A DNA stretch of 64,000 nucleotides. It comes from Zygnema cylindricum (taxonomy: Eukaryota > Streptophyta > Zygnematophyceae > Zygnematales > Zygnemataceae). A program made the translations under genes and the position numbers. Positions 1-64,000 of the stretch are shown piece by piece (positions within the stretch are counted from its first letter, which is position 1; each line of letters starts with the position of its first letter). The stretch is from NCBI GenBank assembly GCA_037447655.1, contig JBBHKE010001445.1, positions 107,018 through 171,017 of the forward strand. The letters run 5' to 3'. The notes under the pieces were generated by a model, which was given only the letters and a program-made list of their open reading frames with translations, made no database searches and was not told the origin of the DNA.

Positions 1-256
1 TTTGTTATAAAATACTTTCTATTTTTTTTATTTTATGGGTGCAATACTTTCACATTTGTTTGTTTTTTAAATAGTTCAAATGGTTGTAGGGTTTACTTTT
101 CTAAAAAAAAAAGAAAAAACAACGGGTACAAAACGATATGTCAAAATTCTACTTCTTTTTTTTAACATAGTTGAAGTTACAACAAAACTGAAGTTTTTAG
201 ATTGAATTTTTTTACATTTCCGTACTCTTTGTGTTTGTAATGTATTCGTTAATAAG

Positions 257-2696
257 GGTCGGATATCACCAAAATTAGGAGATCTTGATCCGAGTATAAT
301 AGTGTTGTGAGTAATTTTTCTTCTCTTCTATATATTGGGTTTATAATATATCTATGGGAACTAAGGAGAACATGTATACTTGCATGTTCTATTGGAGGGT
401 TTACCACATATATGATTTAAAAATAATTGCTTATGTAATGTTTGTGTTTCTCATGCCTTTACATTTTTTTAAGTTAGATTTTTGAAGTCAAAACAACATT
501 GAAGTTGATACAATTTTTTTTCTTCATCTTAAAACTGTATAGCAAAACATGGGCAACAAAAAAGAAAAAAAAAATCTTTTCATTTGGGATGTTGGTAAAC
601 TTGATAAATTTTTTGTTTGTTTACACTTTCATAACGTGGGTATTTTATTTTTTTTATCTTTCATAAAATATTGTTTTTTGTGTTTGTGGATGGATTCTTT
701 TCAGAGATCTTTCAAGAAACCAATTATATGGAACCATTCCGGCCTCACTTGCATTCCGCAGTATTTACACAATGTAAATAAAGACTTATCTTTAACTTTT
801 GGTTTTGCTTTATTCTACTTTACTTTATTCTTTTTTACCTTATTGATTTAAAATGCTTTTTTTCTTTTCTTTTGTGTTTTGTTTACAGTGGCTTTGAAAA
901 TTTTCCTCCTTGCAAACTAAAGAGTGTGAAATTTCGCAATTTCTTCCTTTATTTTGTTTATTTTTCCTTTTTTTTTTTTTGGGATTTTGAGAAACAGAGA
1001 CTTGAGTCACAACAAGCTAAGTGGAGTCATACGGAATCAAGAATTGAGTTTCTTGACTATTTGTAAGTAACTCAATACTTCCCAATCGAAAATAATTTAG
1101 AAACAAACTCTGGAATCATGTTTACATCCACAGTAATTAAATTGCTACTTTTGTTGAGGGCCAAGCTCAATATTGTGGAGGGGAACACATAGTTCCAAAA
1201 TATATAGTTCAATTTTTATTTGTTATCTTTATTGTTTTCTTTGTCTACGACTCAAATGTATTGAAATGCAAAATCTATTTCAAACTTGGTTATTTTCTTC
1301 TCTCTCGATTTTTTTTAGCCAGTTTTGAACTTCCACGGAGAAGCCTGAAACAATGTAATAAATTCTGGTTTTGCTTTATTTTTCTTTACGTTATTATTTT
1401 TTACGTTATTCTTCTTTACTTTATGTATCTAAGGTGTTTTCTTATTTCTTTTGTGTTTGGTTTACAGAGGTTTTGAAGATTTTCATCCTAGCAAACTAAA
1501 GAGACGAGTGAAATGTTGCAAGGTCTTCCTATATTTTGTTTATATAAATACACGAGAACTTTAGTAGTAAGTATTGTTAAATGTATTCTTCTTTTTTCTT
1601 CTTTAAAACATTTTATTTTGTTTGTTTGGGATTTTGTGAAACAGAGATTTGAGTTACAACCAACTGAGTGGAGTCATACCAGCAAGCTTTTCAAAAATTC
1701 GTTTTCTTAACGTTTTGTAAGCAATTCAATTCTTCACGAGAATAACTGATTTAGAAATAAACACTTGAATCACATTTGTATCCACATTAATCGAATTGTA
1801 ACTTTTGTTAAGTTTTCTTTTGAGGCAAACTCAACATTCCAAGGAGAATACATGATTTTCAAAAAGTAAAGTTCAATTTCTAATGGCTATTGTTTTCTTT
1901 GTCTACCGCTTCAAAGTCTAAAAAGGGGAAATTTATTTCAAATTTGAAAGCGGTAATACTATTTCTCGCAACTCTTTTGGAGGCGAATCTTCTGAGCTGA
2001 TTTTAAAGTTCCACTTTGAAACAAATAAAGTGCTTTAAAGGGATTTTCAATAATTTTGAAGGGATCGTTAAGCATATTCAACTAAACAAACTTCAACAGC
2101 CCATTTTTACTTCTCGATTTCCATATCATAAGTGTATCTTTGCAAGCCCACTAGTAATTTGATGAGCAGCTATTCATAAAGAATGGTCGAATGCAAATTT
2201 GTAAAATGGAGTTGTGGAGTTATACAGAAGAACGGCTTGAGTGTACGCTAACACTAGTAAAAAAACTCTATTTTAGTTTACGTGTTAAGATGTTTAAAAT
2301 TATGTCATTGAATCTCGTTGTTTGGTGTTTACCAGTGATGTCAGCAACAATTATTTCACGGGGATTGTAAGAGCCCAAACTGGAAGTCCCAATTGTACCG
2401 AATTGAGGAAAAATTGTCTTTTTGGAAAACATCTTCCAAAGGGTTGTCCAGCAAAAGAACAACGAACCAAAGCGGAATGTCATGCTTTTTGTAAGTTTTT
2501 GAAAACGGAATGGTTTTGACTTTGTTTTTTTTCCGTTTTCTCTCTCTTTCTAAAGAATATCTTCACAGAAAAAAAAAATGTCCAAATGTTTTCAAAATTT
2601 AGACATGACGTTTAATTCTCTATCGTCGATGTTTATTTTTTTCTCACAATTATTTGTTGCTCTTGTTTTGTAGACAAGAACTCACCACACCCATGA
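257..2696 (+). CDS. 3' part of a plant LRR protein gene (multi-exon, partial)
   Basis: Small exons each encode one plant-type leucine-rich repeat (pattern LxxNxLxGxIPxxL). Candidate exons are about 257-306 (GRISPKLGDL, then donor GTGAGT), 705-773 (DLSRNQLYGTIPASL), 1645-1716 (DLSYNQLSGVIPASF, exactly 72 nt) and 2336-2490 (DVSNNYFTGIV, then a Cys cap with NCLFG, GCP, QR and ECHAF). A last short exon, 2674-2696, adds YKNSPHP and a stop. All LRR junctions are phase 2, so the repeats join in frame. The CPxxQR...EC cap is typical of the C-terminal end of extracellular plant LRR domains. No transmembrane segment or kinase follows, so this would be a secreted LRR protein or a truncated receptor. The 5' end lies outside the window. 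Exon 998-1062 is broken (separate finding). Boundaries come from splice motifs and phase only. Confidence 0.62.
705..1716 (+). repeat. Tandem intragenic duplication of LRR exon plus intron
   Basis: Two successive units of about 580-650 bp share the same order: an LRR exon or remnant, a T-rich intron, the motif GTTTACAG followed by GCAAACTAAAGAG, then an LRR exon preceded by GAAACAG. Matching points are 888/1467 and 998/1645. The LRR exon of the first unit (998-1062) starts DLSHNKLSGVI but is 65 nt long against 72 nt in the second unit, a 7-nt deficit that breaks the frame. Skipping it keeps 705-773 in frame with 1645-1716. Confidence 0.55.
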
Positions 2697-3132
2697 AGTG
2701 AAATACGATTTTGGACAACAAAAGGATGTCTGGGATTTACACTATTGATTTTTAGTTGTTTGCCAATTCACACAGTTTTTACCCGGAGGAAGAAAGTGCT
2801 CACAAACAAGCTTGTTGTATTTGATAGTGTTGAATGTTTTATGGCACATGACATGGTTTTTGGTAACAATTGTTCACCTTTTTGATGGTTGTTAATTTCA
2901 ATCACCAAACAAAATACTTTTTTATCATTTGTTTCACATTCCCTCCAAAGTGTGGCACATCTTGACCTTAAGTCACTTTTTGTCATTGTAATTTGATTTA
3001 TACAGGCCATCGACTTGCCTGGTCCACTCTAGATTAGCGCTCTCTCCACAAATTCGCTTCCATAGACTTTCTCGGTCTTTTTTACTTCAGATTCTTTAAT
3101 CGAAATTTACAAATCTCCACTGGCTGCCACAA
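2697..3132. other. No recognisable gene
   Basis: AT-rich sequence after the LRR stop. An 80-codon minus-strand open frame (2768-3010) has no family features I recognise and is probably chance or a decayed retroelement piece adjoining the protease remnant downstream. Confidence 0.5.
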
Positions 3133-3188
3133 GCCAGCCAACGTTATGAATTTGGGGACCGCCAGCCAACGTTATGAATTTGGGGACC
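3133..3188. repeat. 28-bp direct tandem duplication
   Basis: The unit starting GCCAGCCAACGTTATGAATT occurs twice back to back (3133-3160 and 3161-3188) without a visible difference, so the duplication is probably recent. Confidence 0.85.
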
Positions 3189-3207
3189 GTTGACTAGGTT
3201 TACCATG

Positions 3208-3465
3208 TCAGTTAGAATGTACGTTGCATTTTGAAGAATGCATCATTATCAGGATTTGTTTCTCGCAATCGTACTTGTTTGTCATTGACAGATCGAACTT
3301 GAAGGTCCCCACAAAATCAGCAACAATGATGTTGCCATTGGCCACCAAAATCCGTTTTTGGATAGTCGACTTTTGCATATCTTCAGGCAAGGGTTTGACA
3401 TTACAAACTCGATGCGTCACGCGTGTATCAACAATCCACTCCAAAATTTTCGGTTTGTTATCCAA
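3208..3465 (-). pseudogene. Ty1/copia protease-region remnant
   Basis: The frame contains LEWIVDTRVTHRVCN followed by ILVANGNIIVADFVGTF. This matches the copia aspartic protease neighbourhood (W-I-[LV]-D-[ST]-G-A-[ST]-H-H-[VM]-C). The catalytic D-T-G is D-T-R and the second His is Arg, so it would be inactive. The reading frame opens toward higher coordinates and stops where a TRIM is inserted at 3501. Its family differs from the other copia elements here, whose motif is SIIDSGASHHMCN. Confidence 0.6.
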
Positions 3466-3500
3466 GAAATCAAGTCAAATGGCAAAGTTTTGGGGCACGT

Positions 3501-3709
3501 TGTTAAGATTCCCAGAATCTGGGGATAGAATGAACGATCCCAATAAAGGGAATGTTGAGCCTGTCAGAATTTGAACCTAAGACTTTTTTGTAGCTGTGAA
3601 TGCACTAACCACTGCGCCACCAGCCCGATATCGTGGCTGGGGACTCTTTTTAATTTACGTATTCAGGATGGATCCGGGTATCGATCGGTACAATTTTCAT
3701 ACAACAACA
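3501..3709 (-). repeat. TRIM 3' LTR (209 bp)
   Basis: It starts TG and ends CA and is clearly homologous to 3776-3988 along its length, with scattered substitutions. The divergence from its partner suggests that the insertion is not very recent. Confidence 0.85.
3567..3619 (-). promoter_or_regulatory. tRNA-like Pol III promoter (A and B boxes) in TRIM 3' LTR
   Basis: On the minus strand the A box TGGCGCAGTGG (3609-3619) fits TRGCNNAGYNGG. The B box GGTTCAAATTC (3567-3577) fits GGTTCGANTCC with two changes. Spacing between the boxes is 31 nt, within the tRNA range. A D-arm GCGC-AGTGGTTA-GTGC can be drawn. Confidence 0.68.
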
Positions 3710-3721
3710 CCCCTCCTCGAG
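3710..3721 (-). promoter_or_regulatory. TRIM polypurine tract
   Basis: Read on the minus strand this is CTCGAGGAGGGG, immediately next to the 3' LTR. That is the expected position and composition of a plus-strand DNA synthesis primer. Confidence 0.75.
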
Positions 3722-3759
3722 AGGTAGCCGGTCATAATTATCCATGTAAACATGATCCC

Positions 3760-3775
3760 CTTGGCTCTGATACCA
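3760..3775 (-). promoter_or_regulatory. TRIM primer-binding site (initiator Met-tRNA type)
   Basis: Read on the minus strand it is TGGTATCAGAGCCAAG, abutting the 5' LTR. TGGTATCAGAGC is the standard plant copia/TRIM site complementary to the 3' end of initiator methionyl-tRNA. Confidence 0.9.
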
Positions 3776-3988
3776 TGTTAAGCTCTTCCTAGAATCAGGG
3801 ATAGAATGAATGATCCCAAGAAAGGGAATGATGAGCATGCCAGGATTTGAATCTAAGACCTTTCACTATAGCAGGGAATGCGCTAACCACTGCGCCACCA
3901 GCCTGAATATCGTTGCTGGTGAGTCCTTTTTATTTAGCTAATTAGTATGGATCCTGGTATCGATCGATACAATTTTCGTACTTCAACA
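3776..3988 (-). repeat. TRIM 5' LTR (213 bp)
   Basis: It starts TG and ends CA. On the minus strand it ends AGCTTAACA directly before the primer-binding site TGGTATCAGAGCC. Confidence 0.85.
3843..3897 (-). promoter_or_regulatory. tRNA-like Pol III promoter (A and B boxes) in TRIM 5' LTR
   Basis: On the minus strand the A box TGGCGCAGTGG (3887-3897) is followed by a perfect D-arm, GCGC-AGTGGTTA-GCGC. An anticodon-like arm comes next, then the B box GATTCAAATCC (3843-3853). The acceptor and T stems pair poorly, so this is tRNA-derived and not a tRNA gene. It could drive Pol III transcription of the element in its sense direction. Confidence 0.7.
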
Positions 3989-4022
3989 CACGTCACCTAG
4001 GTCACAATAGGTAGTAGTTACC

Positions 4023-4535
4023 AATCAATAAGGGAGAAAGGGAGTGAAAAAAAAGGCAGCGAAAGGTGTGATAGAGAGAAAAACAGACTGAGTAAAACCA
4101 AAAGAGAGAAGCTAGATACGAAAGTGAGATAGAGAGGAGTGAGGGAGAGAGAGAAGTGAGAGGGAGGGAAAAAAGAAAGGCGAGAGACAAAGTGGAGATG
4201 AGGAAGATAAAGGGAGATGAGAGGGACTTAAAGAAGGGAAGGGAATGATGGCGGCGAAGAAGAGAGAAGAGGAGAATGGAGACGAGAGGGAAGGACATTC
4301 TGTCAACCTGTGGTATTGGCCTTTATTGGTCCATTAAAGGCTAAAGTACGTGCCACTTGGAGAGAGAGAGAGAGTGAGAGGAAAAATGGCGAAAAAAGCG
4401 AGAAGGAACATCCATTTCACAGATGACATTGTCACATTCGGCATAGAAAATGAATTGGAATAACAATGAAAACAACTTATTCCACGAAAGATAAAGAGAG
4501 AAAAAAAAAGAGGCGATGTGTGGAAGAGGAAAGGA
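4023..4535. repeat. Purine-rich (GA/GGAGA) tract
   Basis: A long, degenerate GAGA/GGGAGA run lies mainly at 4023-4300 and 4355-4535. Its complementary strand yields Ser/Leu/Pro-only frames, which are composition artefacts. Confidence 0.8.
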
Positions 4536-5105
4536 AGGAAAATTAGGGTTTGGTTAAAACGTTTCGGCTTTAACTCTCCTTTAAGATCTTTTGTTCTATA
4601 TCTTCCATATTCAAACATTCTTAAAACTTCTTAAAAAAATATTTTTAGGTTTTCTCTTTTTTTTTAAAAGATAACTGTTTTTTTTGTTTGTTTGATTAAT
4701 TTTTCGTAGTTTTTGTCCACTTGACGTTTTAAGCTTTGGGGCTTGGTGATACGGAGAGGATCAACAACTTCAGTACGATTTGTGATATTATTGTTTGGAC
4801 AAGAATGTGACGTATAGGGAAATGGATATTGTTGATTCAGCCTGGCTGCTTAGGACAGCTAATCACTGAGTTGTGCCTCGTGTCAATTGGGAAGTCAAAA
4901 CCGATATGTCTTTGGGCCAAAAGCTTGGCACACATCCAAAGTTTTGGTAAATTGCACCTAAACGTGATGTTCCATCAGACGAAAAGTGAGGCTTGTTTAC
5001 AGAAATTTGGACCTCTACGTACTACTCCGTACCTTTAATATTGTTTTTATCCGCGAACAACATTACAGATAATCGTGCTAATGTTCTCTAAAGGTCTGGG
5101 AGGTA
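4536..5105. other. No recognisable gene
   Basis: Unique-looking AT-rich sequence. A short plus frame at 4829-5038 has no recognisable domain. Confidence 0.5.
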
Positions 5106-5305
5106 CACCGTGAATCGTTATTAGCCTTGTGTACGCTATATCGGCACCCCAAAATTTTGACATTGATACCTTAAATATAATAATTTACGCTATTTTAGAA
5201 CGTGGACCATAATCTGCCCACGTCTCCTGGAAATAAATTATAATGAATGACGCTAATTTTTTCTTTACTCTAATAATTTCTATACGCTAATAACGATTCA
5301 AGGTG
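5106..5305. mobile_element. TA-flanked inverted-repeat MITE, copy M1
   Basis: It begins CACCGTGAATCGTTATTAG and ends with the inverted CTAATAACGATTCAAGGTG. TA lies on both sides (5104-5105 and 5306-5307). At 200 bp it is non-coding. The TA duplication and short termini fit a Tc1/mariner-type MITE. It shares its interior (a GTGGACCATAATCTGC-like motif) with copy M3. Confidence 0.75.
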
Positions 5306-5307
5306 TA

Positions 5308-5811
5308 ACAGTGACCTTTGGATATTTTTTTAGCGAAGCATTTCCCTTCTATTTTTTTTGTAAATGGTGATGTACCTCAAAAAATTTGAGTCGCGACTCG
5401 CTGAATAATGAGCATATGTGTCATATGGTAACCAACGGAAAAAAAAAAAATCACACATGATATATGTATTCAAAAATCCAACAGAAAACACAAAAGTAAA
5501 GTCGTAATGCACTTTTGTCTCGCTATTTTTGTTGGCGCCCGTTCGCCACACCATTTTTGGCAACGATCACTTGTCACGGGAAAGAAGAGGAATCCTAAAA
5601 AAATGAAGTGGAATATAACAAGGCGTGTGCAAAGAGTACAAAAGTTGTGTTGCACGATGACCTGGTACACGCGTACATTGGTACGAAAATGAATACTTTT
5701 GGTCGGTGTTAAAATCATTATCAATTTCAAATATCCGATCTTGACTTACGTTGTACCAATAAATCTCGGGCACGTGGGTAACATACTATGAACAACGCTC
5801 AAAATGTACAG
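5308..5811. other. No recognisable gene
   Basis: Spacer between two inverted-repeat elements. Short frames on both strands overlap each other and show no domain. Confidence 0.5.
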
Positions 5812-5813
5812 TA

Positions 5814-7014
5814 CACCGCCAATCGTTATTAGCGTTGTGTACGCTAATTCCGTCCCGCTTTTTTTTTATTATTATTCTCCATTAGTGTAGTTCATTCTAT
5901 TTTTTTCTTTATTCTATTTAGGGTTTTTTTCAAGTACGTTGTCTCTTAAATTTAGTGGTGTTTGGTCAGGGTCAGACCGTACATAAATGTACCTTTTTAA
6001 GTTAGAAATTACAATAAATTAAATTTAGTAACCGCGGACGCATGAGAATGTGCGTTCTAAAAAGCAAAAAAAAACTATAGTTAAAAAGTAGGCGTTTTAA
6101 TGGTAGGCCTTTGGTAGGCGCACTAAACTTGGCACTAAACTCGCGTAGAGTAGGCATATTGTATGGATGTGCGTTGTGGGCACTCTTGTACGATTGTACG
6201 AATATGACGTATGATCATGGTACAGCGCACGCCACCTAACGAAATTTTCTAGCGAACTGACACGACGTAGGATGACATTCCGCAGGAAAGAAAACCCGAA
6301 AAAAAAAAAAAAAAAAACGCGGACGGGCAAACCTGGTTGGTCAATTTGATGCTTTATTTTAGTGTGGCCTTCAAAATTGCAGACGCGAATATGACAGATT
6401 GTCCTATCGTAAGTTGTGTTATAGGCTTTTCATGTGATCTTTTTAAGATCGCTACTTTGATTAGCGACCGTTCCAATGGTCCGAATCTGACGGTTTAAAA
6501 TAAAAAACACCTCAAAATTCACAGAAAAAATATATTTTGTCCGATTTTTTTTTCAAAATTTAGACATGCCGTTTAATTCTCTATCGATCGATGTGCAACT
6601 CAACCCTGTTAACCTTTTTTTTCATTTTTTGACCAGTACCATATGGGTCCTTAAGGGCATATTGTATGTTTTGCATACAATAGGCATACTGTATGGGCCT
6701 ACTTTCACCTACTTTTGAACTATGAAAAAAACCAGGTAGTAAAAAATCCCGCTCGCACATATTCGTCCGACAGCCACGTTTTGACCGTGTGAATGTACGA
6801 TTTGTGTACGATTTGTCAGATTTTGTACGGAAACCTATATTAGTGTAAGCATGTTTGAGACCGACATTTTTATTTTCAAAGATCCAAATTACCATAACCA
6901 AACAATTAGAATGTATGATTTTTTACAAAATTTTCAAATTCTTAAATAGCGTACACCATGGTAACTATTTTTATACGCTAAAAAAACCTTACACGCTAAT
7001 AACGATTGGCGGTG
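5814..7014. mobile_element. TA-flanked inverted-repeat element, copy M2 (1.2 kb)
   Basis: The left end CACCGCCAATCGTTATTAGC is matched by a perfectly inverted right end GCTAATAACGATTGGCGGTG, with TA on both sides (5812-5813 and 7015-7016). It is longer than M1 and M3. Its interior holds no transposase-like frame, only short unrelated frames, so it looks like a non-autonomous deletion derivative or an element carrying captured sequence. Confidence 0.78.
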
Positions 7015-7016
7015 TA

Positions 7017-7993
7017 GCATCCTGTAATGTTGGCCGTACAATTACAGAATGTACTCATGGAACTTCACCCTAAATTTGATTTCATCATATTATGACAAAA
7101 AAAAAATGTAATAAAATTACTGTGACTGAAGCGAATTTTCGTGTTGTGACACGACGAGGTCATCTCTGAAATGCTTGAATTTATAGCGGCAGCAATTTTT
7201 GTGCGGGTATAGAAAAATCGATCGATAGTACGGTGTGTCCGCAGAAATTCCTTATGGTATATGCTCCGTACACATACGACTCTGCAAGCACTCTTTAAAA
7301 TGGTGCCCAAATGATCCCCAAACGATGACCCCTCTCCCCTCCTCACCCTCTCCCGCAATCCATTTCTCTCTCTCCCTCTTCTCCTTCTCCCTCTCCCTTA
7401 ATGTGTCTTCCCTCTCCTTTACCCTCTCCCTCTCCTCTCCATTTTCCTCAATTTGTCTCCGCCTACTTTCTCCATCTCCTTCTCCCTCACTTTTTTACAG
7501 TAACGGTTAGCGGTTAGCTGGGAGGCCACGCTGGACTACTCTAGCCAGCAGCAAAAGGGCGTCACATGCCGAGTCAATAGTTCGCATACACGACTTGCCT
7601 CAAATCCAAGAAAGCGTCGTCCGCTCATCTTGACCGTTCATTTTATAATGGAGTCAACAGTTCACATTCTCAATTTGCCTCGAATAGAATTTGAAATCGG
7701 AATTCATCAACGCATCTAGACTGTCCATTTATTCCCGTCAATCCAATCTGAATGTATTTCCATGCAGCCTTACGGCACACAAAAAAAAATCAATACTAAA
7801 GAAAAAGCTATATTTACGCACACTGCAAACGAACTTTTAACTTGCTACGCCTCTCCAAAAACAACGAGACTTCGAAAATGGCAGCTATGGCATGCAGAGT
7901 TCAATTCTCTTTTTTTGCACATCTGGTCCATATGCAAACTGGTGTGGCTTTTGGCAATAAAAATCATGAGTGGTATGAGCCTGTAATGCAAAG
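7017..7993. other. No recognisable gene; includes a pyrimidine tract
   Basis: It contains a degenerate CTCCCT tract at about 7318-7497 and AT-rich spacer. Its frames are low-complexity or lack features. Confidence 0.5.
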
Positions 7994-8325
<332 letters not shown>

Positions 8326-8592
8326 CATGTACAGTCTTTAATTTATCCCACATAGCTTTAGGTTTTTCTAACTCAACTATGTGTAAAAGTTGACTGTCTT
8401 CCACTGCTAACATCGCTGCCTCTTCTTCCCTTCTATCATAACCTGTTTCCATTAAAGCTTCAGTAGGTTTCAGTTCAGTGCCTGCTACAATACCCCAGTA
8501 ATTCTTATATATTTTAAAATACGGGTCATCTTAGCTTTCCATAGTAAATAGTTACTACCATTGAATTTCAGGATGTCTGTAATTTTTCCTAG
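8326..8592 (-). pseudogene. Copia gag 5' fragment
   Basis: Homologous to the gag start of the element at 13904-19159. The minus strand reads GKITDILKFNGSNYLLWKAK, the usual copia gag opening (F-x-G-x-N-Y-x-x-W), then decays with frameshifts. It is cut off at the CT microsatellite. The primer-binding site TGGTATCGGAGCT lies at 8593-8605, next to the LTR at 8606. Confidence 0.72.
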
Positions 8593-8605
8593 AGCTCCGA
8601 TACCA

Positions 8606-9250
8606 TGTTGAGATTTAAAAGAAGTGGCTATAGAATCAATCAATTACAAGACAGGAAGCTAAGGAAAACAATTCTCTATATGAGAAAACAAAGCTTAATT
8701 ACTGAACAAAGAAGGAAGATAAATTATGACACGACAAAATAAACACTCAATGCAAAACTAGCAGCAGGGAAAAACTGTGGAGAGAATCATTTAGTAGATT
8801 GATTGATTAATTTTCAATGTAAACAAAATTACATTTTGTATGTGTAGGTGACGTAAGTCCTACGCTACTTTTGTATCACGCAAAGGAGTACAATCTTACC
8901 TTGTGACCTACGTAACCTTAATCAACGGTCGTAATTGACTACGTGACATTTACTCAAAATCTGCGATAACTTCACTTGCCGTACGGTACAAGTAAGCGAC
9001 TAAGTTTCACCCAAAACTTGACGTCTACGCAAAGTATGTTTGACGTTTATTCAAAATGTACCTTGAACTGTACCGTGACATATATTCAACCGTACATACA
9101 CCTATTCAACCGTACATATAACTAATAAGACCCCGATTGATTGATTTTCACGTCACATTGACTTTTCTTCACGTAACTTATCTCTCACGCAACTTTGACT
9201 AAGTTTGACTTTTTGGTCCTTAGCTGAAAATGAACGCAGAAATCTTAACA
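8606..9250 (-). repeat. Copia LTR (645 bp), shared by two partial elements
   Basis: On the plus strand it starts TGTTGAGATTTAAAAGAAG and ends ATCTTAACA, homologous to both LTRs of the 13904-19159 element. A PBS and gag fragment lie on one side (8326-8605), and a polypurine tract (9251-9260) and the RT end lie on the other. It is therefore placed both as a 5' LTR and as a 3' LTR. Confidence 0.85.
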
Positions 9251-10596
9251 CCCTCTCTCTGAGTCATTTTCTGTTGACTATCAATTGTCCACACTAAATA
9301 GGACCAACTTTATGAGGTGATTACAAAGTAATATTTCAAAAGTTTATTTTCAACTTGTTCTCTCCAACTGATTGATCCTATTGAACATGTAAAAGTCCAT
9401 CTGGTATTGCTCCACCCTTTGTTGAGGTCGCCGTCAATATGACATCTCTCAAAGCCCTCTTTTTTCATTTCGGTGTCAAGTTTAATGTTCCAACACCTAG
9501 GACTTTGTTTTAGACCATATATAGATTTGTGTAGTTTACACACCATGTGTTCTTTTCGTGATTCTATCATGCCCTCTGGTTGCTCCATGTAGACTTCTTC
9601 CTCTAATTCCCCATTAAGAAATGCAGTTTTGATATCTAGTTGATGCATTTGCACTCCCTCTGCTGCCCCTAATACAATTAAACTTATGAGACTATTAAAC
9701 TTCACTACTGGTGAGAATGTCTCAGTGTAATGAACCCCCTCTTCTTGAGAATACCCTTTAGCAACTAACCTTGATTTATATCTTTCCACTGACACATCTG
9801 ATTTCATCTTAATTTTAAAGACCCATTTACACCCCACAATGTTTTTCTCTAATGGGCGTTCCACTAAGGTCCAAGTATTGTTTTTGATCAATGAGTCATA
9901 TTCTAATTCTATTGCCATTTTCCATTTCTGAGAATTAGAACTCTCCAAAGCTTCATGAAAGGTTTGCGGTTCCCCCTCTGCCGCCATAAAACAGTAAGCT
10001 AAACCCACATCTTCCGTTTCTTCAATAAGTCTTTTTGGTTTAGCACGTATCCGATTAGATACTCTTTGAGGGGTTACCTTCAATCTCGATTGTTGAATCG
10101 GATTCGGAGAGGTTGTCATTTGCGAAGGTTGTGGTGCCGGTAACTTCTCCGCTTGTAAAGGTTGCAAGGTTGATGTTCCACCGAGGATGATGGAAGTCTA
10201 ACTGGAATGGAAATCGGCGTCGATGACGAAGGCTCCACTTCATCTTCTTTGCTTAAAGTACCTTGAGCGCATCCTTGACACACCTTAAGATTGTTTTTGG
10301 CGTTGACGTCCTCAAGTCCTCGGACCATCTTCTTTTCGATGAGTCGTTTGAGATTCTGCTCTCCCAGATGACCAAATCGTTGATGCCATAGCTCCAAAGT
10401 CTCCGCTTCTTTGCTGAAATTCATCTGTGCAACTTCATCATCCAAACGTAGAACAAAAAGATTCCCTTCCGGATATCCAAGAGCGATTAGCTTCCCCTCA
10501 CTTTTGATTTCACACCGTTCACTTTTCTTTTTCTCAAATTCGATTTTTAGTCCACTCTTCACAGCATGCATAACACTAAAAAGGTTATGCTTTAAA
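9251..10596 (-). pseudogene. Copia pol remnant (pre-integrase zinc region, RT N-terminal half)
   Basis: From high to low coordinates the minus strand shows LKHNLFSVMHA and LWHQRFGHLGEQNLKRL (GAG-pre-integrase, HHCC histidines). CQGCAQG is followed at once by SKEDEVEPSSSTPISIP, so the whole integrase core is missing relative to the copy at 13904-19159. RT follows: [64 protein letters not shown] and IYGLKQSPRCW. After KKEGFERCHI the frame jumps to 3'-terminal sequence, so the YVDD motif and RNase H are absent. The 5' part lies beyond an assembly gap. Confidence 0.85.
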
Positions 10597-10606
10597 NNNN
10601 NNNNNN
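10597..10606. other. Assembly gap (10 N)
   Basis: Ten N bases separate the copia pol remnant from unrelated AT-rich sequence. Ten may be a placeholder length, so the true distance is unknown. Confidence 0.99.
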
Positions 10607-11597
10607 GTGTTAATAAACACAATATAATGGTTGAAGAACCTCTAATGTATTACAGTTAATTTATCACACCTATTCTCTTGACCGGGATACCTCTAACACT
10701 GTTTTTTCAACACTTAGTATCATTTTAGAGGAGGCAATTTGTTCTGTTACACTATTGGTGGGGGAGGAAGGGGGAAATAGGGAGAGGGGGGGGGGGAGGA
10801 GAGAAGACTGCCATAGGGGGAAAGGTGGAAGTTCAATTTCGAATAGCTTATCATGACCCTAAAAATTGGAAATTGGATTTAAGACTCAAACATCGACCAC
10901 TCTGACATATATGTTTGTAAATTGGACAAAAAAAAATTCAAAAAACAATTAGGGGATCAAATGGGCATTCCCAACATCCCAACGGTTATTAAAGAGGTCA
11001 TGGTTATCACATTGTCTTGTTTAACGGAGGAGATTTTACTATGATTCACAACTTTTTTGTCACAATCTCCATAGGGCCAGTTCTCTTATCCACACTATTT
11101 AATTGACATTATGTAATCTCCAAGAAGTTGGTAATATAACACAAATAATTGTGTGCAAATTTCGCGGAGAGGTCACACACCGTGGAGAAATTTCCTATTC
11201 TGAAACTTTATTGCGCAATAATGCATGTAAAAATTCACTACGAAGTAAAATGTATGGTGTGCAAAATTTCCATGAGGTGTGCAAAAATTTCGTTCATTAA
11301 CCAGCCATCTGAGAGATTCACTTTAAAAAGGAAACATTTTGATGGCATACATTCAAAACTTAGTATAGCAAGGATAAAAATTGACATCATTTACATTTTA
11401 GCCTTCCAACAATGCATTTGCAAACAACTTCTTTCGATCTCACTTATTGGAAAACATAGTGTTGAAAGTCACATTAATACTGGATTGGCGCTCTAGCATC
11501 TTCCCACAAATATACCATCAATTCCCGTCACAAAAAAAATCTATGACAAATCAGACTACTTACAAAAAAATCTAGGTTTTGGGCGGACTTACAATCT
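10607..11597. other. No recognisable gene
   Basis: AT-rich. A G-rich run (about 10768-10800) is the only compositional feature. Plus-strand frames at 11103-11496 lack a recognisable domain and overlap in two phases. Confidence 0.5.
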
Positions 11598-12853
11598 CTA
11601 TAAGAGTGTCTTCAAAATAGTAGTCATACCATTCACCCATGATGTGCTATCTTCACTACTCTTTTTCTGAAACTGTTGCACAAGAAAACTGCGCTGTTCT
11701 TCAATTGGTAGAGTCTTCACAATTTTTTTCACTTCTTCATATTTAATAACATAGAAATCATCGCGTGAGCAGAAACTCAACCACTTTATTCTCCGAGGTA
11801 CATCTAACACCAGACTTTTATTTAGAAGCCATTCGTTCACCTTTCTCATGATTCGCCTCTGGCACCAACGTACTATGTTGCTACGGGACGAATCATCCAA
11901 GCTCAAACCCAATTTGAAAATCTCTATAATGTCAAACTTTTGTAATTCAAATTGTGAGGGATTTATGTCGAAGCTCATGTCCAAAAGTAGCAAGAGCTCG
12001 ACAAGCACTTCGAATTGGTCGTCTTCACTAGACCTTGAAATGGATGTCAGTGCACGAGTCAGCGCGTCTTTCAAGGCCGTTCTGACGTCATAAGGATCCA
12101 GGGTTGGCAGTAACTCTTGTTTGACAAATTTTTGTAACAAACCACTTGTATGATGGATCGTAATTTGATTGGTAAGTCTCGCCATAAGTTGATGGAATGC
12201 GAAAACTTCCCAATTTTCTCGCGACGGGGGATTGATCTTATCCTTTAAAGCTTATGACACCTTTTCTCCCAGCTGTAAATCCTGAACTATGGATGCAGTA
12301 TCATAGGTTTTGTCTTCATCCCAAGGAATAGCTTCCAAGTACTGCAAAGAACGAGTCATCCCCGCTTCAAACAGAAAATCCCCGCTTCAAACAGAAATTG
12401 AGCAGAAACTTTTATAACACCCAAAGCTGAATTGATGTCCTAAAGGTTCTCAAAAATGGCTCATTTATTCCCAGCCATGATTTTTAAAGTTCGATCATAG
12501 TCATTGTTCTCCGCATCCCCCTTATTAAATTTGATTATACATCTGCGATCACCTTCCGAGAAGTTTCCTTGCCACCTGTCCGCAAACTTAGTCGCAAGGA
12601 ATTTGCTTTTGCAGAGTACCTGTCGAGAAAATCTGACGTGACATATGATTTCTCCATCTTCTTCTGAAACCAAATTCAACTCTACAAAACAGTTTTTTTT
12701 CATTTTCTCCCATTTATGAAAAACATTGCAAAAACAGTCAGAAATTGAGAGGAGGGATTGACTGTAAAAATGGTAATGAAAAGCATTTATATGAAAATAA
12801 AGGCCTTCGAAAGCTACATTGTTTTTCCCGATTAGCGTTGATGTTTTTCTCAT
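11598..12853 (-). pseudogene. BTB/POZ-domain protein pseudogene (plant type)
   Basis: The N-terminal part (12853-12461) reads ICHVRFSRQVLCKSKFLATK, then FADRWQG and RRCIIKFNKGD, the shape of a plant BTB fold. Family members typically act as substrate adaptors of CUL3 ubiquitin ligases. The middle holds ALGVIKVSAQFLFEAG and SLQYLEAIPWDEDKTYD, a conserved BTB-BACK linker, but a 20-bp duplication at 12360-12398 shifts the frame and a TAA interrupts KVS-ALKDK. The C-terminal part (12185-11598) is an intact 195-codon frame with VELLLLLDMSF and NIVRWCQRRIMRKVNEWL. With at least one frameshift and one stop it should not make a full protein, although the downstream frame is long. Confidence 0.72.
12360..12398. 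repeat. 20-bp tandem duplication inside the BTB pseudogene
   Basis: CCCCGCTTCAAACAGAAAAT is repeated at once, the second copy missing one A. Removing one copy restores LFEAG-MTRSLQYLEAIPW continuity, so this duplication is a disabling lesion. Confidence 0.85.
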
Positions 12854-13446
12854 CCGTTAAACTCGTTTTGCTTCTTGCACACGTTATAGCTCAAGGGTAA
12901 AAATAGAAAGTTAAGTTTCTTCCCTTGCAGTTGGCACTCTTCCATTGAAAATTGGACAAGTATGCGCGAAAATTTGATGTAAGTGCAAAAAAAAAAATGT
13001 CACTAGTACAGTACACGGTATATCTACAAAATGTTCGGGAAATATAGAGTTTGCATGGCATAAGTGCCCTAGAAAGGTGGCCAAGTGTCAGGAAACTAGT
13101 GTAAGGATTTTCCATTTTTAAGCATTCTTGTAAACATGCAAGAGAAGAAGTCTGGCTTCATTCACTCCGCTCGGCTCACTTTGCTTCGAAACCGGAAAAA
13201 TGAAATAAAATTCGGTTTGGAAATGCCGAACCAAATCGAATCGTTGAATTCGGTCGAGCCGCTTCACTGTTGATATTGATAGAAGCGGTCGACTCCTATC
13301 AACACGACGCAAAGGACAAACAACGGGGTGACTCTTTGTTGACGTCATCTGAATAGAGCGATTGTAGAACTCGATCGAGTTCCTCCATGGTGACGTTATA
13401 TGTGGCAGATGACATCACCATGGATGAGGTGACGGAAAGAATGGAC
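12854..13446. other. No recognisable gene
   Basis: Possible promoter-side sequence of the BTB pseudogene. Short frames on both strands have no domain. Confidence 0.45.
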
Positions 13447-13903
13447 CATGTCTATATCTCCCTTTCCTTTTCCCTCTCTCTCTCCCTTTCCTTCTCCCTC
13501 TCCCTCACCTTTTCCTCTTCTTCTCCCTCTCTCTCCTTTCCCCTTTCCCTCTCTCTCTCCCTTTCCCTCTTCCTCTCCCTCTCTCTCCCTTCCCTTTTCC
13601 CTCTCCCTCTCCCTTTCCCTCTCCCACTCCGCCCCCCTCCCTCTCCTCCACACTCCCTCTCCCTCCCCCTCCCCTTTCCCCCCCTCCCTTTCCTCCTCCC
13701 TTTCCCCTCCCTTTCCCTCCCCTCCTCCCTCTCCTATTCCTTGTCCCTTCCCCTCTCCCTCTCCTCTCCCCCCCCCCTCTCTATACCTATTTCTCTCCCC
13801 CTTCCTCTGCCTCTTCTTCTCCCTCTCCCTGCCTCTCTCGCTCCCATTCCCTCTCCCATTTTCTCTTCATCTTTCTCTCCCTCCTCCTCTCCCTCCCCCT
13901 CCC
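13447..13903. repeat. Polypyrimidine tract (CTCCCT-rich)
   Basis: About 450 bp of degenerate CCCTCTCCCT. It is the insertion target of the copia element: the last five bases (CTCCC, 13899-13903) are duplicated at 19160-19164, and pyrimidine-rich sequence resumes on the far side. Confidence 0.92.
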
Positions 13904-14510
13904 TGTTGAGATTTTGAAGAAGTGGCCATAGGATTGATAAATTACAAGACAGGAAGCTAAAGAACAAAATTCTCTTTATGAGAAAGCAAAGCTGAATTAC
14001 TGAACAAGAATAAGATAGATTATGCGACAAAATAAGCACGCAGTGCAAAAATAGCAGCAAAGAAAAATGTGGAGAGAATCATTTACTAGATTGATGATTT
14101 ATGATTTATGATTAATTTTCAATATGAGCATCAGTACATTTTATATGTGTAGGTGACGTAAGTCTTACGCTACTTTTGTATCACGGAAAGGAGTACAATC
14201 TTAACTTGTGACCTACGTAACCTTAACCAACCGTCGTAATTGACTACGTGACATTTACTCAAAATATGCGACAACTTGACTTGGCGTACGGTACAAGTAA
14301 GCGACTAAGTTTTACCCAAAACTTGACGTCTACGCTAATGTTCCCTGACGTCTACCAAATCATACTTCACGTCTAATCAACCGTACAGGACTTCGGTTAA
14401 TTGATTTTCCCGTCACATTGACTTTTCTTCACATAACTTATCTCCCACGTAACTTTGACTAAGTTTGACTTTCTGGTCCATAGCTGAAAATGAACGCAAA
14501 AATCTTAACA
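13904..14510 (-). repeat. Copia 3' LTR (607 bp)
   Basis: On the plus strand it begins TGTTGAGATTTTGAAGAAG and ends AATCTTAACA. The adjoining CCCCCTCTCT (14511-14520) is the polypurine tract on the element's strand. It contains the uninterrupted site corresponding to the DNA-element insertion in the partner LTR. Confidence 0.92.
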
Positions 14511-14520
14511 CCCCCTCTCT

Positions 14521-16558
14521 GAGTCATTTTCTGCTGACTATCAATTGTCCACACTAAATAGGACCAAATCCTGTGAGGTGATTACAAAGTCAAATTTCAA
14601 AAGTTTATTTTCAACTTTGTTCTTTCCAACTGATAGGTCCTCTTGAACATGTAAAAGTCCATCTGGAAGTGCTCCTCCCTTTGTCGAGGTCGTCGTTTAC
14701 ATGACTTCTCTCAAAGGCCTCTTCTCTCATTTTGGTGTCAAGTTTGATCTTTGAACAACTAGGACTTTGTTTTAGACCGTATATCGATTTGTGCAATTTA
14801 CAAACCATGTATTCTTTTCCTGGTTCTATCATGCCCTCTAGTTGTTCCATGTAGACTTTTTTCTCTAAATCCCCATTTAGGAATACAATTTTGATGTCTA
14901 GTTGATGCATCTGCATACCCTCTGCTGCCCCTAAGGCTATTAAACTCCTAAGATTATTAAACTTCACTACTGGTGAGAAATTCTCAGTATAATCAACCCC
15001 CTCTTCTTGAGAATACCCTTTAGCAACTAACCTCGCTTTATATCTTTCCACTGACCCATCTGACTTTTTTTTAATATTAAAGACCCATTTACACCCCACA
15101 ATGTTTTTCTCTGTTGGGCGTTCTACTAAGGTCCAAGTTTTGTTTTTGATCAATGAGTCATATTCTAATTTTATTGCCTCTTTCCATTTATGAGAATTAG
15201 AACTCTCCAAAGCTTCGTGAAAAGTTTGGGGTTCCCCCTCTGCCGCCATAAAACAATAAGCTAAACCCACATCTTCCATTTTTTCAATGAGCCGTTTTGG
15301 TTTAGCGCGTATTCGATTAGATACTCTTTGAGGGGTTACCTTCAATCTCGATTGTTGAATCGAATTCGGAGTGGTTGTAATTTGCGAAGGTTGTGATGGC
15401 GGTAACTTCTCCACTTGTAAAGGTTGAAAGGTTGATGTTCCACCGGGGATGACAGAAGTTTGGACTGGAATAGAAATTGGCGTCAATGACGAAGGCTCCA
15501 CTTCATCTTCTCTGCTTGGAGTACATGGTGTTTTTGGAGACCCGCTTTCTAACTCTTCTTGATTGTTAAGGGGAACAATGACAGTCTCTGGTTCTTCAAA
15601 CCAAGGGTCAAAACTACCTGTCACATCTGAACTACTTTCTTTCCCTTTATCTACAGTCACATTTTGACTAACATGAACTTTCCTTCTAACTGGGTCATAA
15701 ATTCTGTAAGCTTTTCTATTCATGTCATAACCTACAAAGGCACCAGTCCTACTCTTTTTGTCAAATTTCTTTCTATTCTGTGTTGGGATGTGAACAAAGG
15801 TTTTGCTTCCAAAAACTCTAAAATGGTTAACATTTGGGTTAAAGCCTGACCAAGCTTCTTTAGGTGTAATATCTTTTAGAGAAGTACTAGGAGAACGATT
15901 CTTCAATAAAATGTAGTAAGGATAGCTTCAGCCCATAGGTTTTGACTTAGTTTTGCACTATGTACTAAACAACGTGCAATTTCAACCAAAGTTCGGTTAA
16001 GTCTTTCTGATACTCTGTTTTGCTGCGGACTATAGGCTACTATAAATTCTTGTTGTATCCCCCAAGTTTTCAGTTTTCCTAAAAAACATTGGAGGTATAT
16101 TCCCCCCCATTATCCAACCTTAAAATCTGGATCCGTTCTCCTACCTGGTTTTCTACCATGGTTTTAAGCTCTCTGAATTTCTCAAGAGCTTCACTCTTGG
16201 ATTTCATGAAATACACCCATACTTTTCTAGTGCACTCATCTGTTAACGTGATGAAAAATCTAGAACCTCTAAGACTTAAGGGGTGAGGACCGCTCAAGTC
16301 AGAATGAATAAGCTCCAGCTTCCTTTTATGTTTGGGTTCATCATCTTTATGAAAATTAAGCCTTCTTTGCTTACCTTGAGCACGTCCTTCACACACCTTA
16401 AGGTTGTCTTTGGCGTTGACGTCCTCAAGTCCTCGGACCATCTTCTTTTCGATGAGTCGTTTTAGATTCTGCTCTCCCAGATGACCAAATCGTTGATGCC
16501 ATAGCTCCAAAGTCTGTGCTTCTTTGCTAAAATTCATCTGTGCATCTTCATCATCCAA
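14521..16558 (-). pseudogene. Copia integrase and truncated reverse transcriptase
   Basis: 16558-16079: LWHQRFGHLGEQNLKRL (HHCC His), CEGRAQGK (the zinc Cys pair has one Cys to Arg change), IHSDLSGPH (first Asp of DDE) and LRLDNGGEYTSN (second Asp). A frameshift near 16078 precedes YSPQQNRVSERLNRTLVE (the Glu) and another lies near 15915. 15906-14611 is one 431-codon frame: ITPKEAWSG, FRVFGSKTFVHIP and GAFVGYDMNRKAYRIYDP (integrase C-terminal domain), then RT with GCKWVFNIK, RLVAKGYSQEEGVDYTENFS, LDIKIVFLNGDLEKKVYMEQ and IYGLKQSPSC. At about 14700 it jumps to 3'-end sequence, deleting YVDD and RNase H. Confidence 0.88.
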
Positions 16559-16650
16559 ACGTAAAACAAAAAGATTCCCTTCCGAATATCCAAGAGCGAT
16601 TAGCTTGCATCACTTTTGATTTTACACCGTTCACTTTTCTTTTTCTCAAA

Positions 16651-17145
16651 TCAAACTTTTAGTCCACTCTTCAGTGCATGCATAACACTAAAAAGGTTAT
16701 GCTTTAAACGTGGTAAGTATAAAACTTCTTTTAGATGCCCTTCATGACTACCAATATCACAGTATAACTGTAACTTAACCTCGCCTATTAAACTGGTCTC
16801 TAGATTCTTATCATTTGCCATTACAATTCTTCGAGGATTTTGTAATGTTGTGAGAGAAGAAAAGATGGACTTGTCATTACACATATGATGAGATGCTCCA
16901 GAATCTATAATCGATTTACTTTTCTCAGCATTAGACTGTGAGAGGAAAAGTTTAGTCTCATCTTGAATGGTTATGGCAAAAGATGGTTTGTTCTGTCTGC
17001 TTTTTGTCTTTACTATGACAAACTGAAGACATATGACGTGGTTTTCCACAACTGTAACAAACAATTTTTTTCCTGAAGTTTTCAGTTTCTTTCTTTTTAA
17101 ATCTACAGTCAGCAGTCTGATGATTGGTTTTCCCACATATAGCAC
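16651..17145 (-). pseudogene. Copia protease region
   Basis: This frame contains SIIDSGASHHMCNDKSIFSS, the copia aspartic protease site with intact D-S-G, then RRIVMANDKNLETSLIGEV and VLYLPRLKHNLFSVMHALKS leading into the pre-integrase domain. It lies in a different frame from gag (16958-17698). The crossover is near 17000, just after the zinc knuckles. The element probably had one continuous gag-pol frame, so I read this as a frameshift lesion and not as programmed. Confidence 0.82.
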
Positions 17146-17791
17146 AAGCAGTTACTGACTTAGTGCGTTTTACTAACTGTTTGCCTTTGGCATAAATAGC
17201 TGCACTTGACTCTTTTTCCTCTTTTCTTTTAATTTCAACTTCTTCTTGAATGAAATGTTGACATACTACATCAAAGTCTAAAGTAGGTTGACTTTTCAAA
17301 GCCGTGATCATCATAGCATACTGTGATGGCAATGACCTTAACAGTGTGAGGATCAAATCATCATCATTCAGTGTTGTGCCGACTGCGGCTAACTGTAACT
17401 TAAGCTCTTTCAGCTTTTTCAATCTATTAATTTGGGTTTATATAGTATCTCCACGCTCCATACTAAAGTCCAGCAATTTGTTTTTTAATTGCATAATATT
17501 TGACGGATTAGTCCGCTCATGTACTGTCCTTAATTTATCCCACATAGCTTTAGGTTTTTCTAACTCAACTATGTGTAAAAGTTGACTGTCTTCCATTGCT
17601 AGAAAAATTAATGTCGCTGCCTCTTCTTCCCTTCTATCATATCTTACTGCCGCTGGAGCTTTCGTAGGTTTTAGTTCAGTGTCTGCTACAATACCCAAGT
17701 AATTCTTAAATTTTAGAATTCGGGTCGTCTTAGCTTTCCATAGTAAATAATTACTACCATTAAATTTATGGATGTCTGTAATTTTACCTAT
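16958..17791 (-). pseudogene. Copia gag with two CCHC zinc knuckles
   Basis: It opens with KITDIHKFNGSNYLLWKAK just inside the PBS, without an ATG in that frame. AMWDKLRTVHERTNPSNIMQ and LRSLPSQYAMMITALK (capsid-like gag) follow, then two C-x2-C-x4-H-x4-C knuckles, CAICGKTNHQTADC and CYSCGKPRHMSSVC. An in-frame TAA at 17438-17440 interrupts GDTI-TQINRLKKL. Two CCHC knuckles in tandem are less common in plant copia gag than one. Confidence 0.85.
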
Positions 17792-17804
17792 AGTTCCGAT
17801 ACCA
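17792..17804 (-). promoter_or_regulatory. Copia primer-binding site
   Basis: On the minus strand TGGTATCGGAACT directly follows the 5' LTR end ...TCTCAACA. This is the initiator Met-tRNA site with A-to-G drift at position 8. The same drift occurs in the second copy (8593-8605), so it is a subfamily trait. Confidence 0.85.
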
Positions 17805-19159
17805 TGTTGAGATTATGAAGAAGTGGCCATAGGATCGATCAATTACAAGACAGGAAGCTAAGGAAAACAATTATATTTATGAGAAAGCAAAGTTTAATTA
17901 CTGAACAAGGAAGAAAATAGTCAGTACAAAAATAGCAGCAGGGAAAAATGTTGAGAGAATCATTTAGTAGATTGATGATTTATGATTAATTTTCAATGTG
18001 AGCATGAGTACATTTTATATGTGTAGGTGACGTAAGTCCTACGCTACTTTTGTTCACGCAAAGGAGTATAATCTTAACTTGTGACCTAGGTAACTTTAAT
18101 CAACGGTCGTAATTGACTAGGTGACATTTACTCAAAATCCGCGACAACTTGACTTGCCGTACGGTACAAGTAAGCGACTAAGGGTATGTCCCCATGTGCA
18201 TAAGTAAGGGTTTTTTTCTGTTGTTTTGCTGTAAAACTTAACGCCGTACTGCCTAAGTTCCGACCGTACGAAGGAATAGCAAATTTGTAGAGTACAATTT
18301 GCGTTATCCTCGATCTTGGGATGTACGAAAATTTGTTGTCTTGTGTTTTTCGACCCACTTCGACGACAAAAAACGTCATCTTCAACCTTATGTTTAAAAC
18401 ACATGCGCGATGTGTTTTAAAATTAGGGATTTTCTATAAACAAATAGGAACATATATTCGCACGTGCTGTAATTTTCGAAAATTTACAAACGATTTCAAC
18501 CGACGTGGAAATGTACACGATTCGCTCTGTTTTGTCCGTTTTTGTTTAATACGACAAAGAGAAGTACATAGTTTGTTTTGTTTTGTCCGTTTCCATCCTG
18601 TACGGATTTTTTGCAGGGGTCTCAAGTTTCCGATGCCATTTCACGTCGACCCGACAATAGACGCAAAAGCAAACTGCATCTCCTTCAACCGTGAAATGGC
18701 ATATGCTGGAGGGCGGTAGGTGTACAATGTCACGAAAAGTCACGTGACGTCACAAGCAGTTACGGAAAACAACGTAAGTCATTACAGATTGTAGACGTTG
18801 ACAGCCGTCACGGGCATTGTCAGCGTATACAATCGTCACACCCTTAAGTAACAATCTCGGTGTTACGCATAGGGACACTTGAAATCCGGGTCCGCAGGAT
18901 CTGCGCTAAAAAACAAAGTAAGTTCGCTAAGTTTCAAGTACATGGGGAAATACTAAGTTTCACCCAAAACTTAGACGTCTACGCTAATGTACCGTGACGT
19001 CTACCAAATCATACTTCACGTCTAATCAACCGTACAGGACTTCGGTTAATTGATTTTCACGTCACATTGACTTTTCTTCATGTAACTTATCTCTCACGTA
19101 ACTTTGACTAAGTTTGACTTTCTGGTCCATAGCTGAAAATGAACGCAGAAATCTTAACA
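17805..19159 (-). repeat. Copia 5' LTR, interrupted by a DNA element
   Basis: Homologous to 13904-14510 at both ends. The middle is displaced by an insertion (18182-18953). Without the insert it would be about 580 bp. Confidence 0.9.
18182..18953. mobile_element. PIF/Harbinger-like MITE with TAA target duplication
   Basis: It sits inside the copia LTR at a site preserved empty in the other LTR (GCGACTAAGTTTTACCC). TAA flanks both ends (18179-18181 and 18954-18956). The termini GGGTATGTCCCCATGT and the inverted ACATGGGGAAATAC are imperfect inverted repeats. A 3-bp TWA duplication and GGG-starting termini are typical of PIF/Harbinger. A 132-codon frame inside (18321-18719) has no transposase signature. 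Confidence 0.78.
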
Positions 19160-19164
19160 CTCCC

Positions 19165-19460
19165 CCGCTCCCTCCCCCCTCTCCCTCCCTCTCCAGCACC
19201 GCCGGAGGCGCGTCGCAGCTCCGGCGGCCCCGAAGGGTGGCGTTTAGTCGGCGCGGTCACAGAGTGTGCACCTATCAGCCTGGCATTGCCTCGAGGCGCG
19301 CCATGCAATCAGCGGCCGTGCAATCCGCCGCGCGTGAAGGCACGGCTCCGAAGCCGGCCACTAAGCCTATGCCAGGCCGCGCAGCAGAGCGAACCGTGTC
19401 CTTGCCAGGCCGCCTAGCGCTCGGAAATAAGGTGCGTAGCCCCGCTTAACTCGCCGGATA
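19165..19460. other. GC-rich, CpG-dense island of unknown role
   Basis: Strikingly GC-rich against the AT-rich surroundings, with many CGCG, GGCGCG and CCGCCGG words. Three frames stay open across it (for example 19114-19449 and 19139-19417, Ala/Arg/Pro-rich), as expected for high GC. It may be a fragment of foreign or plastid/rDNA-like origin, or an unmethylated promoter island. I recognise no gene. Confidence 0.5.
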
Positions 19461-19470
19461 CGGTGCAGCG

Positions 19471-19535
19471 CAGGTATGTACGGAGGTATGTACGGTGGTA
19501 TGTACGGATGTATGTACGGAGGTGTATACGGAGGG
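19471..19535. repeat. 12-bp minisatellite (GGTATGTACGGA)n
   Basis: Five adjacent units of GGTATGTACGG(A/T) with single-base variation. On the minus strand they encode Arg/Thr/Tyr or Val/His/Thr repeats, which are not a real product. Confidence 0.85.
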
Positions 19536-19802
19536 TTGCTCTAGTACTTGTAGATGTGATAAAGTTCGAAGGCAGCTTCTTTTTGGAGAAGTTGAGCGCT
19601 CTCTCCCTCTTCCTCTGAAAAAGGCAACTGAGGCTAAGAGCGAGAGCAATGGATCGGTAGAGAAAGAATCGGATATCGCGAGGAATAATAACATATAATA
19701 ATGTAAAAGTATATTGTATTTTATAAAAATAACAAGAGCGAGAGGAATAGAGAGTGAATAGGAGCGCACGAGCGGATAAGACAAAGAGCATGAGAGCGAG
19801 AG

Positions 19803-20030
19803 TGGGAGAGAGAGAGAGAGGGAGGGAGGGAGGGAGGGGGGGAGGGGGGGGGGGGGGGGGGGGGAAGGGAGAGGGGGAGGGAGAGGGAGAGGGAGAGGGA
19901 GAGGGAGAGGAAGAGGGAGAGGGAGAGGGAGAGGGAGAGGGATTGAGGGATTGAGGGAGAGGGAGAGGGATTGAGGGATTGAGGGAGCGCGAGAGGGGGC
20001 AAGAGCGACAATGAGAGCGGGAGAGGGAGC
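19803..20030. repeat. G-rich purine tract (GGGA)n with a poly-G run
   Basis: GAGAGGGAGGGAGGG leads into an uninterrupted run of about 16 G, followed by (GGGAGA)n and GGGATTGAGGGATTGAGG. Many closely spaced G-triplets on one strand make G-quadruplex formation plausible. Confidence 0.88.
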
Positions 20031-21684
20031 GCGGAAGCCTCGGAAAAATATCGTAGGTTGCCCGATACGATGTTTAACTCTCACATGTCGGGCGCTTTTA
20101 GTGCGGTTTAATACGCTCCATAAATGAGATTAAAAACGGACGCAATTCTACGCATTCTAAAACCTGTCCAACCGACAACAACGTAGACGCACCAGGCTGC
20201 CCAAAAGGAAAAAGTACAAAAATATCCGGGGTTTATCATTGTATTTTTGAGATTCCGGTACCTTCGTACGCCACCGACTACAAAGCACGAAAGGACAAAT
20301 GCCGCGTGTAACAGAGAGCCCCTTCGTTTTCCCAAAAAGTTAAAAGGAAAAAAGTACAATTTTATCCGACATTTATCTTTACGCACCTGTATATATCTGG
20401 CATCACGGATGCCACCGCCATTAAAGCGTGAAAGACAACTGTAAAAAGTTAAAAGATCCGCGAGAAAGTTTCCTAAAGAACAATAAAGGACGACTCCACG
20501 TTGTTAAGAAGGAGACAAAAACGTTGAATGTGTCCAGGAAATATTGTCGTTTACGGTCCCTCAAAGTTTGACGTCGTCACATTGCAAGATCTGGGGAGTG
20601 AAAAAAAACACAAAAGAAGAAAATTAAAGAAAAGTTCAGTGTTGACCGAACGGTTGAACTGTACAGTACAGTACTGTTCTACAGTTCTACTATGGTCAAA
20701 GGTACAACTTACATGGACCTCTAGTACAGCACGGTATCTCCAGTCCCAATCAACGGCGACTCTGGCATGGGTATCAACGAGTCGTAATGTTTTCTTGTGA
20801 CTAAAAAACTTTAGGAGTCCTTTGTCGCAGTTTTTTCGCGTTTTTTCTTTTTTTGTGTACACGTATCTAAAACTCTCAACATTGCCCGGGTGTCCAGCAG
20901 TGCGCAGAGAACTGTAGGGTACAGTACGGCACTGACAAAGTATTGTAATGAGACAGGGCCGTCGCTGGCAAACCGTTCAAACACATCCAGCATGGCACAT
21001 TCTGCACGTGTAAACCGAAGACCTCAGACGCCACCGACAATGAAGGAGGAAAGTCTTGAATTCTGAATTGACGAACAGAACAGTACATTACCGTACAAAA
21101 GTCTAGTTCAATACTGTACTGTATTTGTACCTATTCGTACAGTTCTATGGATCTATCTGACGATTTCCTAAAACTATCCTCCCTAAGTAGGCTACTGTAG
21201 TATCCTGTAAAAATCCGCCATCAGCTTCTATCTCCGAATCTCTTCCCCTCCCCCTCCCCCTATTTGAAAATTTGCCAGAATTCTCTCGCCAAGCACCTGA
21301 TGACGTCATTGCTACATCACCTTTTCTTTGCTCTGAAATTCAAAATTCCGTAACCTTTTCCTTCATGTATGCCTCTCCCATTCTCACCTGCCTTGTTCCT
21401 TCCTCCCATCCTTACGTATGTTCTTCATGAAAATACATTTTACTACAACGACGTCAAATTAATGTCAAGCATTTGGTGGAATCAGATAACTCCGTATTAT
21501 TCGCGTTTAATAAAACAGGTAATTTGCCAACGTCTAACAAAACCGTCCTTAGTAAAACTATGATGCGAAACAATCAATATTGAACTACAACAATCACAAC
21601 AACAATATTACAACAACAATCAATAATGAACAATCAATATTGAATCGCCTTCGAGTTCCAAAGGTGAAAGGAGCGGCAGCAACG
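20031..21684. other. Duplicated upstream region of kinase gene 1, no gene seen
   Basis: Parts (about 20590-21560) resemble 31680-33110 upstream of kinase gene 2 and 58020-59090 upstream of gene 3: GTACAGTAC-rich stretches, a C/T-rich block and a segment ending near GTTTAATAAAACAGG. I see no convincing coding exon. Confidence 0.55.
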
Positions 21685-21949
21685 TTAGGGTTTGACTTAG
21701 TTCATGCACTTCTTGCCTCGCCTCGCCACTATCTATACATTCTTCATGATATATAATATGTGACGCAAAAGCAAAAATAGAAAATGGCGAATTTTAGGGT
21801 TTGCTCATACACTGCTTTTATCTCCTCGCAACTATTTATGCGTACTGTACGATATATACTATGTGACGCAAATGCAAAATAGCAAAAGAGCGACTGTTAG
21901 GGTTTTCTCATGCAATTCTTGTCTCGCGTGACATGACTGGCTGCAGGGC
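21685..21949 (+). promoter_or_regulatory. Putative promoter/leader of kinase gene 1, repeated modules
   Basis: TTAGGGTTT (telo-box, AAACCCTAA on the other strand) recurs near 21685, 21793 and 21897. Between the copies lies a repeated block with CTATTTAT or CTATCTAT, GTACGATATATA-like AT-rich sequence and ATGTGACGCAAA. The first ATG after the last module is the gene start. Telo-boxes are common in promoters of plant housekeeping and translation genes. The module number and TATA assignment are inference. Confidence 0.5.
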
Positions 21950-22660
21950 ATGGCGAATGGCAGGACAGTAGAAAGTGGCTATCAGTATGACGCGCCGAGC
22001 GCCCTGCGAACTTTCTCGGCGGAACAAGTGAAAGCCGCTCTATTGTACAGGCTGTGTGAGCAGCCTTGGAGGGTCTACAAGGGGAATTTCGATGGTAAAC
22101 CGGTATTGGTACATGTTTTGGGAAGTGACGACAATGTGGCCGATATCGCAATTCAGATGCACAGTGTCAGCCATCCCCACGTGGCAAAGGTCATTGGCTG
22201 GTGTAGCGAGAGTAAAAGCATTGTGGTGGAGGGGAGATGGAGAGGGAGCTTAAGGGAACGAATAGAGGGTAATGATCTGCCATGGCAGGACTGCTGTCGG
22301 ATAGCACAAGAGGTGGCATCCGCAGTTGTGTGTTTGGCCAGGCAAAGTGGTGGTCTGAGAATAGATCCTAAGCTTGTATGGCTTGATGAAAACTACAGCG
22401 TCAAGCTTGTTTGCATTCCTGGTGGATTCGACAGTACAACTCACAGTTTTGGCCGTGTTTTGAAACGAATGGTAGAGAAACCATTACAATCTATCAATGC
22501 CATCTCTACAGCTCATCTGGACGACTATCTTAATACAGGAGGTGATCTGATGAGAGAACTCGATCAGATTGCTGACATGTGTGGAAACGAAGAAGATCCC
22601 CCATCTATGGAGGAAATTGCAGCGAAAACCACCAAAATTGCTGAAATAGCCACTCAGAAG
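21950..22660 (+). CDS. Kinase gene 1, exon 1: A-type pseudokinase domain
   Basis: It starts at ATG in a good context (GGGCATGGCG) and ends AAG|GTCAGG: 711 nt, 237 codons, phase 0. It retains a kinase-like outline: LCEQPWRVYKGNFDGKPVLV (N-lobe strands), SHPHVAKVIGWC, SIVVEGRWRGSL (hinge) and RIAQEVASAVVCLARQ (helix E). The catalytic-loop position reads GLRIDPKLVWLD, the DFG position VKLVCIPG, and the helix F position HSFGRVL. The VAIK Lys, HRD Asp and DFG Asp are all missing, so it cannot be an active kinase. CAG just before the ATG could also be a splice acceptor, so an upstream exon is possible. Confidence 0.75.
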
Positions 22661-23044
22661 GTCAGGCGTCCCCTCTCTACCCACCACCTTCCCAACCCCT
22701 ACCTCAACACCAGTGGGCTGATGTCCCTGTGGCTGTAATGTTTATAAGAAAAGGACTTCTGGAAATATCTTATTCATTTTATCTGGGGATAGGTAGATGG
22801 AATTATATATTTTCCCAGTTTAATTCCTTGGTTCCTCGGATATCAAAGTCTGAGTTTAATATAAACTTCACAAACTTTTCATGGGTACAGCTAAATATGT
22901 AGCATCATATGGTCTGAGGAGACATGTGGAAATCAGATGTTTGGGAGAGCGTAACTTTGCAAAAAGACATTATAGTCCCACAACTCTCCTCCCTCCAACA
23001 CCCACTCGCTCTAACAAATGCGTGTAGGGTCCAGCACTGTGCAG

Positions 23045-23791
23045 ATGGAAGATGTGCTCAGAGGCATCCGTACACTCTCTCAAAAGCAAGTGGAGGACAC
23101 CCGACGCGGCGGTCGCAAAATAGTGACTTCTTATTTTTCTCAGTGGTCTGTCTTTAGGGGGACGTTCGACGGAGCACCTGTGGTGGTCCTTGTTCTGAAA
23201 CCCGTTGATAGTGTGGATAATACCGCATGGCAAACTTCTCCTCCCCTTAATGTGGAAGCCATGGCTTGGCAGATGAACAGTTTTAGTCATCCCCACGTGG
23301 CAAAGGTCATAGGATGGTGTCGCGAGAGTAGAAGCATTATGGTGGAGGGAAGAGAGGGAGGGAGCTTAAAGGACCGGATAAATGAAGGTTTGGCTTTGGA
23401 GGATTGCTGTCAAATAGCACACCAAGTAGCGGTCGCAGCGATGTATCTTGGAAGACAAGGTCTTGGTGTGCGTCTAGATCCTAAATTAATATTTTTGGAT
23501 GACAAAGACAACTGCAAGCTTCTTTACCTTCCCACCTTTTCCTGGGTTACCTGTTCTCTATTTGGCAAGTTGCTAGGAGAAATGCTGACGGGACCATTGT
23601 TGGAGAAACCTGTCAAGTCACAAGCTGAATTGAAAGGAAAAGACGACCCTCGCGTCAAAAATTGGCCAAATAATGCGATTAAGGAACTCACTCGACTCAA
23701 GACTGCGGATTTTAGAGTTGACATCACATCCCTGGAGGAGGTGGCAAAAGATATGGACCGCATCAGTAAAATGGCAATGGGTGCCGAGCAG
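23045..23791 (+). CDS. Kinase gene 1, exon 2: B-type pseudokinase domain
   Basis: Acceptor GTGCAG|ATGGAAG, donor GAGCAG|GTGAGA, 747 nt, phase 0. It reads MEDVLRGIRTLSQKQVEDTR, WSVFRGTFDGAPVVVLVL (no Lys at the VAIK site), FSHPHVAKVIGWCRESRSIM, GLALEDCCQIAHQVAVAAMY, VRLDPKLIFLDDKDNCKLLY (no HRD, no DFG) and SLFGKLLGEMLTGPLL (helix F region). It closes with KDDPRVKNWPNNAIKELTRL, a C-lobe-like helix. It carries a 15-residue insertion (VDSVDNTAWQTSPPL) that the later B domain lacks. Because the exon opens with ATG, an internal start could make a shorter protein. Confidence 0.75.
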
Positions 23792-23985
23792 GTGAGACAT
23801 CCTCTATCTGGCCCTCCCCTTCCTCTCACCTGGGTTTTACCTGTGGGAACCTGTGTTGTTGTCTACAAGAGAATATTCCCAAAGAAAAAGGGAAAAAGGA
23901 ATCAAATCAGGGAAAATAGAAGTGAGTCCACATTCTAATGATGTCAATGTGGCATGCTTCTTTTGCTTTTTTCCTCTTGTGTCAG

Positions 23986-24657
23986 CTCGGTGCCCTGCGA
24001 ACTCTCTCTGTCAAACAAGTGGAAGACTCCCTCAAACAGAGGCTGTGTGAGCAGCCTTGGGAAGTCCACACTGGGCTCTTTGAGCATAAATTTGTCGTGG
24101 TTCATGTTTTGGGACATGACGACAAAGTGGCCGATATCGCATGCCAGATGCACAGTGTCAGTGGCAGTAACCGCCATGTGGCGAAGTTCATAGGCTGGTG
24201 TCGCGACAATAGAAGCATTATGGTGGAGGGAGGACAGAGAGGGAGCTTAAAGGACCGAATAAAGGGTAACGATTTGCCATGGCAGGAGTACTGTAGGATA
24301 GCACAGGAGGTGGCATCTGCAGCTGTGCATTTGGCCAGCCAAAGTGGTGGTGTGAGAATTGATCCTGACCTTGTATGGCTTGACAGTAACGATAACATCA
24401 AGGTTGTTTACATCCCCAGTGGATCGGACAGTGCAACTCGCAGTTTTGGCCGTATTTTGAAAGACATGGTGGAGAAACCACTGCAACGTTTCAATGCCGT
24501 CTCTACAGCTCATCTGGACGAGTATTGGAAGGCAGGAGGTGACGCGATGAGAGGAATCGATCACATTGCTGACATGTGTGGAAACGATGAAGATCCCCCA
24601 TCTATGGAGGCAATTGCAGGGGAAATTACCCGCATTTCCGCAATAGCCAATGAGAAG
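23986..24657 (+). CDS. Kinase gene 1, exon 3: second A-type pseudokinase domain
   Basis: Acceptor GTGTCAG|CTCGGTG, donor GAGAAG|GTCAGG, 672 nt, phase 0. It begins LGALRTLSVKQVEDSLKQRL and follows the exon 1 pattern: VVVHVLGHDDKVADIA, RHVAKFIGWCRDNRSIMVEG, GVRIDPDLVWLDSNDNIKVV and RSFGRILKDMVEKPL. It ends MCGNDEDPPSMEAIAGEITR. His replaces the VAIK Lys, and HRD and DFG are absent. It differs from exon 1 by an extra residue pair in SVSGSNRHVAK. The genomic frame stays open through the upstream intron to 23938, but the acceptor is strong and conserved in gene 2. Confidence 0.75.
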
Positions 24658-25137
24658 GTCAGGCGTCCCTCCTCTCTAGCCACTCTACCTCCACTGTCCA
24701 CCACCTCGTTCAAGATGGTTAAAATCGTTTTGTTTCCCGGTATTCTTCTCTTTTTGTTATCTTTTTGGGGTTTTCACTTTGAATTGGGTTCTTTTGCCTG
24801 CCTTTTGAGATTTGATGTTTCTTTTTTTGTCAATGGTTTATTGTGGATGACCTGTTTTCAAGATGATGTGTTCGCATTGCCAAAAACTTTTGCAAATTGA
24901 AGCTCTGATTTTGTTCGGTTATAAATAAAAAAAGATTGATATCAAGACTGCGTTCAACTCAAAATTTAACACATTTTCTGGAAAGCTACATTTGTAGCAT
25001 CATGTCTTCTGATAAAGAGAGGATGAAATTAGAGGTTTGATAGAGCGTAACTTTGCAGAAGGCATGATATTACCAATACCTTCCTCCCTCCAGCCCTCTG
25101 GCGCTGACAGATGCGTGTCGGGTCCACCATTGTGCAG

Positions 25138-25845
25138 ATGGAAGATATGATCAGAGACATCCGTACTCTCTCTCGGAAGCAAGTGGAAGAGGCCCGACAT
25201 GGCAATCGCAAAGAAAATCTATCCAATTGGCACCGTTGGTCTGTCTACAGAGGGACATTCGAGGGATCACCGGTGATGGTCCATGTTTTGGAACCTCACC
25301 AGAAAAAGGCCAATATAGCATGGGAGTTGCAGAGTATAAGCCATCCCCACGTGGCAAAGGTCATAGGCTGGTGTCGCGAGAGTAGAAGCATTGTAGTGGA
25401 GGGAGGAAAGGGAGGGAGTTTAAAGGACCGGATAACACAAGGTTTGAATTTGCAGGATTGCTTTCGTGTAGCAAACCAAGTAGCAATTGCAACTCTGTTT
25501 TTTGAAAGACGAGGTATTGGTGTGTGTATAGATTCTGAAATGATAGTTTTTGACGATAACGACAACAGCAAACTTATTCAACTTCCGTTTCATTTAAAAG
25601 CTGATTCTGCATGTCTTCAATTCGGCGAGATGCTAAGAGAAATTCTGATGGGACCATTGTTGGAAAGTGTCACGTCACATGCTGATCTGAAGTCGAAGCT
25701 CGACCCTCGTGTCAGAAACTGGCCGAAGGATGCGATTGAAGATCTCACTCGACTCACTGCTCTTTGTTTGAAAGAGGACGTCACGATGGAGAAAGTGGTA
25801 GAAGATGTGGACCGCATCAGTAAAACGGCAGTGACGGTCGAGCAG
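25138..25845 (+). CDS. Kinase gene 1, exon 4: second B-type pseudokinase domain
   Basis: Acceptor GTGCAG|ATGGAAG, donor GAGCAG|GTGAGC, 708 nt, phase 0. Sequence marks are MEDMIRDIRTLSRKQVEEAR, WSVYRGTFEGSPVMVHVLEP, SHPHVAKVIGWCRESRSIVV, GLNLQDCFRVANQVAIATLF, IGVCIDSEMIVFDDNDNSKL (in place of HRDLKPxNVLLD...DFG), CLQFGEMLREILMGPLLE and KLDPRVRNWPKDAIEDLTRL. It is more similar to exon 2 than to exons 1 and 3, giving an A-B-A-B order. It lacks the 15-residue insertion of exon 2. Confidence 0.75.
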
Positions 25846-27542
25846 GTGAGCCGTCCTCTCTCTCTCCCTCCACTTCCTCCCGTCTAGTGGGTTTGTGGCT
25901 GTGACACCTGTGCCTGTGGGAACCTCTGTTGCTGTCTACTAGAGAATATTCTTGAAGTTAAAGGGAAGAAAGGAAAGCAAAGCACATAAATGAGAAACGC
26001 GATCCATATTGTAACGGTGTCAACTCTAGACAAGTTGCAAGGAAACTTTTTTTGGGGGGGAGGAGGGGAGGGAAAGTCGAGGTGAGTTTTTGTTGTCTCG
26101 GCTCCAAGCAAGCAGGAGGCTCCTCCTACCCATACCTCCACCAAAAGTTGGCAAAATTTTAATTATAACAGAAAAGCCATAACAAAAGCAAGTAAAAACC
26201 CTCTTCCGTATAATAACACATCGGGGATAAAATCGCCATTCTTTCTTTTTCCCTCTCTTCTCATCTGTACAGCAAGGCTGGCCAACCTCCCAGGCCTTGT
26301 TTGAACATCCACTGCTAGACATCCCCCCCTTCTCTCCCCACTTCCTTCCCAGTCAACTTCCCAAAAGAATTCCCAAAACCTCCCTGAACGCTCCTGTCAG
26401 CCCCTTTTTCGTCGATGGGGTTAAAATGGATCTGGAAAATAACTTCGTTTATATTCACAGACAGTATTTCAAATAATGTTGGGTATCGAGGACCACTTGC
26501 CGATATTCTATATGTACCGAATTTTAGGTACCAGATAAAGCGATATATCGAGAAGCTACATATCGCGATATTTCTGCGATATATACATTTTTATTTTTTT
26601 TCCAATTTTATTTTTCCCAAAGCGCACCCCCCCCCGCCCCCCCGCGTGGCACGCGCTCAGTCGGGGGGGGGGTGTGTTCGTTCGATTTTTCCTACTGGAT
26701 CTGTACGGACACCCAGCTTTTACCAAATATATCGCGATAATTTATGTTGGTCCCGGTACGATATATCGAGGCCTCCTGACTGATCGATAATCGATATATC
26801 AAATATTGAGATTATCGCGATATGATTTTACCCGATACCCAACATTAATTTCAAATTCAAAATGTTTTCGAGGACATAGACCTTTACAATTATTCAGCGC
26901 TAAGTTTTGTTTGGCGAATATGGTAGTATCATGGTATTGCACCGTTTATATGAGTGATCGCCGATTATGAAAATAATGAGTGATAATGGAGTTATCGGTA
27001 TTCAGGTCGATAAATATCGCGGCAAGCAACCGACCGATATTTGATAATATCTATATTGGGAACTGTCAAAATGACAGCTGATGCGATATAAATCCCTAAG
27101 CATATTGCATCCTCTCCTACATTGTCTTCACAAGACTTACTGGATTTAAAGGATAAGGCTTTCTTCTATATGTTTACTCATTGTATCTACCTTTCTTAGT
27201 GTCATTGTTGTCTTTCCATCTGCGTTGAAGTGCAAGGAAAGTTTTAGTTTGTGCAAGGATTATTTTTGTAGATGGGATTGAATTGAATCTGGAGAGCAAC
27301 TTAGTCTGTACTCAATAACATCTATAATTCTAAATTTTCGGGTACCTAATGGTTGATGAAGGTATGTCAAGTTTCCCCATTCGTTGGAACTGTCTTATTT
27401 TCACTGTTTATGTGCCATCATTGCTTGGTTTGCATTTTTTTTTCTTGTCATGCCCATAGTCATCTTTGGATATAATGTCATCCACATTAGTTCTGATCAC
27501 GGATCACAATAAAAAACTAAACCTTAAATCTTGCTGCCGCAG
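25846..27542 (+). other. Kinase gene 1, intron 4 (1.7 kb)
   Basis: About twice the length of intron 4 of gene 2 (37281-38159). Both ends align with gene 2. The extra sequence, about 26041-26860, includes a G-run near 26048, AT-rich spacer and the hAT-like MITE at 26474-26847. Confidence 0.65.
26474..26847. mobile_element. hAT-like MITE in intron 4 of kinase gene 1
   Basis: The termini TAATGTTGGGTATCG and inverted CGATACCCAACATTA are perfect over 15 bp. An 8-bp target duplication ATTTCAAA lies at 26466-26473 and 26848-26855. The 374-bp interior holds CGATATATCG-type palindromes and a C-run/G-run pair (26630-26645 and 26664-26674). An 8-bp duplication is characteristic of hAT superfamily insertions. 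Confidence 0.85.
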
Positions 27543-28625
27543 GCTGACGGCTCCTTCTCTGGAGACATGTGGCTCATTACCGCAGAAGAAATTGCAGTTG
27601 CAACTAACAACTTTTCTCCGTCCAACGTGATTGGAAAGGGTGGCTTCGGTGAAGTTTTTAAGGGCCATCTCATGGGAATGGACATAGCTGTGAAAAGGGT
27701 CCTTCCTGGAAAAGCAGATAGCAAGTTTGAACAGGAAATTCGACTTCTCAGTAGGTTCAAGCACCCGAATATCATGTTTTTGATTGGTTATGAACCCAGT
27801 GGACCCTGTTTAGTGTCTGACTACATGTCGGGAGGTAGCCTCCAAGACTGCCTTGGAGCACAGGGAGATGCCTTAACTTGGAAGGACAAAGTGCGAATCT
27901 GTCGAGAAATGGCGTCTGCTGTGGCGTATATGCATAGTCAAGGAGTGGTGCATCGAGACTTGAAACCGCCGAATGTGCTTCTTGATTACGGCAAAAGAAG
28001 CAAAATATGTGATATGGGTTTGGCCAAACTCTGTAAGGGGAGCCAGGTACAGATGTCTGCAATGCAGGGAACATTCGGCTATATGGATCCATACACTGTA
28101 CACTCTTTACTTGTGGGTCCCCATTCGGACACCTATGCACTTGGACTCATTATTGTGCAACTTCTTACAGGGATGGAGCGTATTCAAGATGTTCACAAAA
28201 TGTTAGGGAAACTTGAAAAAAAGTCACAAATTGATCACTTTGCTGGTCAAGTAAGCCGATGGGGGAAGGATCCTGATGTTTTCAGGGAGATTGTTGGACA
28301 ATTCTGTTTGAATTTGGATCCAAGGAGCTCTACGATGCCCAAACCGGCTTTACTGAAGACTATGGGGCTTCTGCTTCGATGTTTGGAACGCACCTGGGAA
28401 TGTCGGCTCGACCTCAGTGCCCTTCTGTCTTCCCTAGAAAAGTTAGAAAGTTTGGCCAGCAAAGGAGATCTTGAAAAGTCAGGCACACCAGTTCACAGGA
28501 ACCCTAACCCTCGTCAACCTGTGGAACCTGTTTATTTTGCTCGCTTGCCACCAGAAGGAAAAAAAGATGATGAAAGGAGGGACCCTTTGTTAGACAAATC
28601 TGCCAAATTAACGGCAGAGTTAGAG
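27543..28625 (+). CDS. Kinase gene 1, exon 5: canonical Ser/Thr kinase domain
   Basis: Acceptor GCCGCAG|GCTGACG, donor TTAGAG|GTGAGA, 1,083 nt, 361 codons, phase 0. It has a complete kinase: ITAEEIAVATNNFSPSNVIG (RLK/RLCK-style lead-in), GKGGFGEVFKG loop, DIAVKRV with the VAIK Lys, HPNIMFLIGYEPSGPCLVSD hinge, HRDLKPPNVLLD catalytic loop and ICDMGLAKL (DMG for DFG). The activation segment is GTFGYMDPY, then HSDTYALGLIIVQLLTG. DMG recalls the DVG of plant U-box kinases and should still bind Mg. After the kinase comes a variable tail (LDLSALLSSLEKLESLASKG). No coiled-coil exon is found downstream; reading on gives 30 residues and a stop at 28718. Confidence 0.82.
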
Positions 28626-29343
28626 GTGAGATATTGTTTTTTTCAATCAGAGGCTGACAAAGTAAACTACTTTATTTTCCGAATATTCTTAAGATTATTG
28701 TCACGTCACAGGGAATGATGCTCAACCGTACAAGCGCAGGCTGGTCGCAGGTTTAAATAGTTTGGTTTGAATCGTCCCAGTTCGGTATTGGGTCCCGATT
28801 TTCTTGACTTTTTGTCGCTGGTCTTCAAACCGAAAAATTCAATTTGGATTTAGCATGTTACAGCTAAGCATGTTTGATGGCCCGACAGAAGTCTTAATGT
28901 GGCATGGCCATGAAACTTTTGTTTTTCTGTCTTTCTGAAGCTTTAAGTTCTCTCCCGCTCTCGCCCTCTCTCCTTCCCTCTCTCTTTCTCTCTCCCTCTC
29001 TCTGTTACAGTTTCTTTTACTGTGTACGTCTTTCCAAATTGATGCCCATGGAGGACGTTATAGTAGACGGTCGGACGGATTTGGCTACTAACCTCCTCTT
29101 TTTTAAATGATCAAAGAGACATACAGTATTGTGTCGGAATCTATGGGAAAACTCTCATGATTAATTGAAGTGAAACACAAAAAAGGAAACGACGAGCAAA
29201 ATACTATTTTCAAGATGCAACTTGAGAACAATATACTGTCTATTCACAAGCTTTCATGCAAACAAACGCTGTTTATTAAATCTATGTCATTGAAAGTCGC
29301 TGGAAGTGGCAAGAAACTTTAGCTTGTCTCATATGGTGCGAAA
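28626..29343. other. Post-kinase gene 1 region; coiled-coil exon absent
   Basis: It aligns with the gene 2 intron 5 for about 110 bp (to about 28740) and then diverges. It includes a short CT-rich block (28950-29005). No sequence like the gene 2 coiled-coil exon (VARREKLRQDL) occurs here. Confidence 0.6.
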
Positions 29344-29854
29344 GTGAAAGCTCATATGGATCAGGTGAAGAGAGAGGGCGTGGTACAGGGAAATGTAGCA
29401 AATTGTGCTGTCATGCGCCTCATGGATCTGATAGGTCTGATGGCCTGCTCTCTGCCTTTTGTCTGTGAAGGGCTGGTAGATCAACAAAATTTCAGTGGCA
29501 GTAGACCCCTCATGGGAACAAAATGCAGTCAGTTTGCGCTAGAAAATGTGTATGATGAGGTATGTTCTTAAACTTGTCAAATTTACGAAAATGTCTGTCG
29601 CTGTGGTGTGTTGTCAGGTTGGGGAAAGGCATGGCGTAAATTCTGGCTTGCAAGGGGAGACATTGAAGGTTCACATCAGAGATCAGGAACGGAGCTCAGA
29701 ATCTTTGTGGAAAGGTGAATCGGCAACTGGGTGTTATCTGCTGGATTTATTAGATTTGCCGGACGAGCCATGCGAAGAGGAAAAGCCTATGATGAAAGAG
29801 GATGAAGAAAAGTCAGAGGACCTGGATTTCCTGGATTTGCTGGATCTGTTATAG
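29344..29854 (+). CDS. Unrecognised two-exon frame ending in LDLLDL repeats (partial)
   Basis: Two open frames join by a 56-nt intron: the first ends FALENVYDE|GTATGT at 29561, the second starts TTGTCAG|GTTGGG at 29618, phase 0. The second exon ends at TAG, 29854. The tail is acidic with CYLLDLLDLPDEPCEEE and SEDLDFLDLLDLL. LLDLLD-type strings resemble clathrin-box motifs and also acidic-hydrophobic activation segments, and neither can be chosen from sequence. I do not recognise the upstream part (CSLPFVCEGLVDQQNF). No clear start: an ATG at 29356 is possible, or the frame may be a 3' exon of a gene now lost. Confidence 0.4.
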
Positions 29855-30734
29855 CCAGCCGAGGAATCGAGGGTATTGAAAAGAAAGGTTCGCCTGAAAA
29901 TTCAAATATGCAGGTATCCACACAAGGAAAAGGATCAAGCTTCAAAGGAATTTTTTTCTACCTCCTACGCGAAATGGGAAACTCATAAGGTCGAAATAGA
30001 GGCCATGCATGGTTCAGACTTCTATGATTAGTCTGTTCCCGTCATTTTCTGCACATAGTTTTACGAATCAATTTGCGGAATTGGTGGAAGCTTTAGTCAT
30101 AAGTGGTGTAAATTAAAATGCGTGGTTATCTGCATTGGAGAGCTTATTAATATTTCGGCTTCTGCAATGCCAACCACTTGCTCCGGACCACTTGCTCCGG
30201 TTTGGCGACTGAAATGAGTGAAGATGGAAATTATTTCATGAAATTCAAATGCAACAAATGATGTACAGCAAACTAGGGTTTGTCTGAATGATAACGTCAT
30301 AATTCAAGAACGTGCAGACAATGGATAAGGTTGTGTCCGGTCAAGTTGTTTCGATGAGAGAAAAGTTGAGGAACACGTCGTGGCAAGGGCTACATCCGAA
30401 TTATGGAGCAAATGCCTCATAGGGTTGGACTTGCTTATAGAGACGAAGTGACTTTGGATGGAGGATTTGATTTTCAGCTATTGGGAGACGGCAGCAAGGA
30501 TTTGATTTTCAGCTAGAAAACAAGGATTTGATTTTTCTGCCATTGGGAGACGGAAACAAGGATTTGATTTTCTGCTATTGGGAGACGGAAGTACAGTGAT
30601 GCTTTCAAGAAGGAGATGAAGGTCAGTTCAGACAATCTACTGCGAAGAACCCGTACAAATTTGGTCCCACTTCGACTCAATTCCAAAAATCGATCTCAAG
30701 TTTGGGAAATAATTATTTCTCTCCCTTTCCATTG
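29855..30734. other. Intergenic, with a short minisatellite
   Basis: AT-rich. About 30463-30600 holds four imperfect copies of AAGGATTTGATTTTCTGC followed by ATTGGGAGACGG. No gene seen. Confidence 0.5.
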
Positions 30735-31560
30735 AGAGCGAGAGAGGGGGGGAGGGAGGGAGGGAGGGAGAGAGGGAGGGAGGTGGAGGGTGTTGAGTTT
30801 AGTTCTTTGTTAGAAGCTTATTTTCAGTTTTCTAGGTTTTTGTTAACAACGTAAACTAGCATTCCAGTTTACATTATCTGGTTAGCGGTTCTTAGAAGCC
30901 TACACTCTAGCATCTGACGACAGATTCGATCCTACGTTTTCCACCCTTCTTAAGGAATTTAAGGATCTCTTTTTTTGCCCTTTCGGCCAATGAGTCAAGT
31001 GACCTTTTAGAGTCAAATAAGCTCCTTAGATTCCGAGAAATCACCTTCGTGACATTCTCCCTTTTATTTAAGTTTCCGGCTTCACATGTATTTTTCACTA
31101 CCAAGAAAAAATAATTGCTTTTTCCGCCTTTTTTGTCTTCATCTACATTTTCTTCCTTCTTCCTTTTGTCCGTTGCCAAGTCATCTATTGCAATAGAGAG
31201 GGAGGTAGAGGGATAAGGAGGGAGGGAGGAGAGGGAGAGGGGGTGAAAGGAAGAGGTGGAGAGGAGAGAGGGAGGGAGGGATGAAGGGGGGGGGAGATGG
31301 AGGGAGGGAGGGAGGGAGGGAGGGAGGGCTCTCCCTCTCCCTCTCCCTCTCCCTCTCCCTCTTACCACTTCCTCTCCTTTCCCTCTTCCTCTTCTCCTTC
31401 GCCGCTTTCTTCCTCTCCCCCTTCTCCTCTCCCTCTCTCCTCCCTCTCCCCTTCCCTCTCTCTCTCTTTGTCCTCTCTCAATTCCCTCTCACTCTCCTTC
31501 GGTCCTCTCCCTTCTCCCATAGTAGGATAGAGTAGAAACAAGACAGGTATAACATAAGAA
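30735..31560. repeat. Purine and pyrimidine simple-sequence blocks
   Basis: (GGGA)n at 30744-30790. An abrupt strand switch follows inside 31195-31560: (GGGAGG)n to 31328, then (CCCTCT)n from 31329 onward, which could pair back as a hairpin. The stretch 30800-31190 between the blocks is ordinary AT-rich DNA with a minus frame of no known domain. Confidence 0.85.
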
Positions 31561-33190
31561 CAAGAGAGGGGAGAGATGTGAGTAAGAACAAGTGTGTGGG
31601 TCCCATAGGGCAAGATTGACACGGAAACAAATGAGGAGGGAGAGTGGGAGAGGGAGAGTGGGAGAGGGAGCGTCCAAAGTTGATCGAATGATTGAACTGT
31701 ACCTGTATTATAGTCAAAGGTACAATTTACACGTACCTTTAGTACAACACGAAATCCCTAAGTACGGAGTGGCCAAGCGGTTGTGAAATTTGTCAATGAC
31801 AGCGTCATTTTATTTTGTGAGTGTAAAGGGTTTAGGCGACCTCTATCTCACACTTTTCGCGTTTTTTCTTTTCTACACACGTTTCCAACATTTTCAGCGC
31901 TGCCCGAGTGCACAGCAATGCGTAGTAAAAATTACATTAAAGGACGAATAATTTCTTTTCTCCGTCATCATTGTTAATTTGTTTCATAGGACAAAGTTAA
32001 CGAAGCGCTCTTCGTTACAAGGAACATTTGTGCAAAGGTCTACACGTTTGACATTTAAGATTGACACGTGTCCATATCGTGTCTATTGCACCGACAACAG
32101 TCGGTGCACGAAAAGATCAAACGTTTTCTCACTTCTTTGGAAGATTCAAAGTCAAAGTTGAGGCTTTTCTCATCAAGTCTCCACTTTTCGGCTCAGGTCA
32201 AAGGTCGTCGAGTATGATGACACGATTCTGGCTCAATGGCCACGAGGAGTTCGATAATACGTCCAGATTTTAGTCTGCCGTCCACAACCTCACTGGCAAC
32301 CGACAATGAAGAAGGAAAAATTCAAAATTTGTACATTTGACCTGTTGACTCGTCGCAGAGAATGATACCGTACTTTACAGCAGGGACAACATTTCGTGAT
32401 GTCACACTAACAATGATGAAGTGTCACGGACAGGACAGTACTGTACGAACTATAGCCTGGCCAAAGGTACAAATACATCCAGCATCTATTTTTTGCACAT
32501 GTAAATAAATCATCTCATTCGCCGGTGACAACGCAGCAGTAAAATTTCGACGCTTGAAATTTTAGTTGCCGAACAGAACAAAACCGTACGATTGTCTACT
32601 GTACTTGAGTTCAGTGATTTACTGTACTTTTCTGTACGGCTATATGGATTTATAAGAAGCAACACCATCCTTATTTTCTGTCAAAAAAGGCCATCAGTCT
32701 CTCCTCTTCCTCTCTCCCTTCTCCCTTCCCCTCTCCTCTCCCTCTTTTTGAAAGTTTGCCAGAATTATCTTGCCAACCACTTTCCTTCTATCTCTTATTT
32801 TTCCACTTACACAATCGTAATTTTACTGACGACATCTTATATTTGTTACGTCCTTGCTACACCACCTTCTCTTTGCTGTGAAGCTCAAAATTCCGTAACC
32901 TTTTGCTTCCCTCTATCTGCCTCTCCCCTGCTCACCTGTCTACTTTATTCCTCCTATCCTTATGGCTGCTCTTTACTAAAAGCTATTGTTTTAAAAAGAC
33001 ATCAATTTGACGTCAAGAATTTGGTGGACTCAGTTTACTCCGTATTATTCGCGTTTAATAAAACAGGTAATTTGCCACCGTTTAATAAAACCCTCCCTTA
33101 CGTATAAATATGATGCAGCATAATCAAAATTTAATTGCTTTTGAGTTCCAAAGGGTGAAATCGAAGATAGCACAGAGCGGCAGCAACATT
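31561..33190. other. Duplicated upstream region of kinase gene 2, no gene seen
   Basis: Similar in order to 20590-21660: GGTCAAAGGTACAA-like stretch, a CT-rich block near 32700, CTGTGAAGCTCAAAATTCCG, ACGTCAAGAATTTGGTGGA and GCGTTTAATAAAACAGG. This marks the left part of the 11.5-kb tandem duplication. A 171-codon frame at 32592-33107 is not shared in frame with the other copies and looks like chance. Confidence 0.6.
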
Positions 33191-33455
33191 AGGGTTTGAC
33201 TTTGCTCATACACTGCTCGCCTCGCCTCGCCACTATTTATACACACTGTACGATATATAGTATGTTTCACGAAATGTAAGAATAACAAAAGAGCGACTGT
33301 TAGGGTTTTCTCATGCGCTGCTTTTCTCTCCTCGCAACTATTTATGCATACTGTACGATATGTAGTATGTGACGCAAATGCAAAATAGCAAAAGAGCGAC
33401 TGTTAGGGTTTTCTCATGCAATTCTTGTCTCGCGTGACATGATTGGCTGCAGGGC
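33191..33455 (+). promoter_or_regulatory. Putative promoter/leader of kinase gene 2
   Basis: The same module series as gene 1: TTAGGGTTT near 33190, 33300 and 33406, with CTATTTATAC and CTATTTATGC and ATGTGACGCAAA between. The last 100 bp before the ATG are nearly identical to gene 1. Confidence 0.5.
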
Positions 33456-34166
33456 ATGGCGAATGGCAAGACAGTAGAAAGTGGCTATCAGTATGACGCG
33501 CCGAGCGCCCTGAGAACTTTCTCGGTGGAACAAGTGAAAGCCGCTCTAGAGTACAGGCTGTGTGAGCAGCCTTGGAAAGTCTACAAGGGGAATTTCGACG
33601 GTAAACCGGTATTGGTACATGTTTTGGGAAGTGACGACAATGTGGCCGATATCGCATCGCAGATGCACAGTGTCAGCCATCCCCACGTGGCGAAGGTCAT
33701 TGGCTGGTGTCGCGAGAGTAAAAGCATTGTGGTGGAGGGGAGATGGAGAGGGAGCTTAAAGGAACGAATAGAGGGTAATGATCTGCCATGGCAGGACTGC
33801 TGTCGGATAGCACAAGAGGTGGCATCTGCAGTTGTGTGTTTGGCCAGGCAAAGTGGTGGTCTGAGAATAGATCCTGAGCTTGTATGGCTTGATGAAAACT
33901 ACAGTGTCAAGCTTGTTTACATCCCCGGTGGATTCGACAGTACAACTCGCAGTTTTGGCCGTGTTCTGAAAGAAATGGTGGAGAAACCACTGCAATGTTT
34001 CAATGCCATCTCTACAGCTCATCTGGACGACTATCATAATACGGGAGGTGATCTGATGAGAGAACTCGATCAGATTGCTGACATGTGTGGAAACGAAGAA
34101 GATCCCCCATCTATGGAGGAAATTGCAGTGAAAACCACCAAAATTGCGGAAATAGCCACTGAGAAG
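33456..34166 (+). CDS. Kinase gene 2, exon 1: A-type pseudokinase (residues 1-237)
   Basis: ATG in GGGCATGGCG, donor GAGAAG|GTCAGG, phase 0. Kinase-like landmarks by residue: VLVHVL at 52-57 with His at 55 in the VAIK Lys place, HPHVAKVIGWC at 75-85, a hinge-like IVVEGRWRGS at 91-100, RIAQEVASAVVCLA at 117-130, GLRIDPELVWLD at 135-146 in place of the HRD loop, VKLVYIPG at 151-158 in place of DFG, and RSFGRVLKEM at 165-174 as helix F. The acidic end MCGNEEDPPSMEEIA is shared by all A domains. This is the first domain of the most complete gene in the window (six exons, 1,430 residues). Confidence 0.82.
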
Positions 34167-34697
34167 GTCAGGCTTTCCCCTCTCTGACCACCACCTCCCA
34201 CACCCCCACCACCTCAACACCAATGGTCTGATGTCCTTGTGGCTGTAATGTTTATAAGAAAAGGACTTCTGGAAATCTCTTTTTCATTTTGTCTGGGGAT
34301 TATAGGCAGATGGAATTATTTTGTTTCCCCGTTTAATTTTTCCTTGGTTTATTTGACTTTTATTTTTTCTCATCGTTTGTGTTTCCGGTTTTGTGGATTT
34401 TTTTATGGTCTGGTGTGTAAGAATTTTGTACAAGATGACGCTCTTGCTGTTCAAAAGTATTTTGGAAATGAGAGTTCTGATTTTACTCTGGTTTTGAGAC
34501 GGATATCAAACTCTGAGTTTAATATAAACTTCATAGACTTTTCCTGGTTAAAGCTAAATATGTAGCATCATATGACATAATGAAATCAGTTGTTTGGGAG
34601 AGCGTAACTTTGCAAAAATACATGATAGTCCCAATACCCACCTCCCTCCAACCTCCACTGCCTCTAACAAATGCGTGTAGGGTCCAGCACTGTGCAG

Positions 34698-35444
34698 ATG
34701 GAAGATGTGCTCAGAGGCATCTGTACACTCTCTCAAAAGCAAGTGGAGGACACCCGACGTAGCGGTCGCGAAATAACGACTTCTTATTTTTCTCAGTGGT
34801 CTGTCTTTAGGGGGACGTTCGACGGAGCACCTGTGGTGGTCCTTGTTCTGAAACCCGTTGATAGTGTGGATGATACCGCGTGGCAAACTTCTCCTCCCCT
34901 CAATGTGGAAGCCATGGCTTGGCAGATGAACAGTTTTAGTCATCCCCACGTGGCAAAGGTCATAGGATGGTGTCGCGAGAGTAGAAGCATTATGGTGGAA
35001 GGTGGAAAGGGAGGGAGCTTAAAGGACCGGATGAATGAAGGTTTGGCTTTGGAGGATTGCTGTCAAATAGCACATCAAGTAGCGGTCGCAGCGATGTATC
35101 TTGGAAGACGAGGTATTGGTGTGCGTATAGATTCTAAATTAATATTTCTGCATGATAAAGACAACTGCAAGATTCTTTACCTTCCCACCTTTTCCTGGGT
35201 TACCTGTTCTCTATTTGGCAAGATGATAGGAGAAATGCTGATGGGGCCGTTGTTGGAGAAACCTGTCAAGTCACAAGCTGAACTGAAAGGGAAACACGAC
35301 CCTCATGTCAAAAATTGGCCGAGTGATGCGATTCGAGAACTCACTCGACTCAAGACTGCGATTTCAAGAGTTGACATCACTTCCATGGAGAATGTGGCAA
35401 AAGTTATGGACCGCATCAGTAAAATGGTAGTGGGTTCCGAGCAG
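34698..35444 (+). CDS. Kinase gene 2, exon 2: B-type pseudokinase (residues 238-486)
   Basis: Acceptor CTGTGCAG|ATGG, donor GAGCAG|GTGAGG, 747 nt, phase 0. It has the B pattern MEDVLRGICTLSQKQVEDTR and GTFDGAPVVVLVL with no Lys, then SHPHVAKVIGWCRESRSIMV, IGVRIDSKLIFLHDKDNCKI, SLFGKMIGEMLMGPLL and KHDPHVKNWPSDAIRELTRL. Catalytic residues are missing as in the other B domains. The genomic frame happens to stay open through intron 2 into exon 3, so retention of that intron would still give protein, with 79 extra residues. Confidence 0.82.
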
Positions 35445-35681
35445 GTGAGGCTTCTTTTCTTTGCCCTTCCTCTTCCTCTTGTCTTATGGGTTTATGGCTG
35501 TGGTACCTGTGTGGAAAAAACCTGTGGGAACTTGTGTTGTCGTATACAAGAGAATATATATACAAGTGAACATATTCTCAAAGTAAAAGGGAAAAAGGAA
35601 ATTAAAACAGGGAAAAATAAAAGTGCTGTCCTAATGATGTCAACACAGCGTGCTTCTTGTGCTTTTTTCCTCTTGTGCCAG

Positions 35682-36353
35682 CTCGGCGTCCTGCGAACTC
35701 TCTCTGTTAAACAAGTGGAAGACGCCCTCAATCAGAGGCTATGTGAGCAACCTTGGGAAGTCCACAGAGGGCTCTTTGAGCATAAATTTGTGGTGGTTCA
35801 TGCTTTGGGACATGACGACAAAGTGGCCGATACCGCATGCCAGATGCACAGTGTCAGCGGCAGCCACCGCCACGTGGCGAAGTTTGTAGGTTGGTGTCGT
35901 GACAGTAGAAGCATTGTGGTGGAGGGAGGAGAGAGAGGGAGCTTAAAGGACCGAATAAAGGGTAACGATTTGCCATGGCAGGAGTACTGTAGGATAGCAC
36001 AGGAGGTGGCATCTGCAGCTGTGCATTTGGCCAGCCAAAGTGGTGGTGTGAGAATAGATCCTGAACTTGTATGGCTTGACAATAACGATAACATCAAGGT
36101 TGTTTTCATCCCCGGTGGATCCGACAGTGCAACTCGCAGTTTTGGTCGTGTTCTGAAAGACATGGTGGAGAAACCACTGCAACGTTTCAATGTCGGCTCA
36201 ACAGCTCATCTGGACGAGTATTGGAGGGCAGGAGGTGACGTGATGAGAGAACTCGATCAAATTGCTGACATGTGTGGAAACGATGAAGATCCCCCATCTA
36301 TGGAGACCATTGCAGCGAAAATCACCCGCATTTCCGCAATCGCCAATGAGAAG
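35682..36353 (+). CDS. Kinase gene 2, exon 3: second A-type pseudokinase (residues 487-710)
   Basis: Acceptor GTGCCAG|CTCGGC, donor GAGAAG|GTCAGG, 672 nt, phase 0. It starts LGVLRTLSVKQVEDALNQRL. It contains VVVHALGHDDKVADTA, RHVAKFVGWCRDSRSIVVEG, YCRIAQEVASAAVHLASQ, GVRIDPELVWLDNNDNIKVV and RSFGRVLKDMVEKPLQ. It ends MCGNDEDPPSMETIAAKITR. No Lys, HRD Asp or DFG Asp. Nearly all differences from gene 1 exon 3 are conservative, which argues that the protein is or recently was under selection. Confidence 0.82.
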
Positions 36354-36572
36354 GTCAGGCGTCCCTCCTGTCTACCCACTCACCCTCCACCGTCCACCAC
36401 CTCTATCCTCACTTGTCAGCTACATTTATAGCATCATATCTTCTGATAAGATAGGATGAAATGAGATGTTTGAGAGAGCATAACTTTGCAAAAGACATGA
36501 AATTACAAATAACCTCCTCCCTCCACCCCTCTCTGGCACTGACAGATGCATGTGGGGTCCACCATTGTGCAG

Positions 36573-37280
36573 ATGGAAGATATGATCAGAGACATCCGTT
36601 CTCTCTCGCGGAAGCAAGTGGAAGACGCCCGACATGGCAATTGCAAGAAAAATCTATCCAATTGGCACCGTTGGTCTGTCTATAGAGGGACATTCGAGGG
36701 ATCACCGGTGGTGGTCCATGTTTTGGAACCTCACCAGAAAAAGGCCAATATAGCATGGGAGTTGCAGAGTATCAGCCATCCCCACGTGGCAAAGGTCATA
36801 GGCTGGTGTCGCGAGAGTAGAAGCATTGTGGTGGAGGGTGGAAAGGGAGGGAGCTTAAAGGACCGGATAACACAAGGTTTGGATTTGCAAGATTTCTTCC
36901 GGGTAGCAAACCAAGTAGCTCTTGCGACTCTGTTTTTTGAAAGACGAGGTATGGGTGTGTGTATAGATTCTGAAATGATAATTTTTGATGACAACAACAC
37001 AAGCAAACTTGTTCACCTTCCGTTTCATTTAAAAGCTGATTCTGCATGTCTTCAATTCGGCAAGATGCTAAGAGAAATGCTGATGGGACCATTGTTGGAG
37101 AGTGTCACGTCACAAGCTGATCTGAAGTCGAAGCTCGACCCTCGTGTGAGAAACTGGCCGACGGATGTGATTGAAGAACTCACTCGACTTACTGCTGTTT
37201 GTTTGAAAGAGGACGTCAGGATGGAGAAAGTGGTAGAAGATATGGACCGCATCAGTAAAACAGCAGTGGCGGTCAAGCAG
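36573..37280 (+). CDS. Kinase gene 2, exon 4: second B-type pseudokinase (residues 711-946)
   Basis: Acceptor GTGCAG|ATGG, donor AAGCAG|GTGAGC, 708 nt, phase 0. MEDMIRDIRSLSRKQVEDAR, WSVYRGTFEGSPVVVHVLEP, SHPHVAKVIGWCRESRSIVV, MGVCIDSEMIIFDDNNTSKL, CLQFGKMLREMLMGPLLE and KLDPRVRNWPTDVIEELTRL. This is the last pseudokinase before the active kinase exon. Adjacent pseudokinases often regulate a kinase in cis (JAK JH2 is the established example), and that is a possible role here. Confidence 0.82.
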
Positions 37281-38159
37281 GTGAGCCGTCCTCTCTCTCT
37301 CTCCATCCCCTTCCTCTCCTCTAGTGGGTTTGTAGCTGTGGCACCTGTGTGAAAATGACCTGTGGGAACCTCTGTTGCTGTCTACTAGAGAATTTTCTTG
37401 AAGTAAAAGGGAAGAAAGGAAAGCAAAACACATAAATGAGAAACGCGATCCATATTCTAACGGTGTCGACTCTAGAGAAGTTGGATTAAAAGTATTTCGA
37501 GGACATAGACATTTACAATTTTTTAGAACTAAGTTTATTTTGGCATCTACGGTACTGTAGTATCATGGTGTTACACCGCTTATCAGGAAAGTCGCCGATT
37601 AACGAAGTAATCGGTGATAATCAAATTATCCGCATTTAGCGGTCGGGCCTGGGTTAAGCAACCAATGGACATTCAATAGTATCAATATCACCTATTATTG
37701 GAATGTCAGCTGATACGATATATATCCCTAGTCATATTGCACCCTTTCCTAAAATCAGGACATGATGAATATAAAGGATAGGGGCTTCTTTCTACGTATA
37801 TTTTCTCCTTTATTTTCACTTTAAGTGTCGATTTTTGTCTTTCCTGCGTAGAAGTACAAGGAAAATGTTTCGTTGTCCGAGGATTATTGGTATTGAATTG
37901 AATCTGGAGAGCAACTTAGTCTGTACTCACTTAATAGCATCTATAATTCTAAATTTTCGGGTACCTACTGGTTGATGAAGGTATATCAAGTTTTCCCATT
38001 CGTTGGAACTATCTATTTTTCACTGCTTATGGGCCTTTACTTCTTGGTTTGCATTTTTCTTTTGTCATGCATATAATCTTTGGATATAATGTCATCATCC
38101 ACATTCGTTCAGATTACAAATGAGAGTCAAAATCTAAACCCTAAATCTCGCTGCTGCAG

Positions 38160-39242
38160 GCTGACGGCTCCTTCTCTGGAGACATGTGGCTCATCAAGGC
38201 AGAAGAAATTGCAGTTGCAACTGACAACTTCTCTTCTTCCAACATCATTGGAAAGGGCGGCTTCGGTGAAGTTTTTAAGGGCCATCTCATGGGAATGGAC
38301 ATAGCTGTGAAAAGGGTCCTTCCTGGAAAAGCAGATAGCAAGTTTGAACAGGAAATTCAACTTCTCAATAGGTTCAAGCACCCGCATATCCTGTTTTTGA
38401 TTGGTTATGAACCCAGTGGACCCTGTCTAGTTTCTGACTACATGTCGGGAGGTAGCCTCCAAGACTGCCTTGGAGCAAAGGGAGATGCCTTAACTTGGAA
38501 GGACAAAGTGCGAATCTGTCGAGAAATGGCGTCTGCTGTGGCATATATGCACAGTCAAGGAGTGGTGCATCGAGACTTGAAACCGGCGAATGTGCTTCTC
38601 GATTACGGCAAAAGAAGCAAAATATGTGATATGGGTTTGGCTAAACTCTGTACGGGGAGCCAGGTACAGATGTCTGCAATGCAGGGAACATTCGGCTATA
38701 TGGATCCCTATACCTTAAGCACTGGACTTGTGGGTCCCCATTCGGACACCTATGCACTTGGACTCATTATTGTGCAACTGCTTACAGGGATGGAGCGTAT
38801 TCAAGATGTTCACAACATGTTAGGGAAACTTGAAAAAAAGTCACAAATTGATCGCTTTGCTGGTCCAGTAAGCCGATGGGGGAAGGATGCTGATGCTTTT
38901 AACGAGTCTGTTGGACAATTCTGTTTGAATTTGGATCCAAGGAGCTCTGAGATGCCTAAAAATGCTTTACAGAAGTCTATGGGGTTTCTGCTTCGATGTT
39001 TGGAACGCACCTGGGAATGTCGGCTCGACCTCAGTGCCCTTCTGTCTTCCCTAGAAAACTTAGAAAGTTTGGCCAGCAGAGGAGATCTCGAAAAGTCAGA
39101 CATGTCAGCTCACAGAAACCCTAACCTTCTTCAAACTATGGAGGCTGTTCATGATGCCCAGTTGGCACCAGAAGGAATAAAAACAGATGAAAGAAGGGAA
39201 TCGTTGTTAGATAATTCTGCCAAAGTGACAGCAGAGTTAGAG
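38160..39242 (+). CDS. Kinase gene 2, exon 5: canonical kinase domain (residues 947-1307)
   Basis: Acceptor GCTGCAG|GCTGAC, donor TTAGAG|GTGAGA, 361 codons, phase 0. Active-site landmarks: GKGGFGEVFKG glycine loop, AVKRV with Lys at about residue 997, a candidate helix C Glu in KFEQEIQLL, HRDLKPANVLLD with HRD at about 1083-1085, and CDMGLAKL with DMG at about 1103-1105. The activation segment is MQGTFGYMDPY with no APE, and helix F is SDTYALGLIIVQLLTG. The HRD Arg places it among RD kinases, which usually need activation-loop phosphorylation. The lead-in AEEIAVATDNFSSSNIIG is of the plant RLK/RLCK/Pelle clade. No transmembrane segment occurs, so it should be cytoplasmic. Confidence 0.88.
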
Positions 39243-39496
39243 GTGAGATAGTTTGTTTGAATCAGCGACTGACTAACGAAACTACATTATTTTAAGAATA
39301 TGAAGGTTGTTGTTACATCTCAGGGAATGAACACCCTAATAATCTGGCTTTGACTTGCAGCCTGGATTTGTAGAAGATGCATCTTCCTTAGTGCAGTCTG
39401 TTTGTCGATGTTTTGCGAGATGCGTTGGCTGGTTTAGATTTCACTACCTGAAAATTACAGCTATTCTAACTTTTCAATTTACTTTTGGTTTTGCAG

Positions 39497-39868
39497 GTAT
39501 TGGTTGCTAGACGAGAAAAGCTTCGACAGGACCTGGTTACTTTGCGAGAGCGTGCAGAAACATCGAAAAAAACCGCCTCAGAATTGCAACAAATCTTATC
39601 GACTGCAGTGCCCGCTGGAAAATTTGAAGTGCTCACACGCCTCGGAGATGGTGTGAAGCATTTGGCGCGGGCTATTGCTGCAGAGGAAGAACAAAAGCTA
39701 AACCTACTGTTAGAACTGGAGGCGGTCGAAAAGGACATTACTGAAAAGGAGACCATGTTTTCTCGTTTGGATGACGCAAATGCAAAAGAGAGAGAGAGTT
39801 GGATATGGCGCGCTATGGGTGGTTTTCGAACGGAGATCGAAAAGAGACTGGGAACAGTGGCGCAGTGA
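39497..39868 (+). CDS. Kinase gene 2, exon 6: C-terminal coiled coil (residues 1308-1430)
   Basis: Acceptor TTTTGCAG|GTATTGG continues exon 5 in phase 0, ending at TGA 39866-39868. It is rich in Leu, Glu, Lys and Arg in heptad-like order (VARREKLRQDLVTLRERAET, then LLLELEAVEKDITEKETM), with no Pro inside the main helices. A coiled coil suggests oligomerisation, which would bring kinase domains together. A homologous exon occurs in the inverted pseudogene (45762-46253) but not in gene 1. The end of exon 5 (SAKVTAELE) already has helical character and merges into this segment. Confidence 0.8.
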   Translation, partial: VLVARREKLRQDLVTLRERAETSKKTASELQQILSTAVPAGKFEVLTRLGDGVKHLARAIAAEEEQKLNLLLELEAVEKDITEKETMFSRLDDANAKERESWIWRAMGGFRTEIEKRLGTVAQ

Positions 39869-41077
39869 AGGAGGTCAGTTCCGATGAAAAAGCAGATAAG
39901 TCGCAGAAAAAGTAGTGGTTTAGGAGGTCCGAGGTTTCAGCGCTACGATGTTAGCGACTAATAATTTTGTTTGCAATAATTGGTCATAAATGAATAATTT
40001 GTGAACCGAGGCGTAGCTGGCCCGGTGAAACTGCTGGAGAAGGGTAGTCTTTCGCACTGTGAACTAATAACAGCCAAAGTTCTTACTTTGAAATTTTGTA
40101 GTGTAGCTCTTTCGGTTTCTCAGTTTGCTATATTCATAGCATCTGGTTTCAGCTTGCGGAATCGTCTAGGGAGTTTCCTTTTTTGAGAACTGTTACATGA
40201 ATTTATTTGTTAACTCATCTGTTACATTTGTCCCCATAGGATAAGTTGAAAACTTCATCCGATTTTACATCGGTTTCTACAGGCTAAGTTAGAAGCTTGT
40301 ACTCACTGGTAGATATATTCCTATAAATATTGTGCAAAATTCATTCTTTGCTTTGATATTTTAGGTTGATGCTTATGCTGTAATTATTTAAGCTTACTAG
40401 TAGTGCAACTTTACAGGTTCGTAGTTTAGTATTATTTTTTTGCAATTTTTCTTTTAGCCTTCAATAGCTGTAAGGTTAATGAACAAGCACAGGGACAAAC
40501 TGGAAACAATATGTAAATTAAATTCTTCTATCCGTTTTATTTATATCTCCGGTTTCAATTTCCAGACCGATCAAACAGTTGCTTCTGGTCTTTGTTTTAT
40601 TATTGATGGACTGTTTGGTACCATCTTTCCCTTTACTTCAACTGGTAGCTTTTTGTTTACTTTTTTCAAATCTGTTGAATTCCATCACATTGATAGTTTG
40701 CATTTTTTCTTGTTTTGGCTTGGGAACACTTTCCTCCGGCTCTTTTCTGTTACTATCGGTCTTTTTTTTCTGTTTTTCATTTACTGTTTTTCATTTAACA
40801 GAGTCTTTATCTATCTACAGCCATTTGCTGTTAATAGAGTAAATAGTTCTCGTGGAATTTATGATTTTTGACTCGAATCACAAAATGGTGTTGACAACAT
40901 TATTTTGAAGGTCCGGATAGTAAATAGCCATCACCCAATCCATAAGAAAAGTGGATGTTTTTATTTCCGAAGTAATTTTTTAAGTTCTTCGGCTCTCATA
41001 TAAATGCTGTGTCCTTGTTGGGTTACCAAGAAAAACCATTTTTGTAGTGTTGACTTACGTGATCAAACCTTTTAAAA
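39869..41077. other. Downstream of kinase gene 2, no gene seen
   Basis: T-rich 3' flank and intergenic sequence. Two overlapping T-rich frames (40479-40871 and 40579-40842) are Phe/Leu-rich and look compositional. Confidence 0.55.
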
Positions 41078-41376
41078 ATGCACAATGATTTTTTTTTGTT
41101 TAATTGCACTATGAATTGTTTTGTTTTAAGTGCATTATGAGTTTTGTTTTTTTTTTAAGTGCAGTATGATTTTTTTTTATATATAACTGCACTATGAATT
41201 TTTGTTTTTTTTAGTGCACTATGAATTTATTTTTTTGAAGTGCACTATGATTTTTATTAATTTTTATGTGCAATGAATTTTGTTTTTTTAAGTACACTAT
41301 GAAGTTTTTTTGTTTTATACGTGCACAATGATTTTATTTTTTTTAAGTGCACTATGATTTTTTAAGTGCACTGAAT
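41078..41376. repeat. Degenerate tandem repeat (AAGTGCACTATGA + T-rich spacer)
   Basis: About eleven units of 25-32 bp, each with GTGCACTATGA or a close variant followed by ATTTTTGTTTTTTT. Spacer lengths vary, which suggests an old, slipping minisatellite. Confidence 0.85.
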
Positions 41377-42036
41377 TTTGTTTATATATATATGATCTTA
41401 TTTTTTTTGGCAATTCAGCTCAAATTTTTTAGCTGACTTGATTGGTTAGTTCTTACTCTTTGCAAACTTTTGGAATGCGTCAATATCACTAAATCAGCTT
41501 AAAAATAGTGTGGATAAATTGATAATTATCCTCATCTTGACATAAATTTCAGCGCCAATTATTTCCAAGGACTGTTGTTAAGAGAACTGGTACTCCAAGT
41601 TGAATGTAACGGAAAACGGAACTGTCGTATGGATATGGAAACTGTCAAACTGCTAGAAGACAAAAATATTAAAATAGAGACAAGGGTTCGACAATGTATA
41701 GCTATTGTGAAATATTTCAAATTATACCCCTTTATAGAAAATGGTTTACGGGCATTTTTTTACAAGAGTCTTATCATCAAATTCACAAAATATGTTATCC
41801 TCCGGAGAAAATTCTCCCGGAGGATAAGAAATTTTTCTTTGCTTCCCTCCTTTTCTTAGTTTTATTCATTAAACTTTAATTTAATTTTCAAACACTCACA
41901 AAGACACATTCACCATTATTAACCCACATGGGCTTGGCCGAGTCCACATATATTAAGACAAAGATTTTCTCCGTACACACCCTCTCTTACAAAGTTGTGC
42001 CTTACTAAGAGTTCTTCTTTCTACTTGCAACCAAGC
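41377..42036. other. Intergenic; small inverted repeat
   Basis: It includes a compact hairpin, arms 41795-41808 (TTATCCTCCGGAGA) and 41813-41827 with an AAAT loop. No terminator or gene context is evident and no coding signal is seen. Confidence 0.5.
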
Positions 42037-42038
42037 TA

Positions 42039-42236
42039 CACCGCTCATCGTTATTAGTGTTAATAACACTAATTCGGTCGTGCCATTTCTTGGCCAAAAA
42101 TCACATAGTAGGGTTAACAACATTTTTTAAGGACGTGGACTACAATCTGCGACGTCTACTTGCACTGAATTATATTGTTAATTCTAATTTCGCATTAACA
42201 CTAACAAATCTTTAACGTAAGTAACGATGAGCGCTG
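42039..42236. mobile_element. TA-flanked inverted-repeat MITE, copy M3
   Basis: The left end CACCGCTCATCGTTATTAG is preceded by TA (42037-42038). The right end GTAACGATGAGCGCTG is a slightly decayed inverse, followed by TC in place of TA. At 198 bp it matches M1 (200 bp) in layout and shares the interior GGACGTGGACTACAATCTGC. Confidence 0.7.
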
Positions 42237-42326
42237 TCGCATTTAACTAACTATTCAAGGCGTAACTACTAACTACTCAACCGAGACCTTCTCCACTAAC
42301 ATACGGGACACACAATCACCAAATAC

Positions 42327-43684
42327 TAGTGTTGTGTATCGGTAAGCATTTACAGACAACCGATATGGACCTTTTTTCGGGTTCCCGATAATCGATATAT
42401 CGTTATCGGTCTTATCGCCAATAAGTAGCCGATAATATCAGGTACTTATCGGCGATAACACCGATAACGATAACTATCGGCGATAAATGTACGGGCCGTA
42501 CAGATAAATGTACTAGCCGTACATATGAATGTACGGCATGTACACTCAGCTGTACGGCTTAATCCTCCGGACGCGCAGAAAGTACAGTCGCCGCCATGAG
42601 TCTGTACGGTTTTGGTACGGTTCCAATAAATTACAGAAACAATTAGCAATAACAGAAATTGTTATCTAAATTACACAAACTGTTAGCGATAACATGAATT
42701 GTAATCTAAATTACACAAACAGTTAAAGATAACAGGAATTGTTACCTAAATTACACAAACACTTAGCAATAACAAGAATTGTTACCTAAATTACACAAAC
42801 AGTTAGCGATAACACGAATTGTTACCAAAATTACACAAACTGTTAGCGATAACAAGAATTGTAACCAAAATTACACAAACAATTTGCTCTAACATGAATT
42901 GTTACCTAAATTATACAAAATATTAGCGATAACAAGAATTGTTACCTAAATTACATAAACAATTAGCGATAACAGGAATTGTTACCTAAATTACACAAAC
43001 TGTTAGCGATAACAAGAATTGTTACCTAAATTACACACACAGTTAGCGATAACAAGAATTGTTACCTAAATTACACTAACTATTAGCGATAACAGGAATT
43101 GTTACCTTTCACATCCGAGGCCATAGCTTTGTTCCTTTATTCCTTGGTATCCACTGGACACCTGCCACGTGTCAATCTGTCAGCTTTTTTGGCATAACCT
43201 GCCAAAAGAGCCATCCCGGGATGCCAGCGCTCACGCTGGCCGTCCGCTCGTACTTTTTCATTCCAAGTAGTCCGTTAGATTCCGGCGGCGCGCAGAATAT
43301 TATTTTGTGTCCGCTGTACTTTATGTCCGCCGTCCTTTTTCCGTTCCATGTTCACCAATTTGTCTGTAAATTTTGTACGCCGCCGTAAATTTTTTTGTTC
43401 AGTTAACCGACCAACGTTTTCTGTGCTGCGTTTTCCGTAATAATTTCCAGTTAATATTTACGGAACAATATCATACACGTGGCATGACACGCTATATAAT
43501 GTAAATAGCATAATACAGTATTTAATAAGGTACTATAGTATGCGTACTATATATTTTTATAGTTATCGCCGATATGGAATTTGTTGGTCTCGGACCGATA
43601 TATCGGTACCTCTGACCGTTCGATAACCGATAACTATCGGTATCGGTGTTATCGCGATAAGTTTTTTACCTATACACAACACTA
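42327..43684. mobile_element. hAT-like non-autonomous element carrying a minisatellite
   Basis: The termini TAGTGTTGTGTATCGGTAA and the inverse of TAGTGTTGTGTATAGGTAA lie inside an 8-bp target duplication CCAAATAC (42319-42326 and 43685-43692). The subterminal regions hold many CCGATAA/TTATCGG palindromes. The 1,358 bp include about twelve 40-bp tandem repeats and no transposase frame. Its ends resemble those of the MITE at 26474-26847 (TAATGTTGGGTATCG), which suggests one family. Confidence 0.85.
42629..43107. repeat. 40-bp minisatellite, about 12 units
   Basis: The unit starts AATTACACAAACTGTTAGCG and continues ATAACAAGAATTGTTACCTA with single-base variants. It lies wholly inside the hAT-like element and so was probably amplified within, or moved by, it. 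Confidence 0.92.
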
Positions 43685-43768
43685 CCAAATACAGACTAAT
43701 TAGGGACAAATAAACTTAGCCTAAGACATAAGTAGACCGAAACTAAACGTGCGACCAAACAAACGGTA

Positions 43769-43993
43769 TACCTTGAATCGGTATTAGCGTCAATGGTTTT
43801 TTCGCCACTTAAAACATCTTTTCTCCGTACACATTTGTCGGATTGTGGATCTGACGGTTGCGATTGAAAGGTAACATTCTCAGCTTCCGATTGGCGGTCT
43901 CAAATTGAAAATCCGACAAGTGTGTACGGAGAAAAAATGTTTTAACTTTTAAGTGGCGAAAAAAAACATTGACGCTAATAGCGATTCGCGGTG
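43769..43993. mobile_element. Fold-back MITE, copy M4 (near-complete palindrome)
   Basis: The ends TACCTTGAATCGGTATTAGC and GCTAATAGCGATTCGCGGTG are related to the M1/M2 family. The arms also share AGTGGCGAAAAAA and TTCTCCGTACACA with their inverted copies, so almost the whole 225 bp can fold into one hairpin with a short loop near 43860-43910. Confidence 0.7.
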
Positions 43994-44733
43994 AACTGTA
44001 CCATAGAAGTCGCACGAAATAATACAGTACACACTGAACCAGACATACGTGAACAAGATTTATGTATACCGTGTATTGCTATTAGTGTTGGTGGTTATAT
44101 TGCCAGTTAATTAGTTAAAACATATTTTCTGCGTGAAACGGTTGCGATTGAAAGGTACAATTCTCACCTTTCGATCTCCAATCAAAATAGGAGGTGTGCA
44201 CGGGAAGATGATAGTTTGGAAGCATAGATGTCCCGTGCGCATATTACGCACGGTATAAACTAACGAATACTACGTACGGTACGCATCAAACGCTTTTGAA
44301 AAGCTAATAAAATGCGTACCTTGCTTTGTACCCGTACATTATTTTTACAATTACGTACAGTGTCCGTCTATGTTCGTACATTTTAGGGTTATTTAGGGGA
44401 TTTTTAGGGTTTCCAAGGTACATTGCCGTACGTTCATTTATATTTCAGTACGGCTGCCGTAGATATTCCGTACTATTGGGTTTTTTAGGGTCCACTTTCA
44501 TACAATTTCGTACATTTCTGTTAAATTTTCGTACTTTTTAAGATTTTGAAGGATTTTCTAAGATTGCGCTTTCCTTACGTTTTTGTACATGGTCGTACAG
44601 CCAATTTTACACGAATTTTACGAAAAATATGAAAAAGACGAATACTACGTAGTTTTCGTAAAAAAGTTGAAATCCGTACGAATTGGACATCAACGTTTGG
44701 AAGTGGCGAAAAAACCTTAACACTAACACCGAT

Positions 44734-45557
44734 CAGAGGTCGCAAACCGTCAACCGAAACCGTGACCGACCGTTAACCGACCGCCCGCGCCAGATCCGTA
44801 ACGGATTCGGTTGCCAAATTTTGGGGGTCGGGCGGTTACGGTCGGTTGATTCACCAAGAAAAAAATACGGTCGGTTACGGTCGGTCAACCAAAAAACCAA
44901 AAAAAATGAAAATTTTGTACTGTCCCTATAATCCAACATTCTTGTACTTTGTACTCTTTGGCATCGTGGAAGTACGTGACATCATGATTAGCATCGCAAA
45001 TCTGACACGGTACTGTAGTAAGCTATTTATTTCGCAAATCAAAGGGAACGCGACAAAGCGTCGCAAATCTGACACGGTAGTACACTATTCATTTGGCATC
45101 GTGGAAGTACGTGACATCATGATTAGCGTCGCAAATCTGACACGGTACTGTAGTAAGCTATTTATTTCGCAAATCAAAGGGAACGCGACAAAGCGTCGCA
45201 AATCTGACACGGTAGTACACTATTCATTTCGCAAATCTTAGGCAACGCGACAAAGCGTCGCAAATCTGACACGGTAGTACACTATTCATTTCGCAAATCT
45301 TAGGGAACGCGACAAATCGTAATTATTGGCTTATTCCGTCGTACATTGATTAATTTTGTACTTTTTCGGTTACGAGCGGGCACGGTTAGTCGCGAAAAAT
45401 CAAGATTCGGTTATTTTTTTTTTTCGTAAACGACGGTCGGTTAACGGTTAACAATTTTGGAGCGTGACAAAACTCGGCCAGGCGTCAGTTACTCAGATTT
45501 TGAAAAAAAAAAACGGTCGGTTTCGGGGATGAAAAAATTTGACTTTTGCGACCTCTG
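44734..45557. mobile_element. hAT-like MITE nested in M5
   Basis: Perfect 13-bp inverted ends CAGAGGTCGCAAA and TTTGCGACCTCTG, flanked by an 8-bp target duplication ACACCGAT (44726-44733 and 45558-45565). CAG-type ends and 8-bp duplication are canonical for hAT. The 824 bp contain direct repeats and CGGTCGGTTA-rich subtermini but no transposase. Confidence 0.9.
44960..45320. repeat. Direct repeats inside the hAT-like MITE (135-bp and 62-bp periods)
   Basis: A 135-bp unit starting GGCATCGTGGAAGTACGTGA is repeated at 45095. A sub-unit with AACGCGACAAAGCGTCGC then recurs at about 45182, 45244 and 45306. The copies are nearly identical, so the expansion is recent. Confidence 0.88.
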
Positions 45558-45761
45558 ACACCGATACACGGTATGCACGCAAACTTGGCCGATATGCCGA
45601 TTCGCATAATTGTATCCTAACAAATTCGGCCCAAACCAATTCATCTCTCCCTACAGTCCTACACTTTCAAGAAAAAAAACCTTCTGCATCCGCTTTAAAG
45701 GACCTACAAGACTTCGCTACAAAAATGATTCACTTATGACCAATTATTGGAAACAAAATTA

Positions 45762-46253
45762 TCAGTCCTTGACATCGTGTCGCCTAAATCTTGGACCTTC
45801 AAATAAAGACTTTTTCTGCAACTCATCTGCTTTTCCATCACCTAGCCGTGCCTCTCTGAACAACAATTGCACATCCACAATAAGTTCCCCATGTATTGCT
45901 GCAACTAGTTCCCGCCTCTTTTCTGCAGCCATTACTCGAAGCCTCTCACAGCGAGCCATGGCCGTATCCCACTCTTCTGTATACACTTCATCCAAACCAG
46001 CACCCATAGTCTCCTTTTCTTTAATTTCCTTTTCCGCTGCCTTCAGTTTTGACTGTAGGTTTAGCTTTTTCTCGATAGCCAGACCTAAATGCTTCAAATC
46101 ATCTCCAAGGCGTGCAAGCATTTCAAAGTTCTCAAAGCCCACTGCAATTGATATGTTCTGTTGCAATCTTGGAATGGTTTTCTTCGACGTTTCTCTAAGC
46201 TCATGCACATTCACAACGTCCTGTTTAAGCTTTTCTCGTTTGGCAACCATTGC
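45762..46253 (-). pseudogene. Kinase pseudogene 4: coiled-coil exon with broken acceptor
   Basis: Homologous to gene 2 exon 6: MVAKREKLKQDVVNVHELRE, SKKTIPRLQQNISIAVGFEN and LGLAIEKKLNLQSKLKAAEK. It is longer at the C-terminus (RREARLGDGK-like, ending RRHDVKD). The acceptor that reads TTTTGCAG in gene 2 is TTTTGCCG here (46254-46255), so normal splicing to it should fail. The frame itself is intact for 163 codons, implying that loss was recent or that another acceptor is used. Confidence 0.7.
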
Positions 46254-46509
46254 CGGCAAAACCAAAAGTAAACTGCTAGTTCAGAAAATAATTTATTTTC
46301 ACGTAGCCAAATCTAGAAAACTGCACATCTTACAAAAGATCAACGAAGGGACTGCCCAAGGAAAATGCATTTTCTAGCAATCTAGCCTGTAAGACTATGT
46401 CAAGTTATTAGGGCTTTCATTACCTGCGATGTGACAACGATCATAACAATATTTTTGGCGTAATGTAATTTCTTTAGTCAGCATGTGATTGCCAAAAACA
46501 ATATCTCAC

Positions 46510-47767
46510 GTCTAATTATGTCCTTAACCTGGCAGGGTCCTCCTACATCATTTTGCTTTTTTCTTCAAGTTCTCCTTCTTCAGCTGTCAAGTGGAAAACA
46601 TGTTCAATTTCGTCTGATGGGCCCAAACGTTCAGTTTCCCCTATGCTGGCCAAACCTTCCAACTCTACTAAGGATGCGAGGAAGACATCGAGGTCGGGCC
46701 GATATTCCCACATGTGTTCCAAACATCGAAGTAGGAGCCCCACAGTCTTTTGTATGGCCTCTTTAAGCATTGCAGAGCTCATTGGATCCGATTTTGAACA
46801 AAAATTTCGAGTAATCGCTCTGAATACATCAAGATCTTTTCCCCATCGGACGCTCTGAAAACATCAGGGTCTTTTTCCCATCGGCTACCGAAAGAAGCGA
46901 CAGGACTCTCTTGACTTTCTGTGCTGCTGATACTTTGTTTGCTGCTGCTACTTTGTTCTGTCACTGTCTCCACGGTTGTGGTATCTTCTTCAACAAGAGG
47001 GTCCAATATCAAGTTAATTTTTTTTTTTTTCGCTTTTCATGTTTATACAACAACCTATGAACACCATGGATACGCTTGGTCCCTGTCAACAGTTGCAGAA
47101 TAATGAGCCCAAGTGCATAGGTGTTTTAATGAGGACCTACAAGTGTTGCAGAATAATGAGCCCAAGTGCATAGGTGTTTTAATGAGGACCTACAAGTCCT
47201 GTTTTTGCGGTGTAGGGATCCATATAGCCATATGTTCCACATACGCCATATATATTCACGCGGTTCCCCTTACACAGTTTAGCCAAACCCGTATCACATA
47301 TTTTGCTTTTTTTTACTGTCATTAAGAAGTACATTCACCGGTTTGAAGTCTCGATGCACCACATTTCGCTTGTGCATGTACGCCACAGCCGACGCAATTT
47401 CTCGATAAATTCGTACTTTGTCCTTCCAATGTAAGACACCTTCCATTTCTCCGAGGTAGACTTGGAGGCTGCCTCCTAACATGTAGTCAGTCGCCAGACA
47501 CGGTCCACTAGGTTCATAACCAATTAGAAGTAGGATATGAGGTTGCCTGAACGTATTCAAAAGTTGAATTTCTTGTTCAAACTTGTCATCTACTTTTCTT
47601 CCAGGAAGGATTTTTTTCACACCTATATCCACTCCCATGTGACGCCCCTTAAAAACTTCGCCAAAGCCTCCAATTCCAATCTTGTTGGAAACCGAGAAGT
47701 TGTCTGTTGCAACTGCAATTTCTTCTGCAGTGATGTGCCACATGTCTTCAGAGAAGGAGCTGTCAAC
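46510..47767 (-). pseudogene. Kinase pseudogene 4: kinase exon with frameshifts
   Basis: It starts after CTGTGCAG at 47767: VDSSFSEDMWHITAEEIAVA, GIGGFGEVFKGRHMGVDIGV, LLIGYEPSGPCLATDYM and VVHRDFKPVNVLLND. One extra A after the catalytic loop shifts the frame at about 47300. Beyond it DMG is DTG, a TAA interrupts GPH-NTYALG, and a 53-bp tandem duplication shifts the frame again. The tail (46782-46543) still reads LKEAIQKTVGLLLRCLEHMW and EYRPDL. The linker TVETVTEQSSSS matches gene 3 rather than genes 1 and 2. Confidence 0.85.
47092..47197. repeat. 53-bp tandem duplication inside the kinase pseudogene
   Basis: The unit starting GTTGCAGAATAATGAGCCCA occurs at 47092 and 47145 and is virtually identical. 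53 is not a multiple of three, so it is disabling. Confidence 0.88.
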
Positions 47768-48569
47768 CTGCACAGCGGATTTTTAGGGTTTAGCTTATTG
47801 CTTTCATACGTCACTGAATGCATGCGGATGATGGCATTGCATTTAAAGTTGACATTGCTCGTGCCAAGGAAAAAATGCAAACCAAGATATGATGGCATGA
47901 AAAAAGTGAAAAGTGGATAATTCCAAAGAAGGTATAAAGTTGACATATTTTCAACAACCAGTAGGCACCCTGAAATTTAATCATACATGTGATTGTGTGA
48001 GCATATGTTGTTCACCAGACTTAAGCCAACGGTACAATTAAGAAAAGTGCAAAGTAAATGATAAATAGACAGGAAAAACCCTATCCTTTAAATCCAATGA
48101 AGTCCCAAGTTGAAAATACGGGATAGGATGAGATATGATGCAACAAGACAAACCGAAGTGCAATAGACAAAACGTGATGCTGAGATGCCATGCAACATGA
48201 CAAAATTTTGCAAGGCAGACAAAAACTAGACAAGAAAAATGCAACAAAACTAGACAAAACACAAAAAAAAACGTTGATGTAGCAAGAAAAACAAATGCAC
48301 CACGACATAGAAACGATGAGACATGACACAATATGAAAATAATAAGGTGAATTTCATTCTCTCACAATCCTCTGGGGCCATACGATTGCAAAAGGTTCTA
48401 AAGCAGTAAAACGGAAGCACCATCTAATCAGTTTTAAAACCTTAGATCTAAAATTTTAAATTGAAGATAAATCTTCAGAGCGTAAATTCTTATCTAAAAA
48501 GTTGAATTTGAATGCCACACTTCGACCAACCTGGTGAAACATTCAAAATTCTTGACTGCATCAATAAGG
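47768..48569 (-). other. Intron-like sequence shared with gene 3
   Basis: The minus strand of 47950-48450 is similar to 62280-62680 plus, in intron 2 of gene 3 (for example GATTGTGAGAGAATGAAAT and the CATGGCAT words). This marks gene 4 as an inverted relative of gene 3. Confidence 0.6.
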
Positions 48570-49885
48570 TCATCTGTTTCCTAGAACTGAAATACACGAG
48601 AGAGAGTTGTTTCTCCGTTTTTCAAAAGTATGGAACACATTGTTGCATCTAAATGCTCTGCTGTTAGGGACAAGATGCTTGCTTTCTGGATGAATACCAA
48701 CCTTAACGCGGCTCAAAATAGCTTCTCCGTTCATTTGTCGTGCGCTTTCAAAAATAATTTTGCCCGGATGCAATCTCTGCAAAATCGCTCCCTCACACAT
48801 GACGGCACCAGGAACGGCAGGCCTCACAACCATTTTAACTTTGCTACTGAATGTCTCGTCCAGTTTTTTAATGAGATAGGGGTTTGCTGAGAACCCTCCC
48901 ACTGCAAAAATGAATTTGCATTTCCCAGCTTCTGACAGCTGTGCCTTCACAAGGTCGATCACTTGATTTACTACAGGGTCAAAAATTCCCTTCATGTCCT
49001 TATTTGTAAGCTCAATCGAATCAAAACGACGTTCATTGGCACCTGTTTTCTCCCAAGCAGCGGCAAGCTTGATTGGAACATCAAATAATTTCGAGAGACC
49101 GTCACCGCTGAAAATATAAAAATGAGTTATATTTCGTCAACAAAAACAGTCATCGATGAGAAGAAACGTGCGGTTGAATATTCATAGGGGAACATGGGTA
49201 CGATAACAAAGAAATATATGTGTGTGCAAATTTCAATTGTGTTTTTAGATAGAATTTGACTACAGTACTGTACTGTACAAACAGACACAGTTATCTCAAA
49301 CCGAAGAAACAAGACTCTCAAAATTGAAATGGACATGTAGCCCAATTCTGTCATATTTCAGAGTTTTGACTGGATCGATGTGATCTCACCTGAATATCAT
49401 CTTAATTTCATCCCATTTCTTAGGCAGCTTTACTACCATGCCCGTATCCTGCAGCAAAAAGCTACGTAAACAGCTTATCCTCTGGTTTAAAAAAGTGAAA
49501 AAACGGAGTAAGGAAGGAAGACCCGCACAGTCCTCCAGTGCTCCTTGTTACCTCTCTCACCTCCGCTCCATCTCCCACCTTCTCATAAACCACAATGTCC
49601 ACTGTGCCTCCTCCCGCGTGAAGAATCAGAATTCTGTCTTTTTTCTGCAGCGGGACCGCCTGCTTGTGGTGGCAATATGTGGAGGCCGCCTCTGGCTTCA
49701 GAATGATGCTGAGAGGCGGAGAACCTTTGACAGTCATCCCAGCTTCTCGAGCGAGATTGCGCATTTTATGTTTCGGCTTTTCTTCCTAGATAGCGGGCAC
49801 AGTGAGCGCCCACTCTATTTCCTTCATTCGTACGTGTGTGCCATATCTGAGAGAGTTTACGGATGCGTCTAAAAATATCTTCCAT
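48570..49885 (-). pseudogene. HSP70 (HSPA12-like) ATPase fragment fused to a B-type exon start
   Basis: The minus strand opens at 49885 with CAG|ATGGAAGAT, MEDIFRRIRKLSQ, the start of a B-type pseudokinase exon. It then changes to HSPA12-like sequence: EWALTVPAI, a TAG where Trp is expected, KMRNLAREAGM, LKPEAAS, then ILHAGGGTVDIVVYEKVGDG (phosphate loop) and STGGLCGSS. Two spliced pieces follow: 49390-49448 (VVKLPKKWDEIKMIF) and 49107-48570 (GDGLSKLFDVPIKLAAAWEK, FDPVVNQVIDLVKAQL, FIFAVGGFSANPYLIKKLD, VVRPAVPGAVMCEGAI, GIHPESKHLV). Residues and order fit the HSPA12 branch of HSP70. The stop and frame changes point to a pseudogene. Confidence 0.75.
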
Positions 49886-50447
49886 CTGCATACTGGTGGG
49901 CCCCACACGTGTCAGTCAACAACAAGGCTAGGCAGGTAGAACGGTTGGGGTTCAAGGGGTATTCAGAATTATCATGTCTTGCTGCAAAATTTTCTATGCC
50001 TCAAACATATAGAGTCATTGTATTATATAAAATATGATTCTAAACGTTGAGCTTTACCTAGGATTCATTTTGAATTTTAGTTTTAACTTAAACTCTGACA
50101 CCAATCTCATTTTTGAATCTCATTTTTGTTTCAAAAGTGAGCTAAATCATATCTTTCATTTGCAAACATATTTTTGATACAACAAGTGCATCATTTTGTG
50201 CACAATTAAAAAAAAAAAAAAAAAGCCAAAAGAAAAAAGACACTTAACAAAACCCTAGTAAAAAACGTAGGAAAAGAAAACAAAAAGGCTAGGAATAAAA
50301 ACACTCTATCTACATATCAATAATTCCCAATACAGAATAAAAAAAATCCCATAAGCCCTCTCGATGCAAACAGCACAGCCACAAAAACATTAGGCCACTG
50401 CGTATTGGGGCGGAGGAGGGGGGAGAGGGTGTGGAGAGACGCCTGAC
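49886..50447 (-). other. Intron of kinase pseudogene 4
   Basis: AT-rich, 562 nt, between the A-type exon donor and the MEDI exon acceptor. Comparable in position and size to gene 3 intron 1 (481 nt). Confidence 0.6.
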
Positions 50448-50882
50448 TTTCTCATTGGCATTTTTGGCAATTTCAGTGGTTTTCGCTGTAATTTCCTCCA
50501 TGAGTGGGGTCTCTTCATCGTTTCCACACGTGTCAGCCACCAATAAAAGTTCTCTCATCACATCGCCTCCTGTCTTTATATAGTCGCCAACACCAGGTGC
50601 ACCGATAGCATTGATACGGTGCAGTTCTTTCTCCACCATGTATCTTAGAATACCGCCAAAACTGCGAGGTGCACTTTCGGATCCACCAGGGATGTAGACA
50701 ACCTTGCTTTTTTTGTGGTCATCAAAGAATACAACGGAATGATCTATTTTCACACCACCACTTAGTCTCGCCAAATGCACAACTGTAGATGCCACCTCGT
50801 CTGCTATTCGACAACATTTTGGCCATGTCAGATCATTACACTCCATTAGTCTTCTTAAAGCGGACCATTTTCCTCCCTCCAT
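50448..50882 (-). pseudogene. Kinase pseudogene 4: A-type pseudokinase exon, 5'-truncated
   Basis: It retains the second half of an A domain: CCRIADEVASTVVHLARLSG, VKIDHSVVFFDDHKKSKVVY, RSFGGILRYMVEKEL and DTCGNDEETPLMEEITAKTT, ending GAGAAA|GTCAGG. The N-lobe half is missing. The truncation falls at a 52-bp duplication next to a copia remnant on the opposite strand. Confidence 0.8.
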
Positions 50883-50941
50883 GAGAGGTACACTCGATTA
50901 GTCTTCTTAAAGCGGACCATTTTCCTCCCTTCATGAGAGGT
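50845..50941. repeat. 52-bp duplication at the kinase/copia breakpoint
   Basis: ATTAGTCTTCTTAAAGCGGA and the following bases occur at 50845 and 50897. The second copy runs into copia sequence. Such junction duplications are typical of end-joining repair. Confidence 0.85.
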
Positions 50942-52410
50942 AGAAAGCTAGACTGGTGGCCAAGGGTTTTACCCAAAAGGAGGGGATTGACTAGGAAGAG
51001 AGCTTTGCACCGGTTGTACGCTTCCCTTCAATAAGGATTCTCCTCATTCTAGCTGCAACGGAAGACATGGAGATCCATCAAATGGACATTAAAACGGCCT
51101 TCCTCAATGGTGAGTGAGGGGAAGAAATCTTTATGAAACAGCCGGAAGGATTTGTGGAAGAAAGAGAGGAGAATAAAGTCGACAAACTGATTAAGTCTTT
51201 GTATGGACCGAAGTAGGCTCCCAAGCAATCGAATAAGAAACTTGAAGAGTTTTTAACCAATCAGGGTTATGTCAGAATTAGTTTTGACCACTCTATTTGC
51301 ATGTTTGAGGATGAGGATGGAATTATCTTTATTCCCATCTATGTAGATGATTTATTGGTACTAAGTAAGTCCATGGAAAAGATTAATAAGCTAAAGAAAG
51401 ATTCAAAAAGCAGATTTAACATGAAAGACTTAGGGGAGGCTAGATATATCTTGGGAATTCAGATGGAAAGAGATAGAGGGAAAAGAGTAACCATATTAAC
51501 TCAGAAGGAGGCCATTGAAAATATGTTGGAAAAGTTCCAGATGGATAAGGCAAAGAGGTGTACCACTCCTATGGACTTGAAGAAAGTAACTGAAGCAAGT
51601 GTAGAAGGAGGTGTAATTATCCTCGATGAACAAATGAGTTTGGAAGAGAGACAATTTATGAAGTCAAAGTCAGTTCCATAAAGACATGTCGTAGGAAGTC
51701 TGATTTATTTGATGAACTATACTAGGCGGACATAGGTGCAGCAGTTGAAGTCCTCAATAGTTTATGAATTCAATTTTATACAGACATGTCGTAAGAAGTC
51801 TGATTTATTTCATGAACTATACTAGGCCGGATAGGCCGGACATAGCTGCAGCAATTGGAGTCCCCAGCACGAGTCTTAATGAACGCAGAAAGAGAGATTG
51901 GGAGGCAGCTAAGAGGGTGATGAGATATCTGATAGGAACCAGGGATCTTTGGTTGCATCTGGGAGGGGAGAATACTGACATCACTACTTGGAGCAATGCT
52001 AGCTATGGGGATGCTCCTATGAGACGTTGTACTTCTAGGTATGTTTTGTATGTTGGGAGTGGTGCTTCCTGTTGGAGCAGTAAGCAACAAAAGGTGGTTG
52101 CTCAATCCACTATGGAGGCTGATTACATGGCCTCTTGTTTTGTTGTCAAAGAGTTAATGTGGGTGAAGTCTTTGCTGCAAGAACTTGGGTTCATGAAGGT
52201 TGGTGTGTAGAAAGTGTTTTGTGATAATCACACTGCAATTGCAATTACAACTAATCCAAAACACCTGTTCAAAGCAAAACATATGGACATAAGACTAAGC
52301 TTTGTGAGAGAGAAAGTTGAAAATAAAATTGTAAGTCCAGAGTATAAGTCAGATAGAGATATGGTGGCACACATTATGACAAAGCCAGTCCCATCTCCAA
52401 AACTTAAATA
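50937..52410 (+). pseudogene. Copia RT/RNase H remnant, a second family
   Basis: It begins abruptly inside RT: RLVAKGF, then [19 protein letters not shown] with a stop close by and FMKQPEGFVEE. IPIYVDDLLVLSK (the YVDD catalytic motif) follows, then GEARYILGIQM and RCTTPMDLKK. RNase H follows: RPDIAAAIGV, WEAAKRVMRYLIGT, SNASYGDAPMRRCTS, SSKQQKVVAQSTMEADYMA, VFCDNHTAIAI and HMDIRLSFVREKV, closing DMVAHIMTKPVPSPKL. Several stops and a 100-bp duplication break the frame. It keeps the domains that the 9 kb and 14 kb elements have lost, but its sequence differs clearly from them. Confidence 0.88.
51682..51881 (+). repeat. 100-bp imperfect direct duplication in the copia remnant
   Basis: AGACATGTCGTAGGAAGTCT at 51682 recurs as AGACATGTCGTAAGAAGTCT at 51782, followed by similar sequence. 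The copies have diverged, so this is older than the other small duplications in the window. Confidence 0.8.
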
Positions 52411-52461
52411 ACTTAAATTTTGTAGAAAACAGTGTGGACTTAAACCAAAAAGTGAATAGAA

Positions 52462-52600
52462 AATAAGGGGAGTGTTCAAATATGTGTATTTCTTATTGGT
52501 ATTTTCTAGGTTGTTTTTGTATTTTCCTTGACCATTTCTAAAAGAACAAAATAAAAGGGTGTTAGGTAGGCTCTAAACTCTCTCTCTCTGGTTTTCATAC
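52462..52600 (+). repeat. Start of copia 3' LTR after its polypurine tract
   Basis: AATAAGGGGAG (52462-52472) is a polypurine tract directly followed by TGTTCAAATATGTG, an LTR-like start. The LTR end cannot be fixed because the 5' partner is missing. Confidence 0.55.
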
Positions 52601-53984
52601 TTGTAGTAGTCACTGATGACCGGAGAGAGAGAGATAGATCCATGGCTGCCTAAGCAGCCTTAGTAGACAAGGAGGGTAGAGGACAGTCTTAGTAGACTGT
52701 ACCAAAAAGATATGGACCAGCTAGGAATTGATCCTTGTCCCTACGGTTTGCCGGAATAACTGGGAGCCTTTTCTTGTAGTCCAGGACCTGTACTAGGATA
52801 TATAGGGTTCGATAGCTATTTAAAGATGAACAAACAGACCAAACCGATTAACTAGACATACGGGAAATTTCATATAGAAACAACATAAATATCGTATGCA
52901 CACCGATATCGCACTAAACAAATTGATCAGACATTTATTTGAACGGTGGACATTAAACATCAATTTTGATCGGGCGTCTATCATTTGAGCCGACATCAAG
53001 GAATGGGCATTTTGGCGGTTTATGGACAATAAGTCACCGGATGACAAGTGGCGGGGCATTAGTGGAAAGCGGAGTCTCGGAGGAGGATCAAGACGAGTCT
53101 AAGTGTGGCAGACGTCCTCGCCATGGCTATGCCGTATTTTAACTGTACAGAAGGTACTACGGGACCTGTACCTTTGTGTACGGTACAGTCCGGTGATTGG
53201 TGTTGTACAACAGTAGATACGGGTTTAGAGAGGAGTTTAGGACTTAACAATTTTGTAGGTAGCCGCCTCTCCCCCATATTGATTCTGTACAAATAGGCAT
53301 TTTTGCCTCTTGATAATTAATCGTTTGTTTGAGCATTTTCAGAGATTTATTCTTCTGTGGGCTCAAGGGAGTCTATACTACACAAGGGTGTAATACTTGA
53401 TATAATTTGTCTACCAGGGTGGCTGTGGATCATACACAAAAAAGACCATTGAAAATTCCCTAGAGGCTTCAAATACAAAAGAGAATTTTGTGATCCAATG
53501 GGGGACACAGAATTACAGAAAAAAACTCACTGGTGCGTCTTTTTTTTGTGCATATTTTTTTGTACAAGGGTCGTGGAGGTGTCTCGACTAACTGACGCCA
53601 TTTTGTCAAAAACGAAGTCCGTGAAGGTGCCTCTTTCTCTCTCCCTCTTCCATTATCGCGTCTATCTCACAATTATTGCAATGAAAAATAACAATAATGG
53701 TATCAAGTGAAAGATCTATGAAAAATATTACTTTGGATTGTCTTTAGGCGTATTTTGATGGCAAGTAGAATGAGAAAAGACGAAAAAACAAAATCAGGAA
53801 ATTATGGCAGAAATTTTTGGAATGAGTGACTTTCACGCTATCATAAGTGAGCGAGATGTCGAAATGTCACAAACCCTAAACATCTACAACATCACAAGAA
53901 ACCAGAAACCCACAACTGTCGCTATTTTGTTTAAGTCATCAATTTTCGCAAGTTTTGTAATCGTCTACAATCATCACAAATTAC
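52601..53984. other. No recognisable gene
   Basis: Intergenic sequence with short frames of no known domain. CATGGCTGCCTAAGCAGCC near 52641 is a small palindrome. Confidence 0.45.
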
Positions 53985-54745
53985 ACCCACGTCTACATCA
54001 ATCACAATTTAAAGTAACGATTTCATTGCGATAAAGCATAATGCTTTAAAGTGTTACGAAAAATCTTCGGTGAAAAACAAAATAACAAAACTAAGTTTTG
54101 GTTACATGGGAAAGTGCCCATTTCAACCCAATTTCGCGTCCTTTCAGCACATCTTTCAACTTTACATCAATCACCTCACGAGGTGATTTGAAATAAAGTC
54201 GAATAAAGTGAGCGATTAGGCAGACGCTGCCGCACGTGTCGAAAGTTTTTTACAATTTTTGTGCGCGGAGTACCAAAAAAAAAACACACTACACGTTTCC
54301 ACAATATGCGTACTGTTTTCCATGGGCTGATTTTCGTACAGGGCCCGTCTCTCTGAAACACACGTGTCTTCACACGTTTGGCGTAGGAAAAACATTGGGC
54401 ATCTTTCAGGAAGTGGGAAAACAAAAAACGAAACCGCATTTTTGTGCGACTGCGAAAGGTAATTTAGGGTTTCGACACGTTGACAATGTGGCGTACAGAC
54501 ATTACGAAGTCACAAAAATTGTACAGCGTGCGGAGAGACGCCTCAAATAGAAGCTGAAAGGAAATTTTGCCTCATTTTGTGTACCACTTCATCTATCACA
54601 TTGTTTTGTACACTTCTACGTTATTCATTATTTTAAGTAACAAGTTATTTACGTTTACATCTGGATGCTCTGAAAGTTGTACCGAGAATCTTCGCCAAAA
54701 AAAGAAGTTACAAGACTAAGTTTCGGTTACATGCGAAGGTACCCT
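53985..54745. mobile_element. Two direct copies of a DNA-element end
   Basis: 53985-54119 and about 54600-54744 share order and wording (TAAGTAAC, then ATCTTCG, then ACTAAGTTTNGGTTACATG). They end GGGAAAGTGCCC and GCGAAGGTACCC, the second followed by TAA. The right end of the element in the copia LTR (18930-18953) is similar. These may be ends of PIF/Harbinger-like elements; matching left ends are not visible. Confidence 0.4.
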
Positions 54746-55198
54746 AAGTTGTAGTAGTAATTTTTGCATGAATGTTTTTTTATTTTGTCTTTTACTATAA
54801 GTCAAAGTCCGTCAACGTATTTTATAAACATGGCATTTTTTCCATGCACGTATTCATTATTTTTTGGCGTTACATTCGTGCGTTTTATGCGTTTGGTACC
54901 TCTATGTGTGGTACGATGACTTGGTACGCACGTACATGGTACGCAAGTGAAGATTTGAGTTAAAATTTGCCGGTGTGTAAATCATTGACGATTTTCAATA
55001 TACTATCTTAGCCTACGTGGTACCACTCATCTTACAACATCTGGTTATACGCTTTACGCGATATAACATCGTTCAGCATATAACACTCGTAATATTGGCC
55101 GTACAATTACAAAATTTCCTTATGGAACACAGACGTAAGCTCTTGTCGACGGAATAGATTTGAAATTTTGAGAGCAAAATGCCGAAAACTCTAAGTCA
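54746..55198. other. No recognisable gene
   Basis: AT-rich spacer before the LINE remnant. Short frames only. Confidence 0.45.
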
Positions 55199-57121
55199 TT
55201 GATCAACCCTCCAAACCGCTCAATATGCACCCCTCTCTTATTTACTCCCTTGGTGGCCCATTGGGAGATGTTGCCACTTTACACTCAGCTACTGGTACTC
55301 GTCAAGGAGACCTTTTGGGAGCCCCTTTATTTGATCTGGCCCACTTACAATCCTTGCAAGCATCCGATATCGCTTTCGTCAAGGCGACCCTTTGGGAGCC
55401 CCTTTATTTGCTCTAGCCCACTTACAAGCCTTGCAAGCATCCGATACCGCTTTCCCCAGTTGTTTATTCCCTTCGGTGGCGGATGATACACATAATATCG
55501 ATCCACCAGACCAGGTGGTTCCTGCCTTCCACTATTTTTCTGAGCAACTTTCAAGGATAGGCCTGTCATTCAAAGTCTCTAAATGTGTTGCATGGTCACC
55601 TATTGGTCTGCCACCAAATTTTCCTCTTCCGACAAGCTTTCGTGTTTGTACGCCTCAAGGGTGTTTAAGGGCTTTAGGTTCTCCAATTGGCGCCCCTGAA
55701 TTTGTTCCCCGATTTCTTATATATGCTTTATAGGACGACCTATCCCACTGTGTGGACCTTCCAATATTGCCTAATTCTCAAGTGGCTTTCGCTATTTTAA
55801 CTCGTTTTTTTGCGCAACGTTCTTTGTACGTAGCGCGCACTCTACCCCCAAGTTTTTTTTTTCCTTTTCTCCCTTTCGTATTTTGATAATCGTCTTTTTG
55901 CGATTTTGCATCAACTCGTGGGGCATGCTATCTTTGATCGTTCGGAAAGGCTCCTTGCTCTTCGCCAATCTGCTTTACCCGTCTCTTTTGGGGGTCTTAG
56001 TCTGTGTTCCACAACGACCATAGCATCAGTTGCTTACTTAGGTTGTTGGGCTCTAGTGGCATCCATCATTAGTTCGAGGTTTGTGTTGGACAATAATCAT
56101 ATCTTGGCCCATGCAATCTCTACCGTCGACGAAGGTTCATTTTCATTTCAACAATCGTTATTGTCTACTCGTTTGCTCTTGCCAATCGAGGCCCAAGATG
56201 TCGTTCCTCCATTCTCTTCCCTCCTCACTAGCAGTCATTCCCGGGTGCAACAACATATCACCGATAAGGTCACGTTTTAATAACCTACTTGAGGCGCTAC
56301 CTACGGCTGACGCACGGGCTCGACTGCGCTCTTGTTCAGGACCAGGTGATGGGGCTTTGCTCGTCGCCACTCCAATTTTTGCTTCACTTCGTTTATCTTC
56401 TCAACAGTTTTCTTGTGCACTCCGTCTACGTCTTGGCTTGCCACACCCTTCCCTTTTGGGTAAGCCTCGTTGCATTTGTGGCCAATCTATAGATGAGTAG
56501 GGCGTCCATTTTCTCCGTTGTTCACATGGTGGAGAACGTACAACGACGCATGATACGGTTCGAGATGCAATCGCCTCGGTTGGTAGTGAAGCCGGGTATA
56601 CAGTTTAACGTGAGGTGTCACATATCCTCCCGCCAAGTTCCCAATCTCGTGGAGTGCGCGGCCCTCGTGTGGACCTCGTATTTTTGCAAGAGGCACAAAG
56701 AACACTGGGGGATGTAGTTCTAACCGACCCGACGAGATCCCATGTTTGAACGCGTGCGGCATTACATACTGGTGTTACGGCTCGGGATGCAGTGACCTCT
56801 AAAGTAAGCGATTACGCTCATCGGGACCCAATCGACACCTTCATACTGTTTGTTTTGGAGATATTTGGGACCTTAGACTCGTCGTTTGACAACTTCATCC
56901 GTGATTGCGCTCGACCATCGTTTGAGGCCCGAGGACTTGGCAACCCTCCCTCGACTCTCATGTCGGCCTTTTACCGCCAACAGATCTTTGTTGCCCTTCA
57001 GCGATCTCAAGCATCGGCCCTTATCCGACAAAGCCCGGTGGTGAACGATGGTCGAGGCTTGCGAGATTTACCTCCCCGCCACCCGGTGCACATTGATGAT
57101 ATTTGTTTCTCATACCTTTAG
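55199..57121 (+). pseudogene. Non-LTR retrotransposon (LINE) remnant: RT 3' half and C-terminal domain
   Basis: RT motifs read GTRQGDLLGAPLF, repeated as GAPLFALAHLQALQASD, then SVADDTHN (the [FYA]-x-D-D catalytic box as ADD), HYFSEQLSRIGLSFKVSKC and GSPIGAPEFV. Downstream LPVSFGGLSLCSTTTIASVA is a thumb-like segment. The C-terminus has a Cys/His cluster (CICGQSIDE, a stop, then HFLRCSHGGERTTTHD) followed by VDLVF, VVLTDPTRS and TSKVSDYA. These could be the D...PD...K residues of a restriction-like endonuclease, and the last intact frame (56792-57121) ends PVHIDDICFSYL. Several frameshifts and stops and a 77-bp duplication make it inactive. The 5' half is missing. Confidence 0.72.
55301..55454 (+). 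repeat. 77-bp tandem duplication inside the LINE RT
   Basis: GTCAAGGAGACCTTTTGGGA at 55301 recurs at 55378 as GTCAAGGCGACCCTTTGGGA, and the two units run in parallel to 55454. 77 is not a multiple of three, so the RT frame is broken. Confidence 0.88.
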
Positions 57122-57329
57122 TGTAGACTTGTTTTAGGCTTCAGGCCAATGGCCCTTTTTTGTCATCTAGAGCCTTTGTATATTGTTGTTTTAAGTGCTT
57201 TTGTAGTTTATTTTTAGTGTTTGTTTTTGTTTCTTATGTTTTCTTTGTTTTTTTTGTACTCTTACTGTTGCTTAGATTTTGCAGTATTTGTACGTTCTTT
57301 TGGTTTTATAATTTTAGCCTTTAATGGTA

Positions 57330-57931
57330 CACCGCGAATCGTAATTAGAGTAAATTACTCTAATTCGGTCGCTCGAAATTTCGACTCTATGACATCCAAT
57401 AGAGTAAACGATTCTAATTTTTTCATTATTCTAATTTAGGTAAGTTTCCGTAAAAAATGTAACATAGGTTCGTTTTAAATAGTGTGGAGTACGGACGACG
57501 TTCGACCGTGCAAAATTGTACTTTTTTAAGGAGAAAGGTACAAATATTGATTCAATAGTATCGCGCTCGCACGTGAAATCGCACTAAGCGAAAAATTAAT
57601 CACATCGAAAAATAGCCGTTAGCAAAATTCTCGTCCGTCGACAACATCGTCGTCAGTGTGAACATTAATTCAGCGCGACAAATAATACTAGCGTCATAAT
57701 GACGTCAATTCTATACGGACTGACAGATTTTGTACGTCTACGTAATTTAGTGTTCATAATTTCAGCGCGGATAATTATCGCCGAAATAACCCAATATAGA
57801 GTACTTAAATAAATTAGAGTAAACTTCCTCTGTGAAAAAGTTCTATCACATAAATTATAGTTCATTACTCTAATTGTTTTTTTTTGTTTTTTTACTCTAA
57901 TTTTTCATTTCTCTAATTACGATTCGCGGTG
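57330..57931. mobile_element. TA-flanked inverted-repeat element, copy M6
   Basis: The ends CACCGCGAATCGTAATTAGA and TCTAATTACGATTCGCGGTG are perfect inverses over 20 bp, with TA on both sides (57328-57329 and 57932-57933). The 602-bp interior has no transposase frame. It is the best-preserved pair of termini in the M1-M6 family. Confidence 0.85.
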
Positions 57932-57933
57932 TA

Positions 57934-59128
57934 GTGAACAATTTCCCTTTTCAATCAAGTTTTGTACTTTGATGGTTTAACCATCGCGTTTTTCATAATA
58001 AAATCTTTCTCTTTCTTAATATGCACCGTCGAATACAGATCTGCGGTCGGCAGCAATGCCGCGGCTGTCGGCGTGGCATTGCGCATGGCTACTCTGACAA
58101 CAGCCTAGGCGCACCGACACGATCTTTAAGAAATCAGATTGTACCATAGAATGCCCAAAAGCACAAACATGAATAGATTATATCAATTCGTACGTGTAAA
58201 TCCGACACCTCATTCGTAACCGACAACCAAGCGGCAAATCCTTCACGGCTTGAACTTTGACGTTTGAAATGCCGCGAACAATTCCGTACTCCATTGCACC
58301 GACAATATTCTGGCAATGAACTTTAGTTTAGTACGACTGTACGAGTCTAGAAAACTGTTGAATAGAACTGTCGAACATTTTCGGATTGCCAGAGAGGCTC
58401 TTTTGCGGACGCAGGATTCCGATTTCATCTGTGACACACGATCAAAAAGGAACGATCTCCAGCGTTCAATCGCTTGCCCTCGAACGGAAAGTTAAACGTT
58501 TTTAACTGCCCGAAAAATGTTTATCACTACTGTAGTTCGGCAGTCTACTGTACTTTTTCTTAGATACTCTTGGGATACTCTTCTTAGATGTACCGCACCT
58601 CAGATGTACCTCCACCCTAATTTCCTCTCCTTTCTTGTTCACTCATAATCGCCGGCCCCTCTCTGTGCCGTTTCCCCTCCCCTCTTTCCCCGTCTCCCCG
58701 TCTTTCCTACCCTCCCATATCTTCCCTCCAAACAGTGTTCCTCTATTTCTGTTTCTTCCAGTGACGTAATCTGTAAAATTTTCCGGCATCATCTTTCATT
58801 TGATGACGCCATTGCCACATTATCTTCTCTTTGAACCAAAACTCATTATTCTGTAACCCTTCTTCTAACCTTTGTCTCCCTCCTCCCCTCCTCAGCTGCA
58901 TATTTTCTTCCTATTAAAATATATTTTTGTTTTTTAGTAATAAATGATTTCTTCAAATGGACATCTATTCGACGCAAGAATGGAAAATGCGGTGTGCTAG
59001 GTGTACTCCGTACTACACACTATTTTGACAATATAGATACTCTACTACCGTCTAATAAAACGCGCTTATTAGAACTAATAAGTATTGAGATGCCTTCGAG
59101 TTCAAGAGGATGAAAGTAAAACCAACAA
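57934..59128. other. Upstream region of kinase gene 3
   Basis: Partly homologous to the regions upstream of genes 1 and 2 (for example TGATGACGCCATTGCCACAT and the CT-rich block near 58640-58720). The telo-box modules seen before genes 1 and 2 are not evident here. Confidence 0.5.
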
Positions 59129-59914
59129 ATGGAGACAGCCTTATTAGTTGCTGGGTGTGCACCCTCTGACGCCGTTCAACACACCCATGTTTCGCTCACC
59201 TCGCTGCCGTACATGTGTAAGGGGAAGACGACAGAAAAGGGCTATCTTGGCACCCTGCGCACTCTCTCTATCTACCAAGTGAAACGCGCCTGTTACTTAA
59301 GGCTACGTCAGCATCCCTGGGAAGTCTACAGAGGGAGGTTTGAGGATAACTTGGTGGTGGTCCATGTTGTGGGAACTAAAGACAATGTGGTTGATGTCTT
59401 AAATCAGATGCTCAGTATCAGCCATCCCAATGTGGCAAAGGTCATAGGCTGGTGTAGCCGCAGTAGAAGCATTATGGTGGAGGGAGGAGGTTTCCACAGC
59501 TTAAGTGACGAAATAGAAAGGAATGATCTGCCATGGCCGGTCTGCTGTCGGATCGCAAAAGAGGTGGCATTAGCTGTTCTGCATTTGGCCAGCCGAAGTG
59601 GTGCTCTGAGTATGGATCCTTCCCTTGTATTCTTCGACAATAACTGGAACAGCAAGGTTGTTTACATCCCCGGCCGATCCTCCGACAGTGCAACTCGCAG
59701 TTTTGGCCGTTTTCTAGAAGTCTTGGTGAAGAAATCACTACAGTATGTCAATGCCATCCCTGCAGCTGGTCTGGGCGACTATCTGAAGACAGGAGGTGAT
59801 GTTGTGAGAGACCTCCATCTGGTGGCTGACACGTGTGGAAACGACGAAGATCCCCCATCCATAGAGGAAATTGCAGCGAAAACTGTCAAAATTGCTGAAA
59901 AAGCTAATGAGAAG
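59129..59914 (+). CDS. Kinase gene 3, exon 1: A-type pseudokinase domain
   Basis: First in-frame ATG is at 59129 and the exon ends GAGAAG|GTCGGT: 786 nt, 262 codons, phase 0. The first 40 residues (METALLVAGCAPSDAVQHTH onward) differ from genes 1 and 2, so the start is uncertain. From LRTLSIYQVKRACYLRL the A pattern follows: VVVHVVGTKDNVVDVL, SHPNVAKVIGWCSRSRSIMV, ALSMDPSLVFFDNNWNSKVV, RSFGRFLEVLVKKSLQ and DTCGNDEDPPSIEEIAAKTV. His stands in the VAIK Lys place, with no HRD or DFG. It is closest to the A exon of pseudogene 4 (DTCGNDE, ATAVGD-type tail). The donor GTCGGT is weaker than the family GTCAGG. Confidence 0.72.
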
Positions 59915-60395
59915 GTCGGTATCCTTCCACACCCCTTTCCCCCTCCTCCGCCACAACCCGCAGTGTCTGAGGTCCTTGTGACTGTGCTGCTTATATCAAA
60001 AGGACTTCCTGGATTTATTTATTTTCTTAAACTTTTTATTTGGTTTGGAGGATTATAGATAGGTACATAGAATCACTTCGTTCCCAACCTTTTCTTTTAA
60101 CCATTTTGGTGTGTAAGAATTGTCCACAAAATGATGCGCTTGTTGTGCCAAAAGATTGTTTGCAAATGAAAGTTCTAATTACTTCCCTTTTGAAAACAGA
60201 TTGATGTCCGAGTAGGAGTTCAAATCTAAAACTTAAAACGAATTCTGCGTAAAGCAAATTGTTTGGCATCATAATAAGATCTTTGAGGCAGCGTAATATT
60301 TGGCAAAAGACACGATTTATCAGTACCGTCCCTGCCACCTCCCTGCCTGTCTGCGCTGCCGCTGACTCACACGTGTGGGGCCAACCACTGTGCAG

Positions 60396-61097
60396 ATGGA
60401 AGATATGCTCAGAGGCATCAGTACTCTCTCTCAAAAGCAAGTGGAGGACGCCCGGCATGGCAATCCCGTGGAAGAGATATATTGGGGCTGGATCTCATTC
60501 TACAGGGGGACGTTCCAGGGAGCACCTGTGGTAGTCCTTCGTCTTAAGCCTCCCCTCGAAGTGACAACCGTGGTATTGAAGATGCAGAGTGTCAGCCATC
60601 GCCACCTGGCAAAGGTCATAGGGTGGTGTCGCGAGAGTAGAAGCATTGTGGTGGATGGACGAGAGAGGAGGAGCTTAAGGGATCGGATAAAGCAAGGTTT
60701 GGGTTGGCAGGAGTGTTGTCGGATAGCAAACCAAGTAGCACTTGCAGTGCTGAATTTCGAAAGACGAGGTAGTGGTGTGTATGTAGATTCTAAAATTATA
60801 TTTTTTGATGACGCCGACAAATGCGTGTTTGTTTATTGTCCGTTCAGAGTTTACCTGCCTAGTGTTTTTGGCGAGATGCTAAGAGAAATGCTGATGGGAC
60901 AGTTGTTGGATAAGAATGTCACGTCACAAGCTGATCTGAAAGCGAAGCTCGACCCTCGTGTGAAAGAATGGCCGAAGGATGTGATTGAAGAACTCACTCG
61001 ACTCACTTCTGCGTGTTTGGAAAAGAAAATCAAATCCAAGGAGACAGTGGCGGAAGAGATGGACCGCATCAGTAAAATGGCAATGGCAGCCGAGCAT
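60396..61097 (+). CDS. Kinase gene 3, exon 2: B-type pseudokinase domain
   Basis: Acceptor CTGTGCAG|ATGG, donor GAGCAT|GTGAGG (CAT where the others have CAG), 702 nt, phase 0. MEDMLRGISTLSQKQVEDAR, FYRGTFQGAPVVVLRLKP, SHRHLAKVIGWCRESRSIVV, GLGWQECCRIANQVALAVLN, SGVYVDSKIIFFDDADKCVF, VFGEMLREMLMGQLLDK and KLDPRVKEWPKDVIEELTRL. Arg-Leu stands near the VAIK site and no catalytic Asp is present. A (CT)n microsatellite starts just past the donor (61106). Confidence 0.78.
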
Positions 61098-61103
61098 GTG
61101 AGG

Positions 61104-61105
<2 letters not shown>

Positions 61106-61154
<49 letters not shown>
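61106..61154. repeat. (CT)n microsatellite beside the gene 3 intron 2 donor
   Basis: A pure CT run of about 48 bp starts eight bases after the donor GTGAGG. Its length is likely to vary and could influence splicing of this intron. Confidence 0.92.
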
Positions 61155-61158
<4 letters not shown>

Positions 61159-63031
61159 CCACTCCCATAATCTACTGGGTTTGTGGCTGTGTCACCTGTG
61201 TGGATTTTTGACCTGTGGGGATTTGTGTTGCTTTCTACAAGAGAACATTCTCAAAGTTAAAGGGAAGACAGGAAAGCAAAACAGGAAAAGGAGAATTGCC
61301 ATCTAGATTGTCAACCATGGAGAAGTTGGAGTGGCAACTTTTTTGGGAGAAATGGCAGATGAGAAATTAAAATGATAATAACAAAAAAACCAAAATTAAA
61401 AAGAGAAGCCTTTGTATGTGAAAACACCATAGCTGGCATAAAATCACCCACCTTAAATTTGCATCTTTTTCTCATCAGTACAACAAATTGACCACCCTAC
61501 CATGCCTTTCCGTACACCCACGGCTAGAACACCCCCACCGCACTCCCCTCTCTCCCCATCTCCCTCAAAAGCATCCTGAAACCTGCCTAGAGGCTCTCCT
61601 CTCCTGCCCCTCATCCTCCTTCCCCCCCCCCACTCCTCCTCCCTTGAATAAAAAAATGCCCATCAGTTGATACGAATCCATAAATGAGGATAAAAGAGAC
61701 TACTGGGGATGTTGGTGAGAGGAAGAGTAGGGGTGGAGGGACAGAAGCATCAAACATCATAAAGAGGGGCAGGTGGGAGACAAGTATGAGCAGGAGGAGG
61801 AGGAGGAGGGCCGGATGCATATAAGTTGGAGTTTCCCTTCACCGCAGCCCAGCTTCTATCTCTCTCTTTTTCCCTCTCGCTTTCCCTCTCCCTCTCTCTC
61901 TCTCCCCCTCGCCCTCAGTCCCTCCCTCTCCCTTTACATCCCCTTTCCCTCTCGCCTCCCTCTCCCTCTCCCACTTCCTCTCCTATTCCTCTCCCTCTCC
62001 CTTTCCCTTTCCCTCGGCCTCTCCCTCTTCCTCGCCCTCGCCCGCGTTCTCTCACTCACCCTTGATCTCTCCCTCTCCCTCTCCCTTTCCACTCCCTCTC
62101 CCTCTCTCAATCCCTCCCAACTCCCTCTCACATATTTGAATAATAGAAGACATGACCTTATTGACGTAATCAAGCATTTTGAATGTTTCACCATGTTTGT
62201 CGAATTGTGTCCTTCAATTTTTACTTTTCAAAAATGAATTTCTATTCGTTCAGCAAGAATTGTTGGATTTAAGGAATATAATAACTGTTAGATGGTGCAC
62301 CGGCTTTACGTTTTTGGACTTTTTTTGCCTAACCGTATGGCCTCAGAGGATTGTGAGAGAATGAAATTTCACCCTTTTTTTGTCACACTTTGTCATCTCT
62401 CATCCTTTTGTGTCACGGATTGTTTGTTTTCAATTTTTGTTGTGTCATGTTGATCTTTTTGCATTTATGTTGTTTAGGTTTTGTCTGCCTTGCAAAATTT
62501 TGTTATGCTGCATGGCATTGCACATCAAATCACATTTTTGTCTTTTGCGGTATGGTTTGTCTTGATGCATCATATCACATCCTCTTGTTACTTTCATCTT
62601 GAGACTTATTGGATTTCGAGGATAGGGATTTTTCTGCCTATTTAATCATGAGTTTGCGCTTTTCGCCATGATACCGTTGTTGTTTCTGTCGGGGTTAAAA
62701 ATACCACGAGACCTATTCGTTTGTTTGAGGAAACTTTTCGTAGATAGGATCAAATTTAGTCTGGTGAACAACTTATACCCACATGATTACATGCAGGATC
62801 GAATTTCAAGGTACCTACTAGTTGTTGAAAATATGTCAACTTTATGCCTCCTTTAGAATTATCTACTTTTACGTTCTTCCATGCCATAATTTCTTGGCTT
62901 GTATTTTTTTCTTGGCTTGTATTTTTTTTCTTGGCACAGATATAGTCGACATGAAATGTAATGCCATCGTCCACAAGCGTTAAGTGACGTATGAGAGTAA
63001 AAAACTAAACCCTCAATGTGCTCTGCTGCAG
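61155..63031 (+). other. Kinase gene 3, intron 2 with a pyrimidine tract
   Basis: It holds a CTCCCT-rich tract (about 61850-62125) and then sequence shared in inverted orientation with 47950-48450. The second A-B exon pair of genes 1 and 2 is absent. Confidence 0.65.
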
Positions 63032-64000
63032 GTTGAGACCTCATTCCCCGAAGACATGTGGCTCATCACTGCGAAAGAAATTGCAGCTGCAACAGACAAC
63101 TTCTCCACTTCCAACAAGATTGGAAGTGGAGGCTGCAGTGAAGTTTTTAAGGGGCGTCACATGGGAATGGATATAGCTGTGAAAAAAATCCTTCCTGGAA
63201 AAGTAGATAACAATTTTGAACAAGAAATTCGACTTTTGAATGCATTCAGGCACCCACATATCCTGCTTCTGATTGGTTATGAACCGAGTGGACCCTGTCT
63301 GGTGAGTGACTACATGTCAGGAGGCAGCCTCCAAGACTACCTCGGAGAAACGGGAAGTTCCTTAACTTGGAAGGATAAAGTGCGAATCTGTCGAGAAATG
63401 GCGTCTGCTGTGGCGTACATGCACAAGCGAAAGGTGTTGCATCGAGACTTGAAACCGATGAATGTGCTTCTTGATGACAGTAAAAAAAGCAAAATATGTG
63501 ATATGGGTTTGGCGAAACTCTATAAGGGGGACCAGGTGAATGTCTCTGCTATGCGTGGAACATATGGCTACATGGATCCCTACACCACAAAAACAGGACT
63601 TGTGGGTCCCCCTTCGGACACTTATGCACTTGGACTCATTATTCTGCAACTGCTGACAGGGATGGAGTGCATCCATGATGTTCATAAGTTGTCGTATAAA
63701 CATGAAAAGCGAATATACGTTGAATTTAACTCGATATTGGAAACTCACATGGAAGGAAATACCACCACCGTGGAGACAGTGACAAAACAAAGTAGCTGCA
63801 GCGTAGAAAGTCAAGAGAGTTCTGTCACTCCCTCAGAAAGCAGATGGGGGGAAGATCCTGATGTTTTTAGAGAGATTATTGGACATTTCTGTTCAAAATT
63901 GGATCCAAGGAGCTCTGCGATGCCCAAAGAGGCCTTACAGAAGACTGTGGGGCTCCTGCTTAGATGTTTGGAATGGATGTGGGAATATCGACCAGACATG
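63032..64000 (+). CDS. Kinase gene 3, exon 3: canonical kinase domain (runs off window)
   Basis: Acceptor GCTGCAG|GTTGAG, open for 323 codons to the window edge. WLITAKEIAAATDNFSTSNK, glycine loop GSGGCSEVFKG, DIAVKKI (VAIK Lys), HPHILLLIGYEPSGPCLVSD, LHRDLKPMNVLLDD, ICDMGLAKL, GTYGYMDPY and SDTYALGLIILQLLTG. Catalytic Lys, HRD Asp and DMG Asp are kept. The glycine loop has Cys for the usual Phe and Ser for the third Gly, which may weaken ATP binding. After the kinase it has a Thr/Ser/Glu-rich insert (NTTTVETVTKQSSCSVESQE) that genes 1 and 2 lack but pseudogene 4 shares. Confidence 0.85.

Follow-up and report, generated by a model that had tools for sequence, protein, structure and literature searches.

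A Zygnema cylindricum gene family predicted to place pseudokinase arrays ahead of a single protein kinase

In a 64,000-nucleotide stretch of the Zygnema cylindricum genome (hereafter the window), we describe a gene predicted to encode four kinase-like domains lacking the essential catalytic residues, followed by one protein kinase of active type and a last module, in the order A-B-A-B-K-C. The gene, henceforth referred to as copy II, is real. Together with five other genes of that layout found in this genome, it belongs to a much larger family, which the first-pass annotation had missed; the idea that it is a unique oddity is rejected on this ground. The family is apparently uncharacterised, and the tandem pseudokinase-kinase design has been linked to disease resistance in cereals.

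The initial annotation had joined six phase-0 exons into 1,430 residues, and the splice sites agree with that structure, with AG at each acceptor and GT at each donor. The predicted chain measures 1,439 residues by exon sum, or 1,430 when B2 starts at its second acceptor (GTGCAG/ATGGAAG). A neighbouring copy (copy I) repeats the five A-B-A-B-K exons with their splice sites, so the exon model is not a product of chance. Copies I and II are young tandem copies (dS 0.12), with modules that are 87-93% identical, identical splice sites and all five module frames kept in both; no C module was detected in copy I. In copy II, B1, intron 2 and A2 together form an open frame of 587 residues. This was rejected as a single real exon because copy I carries a frame-breaking intron of 194 bases at that place. 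Where a match in this genome extends to the end of the module, the next two bases are GT in 32 of 33 A, 21 of 22 B and 5 of 5 K exons.

Table 1. Features of the family in the window.
Feature	Position	Strand	Details	Basis
Copy II, exon 1	33456..34166	+	start codon and pseudokinase A1 (237 aa)	ORF, splice sites, Pfam, alignment, model
Copy II, exon 2	34698..35444	+	pseudokinase B1 (249 aa); acceptor GTGCAG/ATG, donor GAGCAG/GTGAGG	
Copy II, exon 3	35682..36353	+	pseudokinase A2 (224 aa)	
Copy II, exon 4	36546..37280	+	pseudokinase B2 (245 aa); alternative acceptor 36573, 9 aa shorter	
Copy II, exon 5	38160..39242	+	protein kinase K (361 aa): GKGGFGEV, IAVK, HRDLKPAN, DMG; APE Glu replaced by Tyr	
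Copy II, exon 6	39497..39868	+	C module: charged tail, weak coiled-coil signal, stop codon	
Copy I, A-B-A-B-K	21950..28625	+	A1 21950-22660, B1 23045-23791, A2 23986-24657, B2 25111-25845, K 27543-28625	
Copy III, single A-B-K unit	59213..64000	+	A 59213-59914, B 60396-61097, K 63032 to beyond window	
Copy IV, degraded	45948..50885	-	A part 50885-50448, B N-terminal remnant near 49906-49817, K 47767-46627 with stops, C 46250-45948	

The arrangement of four degenerate domains ahead of one kinase, likewise proposed earlier, is confirmed by Pfam, alignment and structure models. In a profile search of the exons, A1, B1 and B2 score 24.2, 27.4 and 23.3 bits with PK_Tyr_Ser-Thr, above the cut-off of 23.1, and A2 falls just below it (21.6). 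AlphaFold2 models cover A1 (pLDDT 83.2, pTM 0.82) and B2 (pLDDT 82.2, pTM 0.81) among the four domains, and in fold searches both match kinase folds. The VAIK Lys, the HRD Asp and the DFG Asp, said to be absent from the upstream domains, are indeed kept in none of 51 aligned A and B domains (29 A and 22 B). Moreover, A and B have only 7-11 residues between DFG and helix F where four full K domains have 38. Judged by the predicted folds of A1 and B2 and by the loss of essential catalytic residues across the alignment, A and B are pseudokinases. The former catalytic positions carry the same Glu, Trp, His and Tyr in 26-28 of 29 A domains, and an Asp is frequent two alignment columns beyond the HRD Asp (22/29 A, 13/22 B).

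K scores 145 bits with Pkinase. The first-pass annotation credited it with all catalytic residues, which is slightly too strong: IAVK or LAVK, HRDLKPxN and the Asp of DMG are kept in all six copies compared, but the APE Glu is Tyr in the same six and the glycine loop is altered in two of them (copy III and C2131b). Apart from Kdo, which scores 21.3, at its cut-off, inside K, no further non-kinase Pfam family exceeds its cut-off in the six exons; neither a U-box nor a USP domain is found in any of them at E up to 10. The C module is conserved, with matches in 44 rows of the genome search, and has no Pfam name. Its designation as a coiled coil is a weak call, as our home-made heptad score is equalled in 9 of 500 shuffles for copy II and in 266 of 500 for copy IV.

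To place the modules phylogenetically, 19 A and B domains and K were analysed together with eight U-box-type kinases and 13 other plant kinases. A, B and A+B each form one clade (bootstrap/SH-aLRT 98/100, 96/93 and 100/100, respectively), and K groups with the U-box-type kinases, beside RLKs (95/92). The tree allows, but does not demonstrate, a descent of A+B from K or from U-box kinases (AU 0.187 and 0.189). In BLASTP and fold searches A and B match plant RLK/RLCK and IRAK kinases; K is 34-43% identical to U-box-type kinases. B1 alone, searched against 205 candidate proteins, gave no match with an E of 0.01 or less. With the full chain, 474 matches were obtained among 7,991 candidates scored, and the 120 listed cover at most 24% of the query, through the kinase domain. 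K-C yielded 2,076 matches, the best being an ORF from another data set (P0121) and the next ranks (P0122-P0128) other plant kinases; with K alone, U-box-type kinases rank next after P0121 among the BLASTP matches compared. In P0121 the end of B and the C-lobe of K share one frame, and the K N-lobe is missing. None of the three protein searches revealed a full-length relative; because they reach proteins of 0.55-1.75 times the query length among the best-sharing candidates, other layouts may be missed.

The 353 Mb host assembly contains about 49 A, 59 B, 32 K and 41 C matches on 33 contigs, some of them fragments. Among 73 module groups, the A-B-A-B-K layout occurs in six genes, five of which have C, and other genes of the family carry 0 to 5 pseudokinases. 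At least one A or B module lies upstream of K, on the same strand and within grouping distance, at 21 of 32 K places. The remaining 11 (nine K-C, two K alone) have none, indicating that K does not always need the array; conversely, seven A/B groups end in C with no K nearby. Most modules are encoded by a single phase-0 exon whose GT donor is conserved, so arrays could grow or shrink by unequal recombination.

Over the same five or six genes, ω amounts to 0.576 for the first A, 0.492 for the first B, 0.487 for the second A, 0.544 for the last B and 0.335 for K. Values rise in wider sets (0.745 over 28 A modules, 0.724 over 22 B modules) and when A and B are compared with copy III (0.74-0.91). 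For the pair of copies I and II, ω is 0.36-0.57 for A and B (the B1 interval reaching 1.15) and 0.60 for K, which is not slower there. On average, A, B and K are under purifying selection, and in the longer comparisons A and B change faster than K. The fastest A sites concentrate between hinge and helix D (11 of 35 within residues 97-114, P = 6e-6, for a stretch picked after seeing the data), giving A modules a fixed core and a variable face; 0 of the 35 fastest B sites fall in the matching stretch. Sites with an excess of amino acid change at P ~0.1 number only 6 of 217 in A and 6 of 239 in B, below the chance expectation.

The likeness to plant tandem kinase proteins (TKPs) and the unusually high count of degenerate domains had been recognised from the start, and both stand: the chain has five predicted kinase-fold domains, four of them dead. 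Features shared with barley RPG1, wheat WTK1/Yr15, Sr62 and WTK3 are at least two kinase folds, a pseudokinase beside a kinase, an intracellular nature and no recognised receptor domain. WTK3 is also known as Pm24/Rwt4. Here the five folds are linked in one predicted protein by B-A ORFs fused in three genes and by splice signals elsewhere, and a kinase with its catalytic residues in 6 of 6 copies accompanies partners that keep them in 0 of 51. TKPs confer disease resistance in cereals (PMC6170490, PMC8956640, PMC12830362), RPG1 is classed as pseudokinase-kinase (PMC8956640), 92 TKPs have no additional conserved domains (PMC6170490) and TKPs are compared with Janus kinases (PMC6170490). Kinase-fusion immune receptors are described as a class specific to cereals (PMC12830362), and a 2018 survey reported one TKP in the single moss examined (PMC6170490). 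A literature search for tandem kinase together with Marchantia found nothing. TKPs are described with two or three kinase domains (PMC8956640, PMC12830362), whereas four (copy II) or up to five pseudokinases precede one kinase here. Unlike published cereal kinase-pseudokinase pairs, the present pseudokinases form a derived clade of their own from which most of the activation segment is deleted; unlike Sr62 and Rpg1, for which the DLSV type is reported, K groups with U-box-type kinases.

K has a kinase domain of the subfamily of PUB33/34/52-type U-box/USP kinases (RLCK IX), but it differs from these in having pseudokinases before it and C after it, in the absence of a U-box or USP domain from the six exons and in the loss of the APE Glu. 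Janus kinases likewise have a pseudokinase followed by a kinase in one chain (JH2-JH1) and provide a model for allosteric gating. They possess FERM/SH2 domains and belong to an unrelated kinase family; these domains are lacking here and the pseudokinases are several, so the resemblance is at most convergent. Two plant pseudokinases of known structure, maize GRMZM2G135359 (6cpy) and DRIK1 (6eas), are about 20% identical to A and B; ordinary active kinases score similarly, and unlike these two structures A and B are without most of the activation segment.

Our working interpretation, tentative but a serious possibility, is that this is a tandem-kinase-like family in which constrained yet faster-evolving pseudokinase arrays sense signals or gate one kinase, perhaps in immunity, a role that we only infer. 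The locus would encode a cytoplasmic-type kinase, with a single active-type K (U-box/RLCK) between the dead A/B array and C. The array, as the putative sensing and gating part, would bind K or partner proteins and keep K inactive. A ligand, most probably a kinase-targeting protein of a pathogen or else a host partner that such a protein has modified, could then bind variable pseudokinase faces and so release K, which would phosphorylate downstream signalling proteins, with C presumably helping assembly. Such logic would parallel that proposed for plant TKPs and JAK JH2-JH1; the sensor array here would be longer and open to extension.

The same proteins might also act outside immunity, with A and B adjusting one signalling kinase allosterically or as scaffolds during development or under abiotic stress, in a family enlarged by ordinary tandem duplication. 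We consider this somewhat doubtful, as the high copy number, clustering, variable module number and fast pseudokinase faces would be unusual for dose-sensitive developmental regulators. Quite unlikely, in our opinion, is a mostly decaying family derived from one ancestral A-B-K gene, with many copies under little constraint and long arrays of no particular function. The raised ω of A and B, both over the wider sets and against copy III, also fits relaxed constraint, and copy IV is broken. Several matches carry stops; in three of the six A-B-A-B-K genes (C815, C1098, C2131a) one falls within the matched C or the matched last part of K, though a stop that closes C may be the regular one. Copy III, whose C match lies outside the window at contig position 171463-171753, carries stops in C and in the final part of K and may therefore be broken there. 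On the other hand, C2131b has no stop in any matched module, copies I and II keep five module frames and their splice sites at ω of 0.36-0.60 (although the B1 interval reaches 1.15), the residues replacing the catalytic ones are nearly uniform among A domains, and GT donors persist in A and B.

The gene was joined from sequence alone, and its exons might be split among at least two genes or transcripts, such as an A-B-A-B gene and a separate K-C gene. No intron of the gene is longer than that between B2 and K (879 bases, and 1,697 in copy I), a Met lying nine residues inside the K exon could act as start, and K-C groups without upstream A or B exist. Such an artefact is nevertheless highly improbable: six genes have the same module order, in 7 of 7 cases the K exon is preceded by an AG acceptor in phase 0, B and A are fused in one intronless ORF in three genes, and P0121 joins B to K in one frame, though only to its C-lobe.

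Extending the proposal of a sensing or gating array, the family might represent a new class of plant intracellular receptor outside cereals, with genome-wide modular sensors in which 1-5 structurally conserved pseudokinases with variable hinge-helix D faces take the role of the LRR of NLRs, combined with one U-box-type kinase and a common C module, and with one-domain-one-exon shuffling as the mode of evolution. This we regard as unlikely. The size of the family, its longer pseudokinase arrays, its monophyletic degenerate modules and the A/B groups lacking a nearby kinase would point to an independent origin and radiation of the tandem pseudokinase-kinase design. With 0 to 5 pseudokinases on related kinases, the family would also offer a natural series for direct tests of the pseudokinase role.

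Two ORFs between the A part and K of copy IV look Hsp70-like by eye. Their identity as Hsp70/HSPA12 was not accepted and is a weak lead only, with DnaK at E 0.075 and no Pfam hit to Hsp70. Copia-like ORFs were also seen by eye.

The focal gene (copy II) consists of six exons, all in phase 0, encoding two successive pairs of A and B pseudokinase modules, a protein kinase module (K) and a C-terminal module (C), 1,439 residues in total. The 1,430 residues of the first-pass annotation are reproduced when B2 starts at the second possible acceptor. The open frame starts just 18 bases 5′ of the ATG at 33456. Identity within the gene is 72% between the A modules, 52% between the B modules and 38-41% between A and B. 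B1, intron 2 and A2 form a single open frame in the focal copy, so that a retained intron would still yield a B-A protein. A B and the next A also share one intronless open frame in three relatives on other contigs (C815 and, twice, C2131; 493, 520 and 492 codons), where the fused loci run on to B, K and C.

Using tblastn in the window, three relatives of the focal gene were detected. Copy I is a second A-B-A-B-K gene, whose modules are 87-93% identical to the focal ones, with conserved module splice sites; no C module was detected. Copy III has a single A-B unit and a C match beyond the window. Copy IV is degraded. Between its A and K, in the place expected for most of the B module, lie two ORFs that by eye resemble parts of an HSPA12-like ATPase of the Hsp70 family. 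They gave only a weak DnaK match (E 0.075) and no match among the 33 short loci searched, and may represent either a gene insertion or a different fusion. Short tandem duplications, two copies each (53 bases at 100% and 52 bases at 96%), lie inside K and A of copy IV; they are a possible route by which both modules were broken. Immediately right of the window, C1080:175025-179143 (+) holds a broken C and an extra K-C copy.

Coordinates of features in and beside the window (contig positions carry a C prefix)
Feature	Position	Strand
Focal gene, copy II	33456-39868	
A1 exon	33456-34166	
B1 exon	34698-35444	
A2 exon	35682-36353	
B2 exon	36546-37280	
K exon	38160-39242	
C exon	39497-39868	
B1-intron 2-A2 open frame, 587 codons	34668-36428	+
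Copy I	21950-28625	
Copy III	59213-64000	
Copy IV	45948-50885	-
Hsp70-like ORFs, copy IV	49785-48573	-
Duplication inside K, copy IV	47092-47197	
Duplication inside A, copy IV	50837-50942	
Broken C	C1080:175025-175315	+
Extra K-C copy	C1080:177583-179143	+
Copia-like ORFs	9313-17812	-
Copia-like ORFs	51217-52207	+
RQGDPLGA-motif ORFs	55172-57118	+
77-base tandem duplication	55299-55454	
40-base tandem repeat, twelve copies	42627-43107	
Low-complexity tracts	8004-8326, 13457-13901, 19792-19997, 31195-31518, 61871-62129	

The host assembly, in which the window corresponds to C1080:107018-171017, spans 352,776,454 bases in 2,689 contigs. It was searched with A1 (at least 150 matches; 150 of 198 candidates scored), B2 (at least 117; 150 of 201), K (at least 139; 113 of 524) and C (44; 51 of 51). 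We combined 60 of 150 A and 73 of 117 B matches, omitting weak or overlapping ones, with 32 K places from 139 matches (omitting fragments, pieces of one K, more distant kinases and one match at 61%, C1869:58935) and 41 C places from 44 (leaving out C2216 and, for two others, the second piece). A pseudokinase counted as A or B according to which module scored higher. Among the candidates scored, this gave 49 A, 59 B, 32 K and 41 C, spread over 33 contigs. Certain A and B matches are incomplete, perhaps the two halves of a single module (e.g. C1808, C271, C1480), so the A and B tally may be too high; as only some A, B and K candidates were scored, the module tally may instead be too low.

Grouping by our own rule (same strand, gaps ≤5.5 kb) gave 73 groups with putative gene borders: six A-B-A-B-K (five with C), one B-A-A-B-A-K-C, five A-B-K, one B-B-K, five B-K, three A-K, nine K-C, two K alone, seven with A/B then C but without K, 14 with two or three A/B modules and neither K nor C (A-B in ten cases), and 20 consisting of one A, B or C. 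The groups ending in C with no K match nearby (three on C2102, and C271, C2175, C2426 and C1808) are possible pseudokinase-only genes, partners or decoys. A big cluster at C1480:281000-400000 contains an A-A-B run and the longest array seen, B-A-A-B-A-K-C, whose final pseudokinase scores nearly equally as A and as B.

Among matches reaching the module end, the exon is directly followed by GT in 32 of 33 cases for A, 21 of 22 for B and 5 of 5 for K. At the positions tested, an AG directly precedes the module start in 7 of 7 cases for K, 3 of 4 for C, 16 of 25 for B and 2 of 12 for A. Many A modules open the gene or are fused to B, and for some B another acceptor lies nearby. P0121, an ORF from another data set and the best hit among the proteins scored with K-C, runs from the last part of a B directly into the K C-lobe; its missing K N-lobe may reflect a deletion or aberrant splicing.

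In all six copies compared, K retains IAVK/LAVK, HRDLKPxNVLL and DMG, and carries MDPYT in place of the APE-type Glu; the glycine loop is conserved in four of six. K groups with U-box-type kinases (support 95/92), adjoining one from Closterium (96/85), and A and B form one clade (100/100; A 98/100, B 96/93).

Between copies I and II (overall dS 0.12), omega was 0.38 for A1, 0.57 for B1 (interval to 1.15), 0.36 for both A2 and B2, and 0.60 for K; in this pair K evolves no more slowly than A and B. In comparisons with copy III, omega was 0.74-0.91 for A and B and 0.43-0.51 for K. Codon models on the same five or six genes gave 0.576 (first A), 0.487 (second A), 0.492 (first B), 0.544 (last B) and 0.335 (K, first 226 aligned codons); larger sets gave 0.745 (28 A, one row with a stop removed), 0.724 (22 B) and 0.475 (K, three copies). 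Hence, the modules are constrained on average, with weaker constraint on A and B than on K in the longer comparisons. Sites of excess change at P ~0.1 (6 of 217 in A, 6 of 239 in B) were fewer than expected by chance; constraint sites numbered 35 in A and 35 in B. Eleven of the 35 fastest A sites fall within residues 97-114 (P 6e-6, the stretch being picked after looking), and none of the 35 fastest B sites in the matching stretch. The A-B doubling (dS A1-A2 0.29-0.31, B1-B2 0.39-0.45) is about the same age as the split from copy III (dS 0.32-0.42).

The dead A and B modules would constitute a sensor or gate array acting on one kinase. A putative immune role is favored by several features of the family, whose members lie in clusters, are numerous and carry arrays of varying length, and by the function described for cereal tandem kinase proteins (TKPs). 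A non-immune regulatory role is a live rival to this reading, as is partial decay of the family. Stops occur late in K and in C in C815 and copy III, late in K in C1098 and in C in C2131a; where such a stop lies close to the 3′ end of C, it could be the gene's own termination codon. None was seen in the matched modules of copies I, II and C2131b.

TKPs were defined from 92 proteins, one of them in the moss examined, and a decoy role was proposed (PMC6170490); the proteins analyzed had two or three kinase domains each (PMC8956640); some cereal TKPs require a helper NLR, and kinase fusion proteins are treated as a class specific to cereals (PMC12830362); and NLRs bearing an N-terminal kinase were reported in non-flowering plants (PMC11218826). 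Arrays of four or five pseudokinases are not described in the compared passages of these four papers.

By eye, copia-like retrotransposon ORFs lie near the gene cluster, and ORFs with an RQGDPLGA motif, which contain the 77-base tandem duplication, resemble a non-LTR reverse transcriptase. The long low-complexity tracts consist of GA/GGAG and CT/CTCTCC; copies I and II have some of them upstream, and copy III has one inside it.
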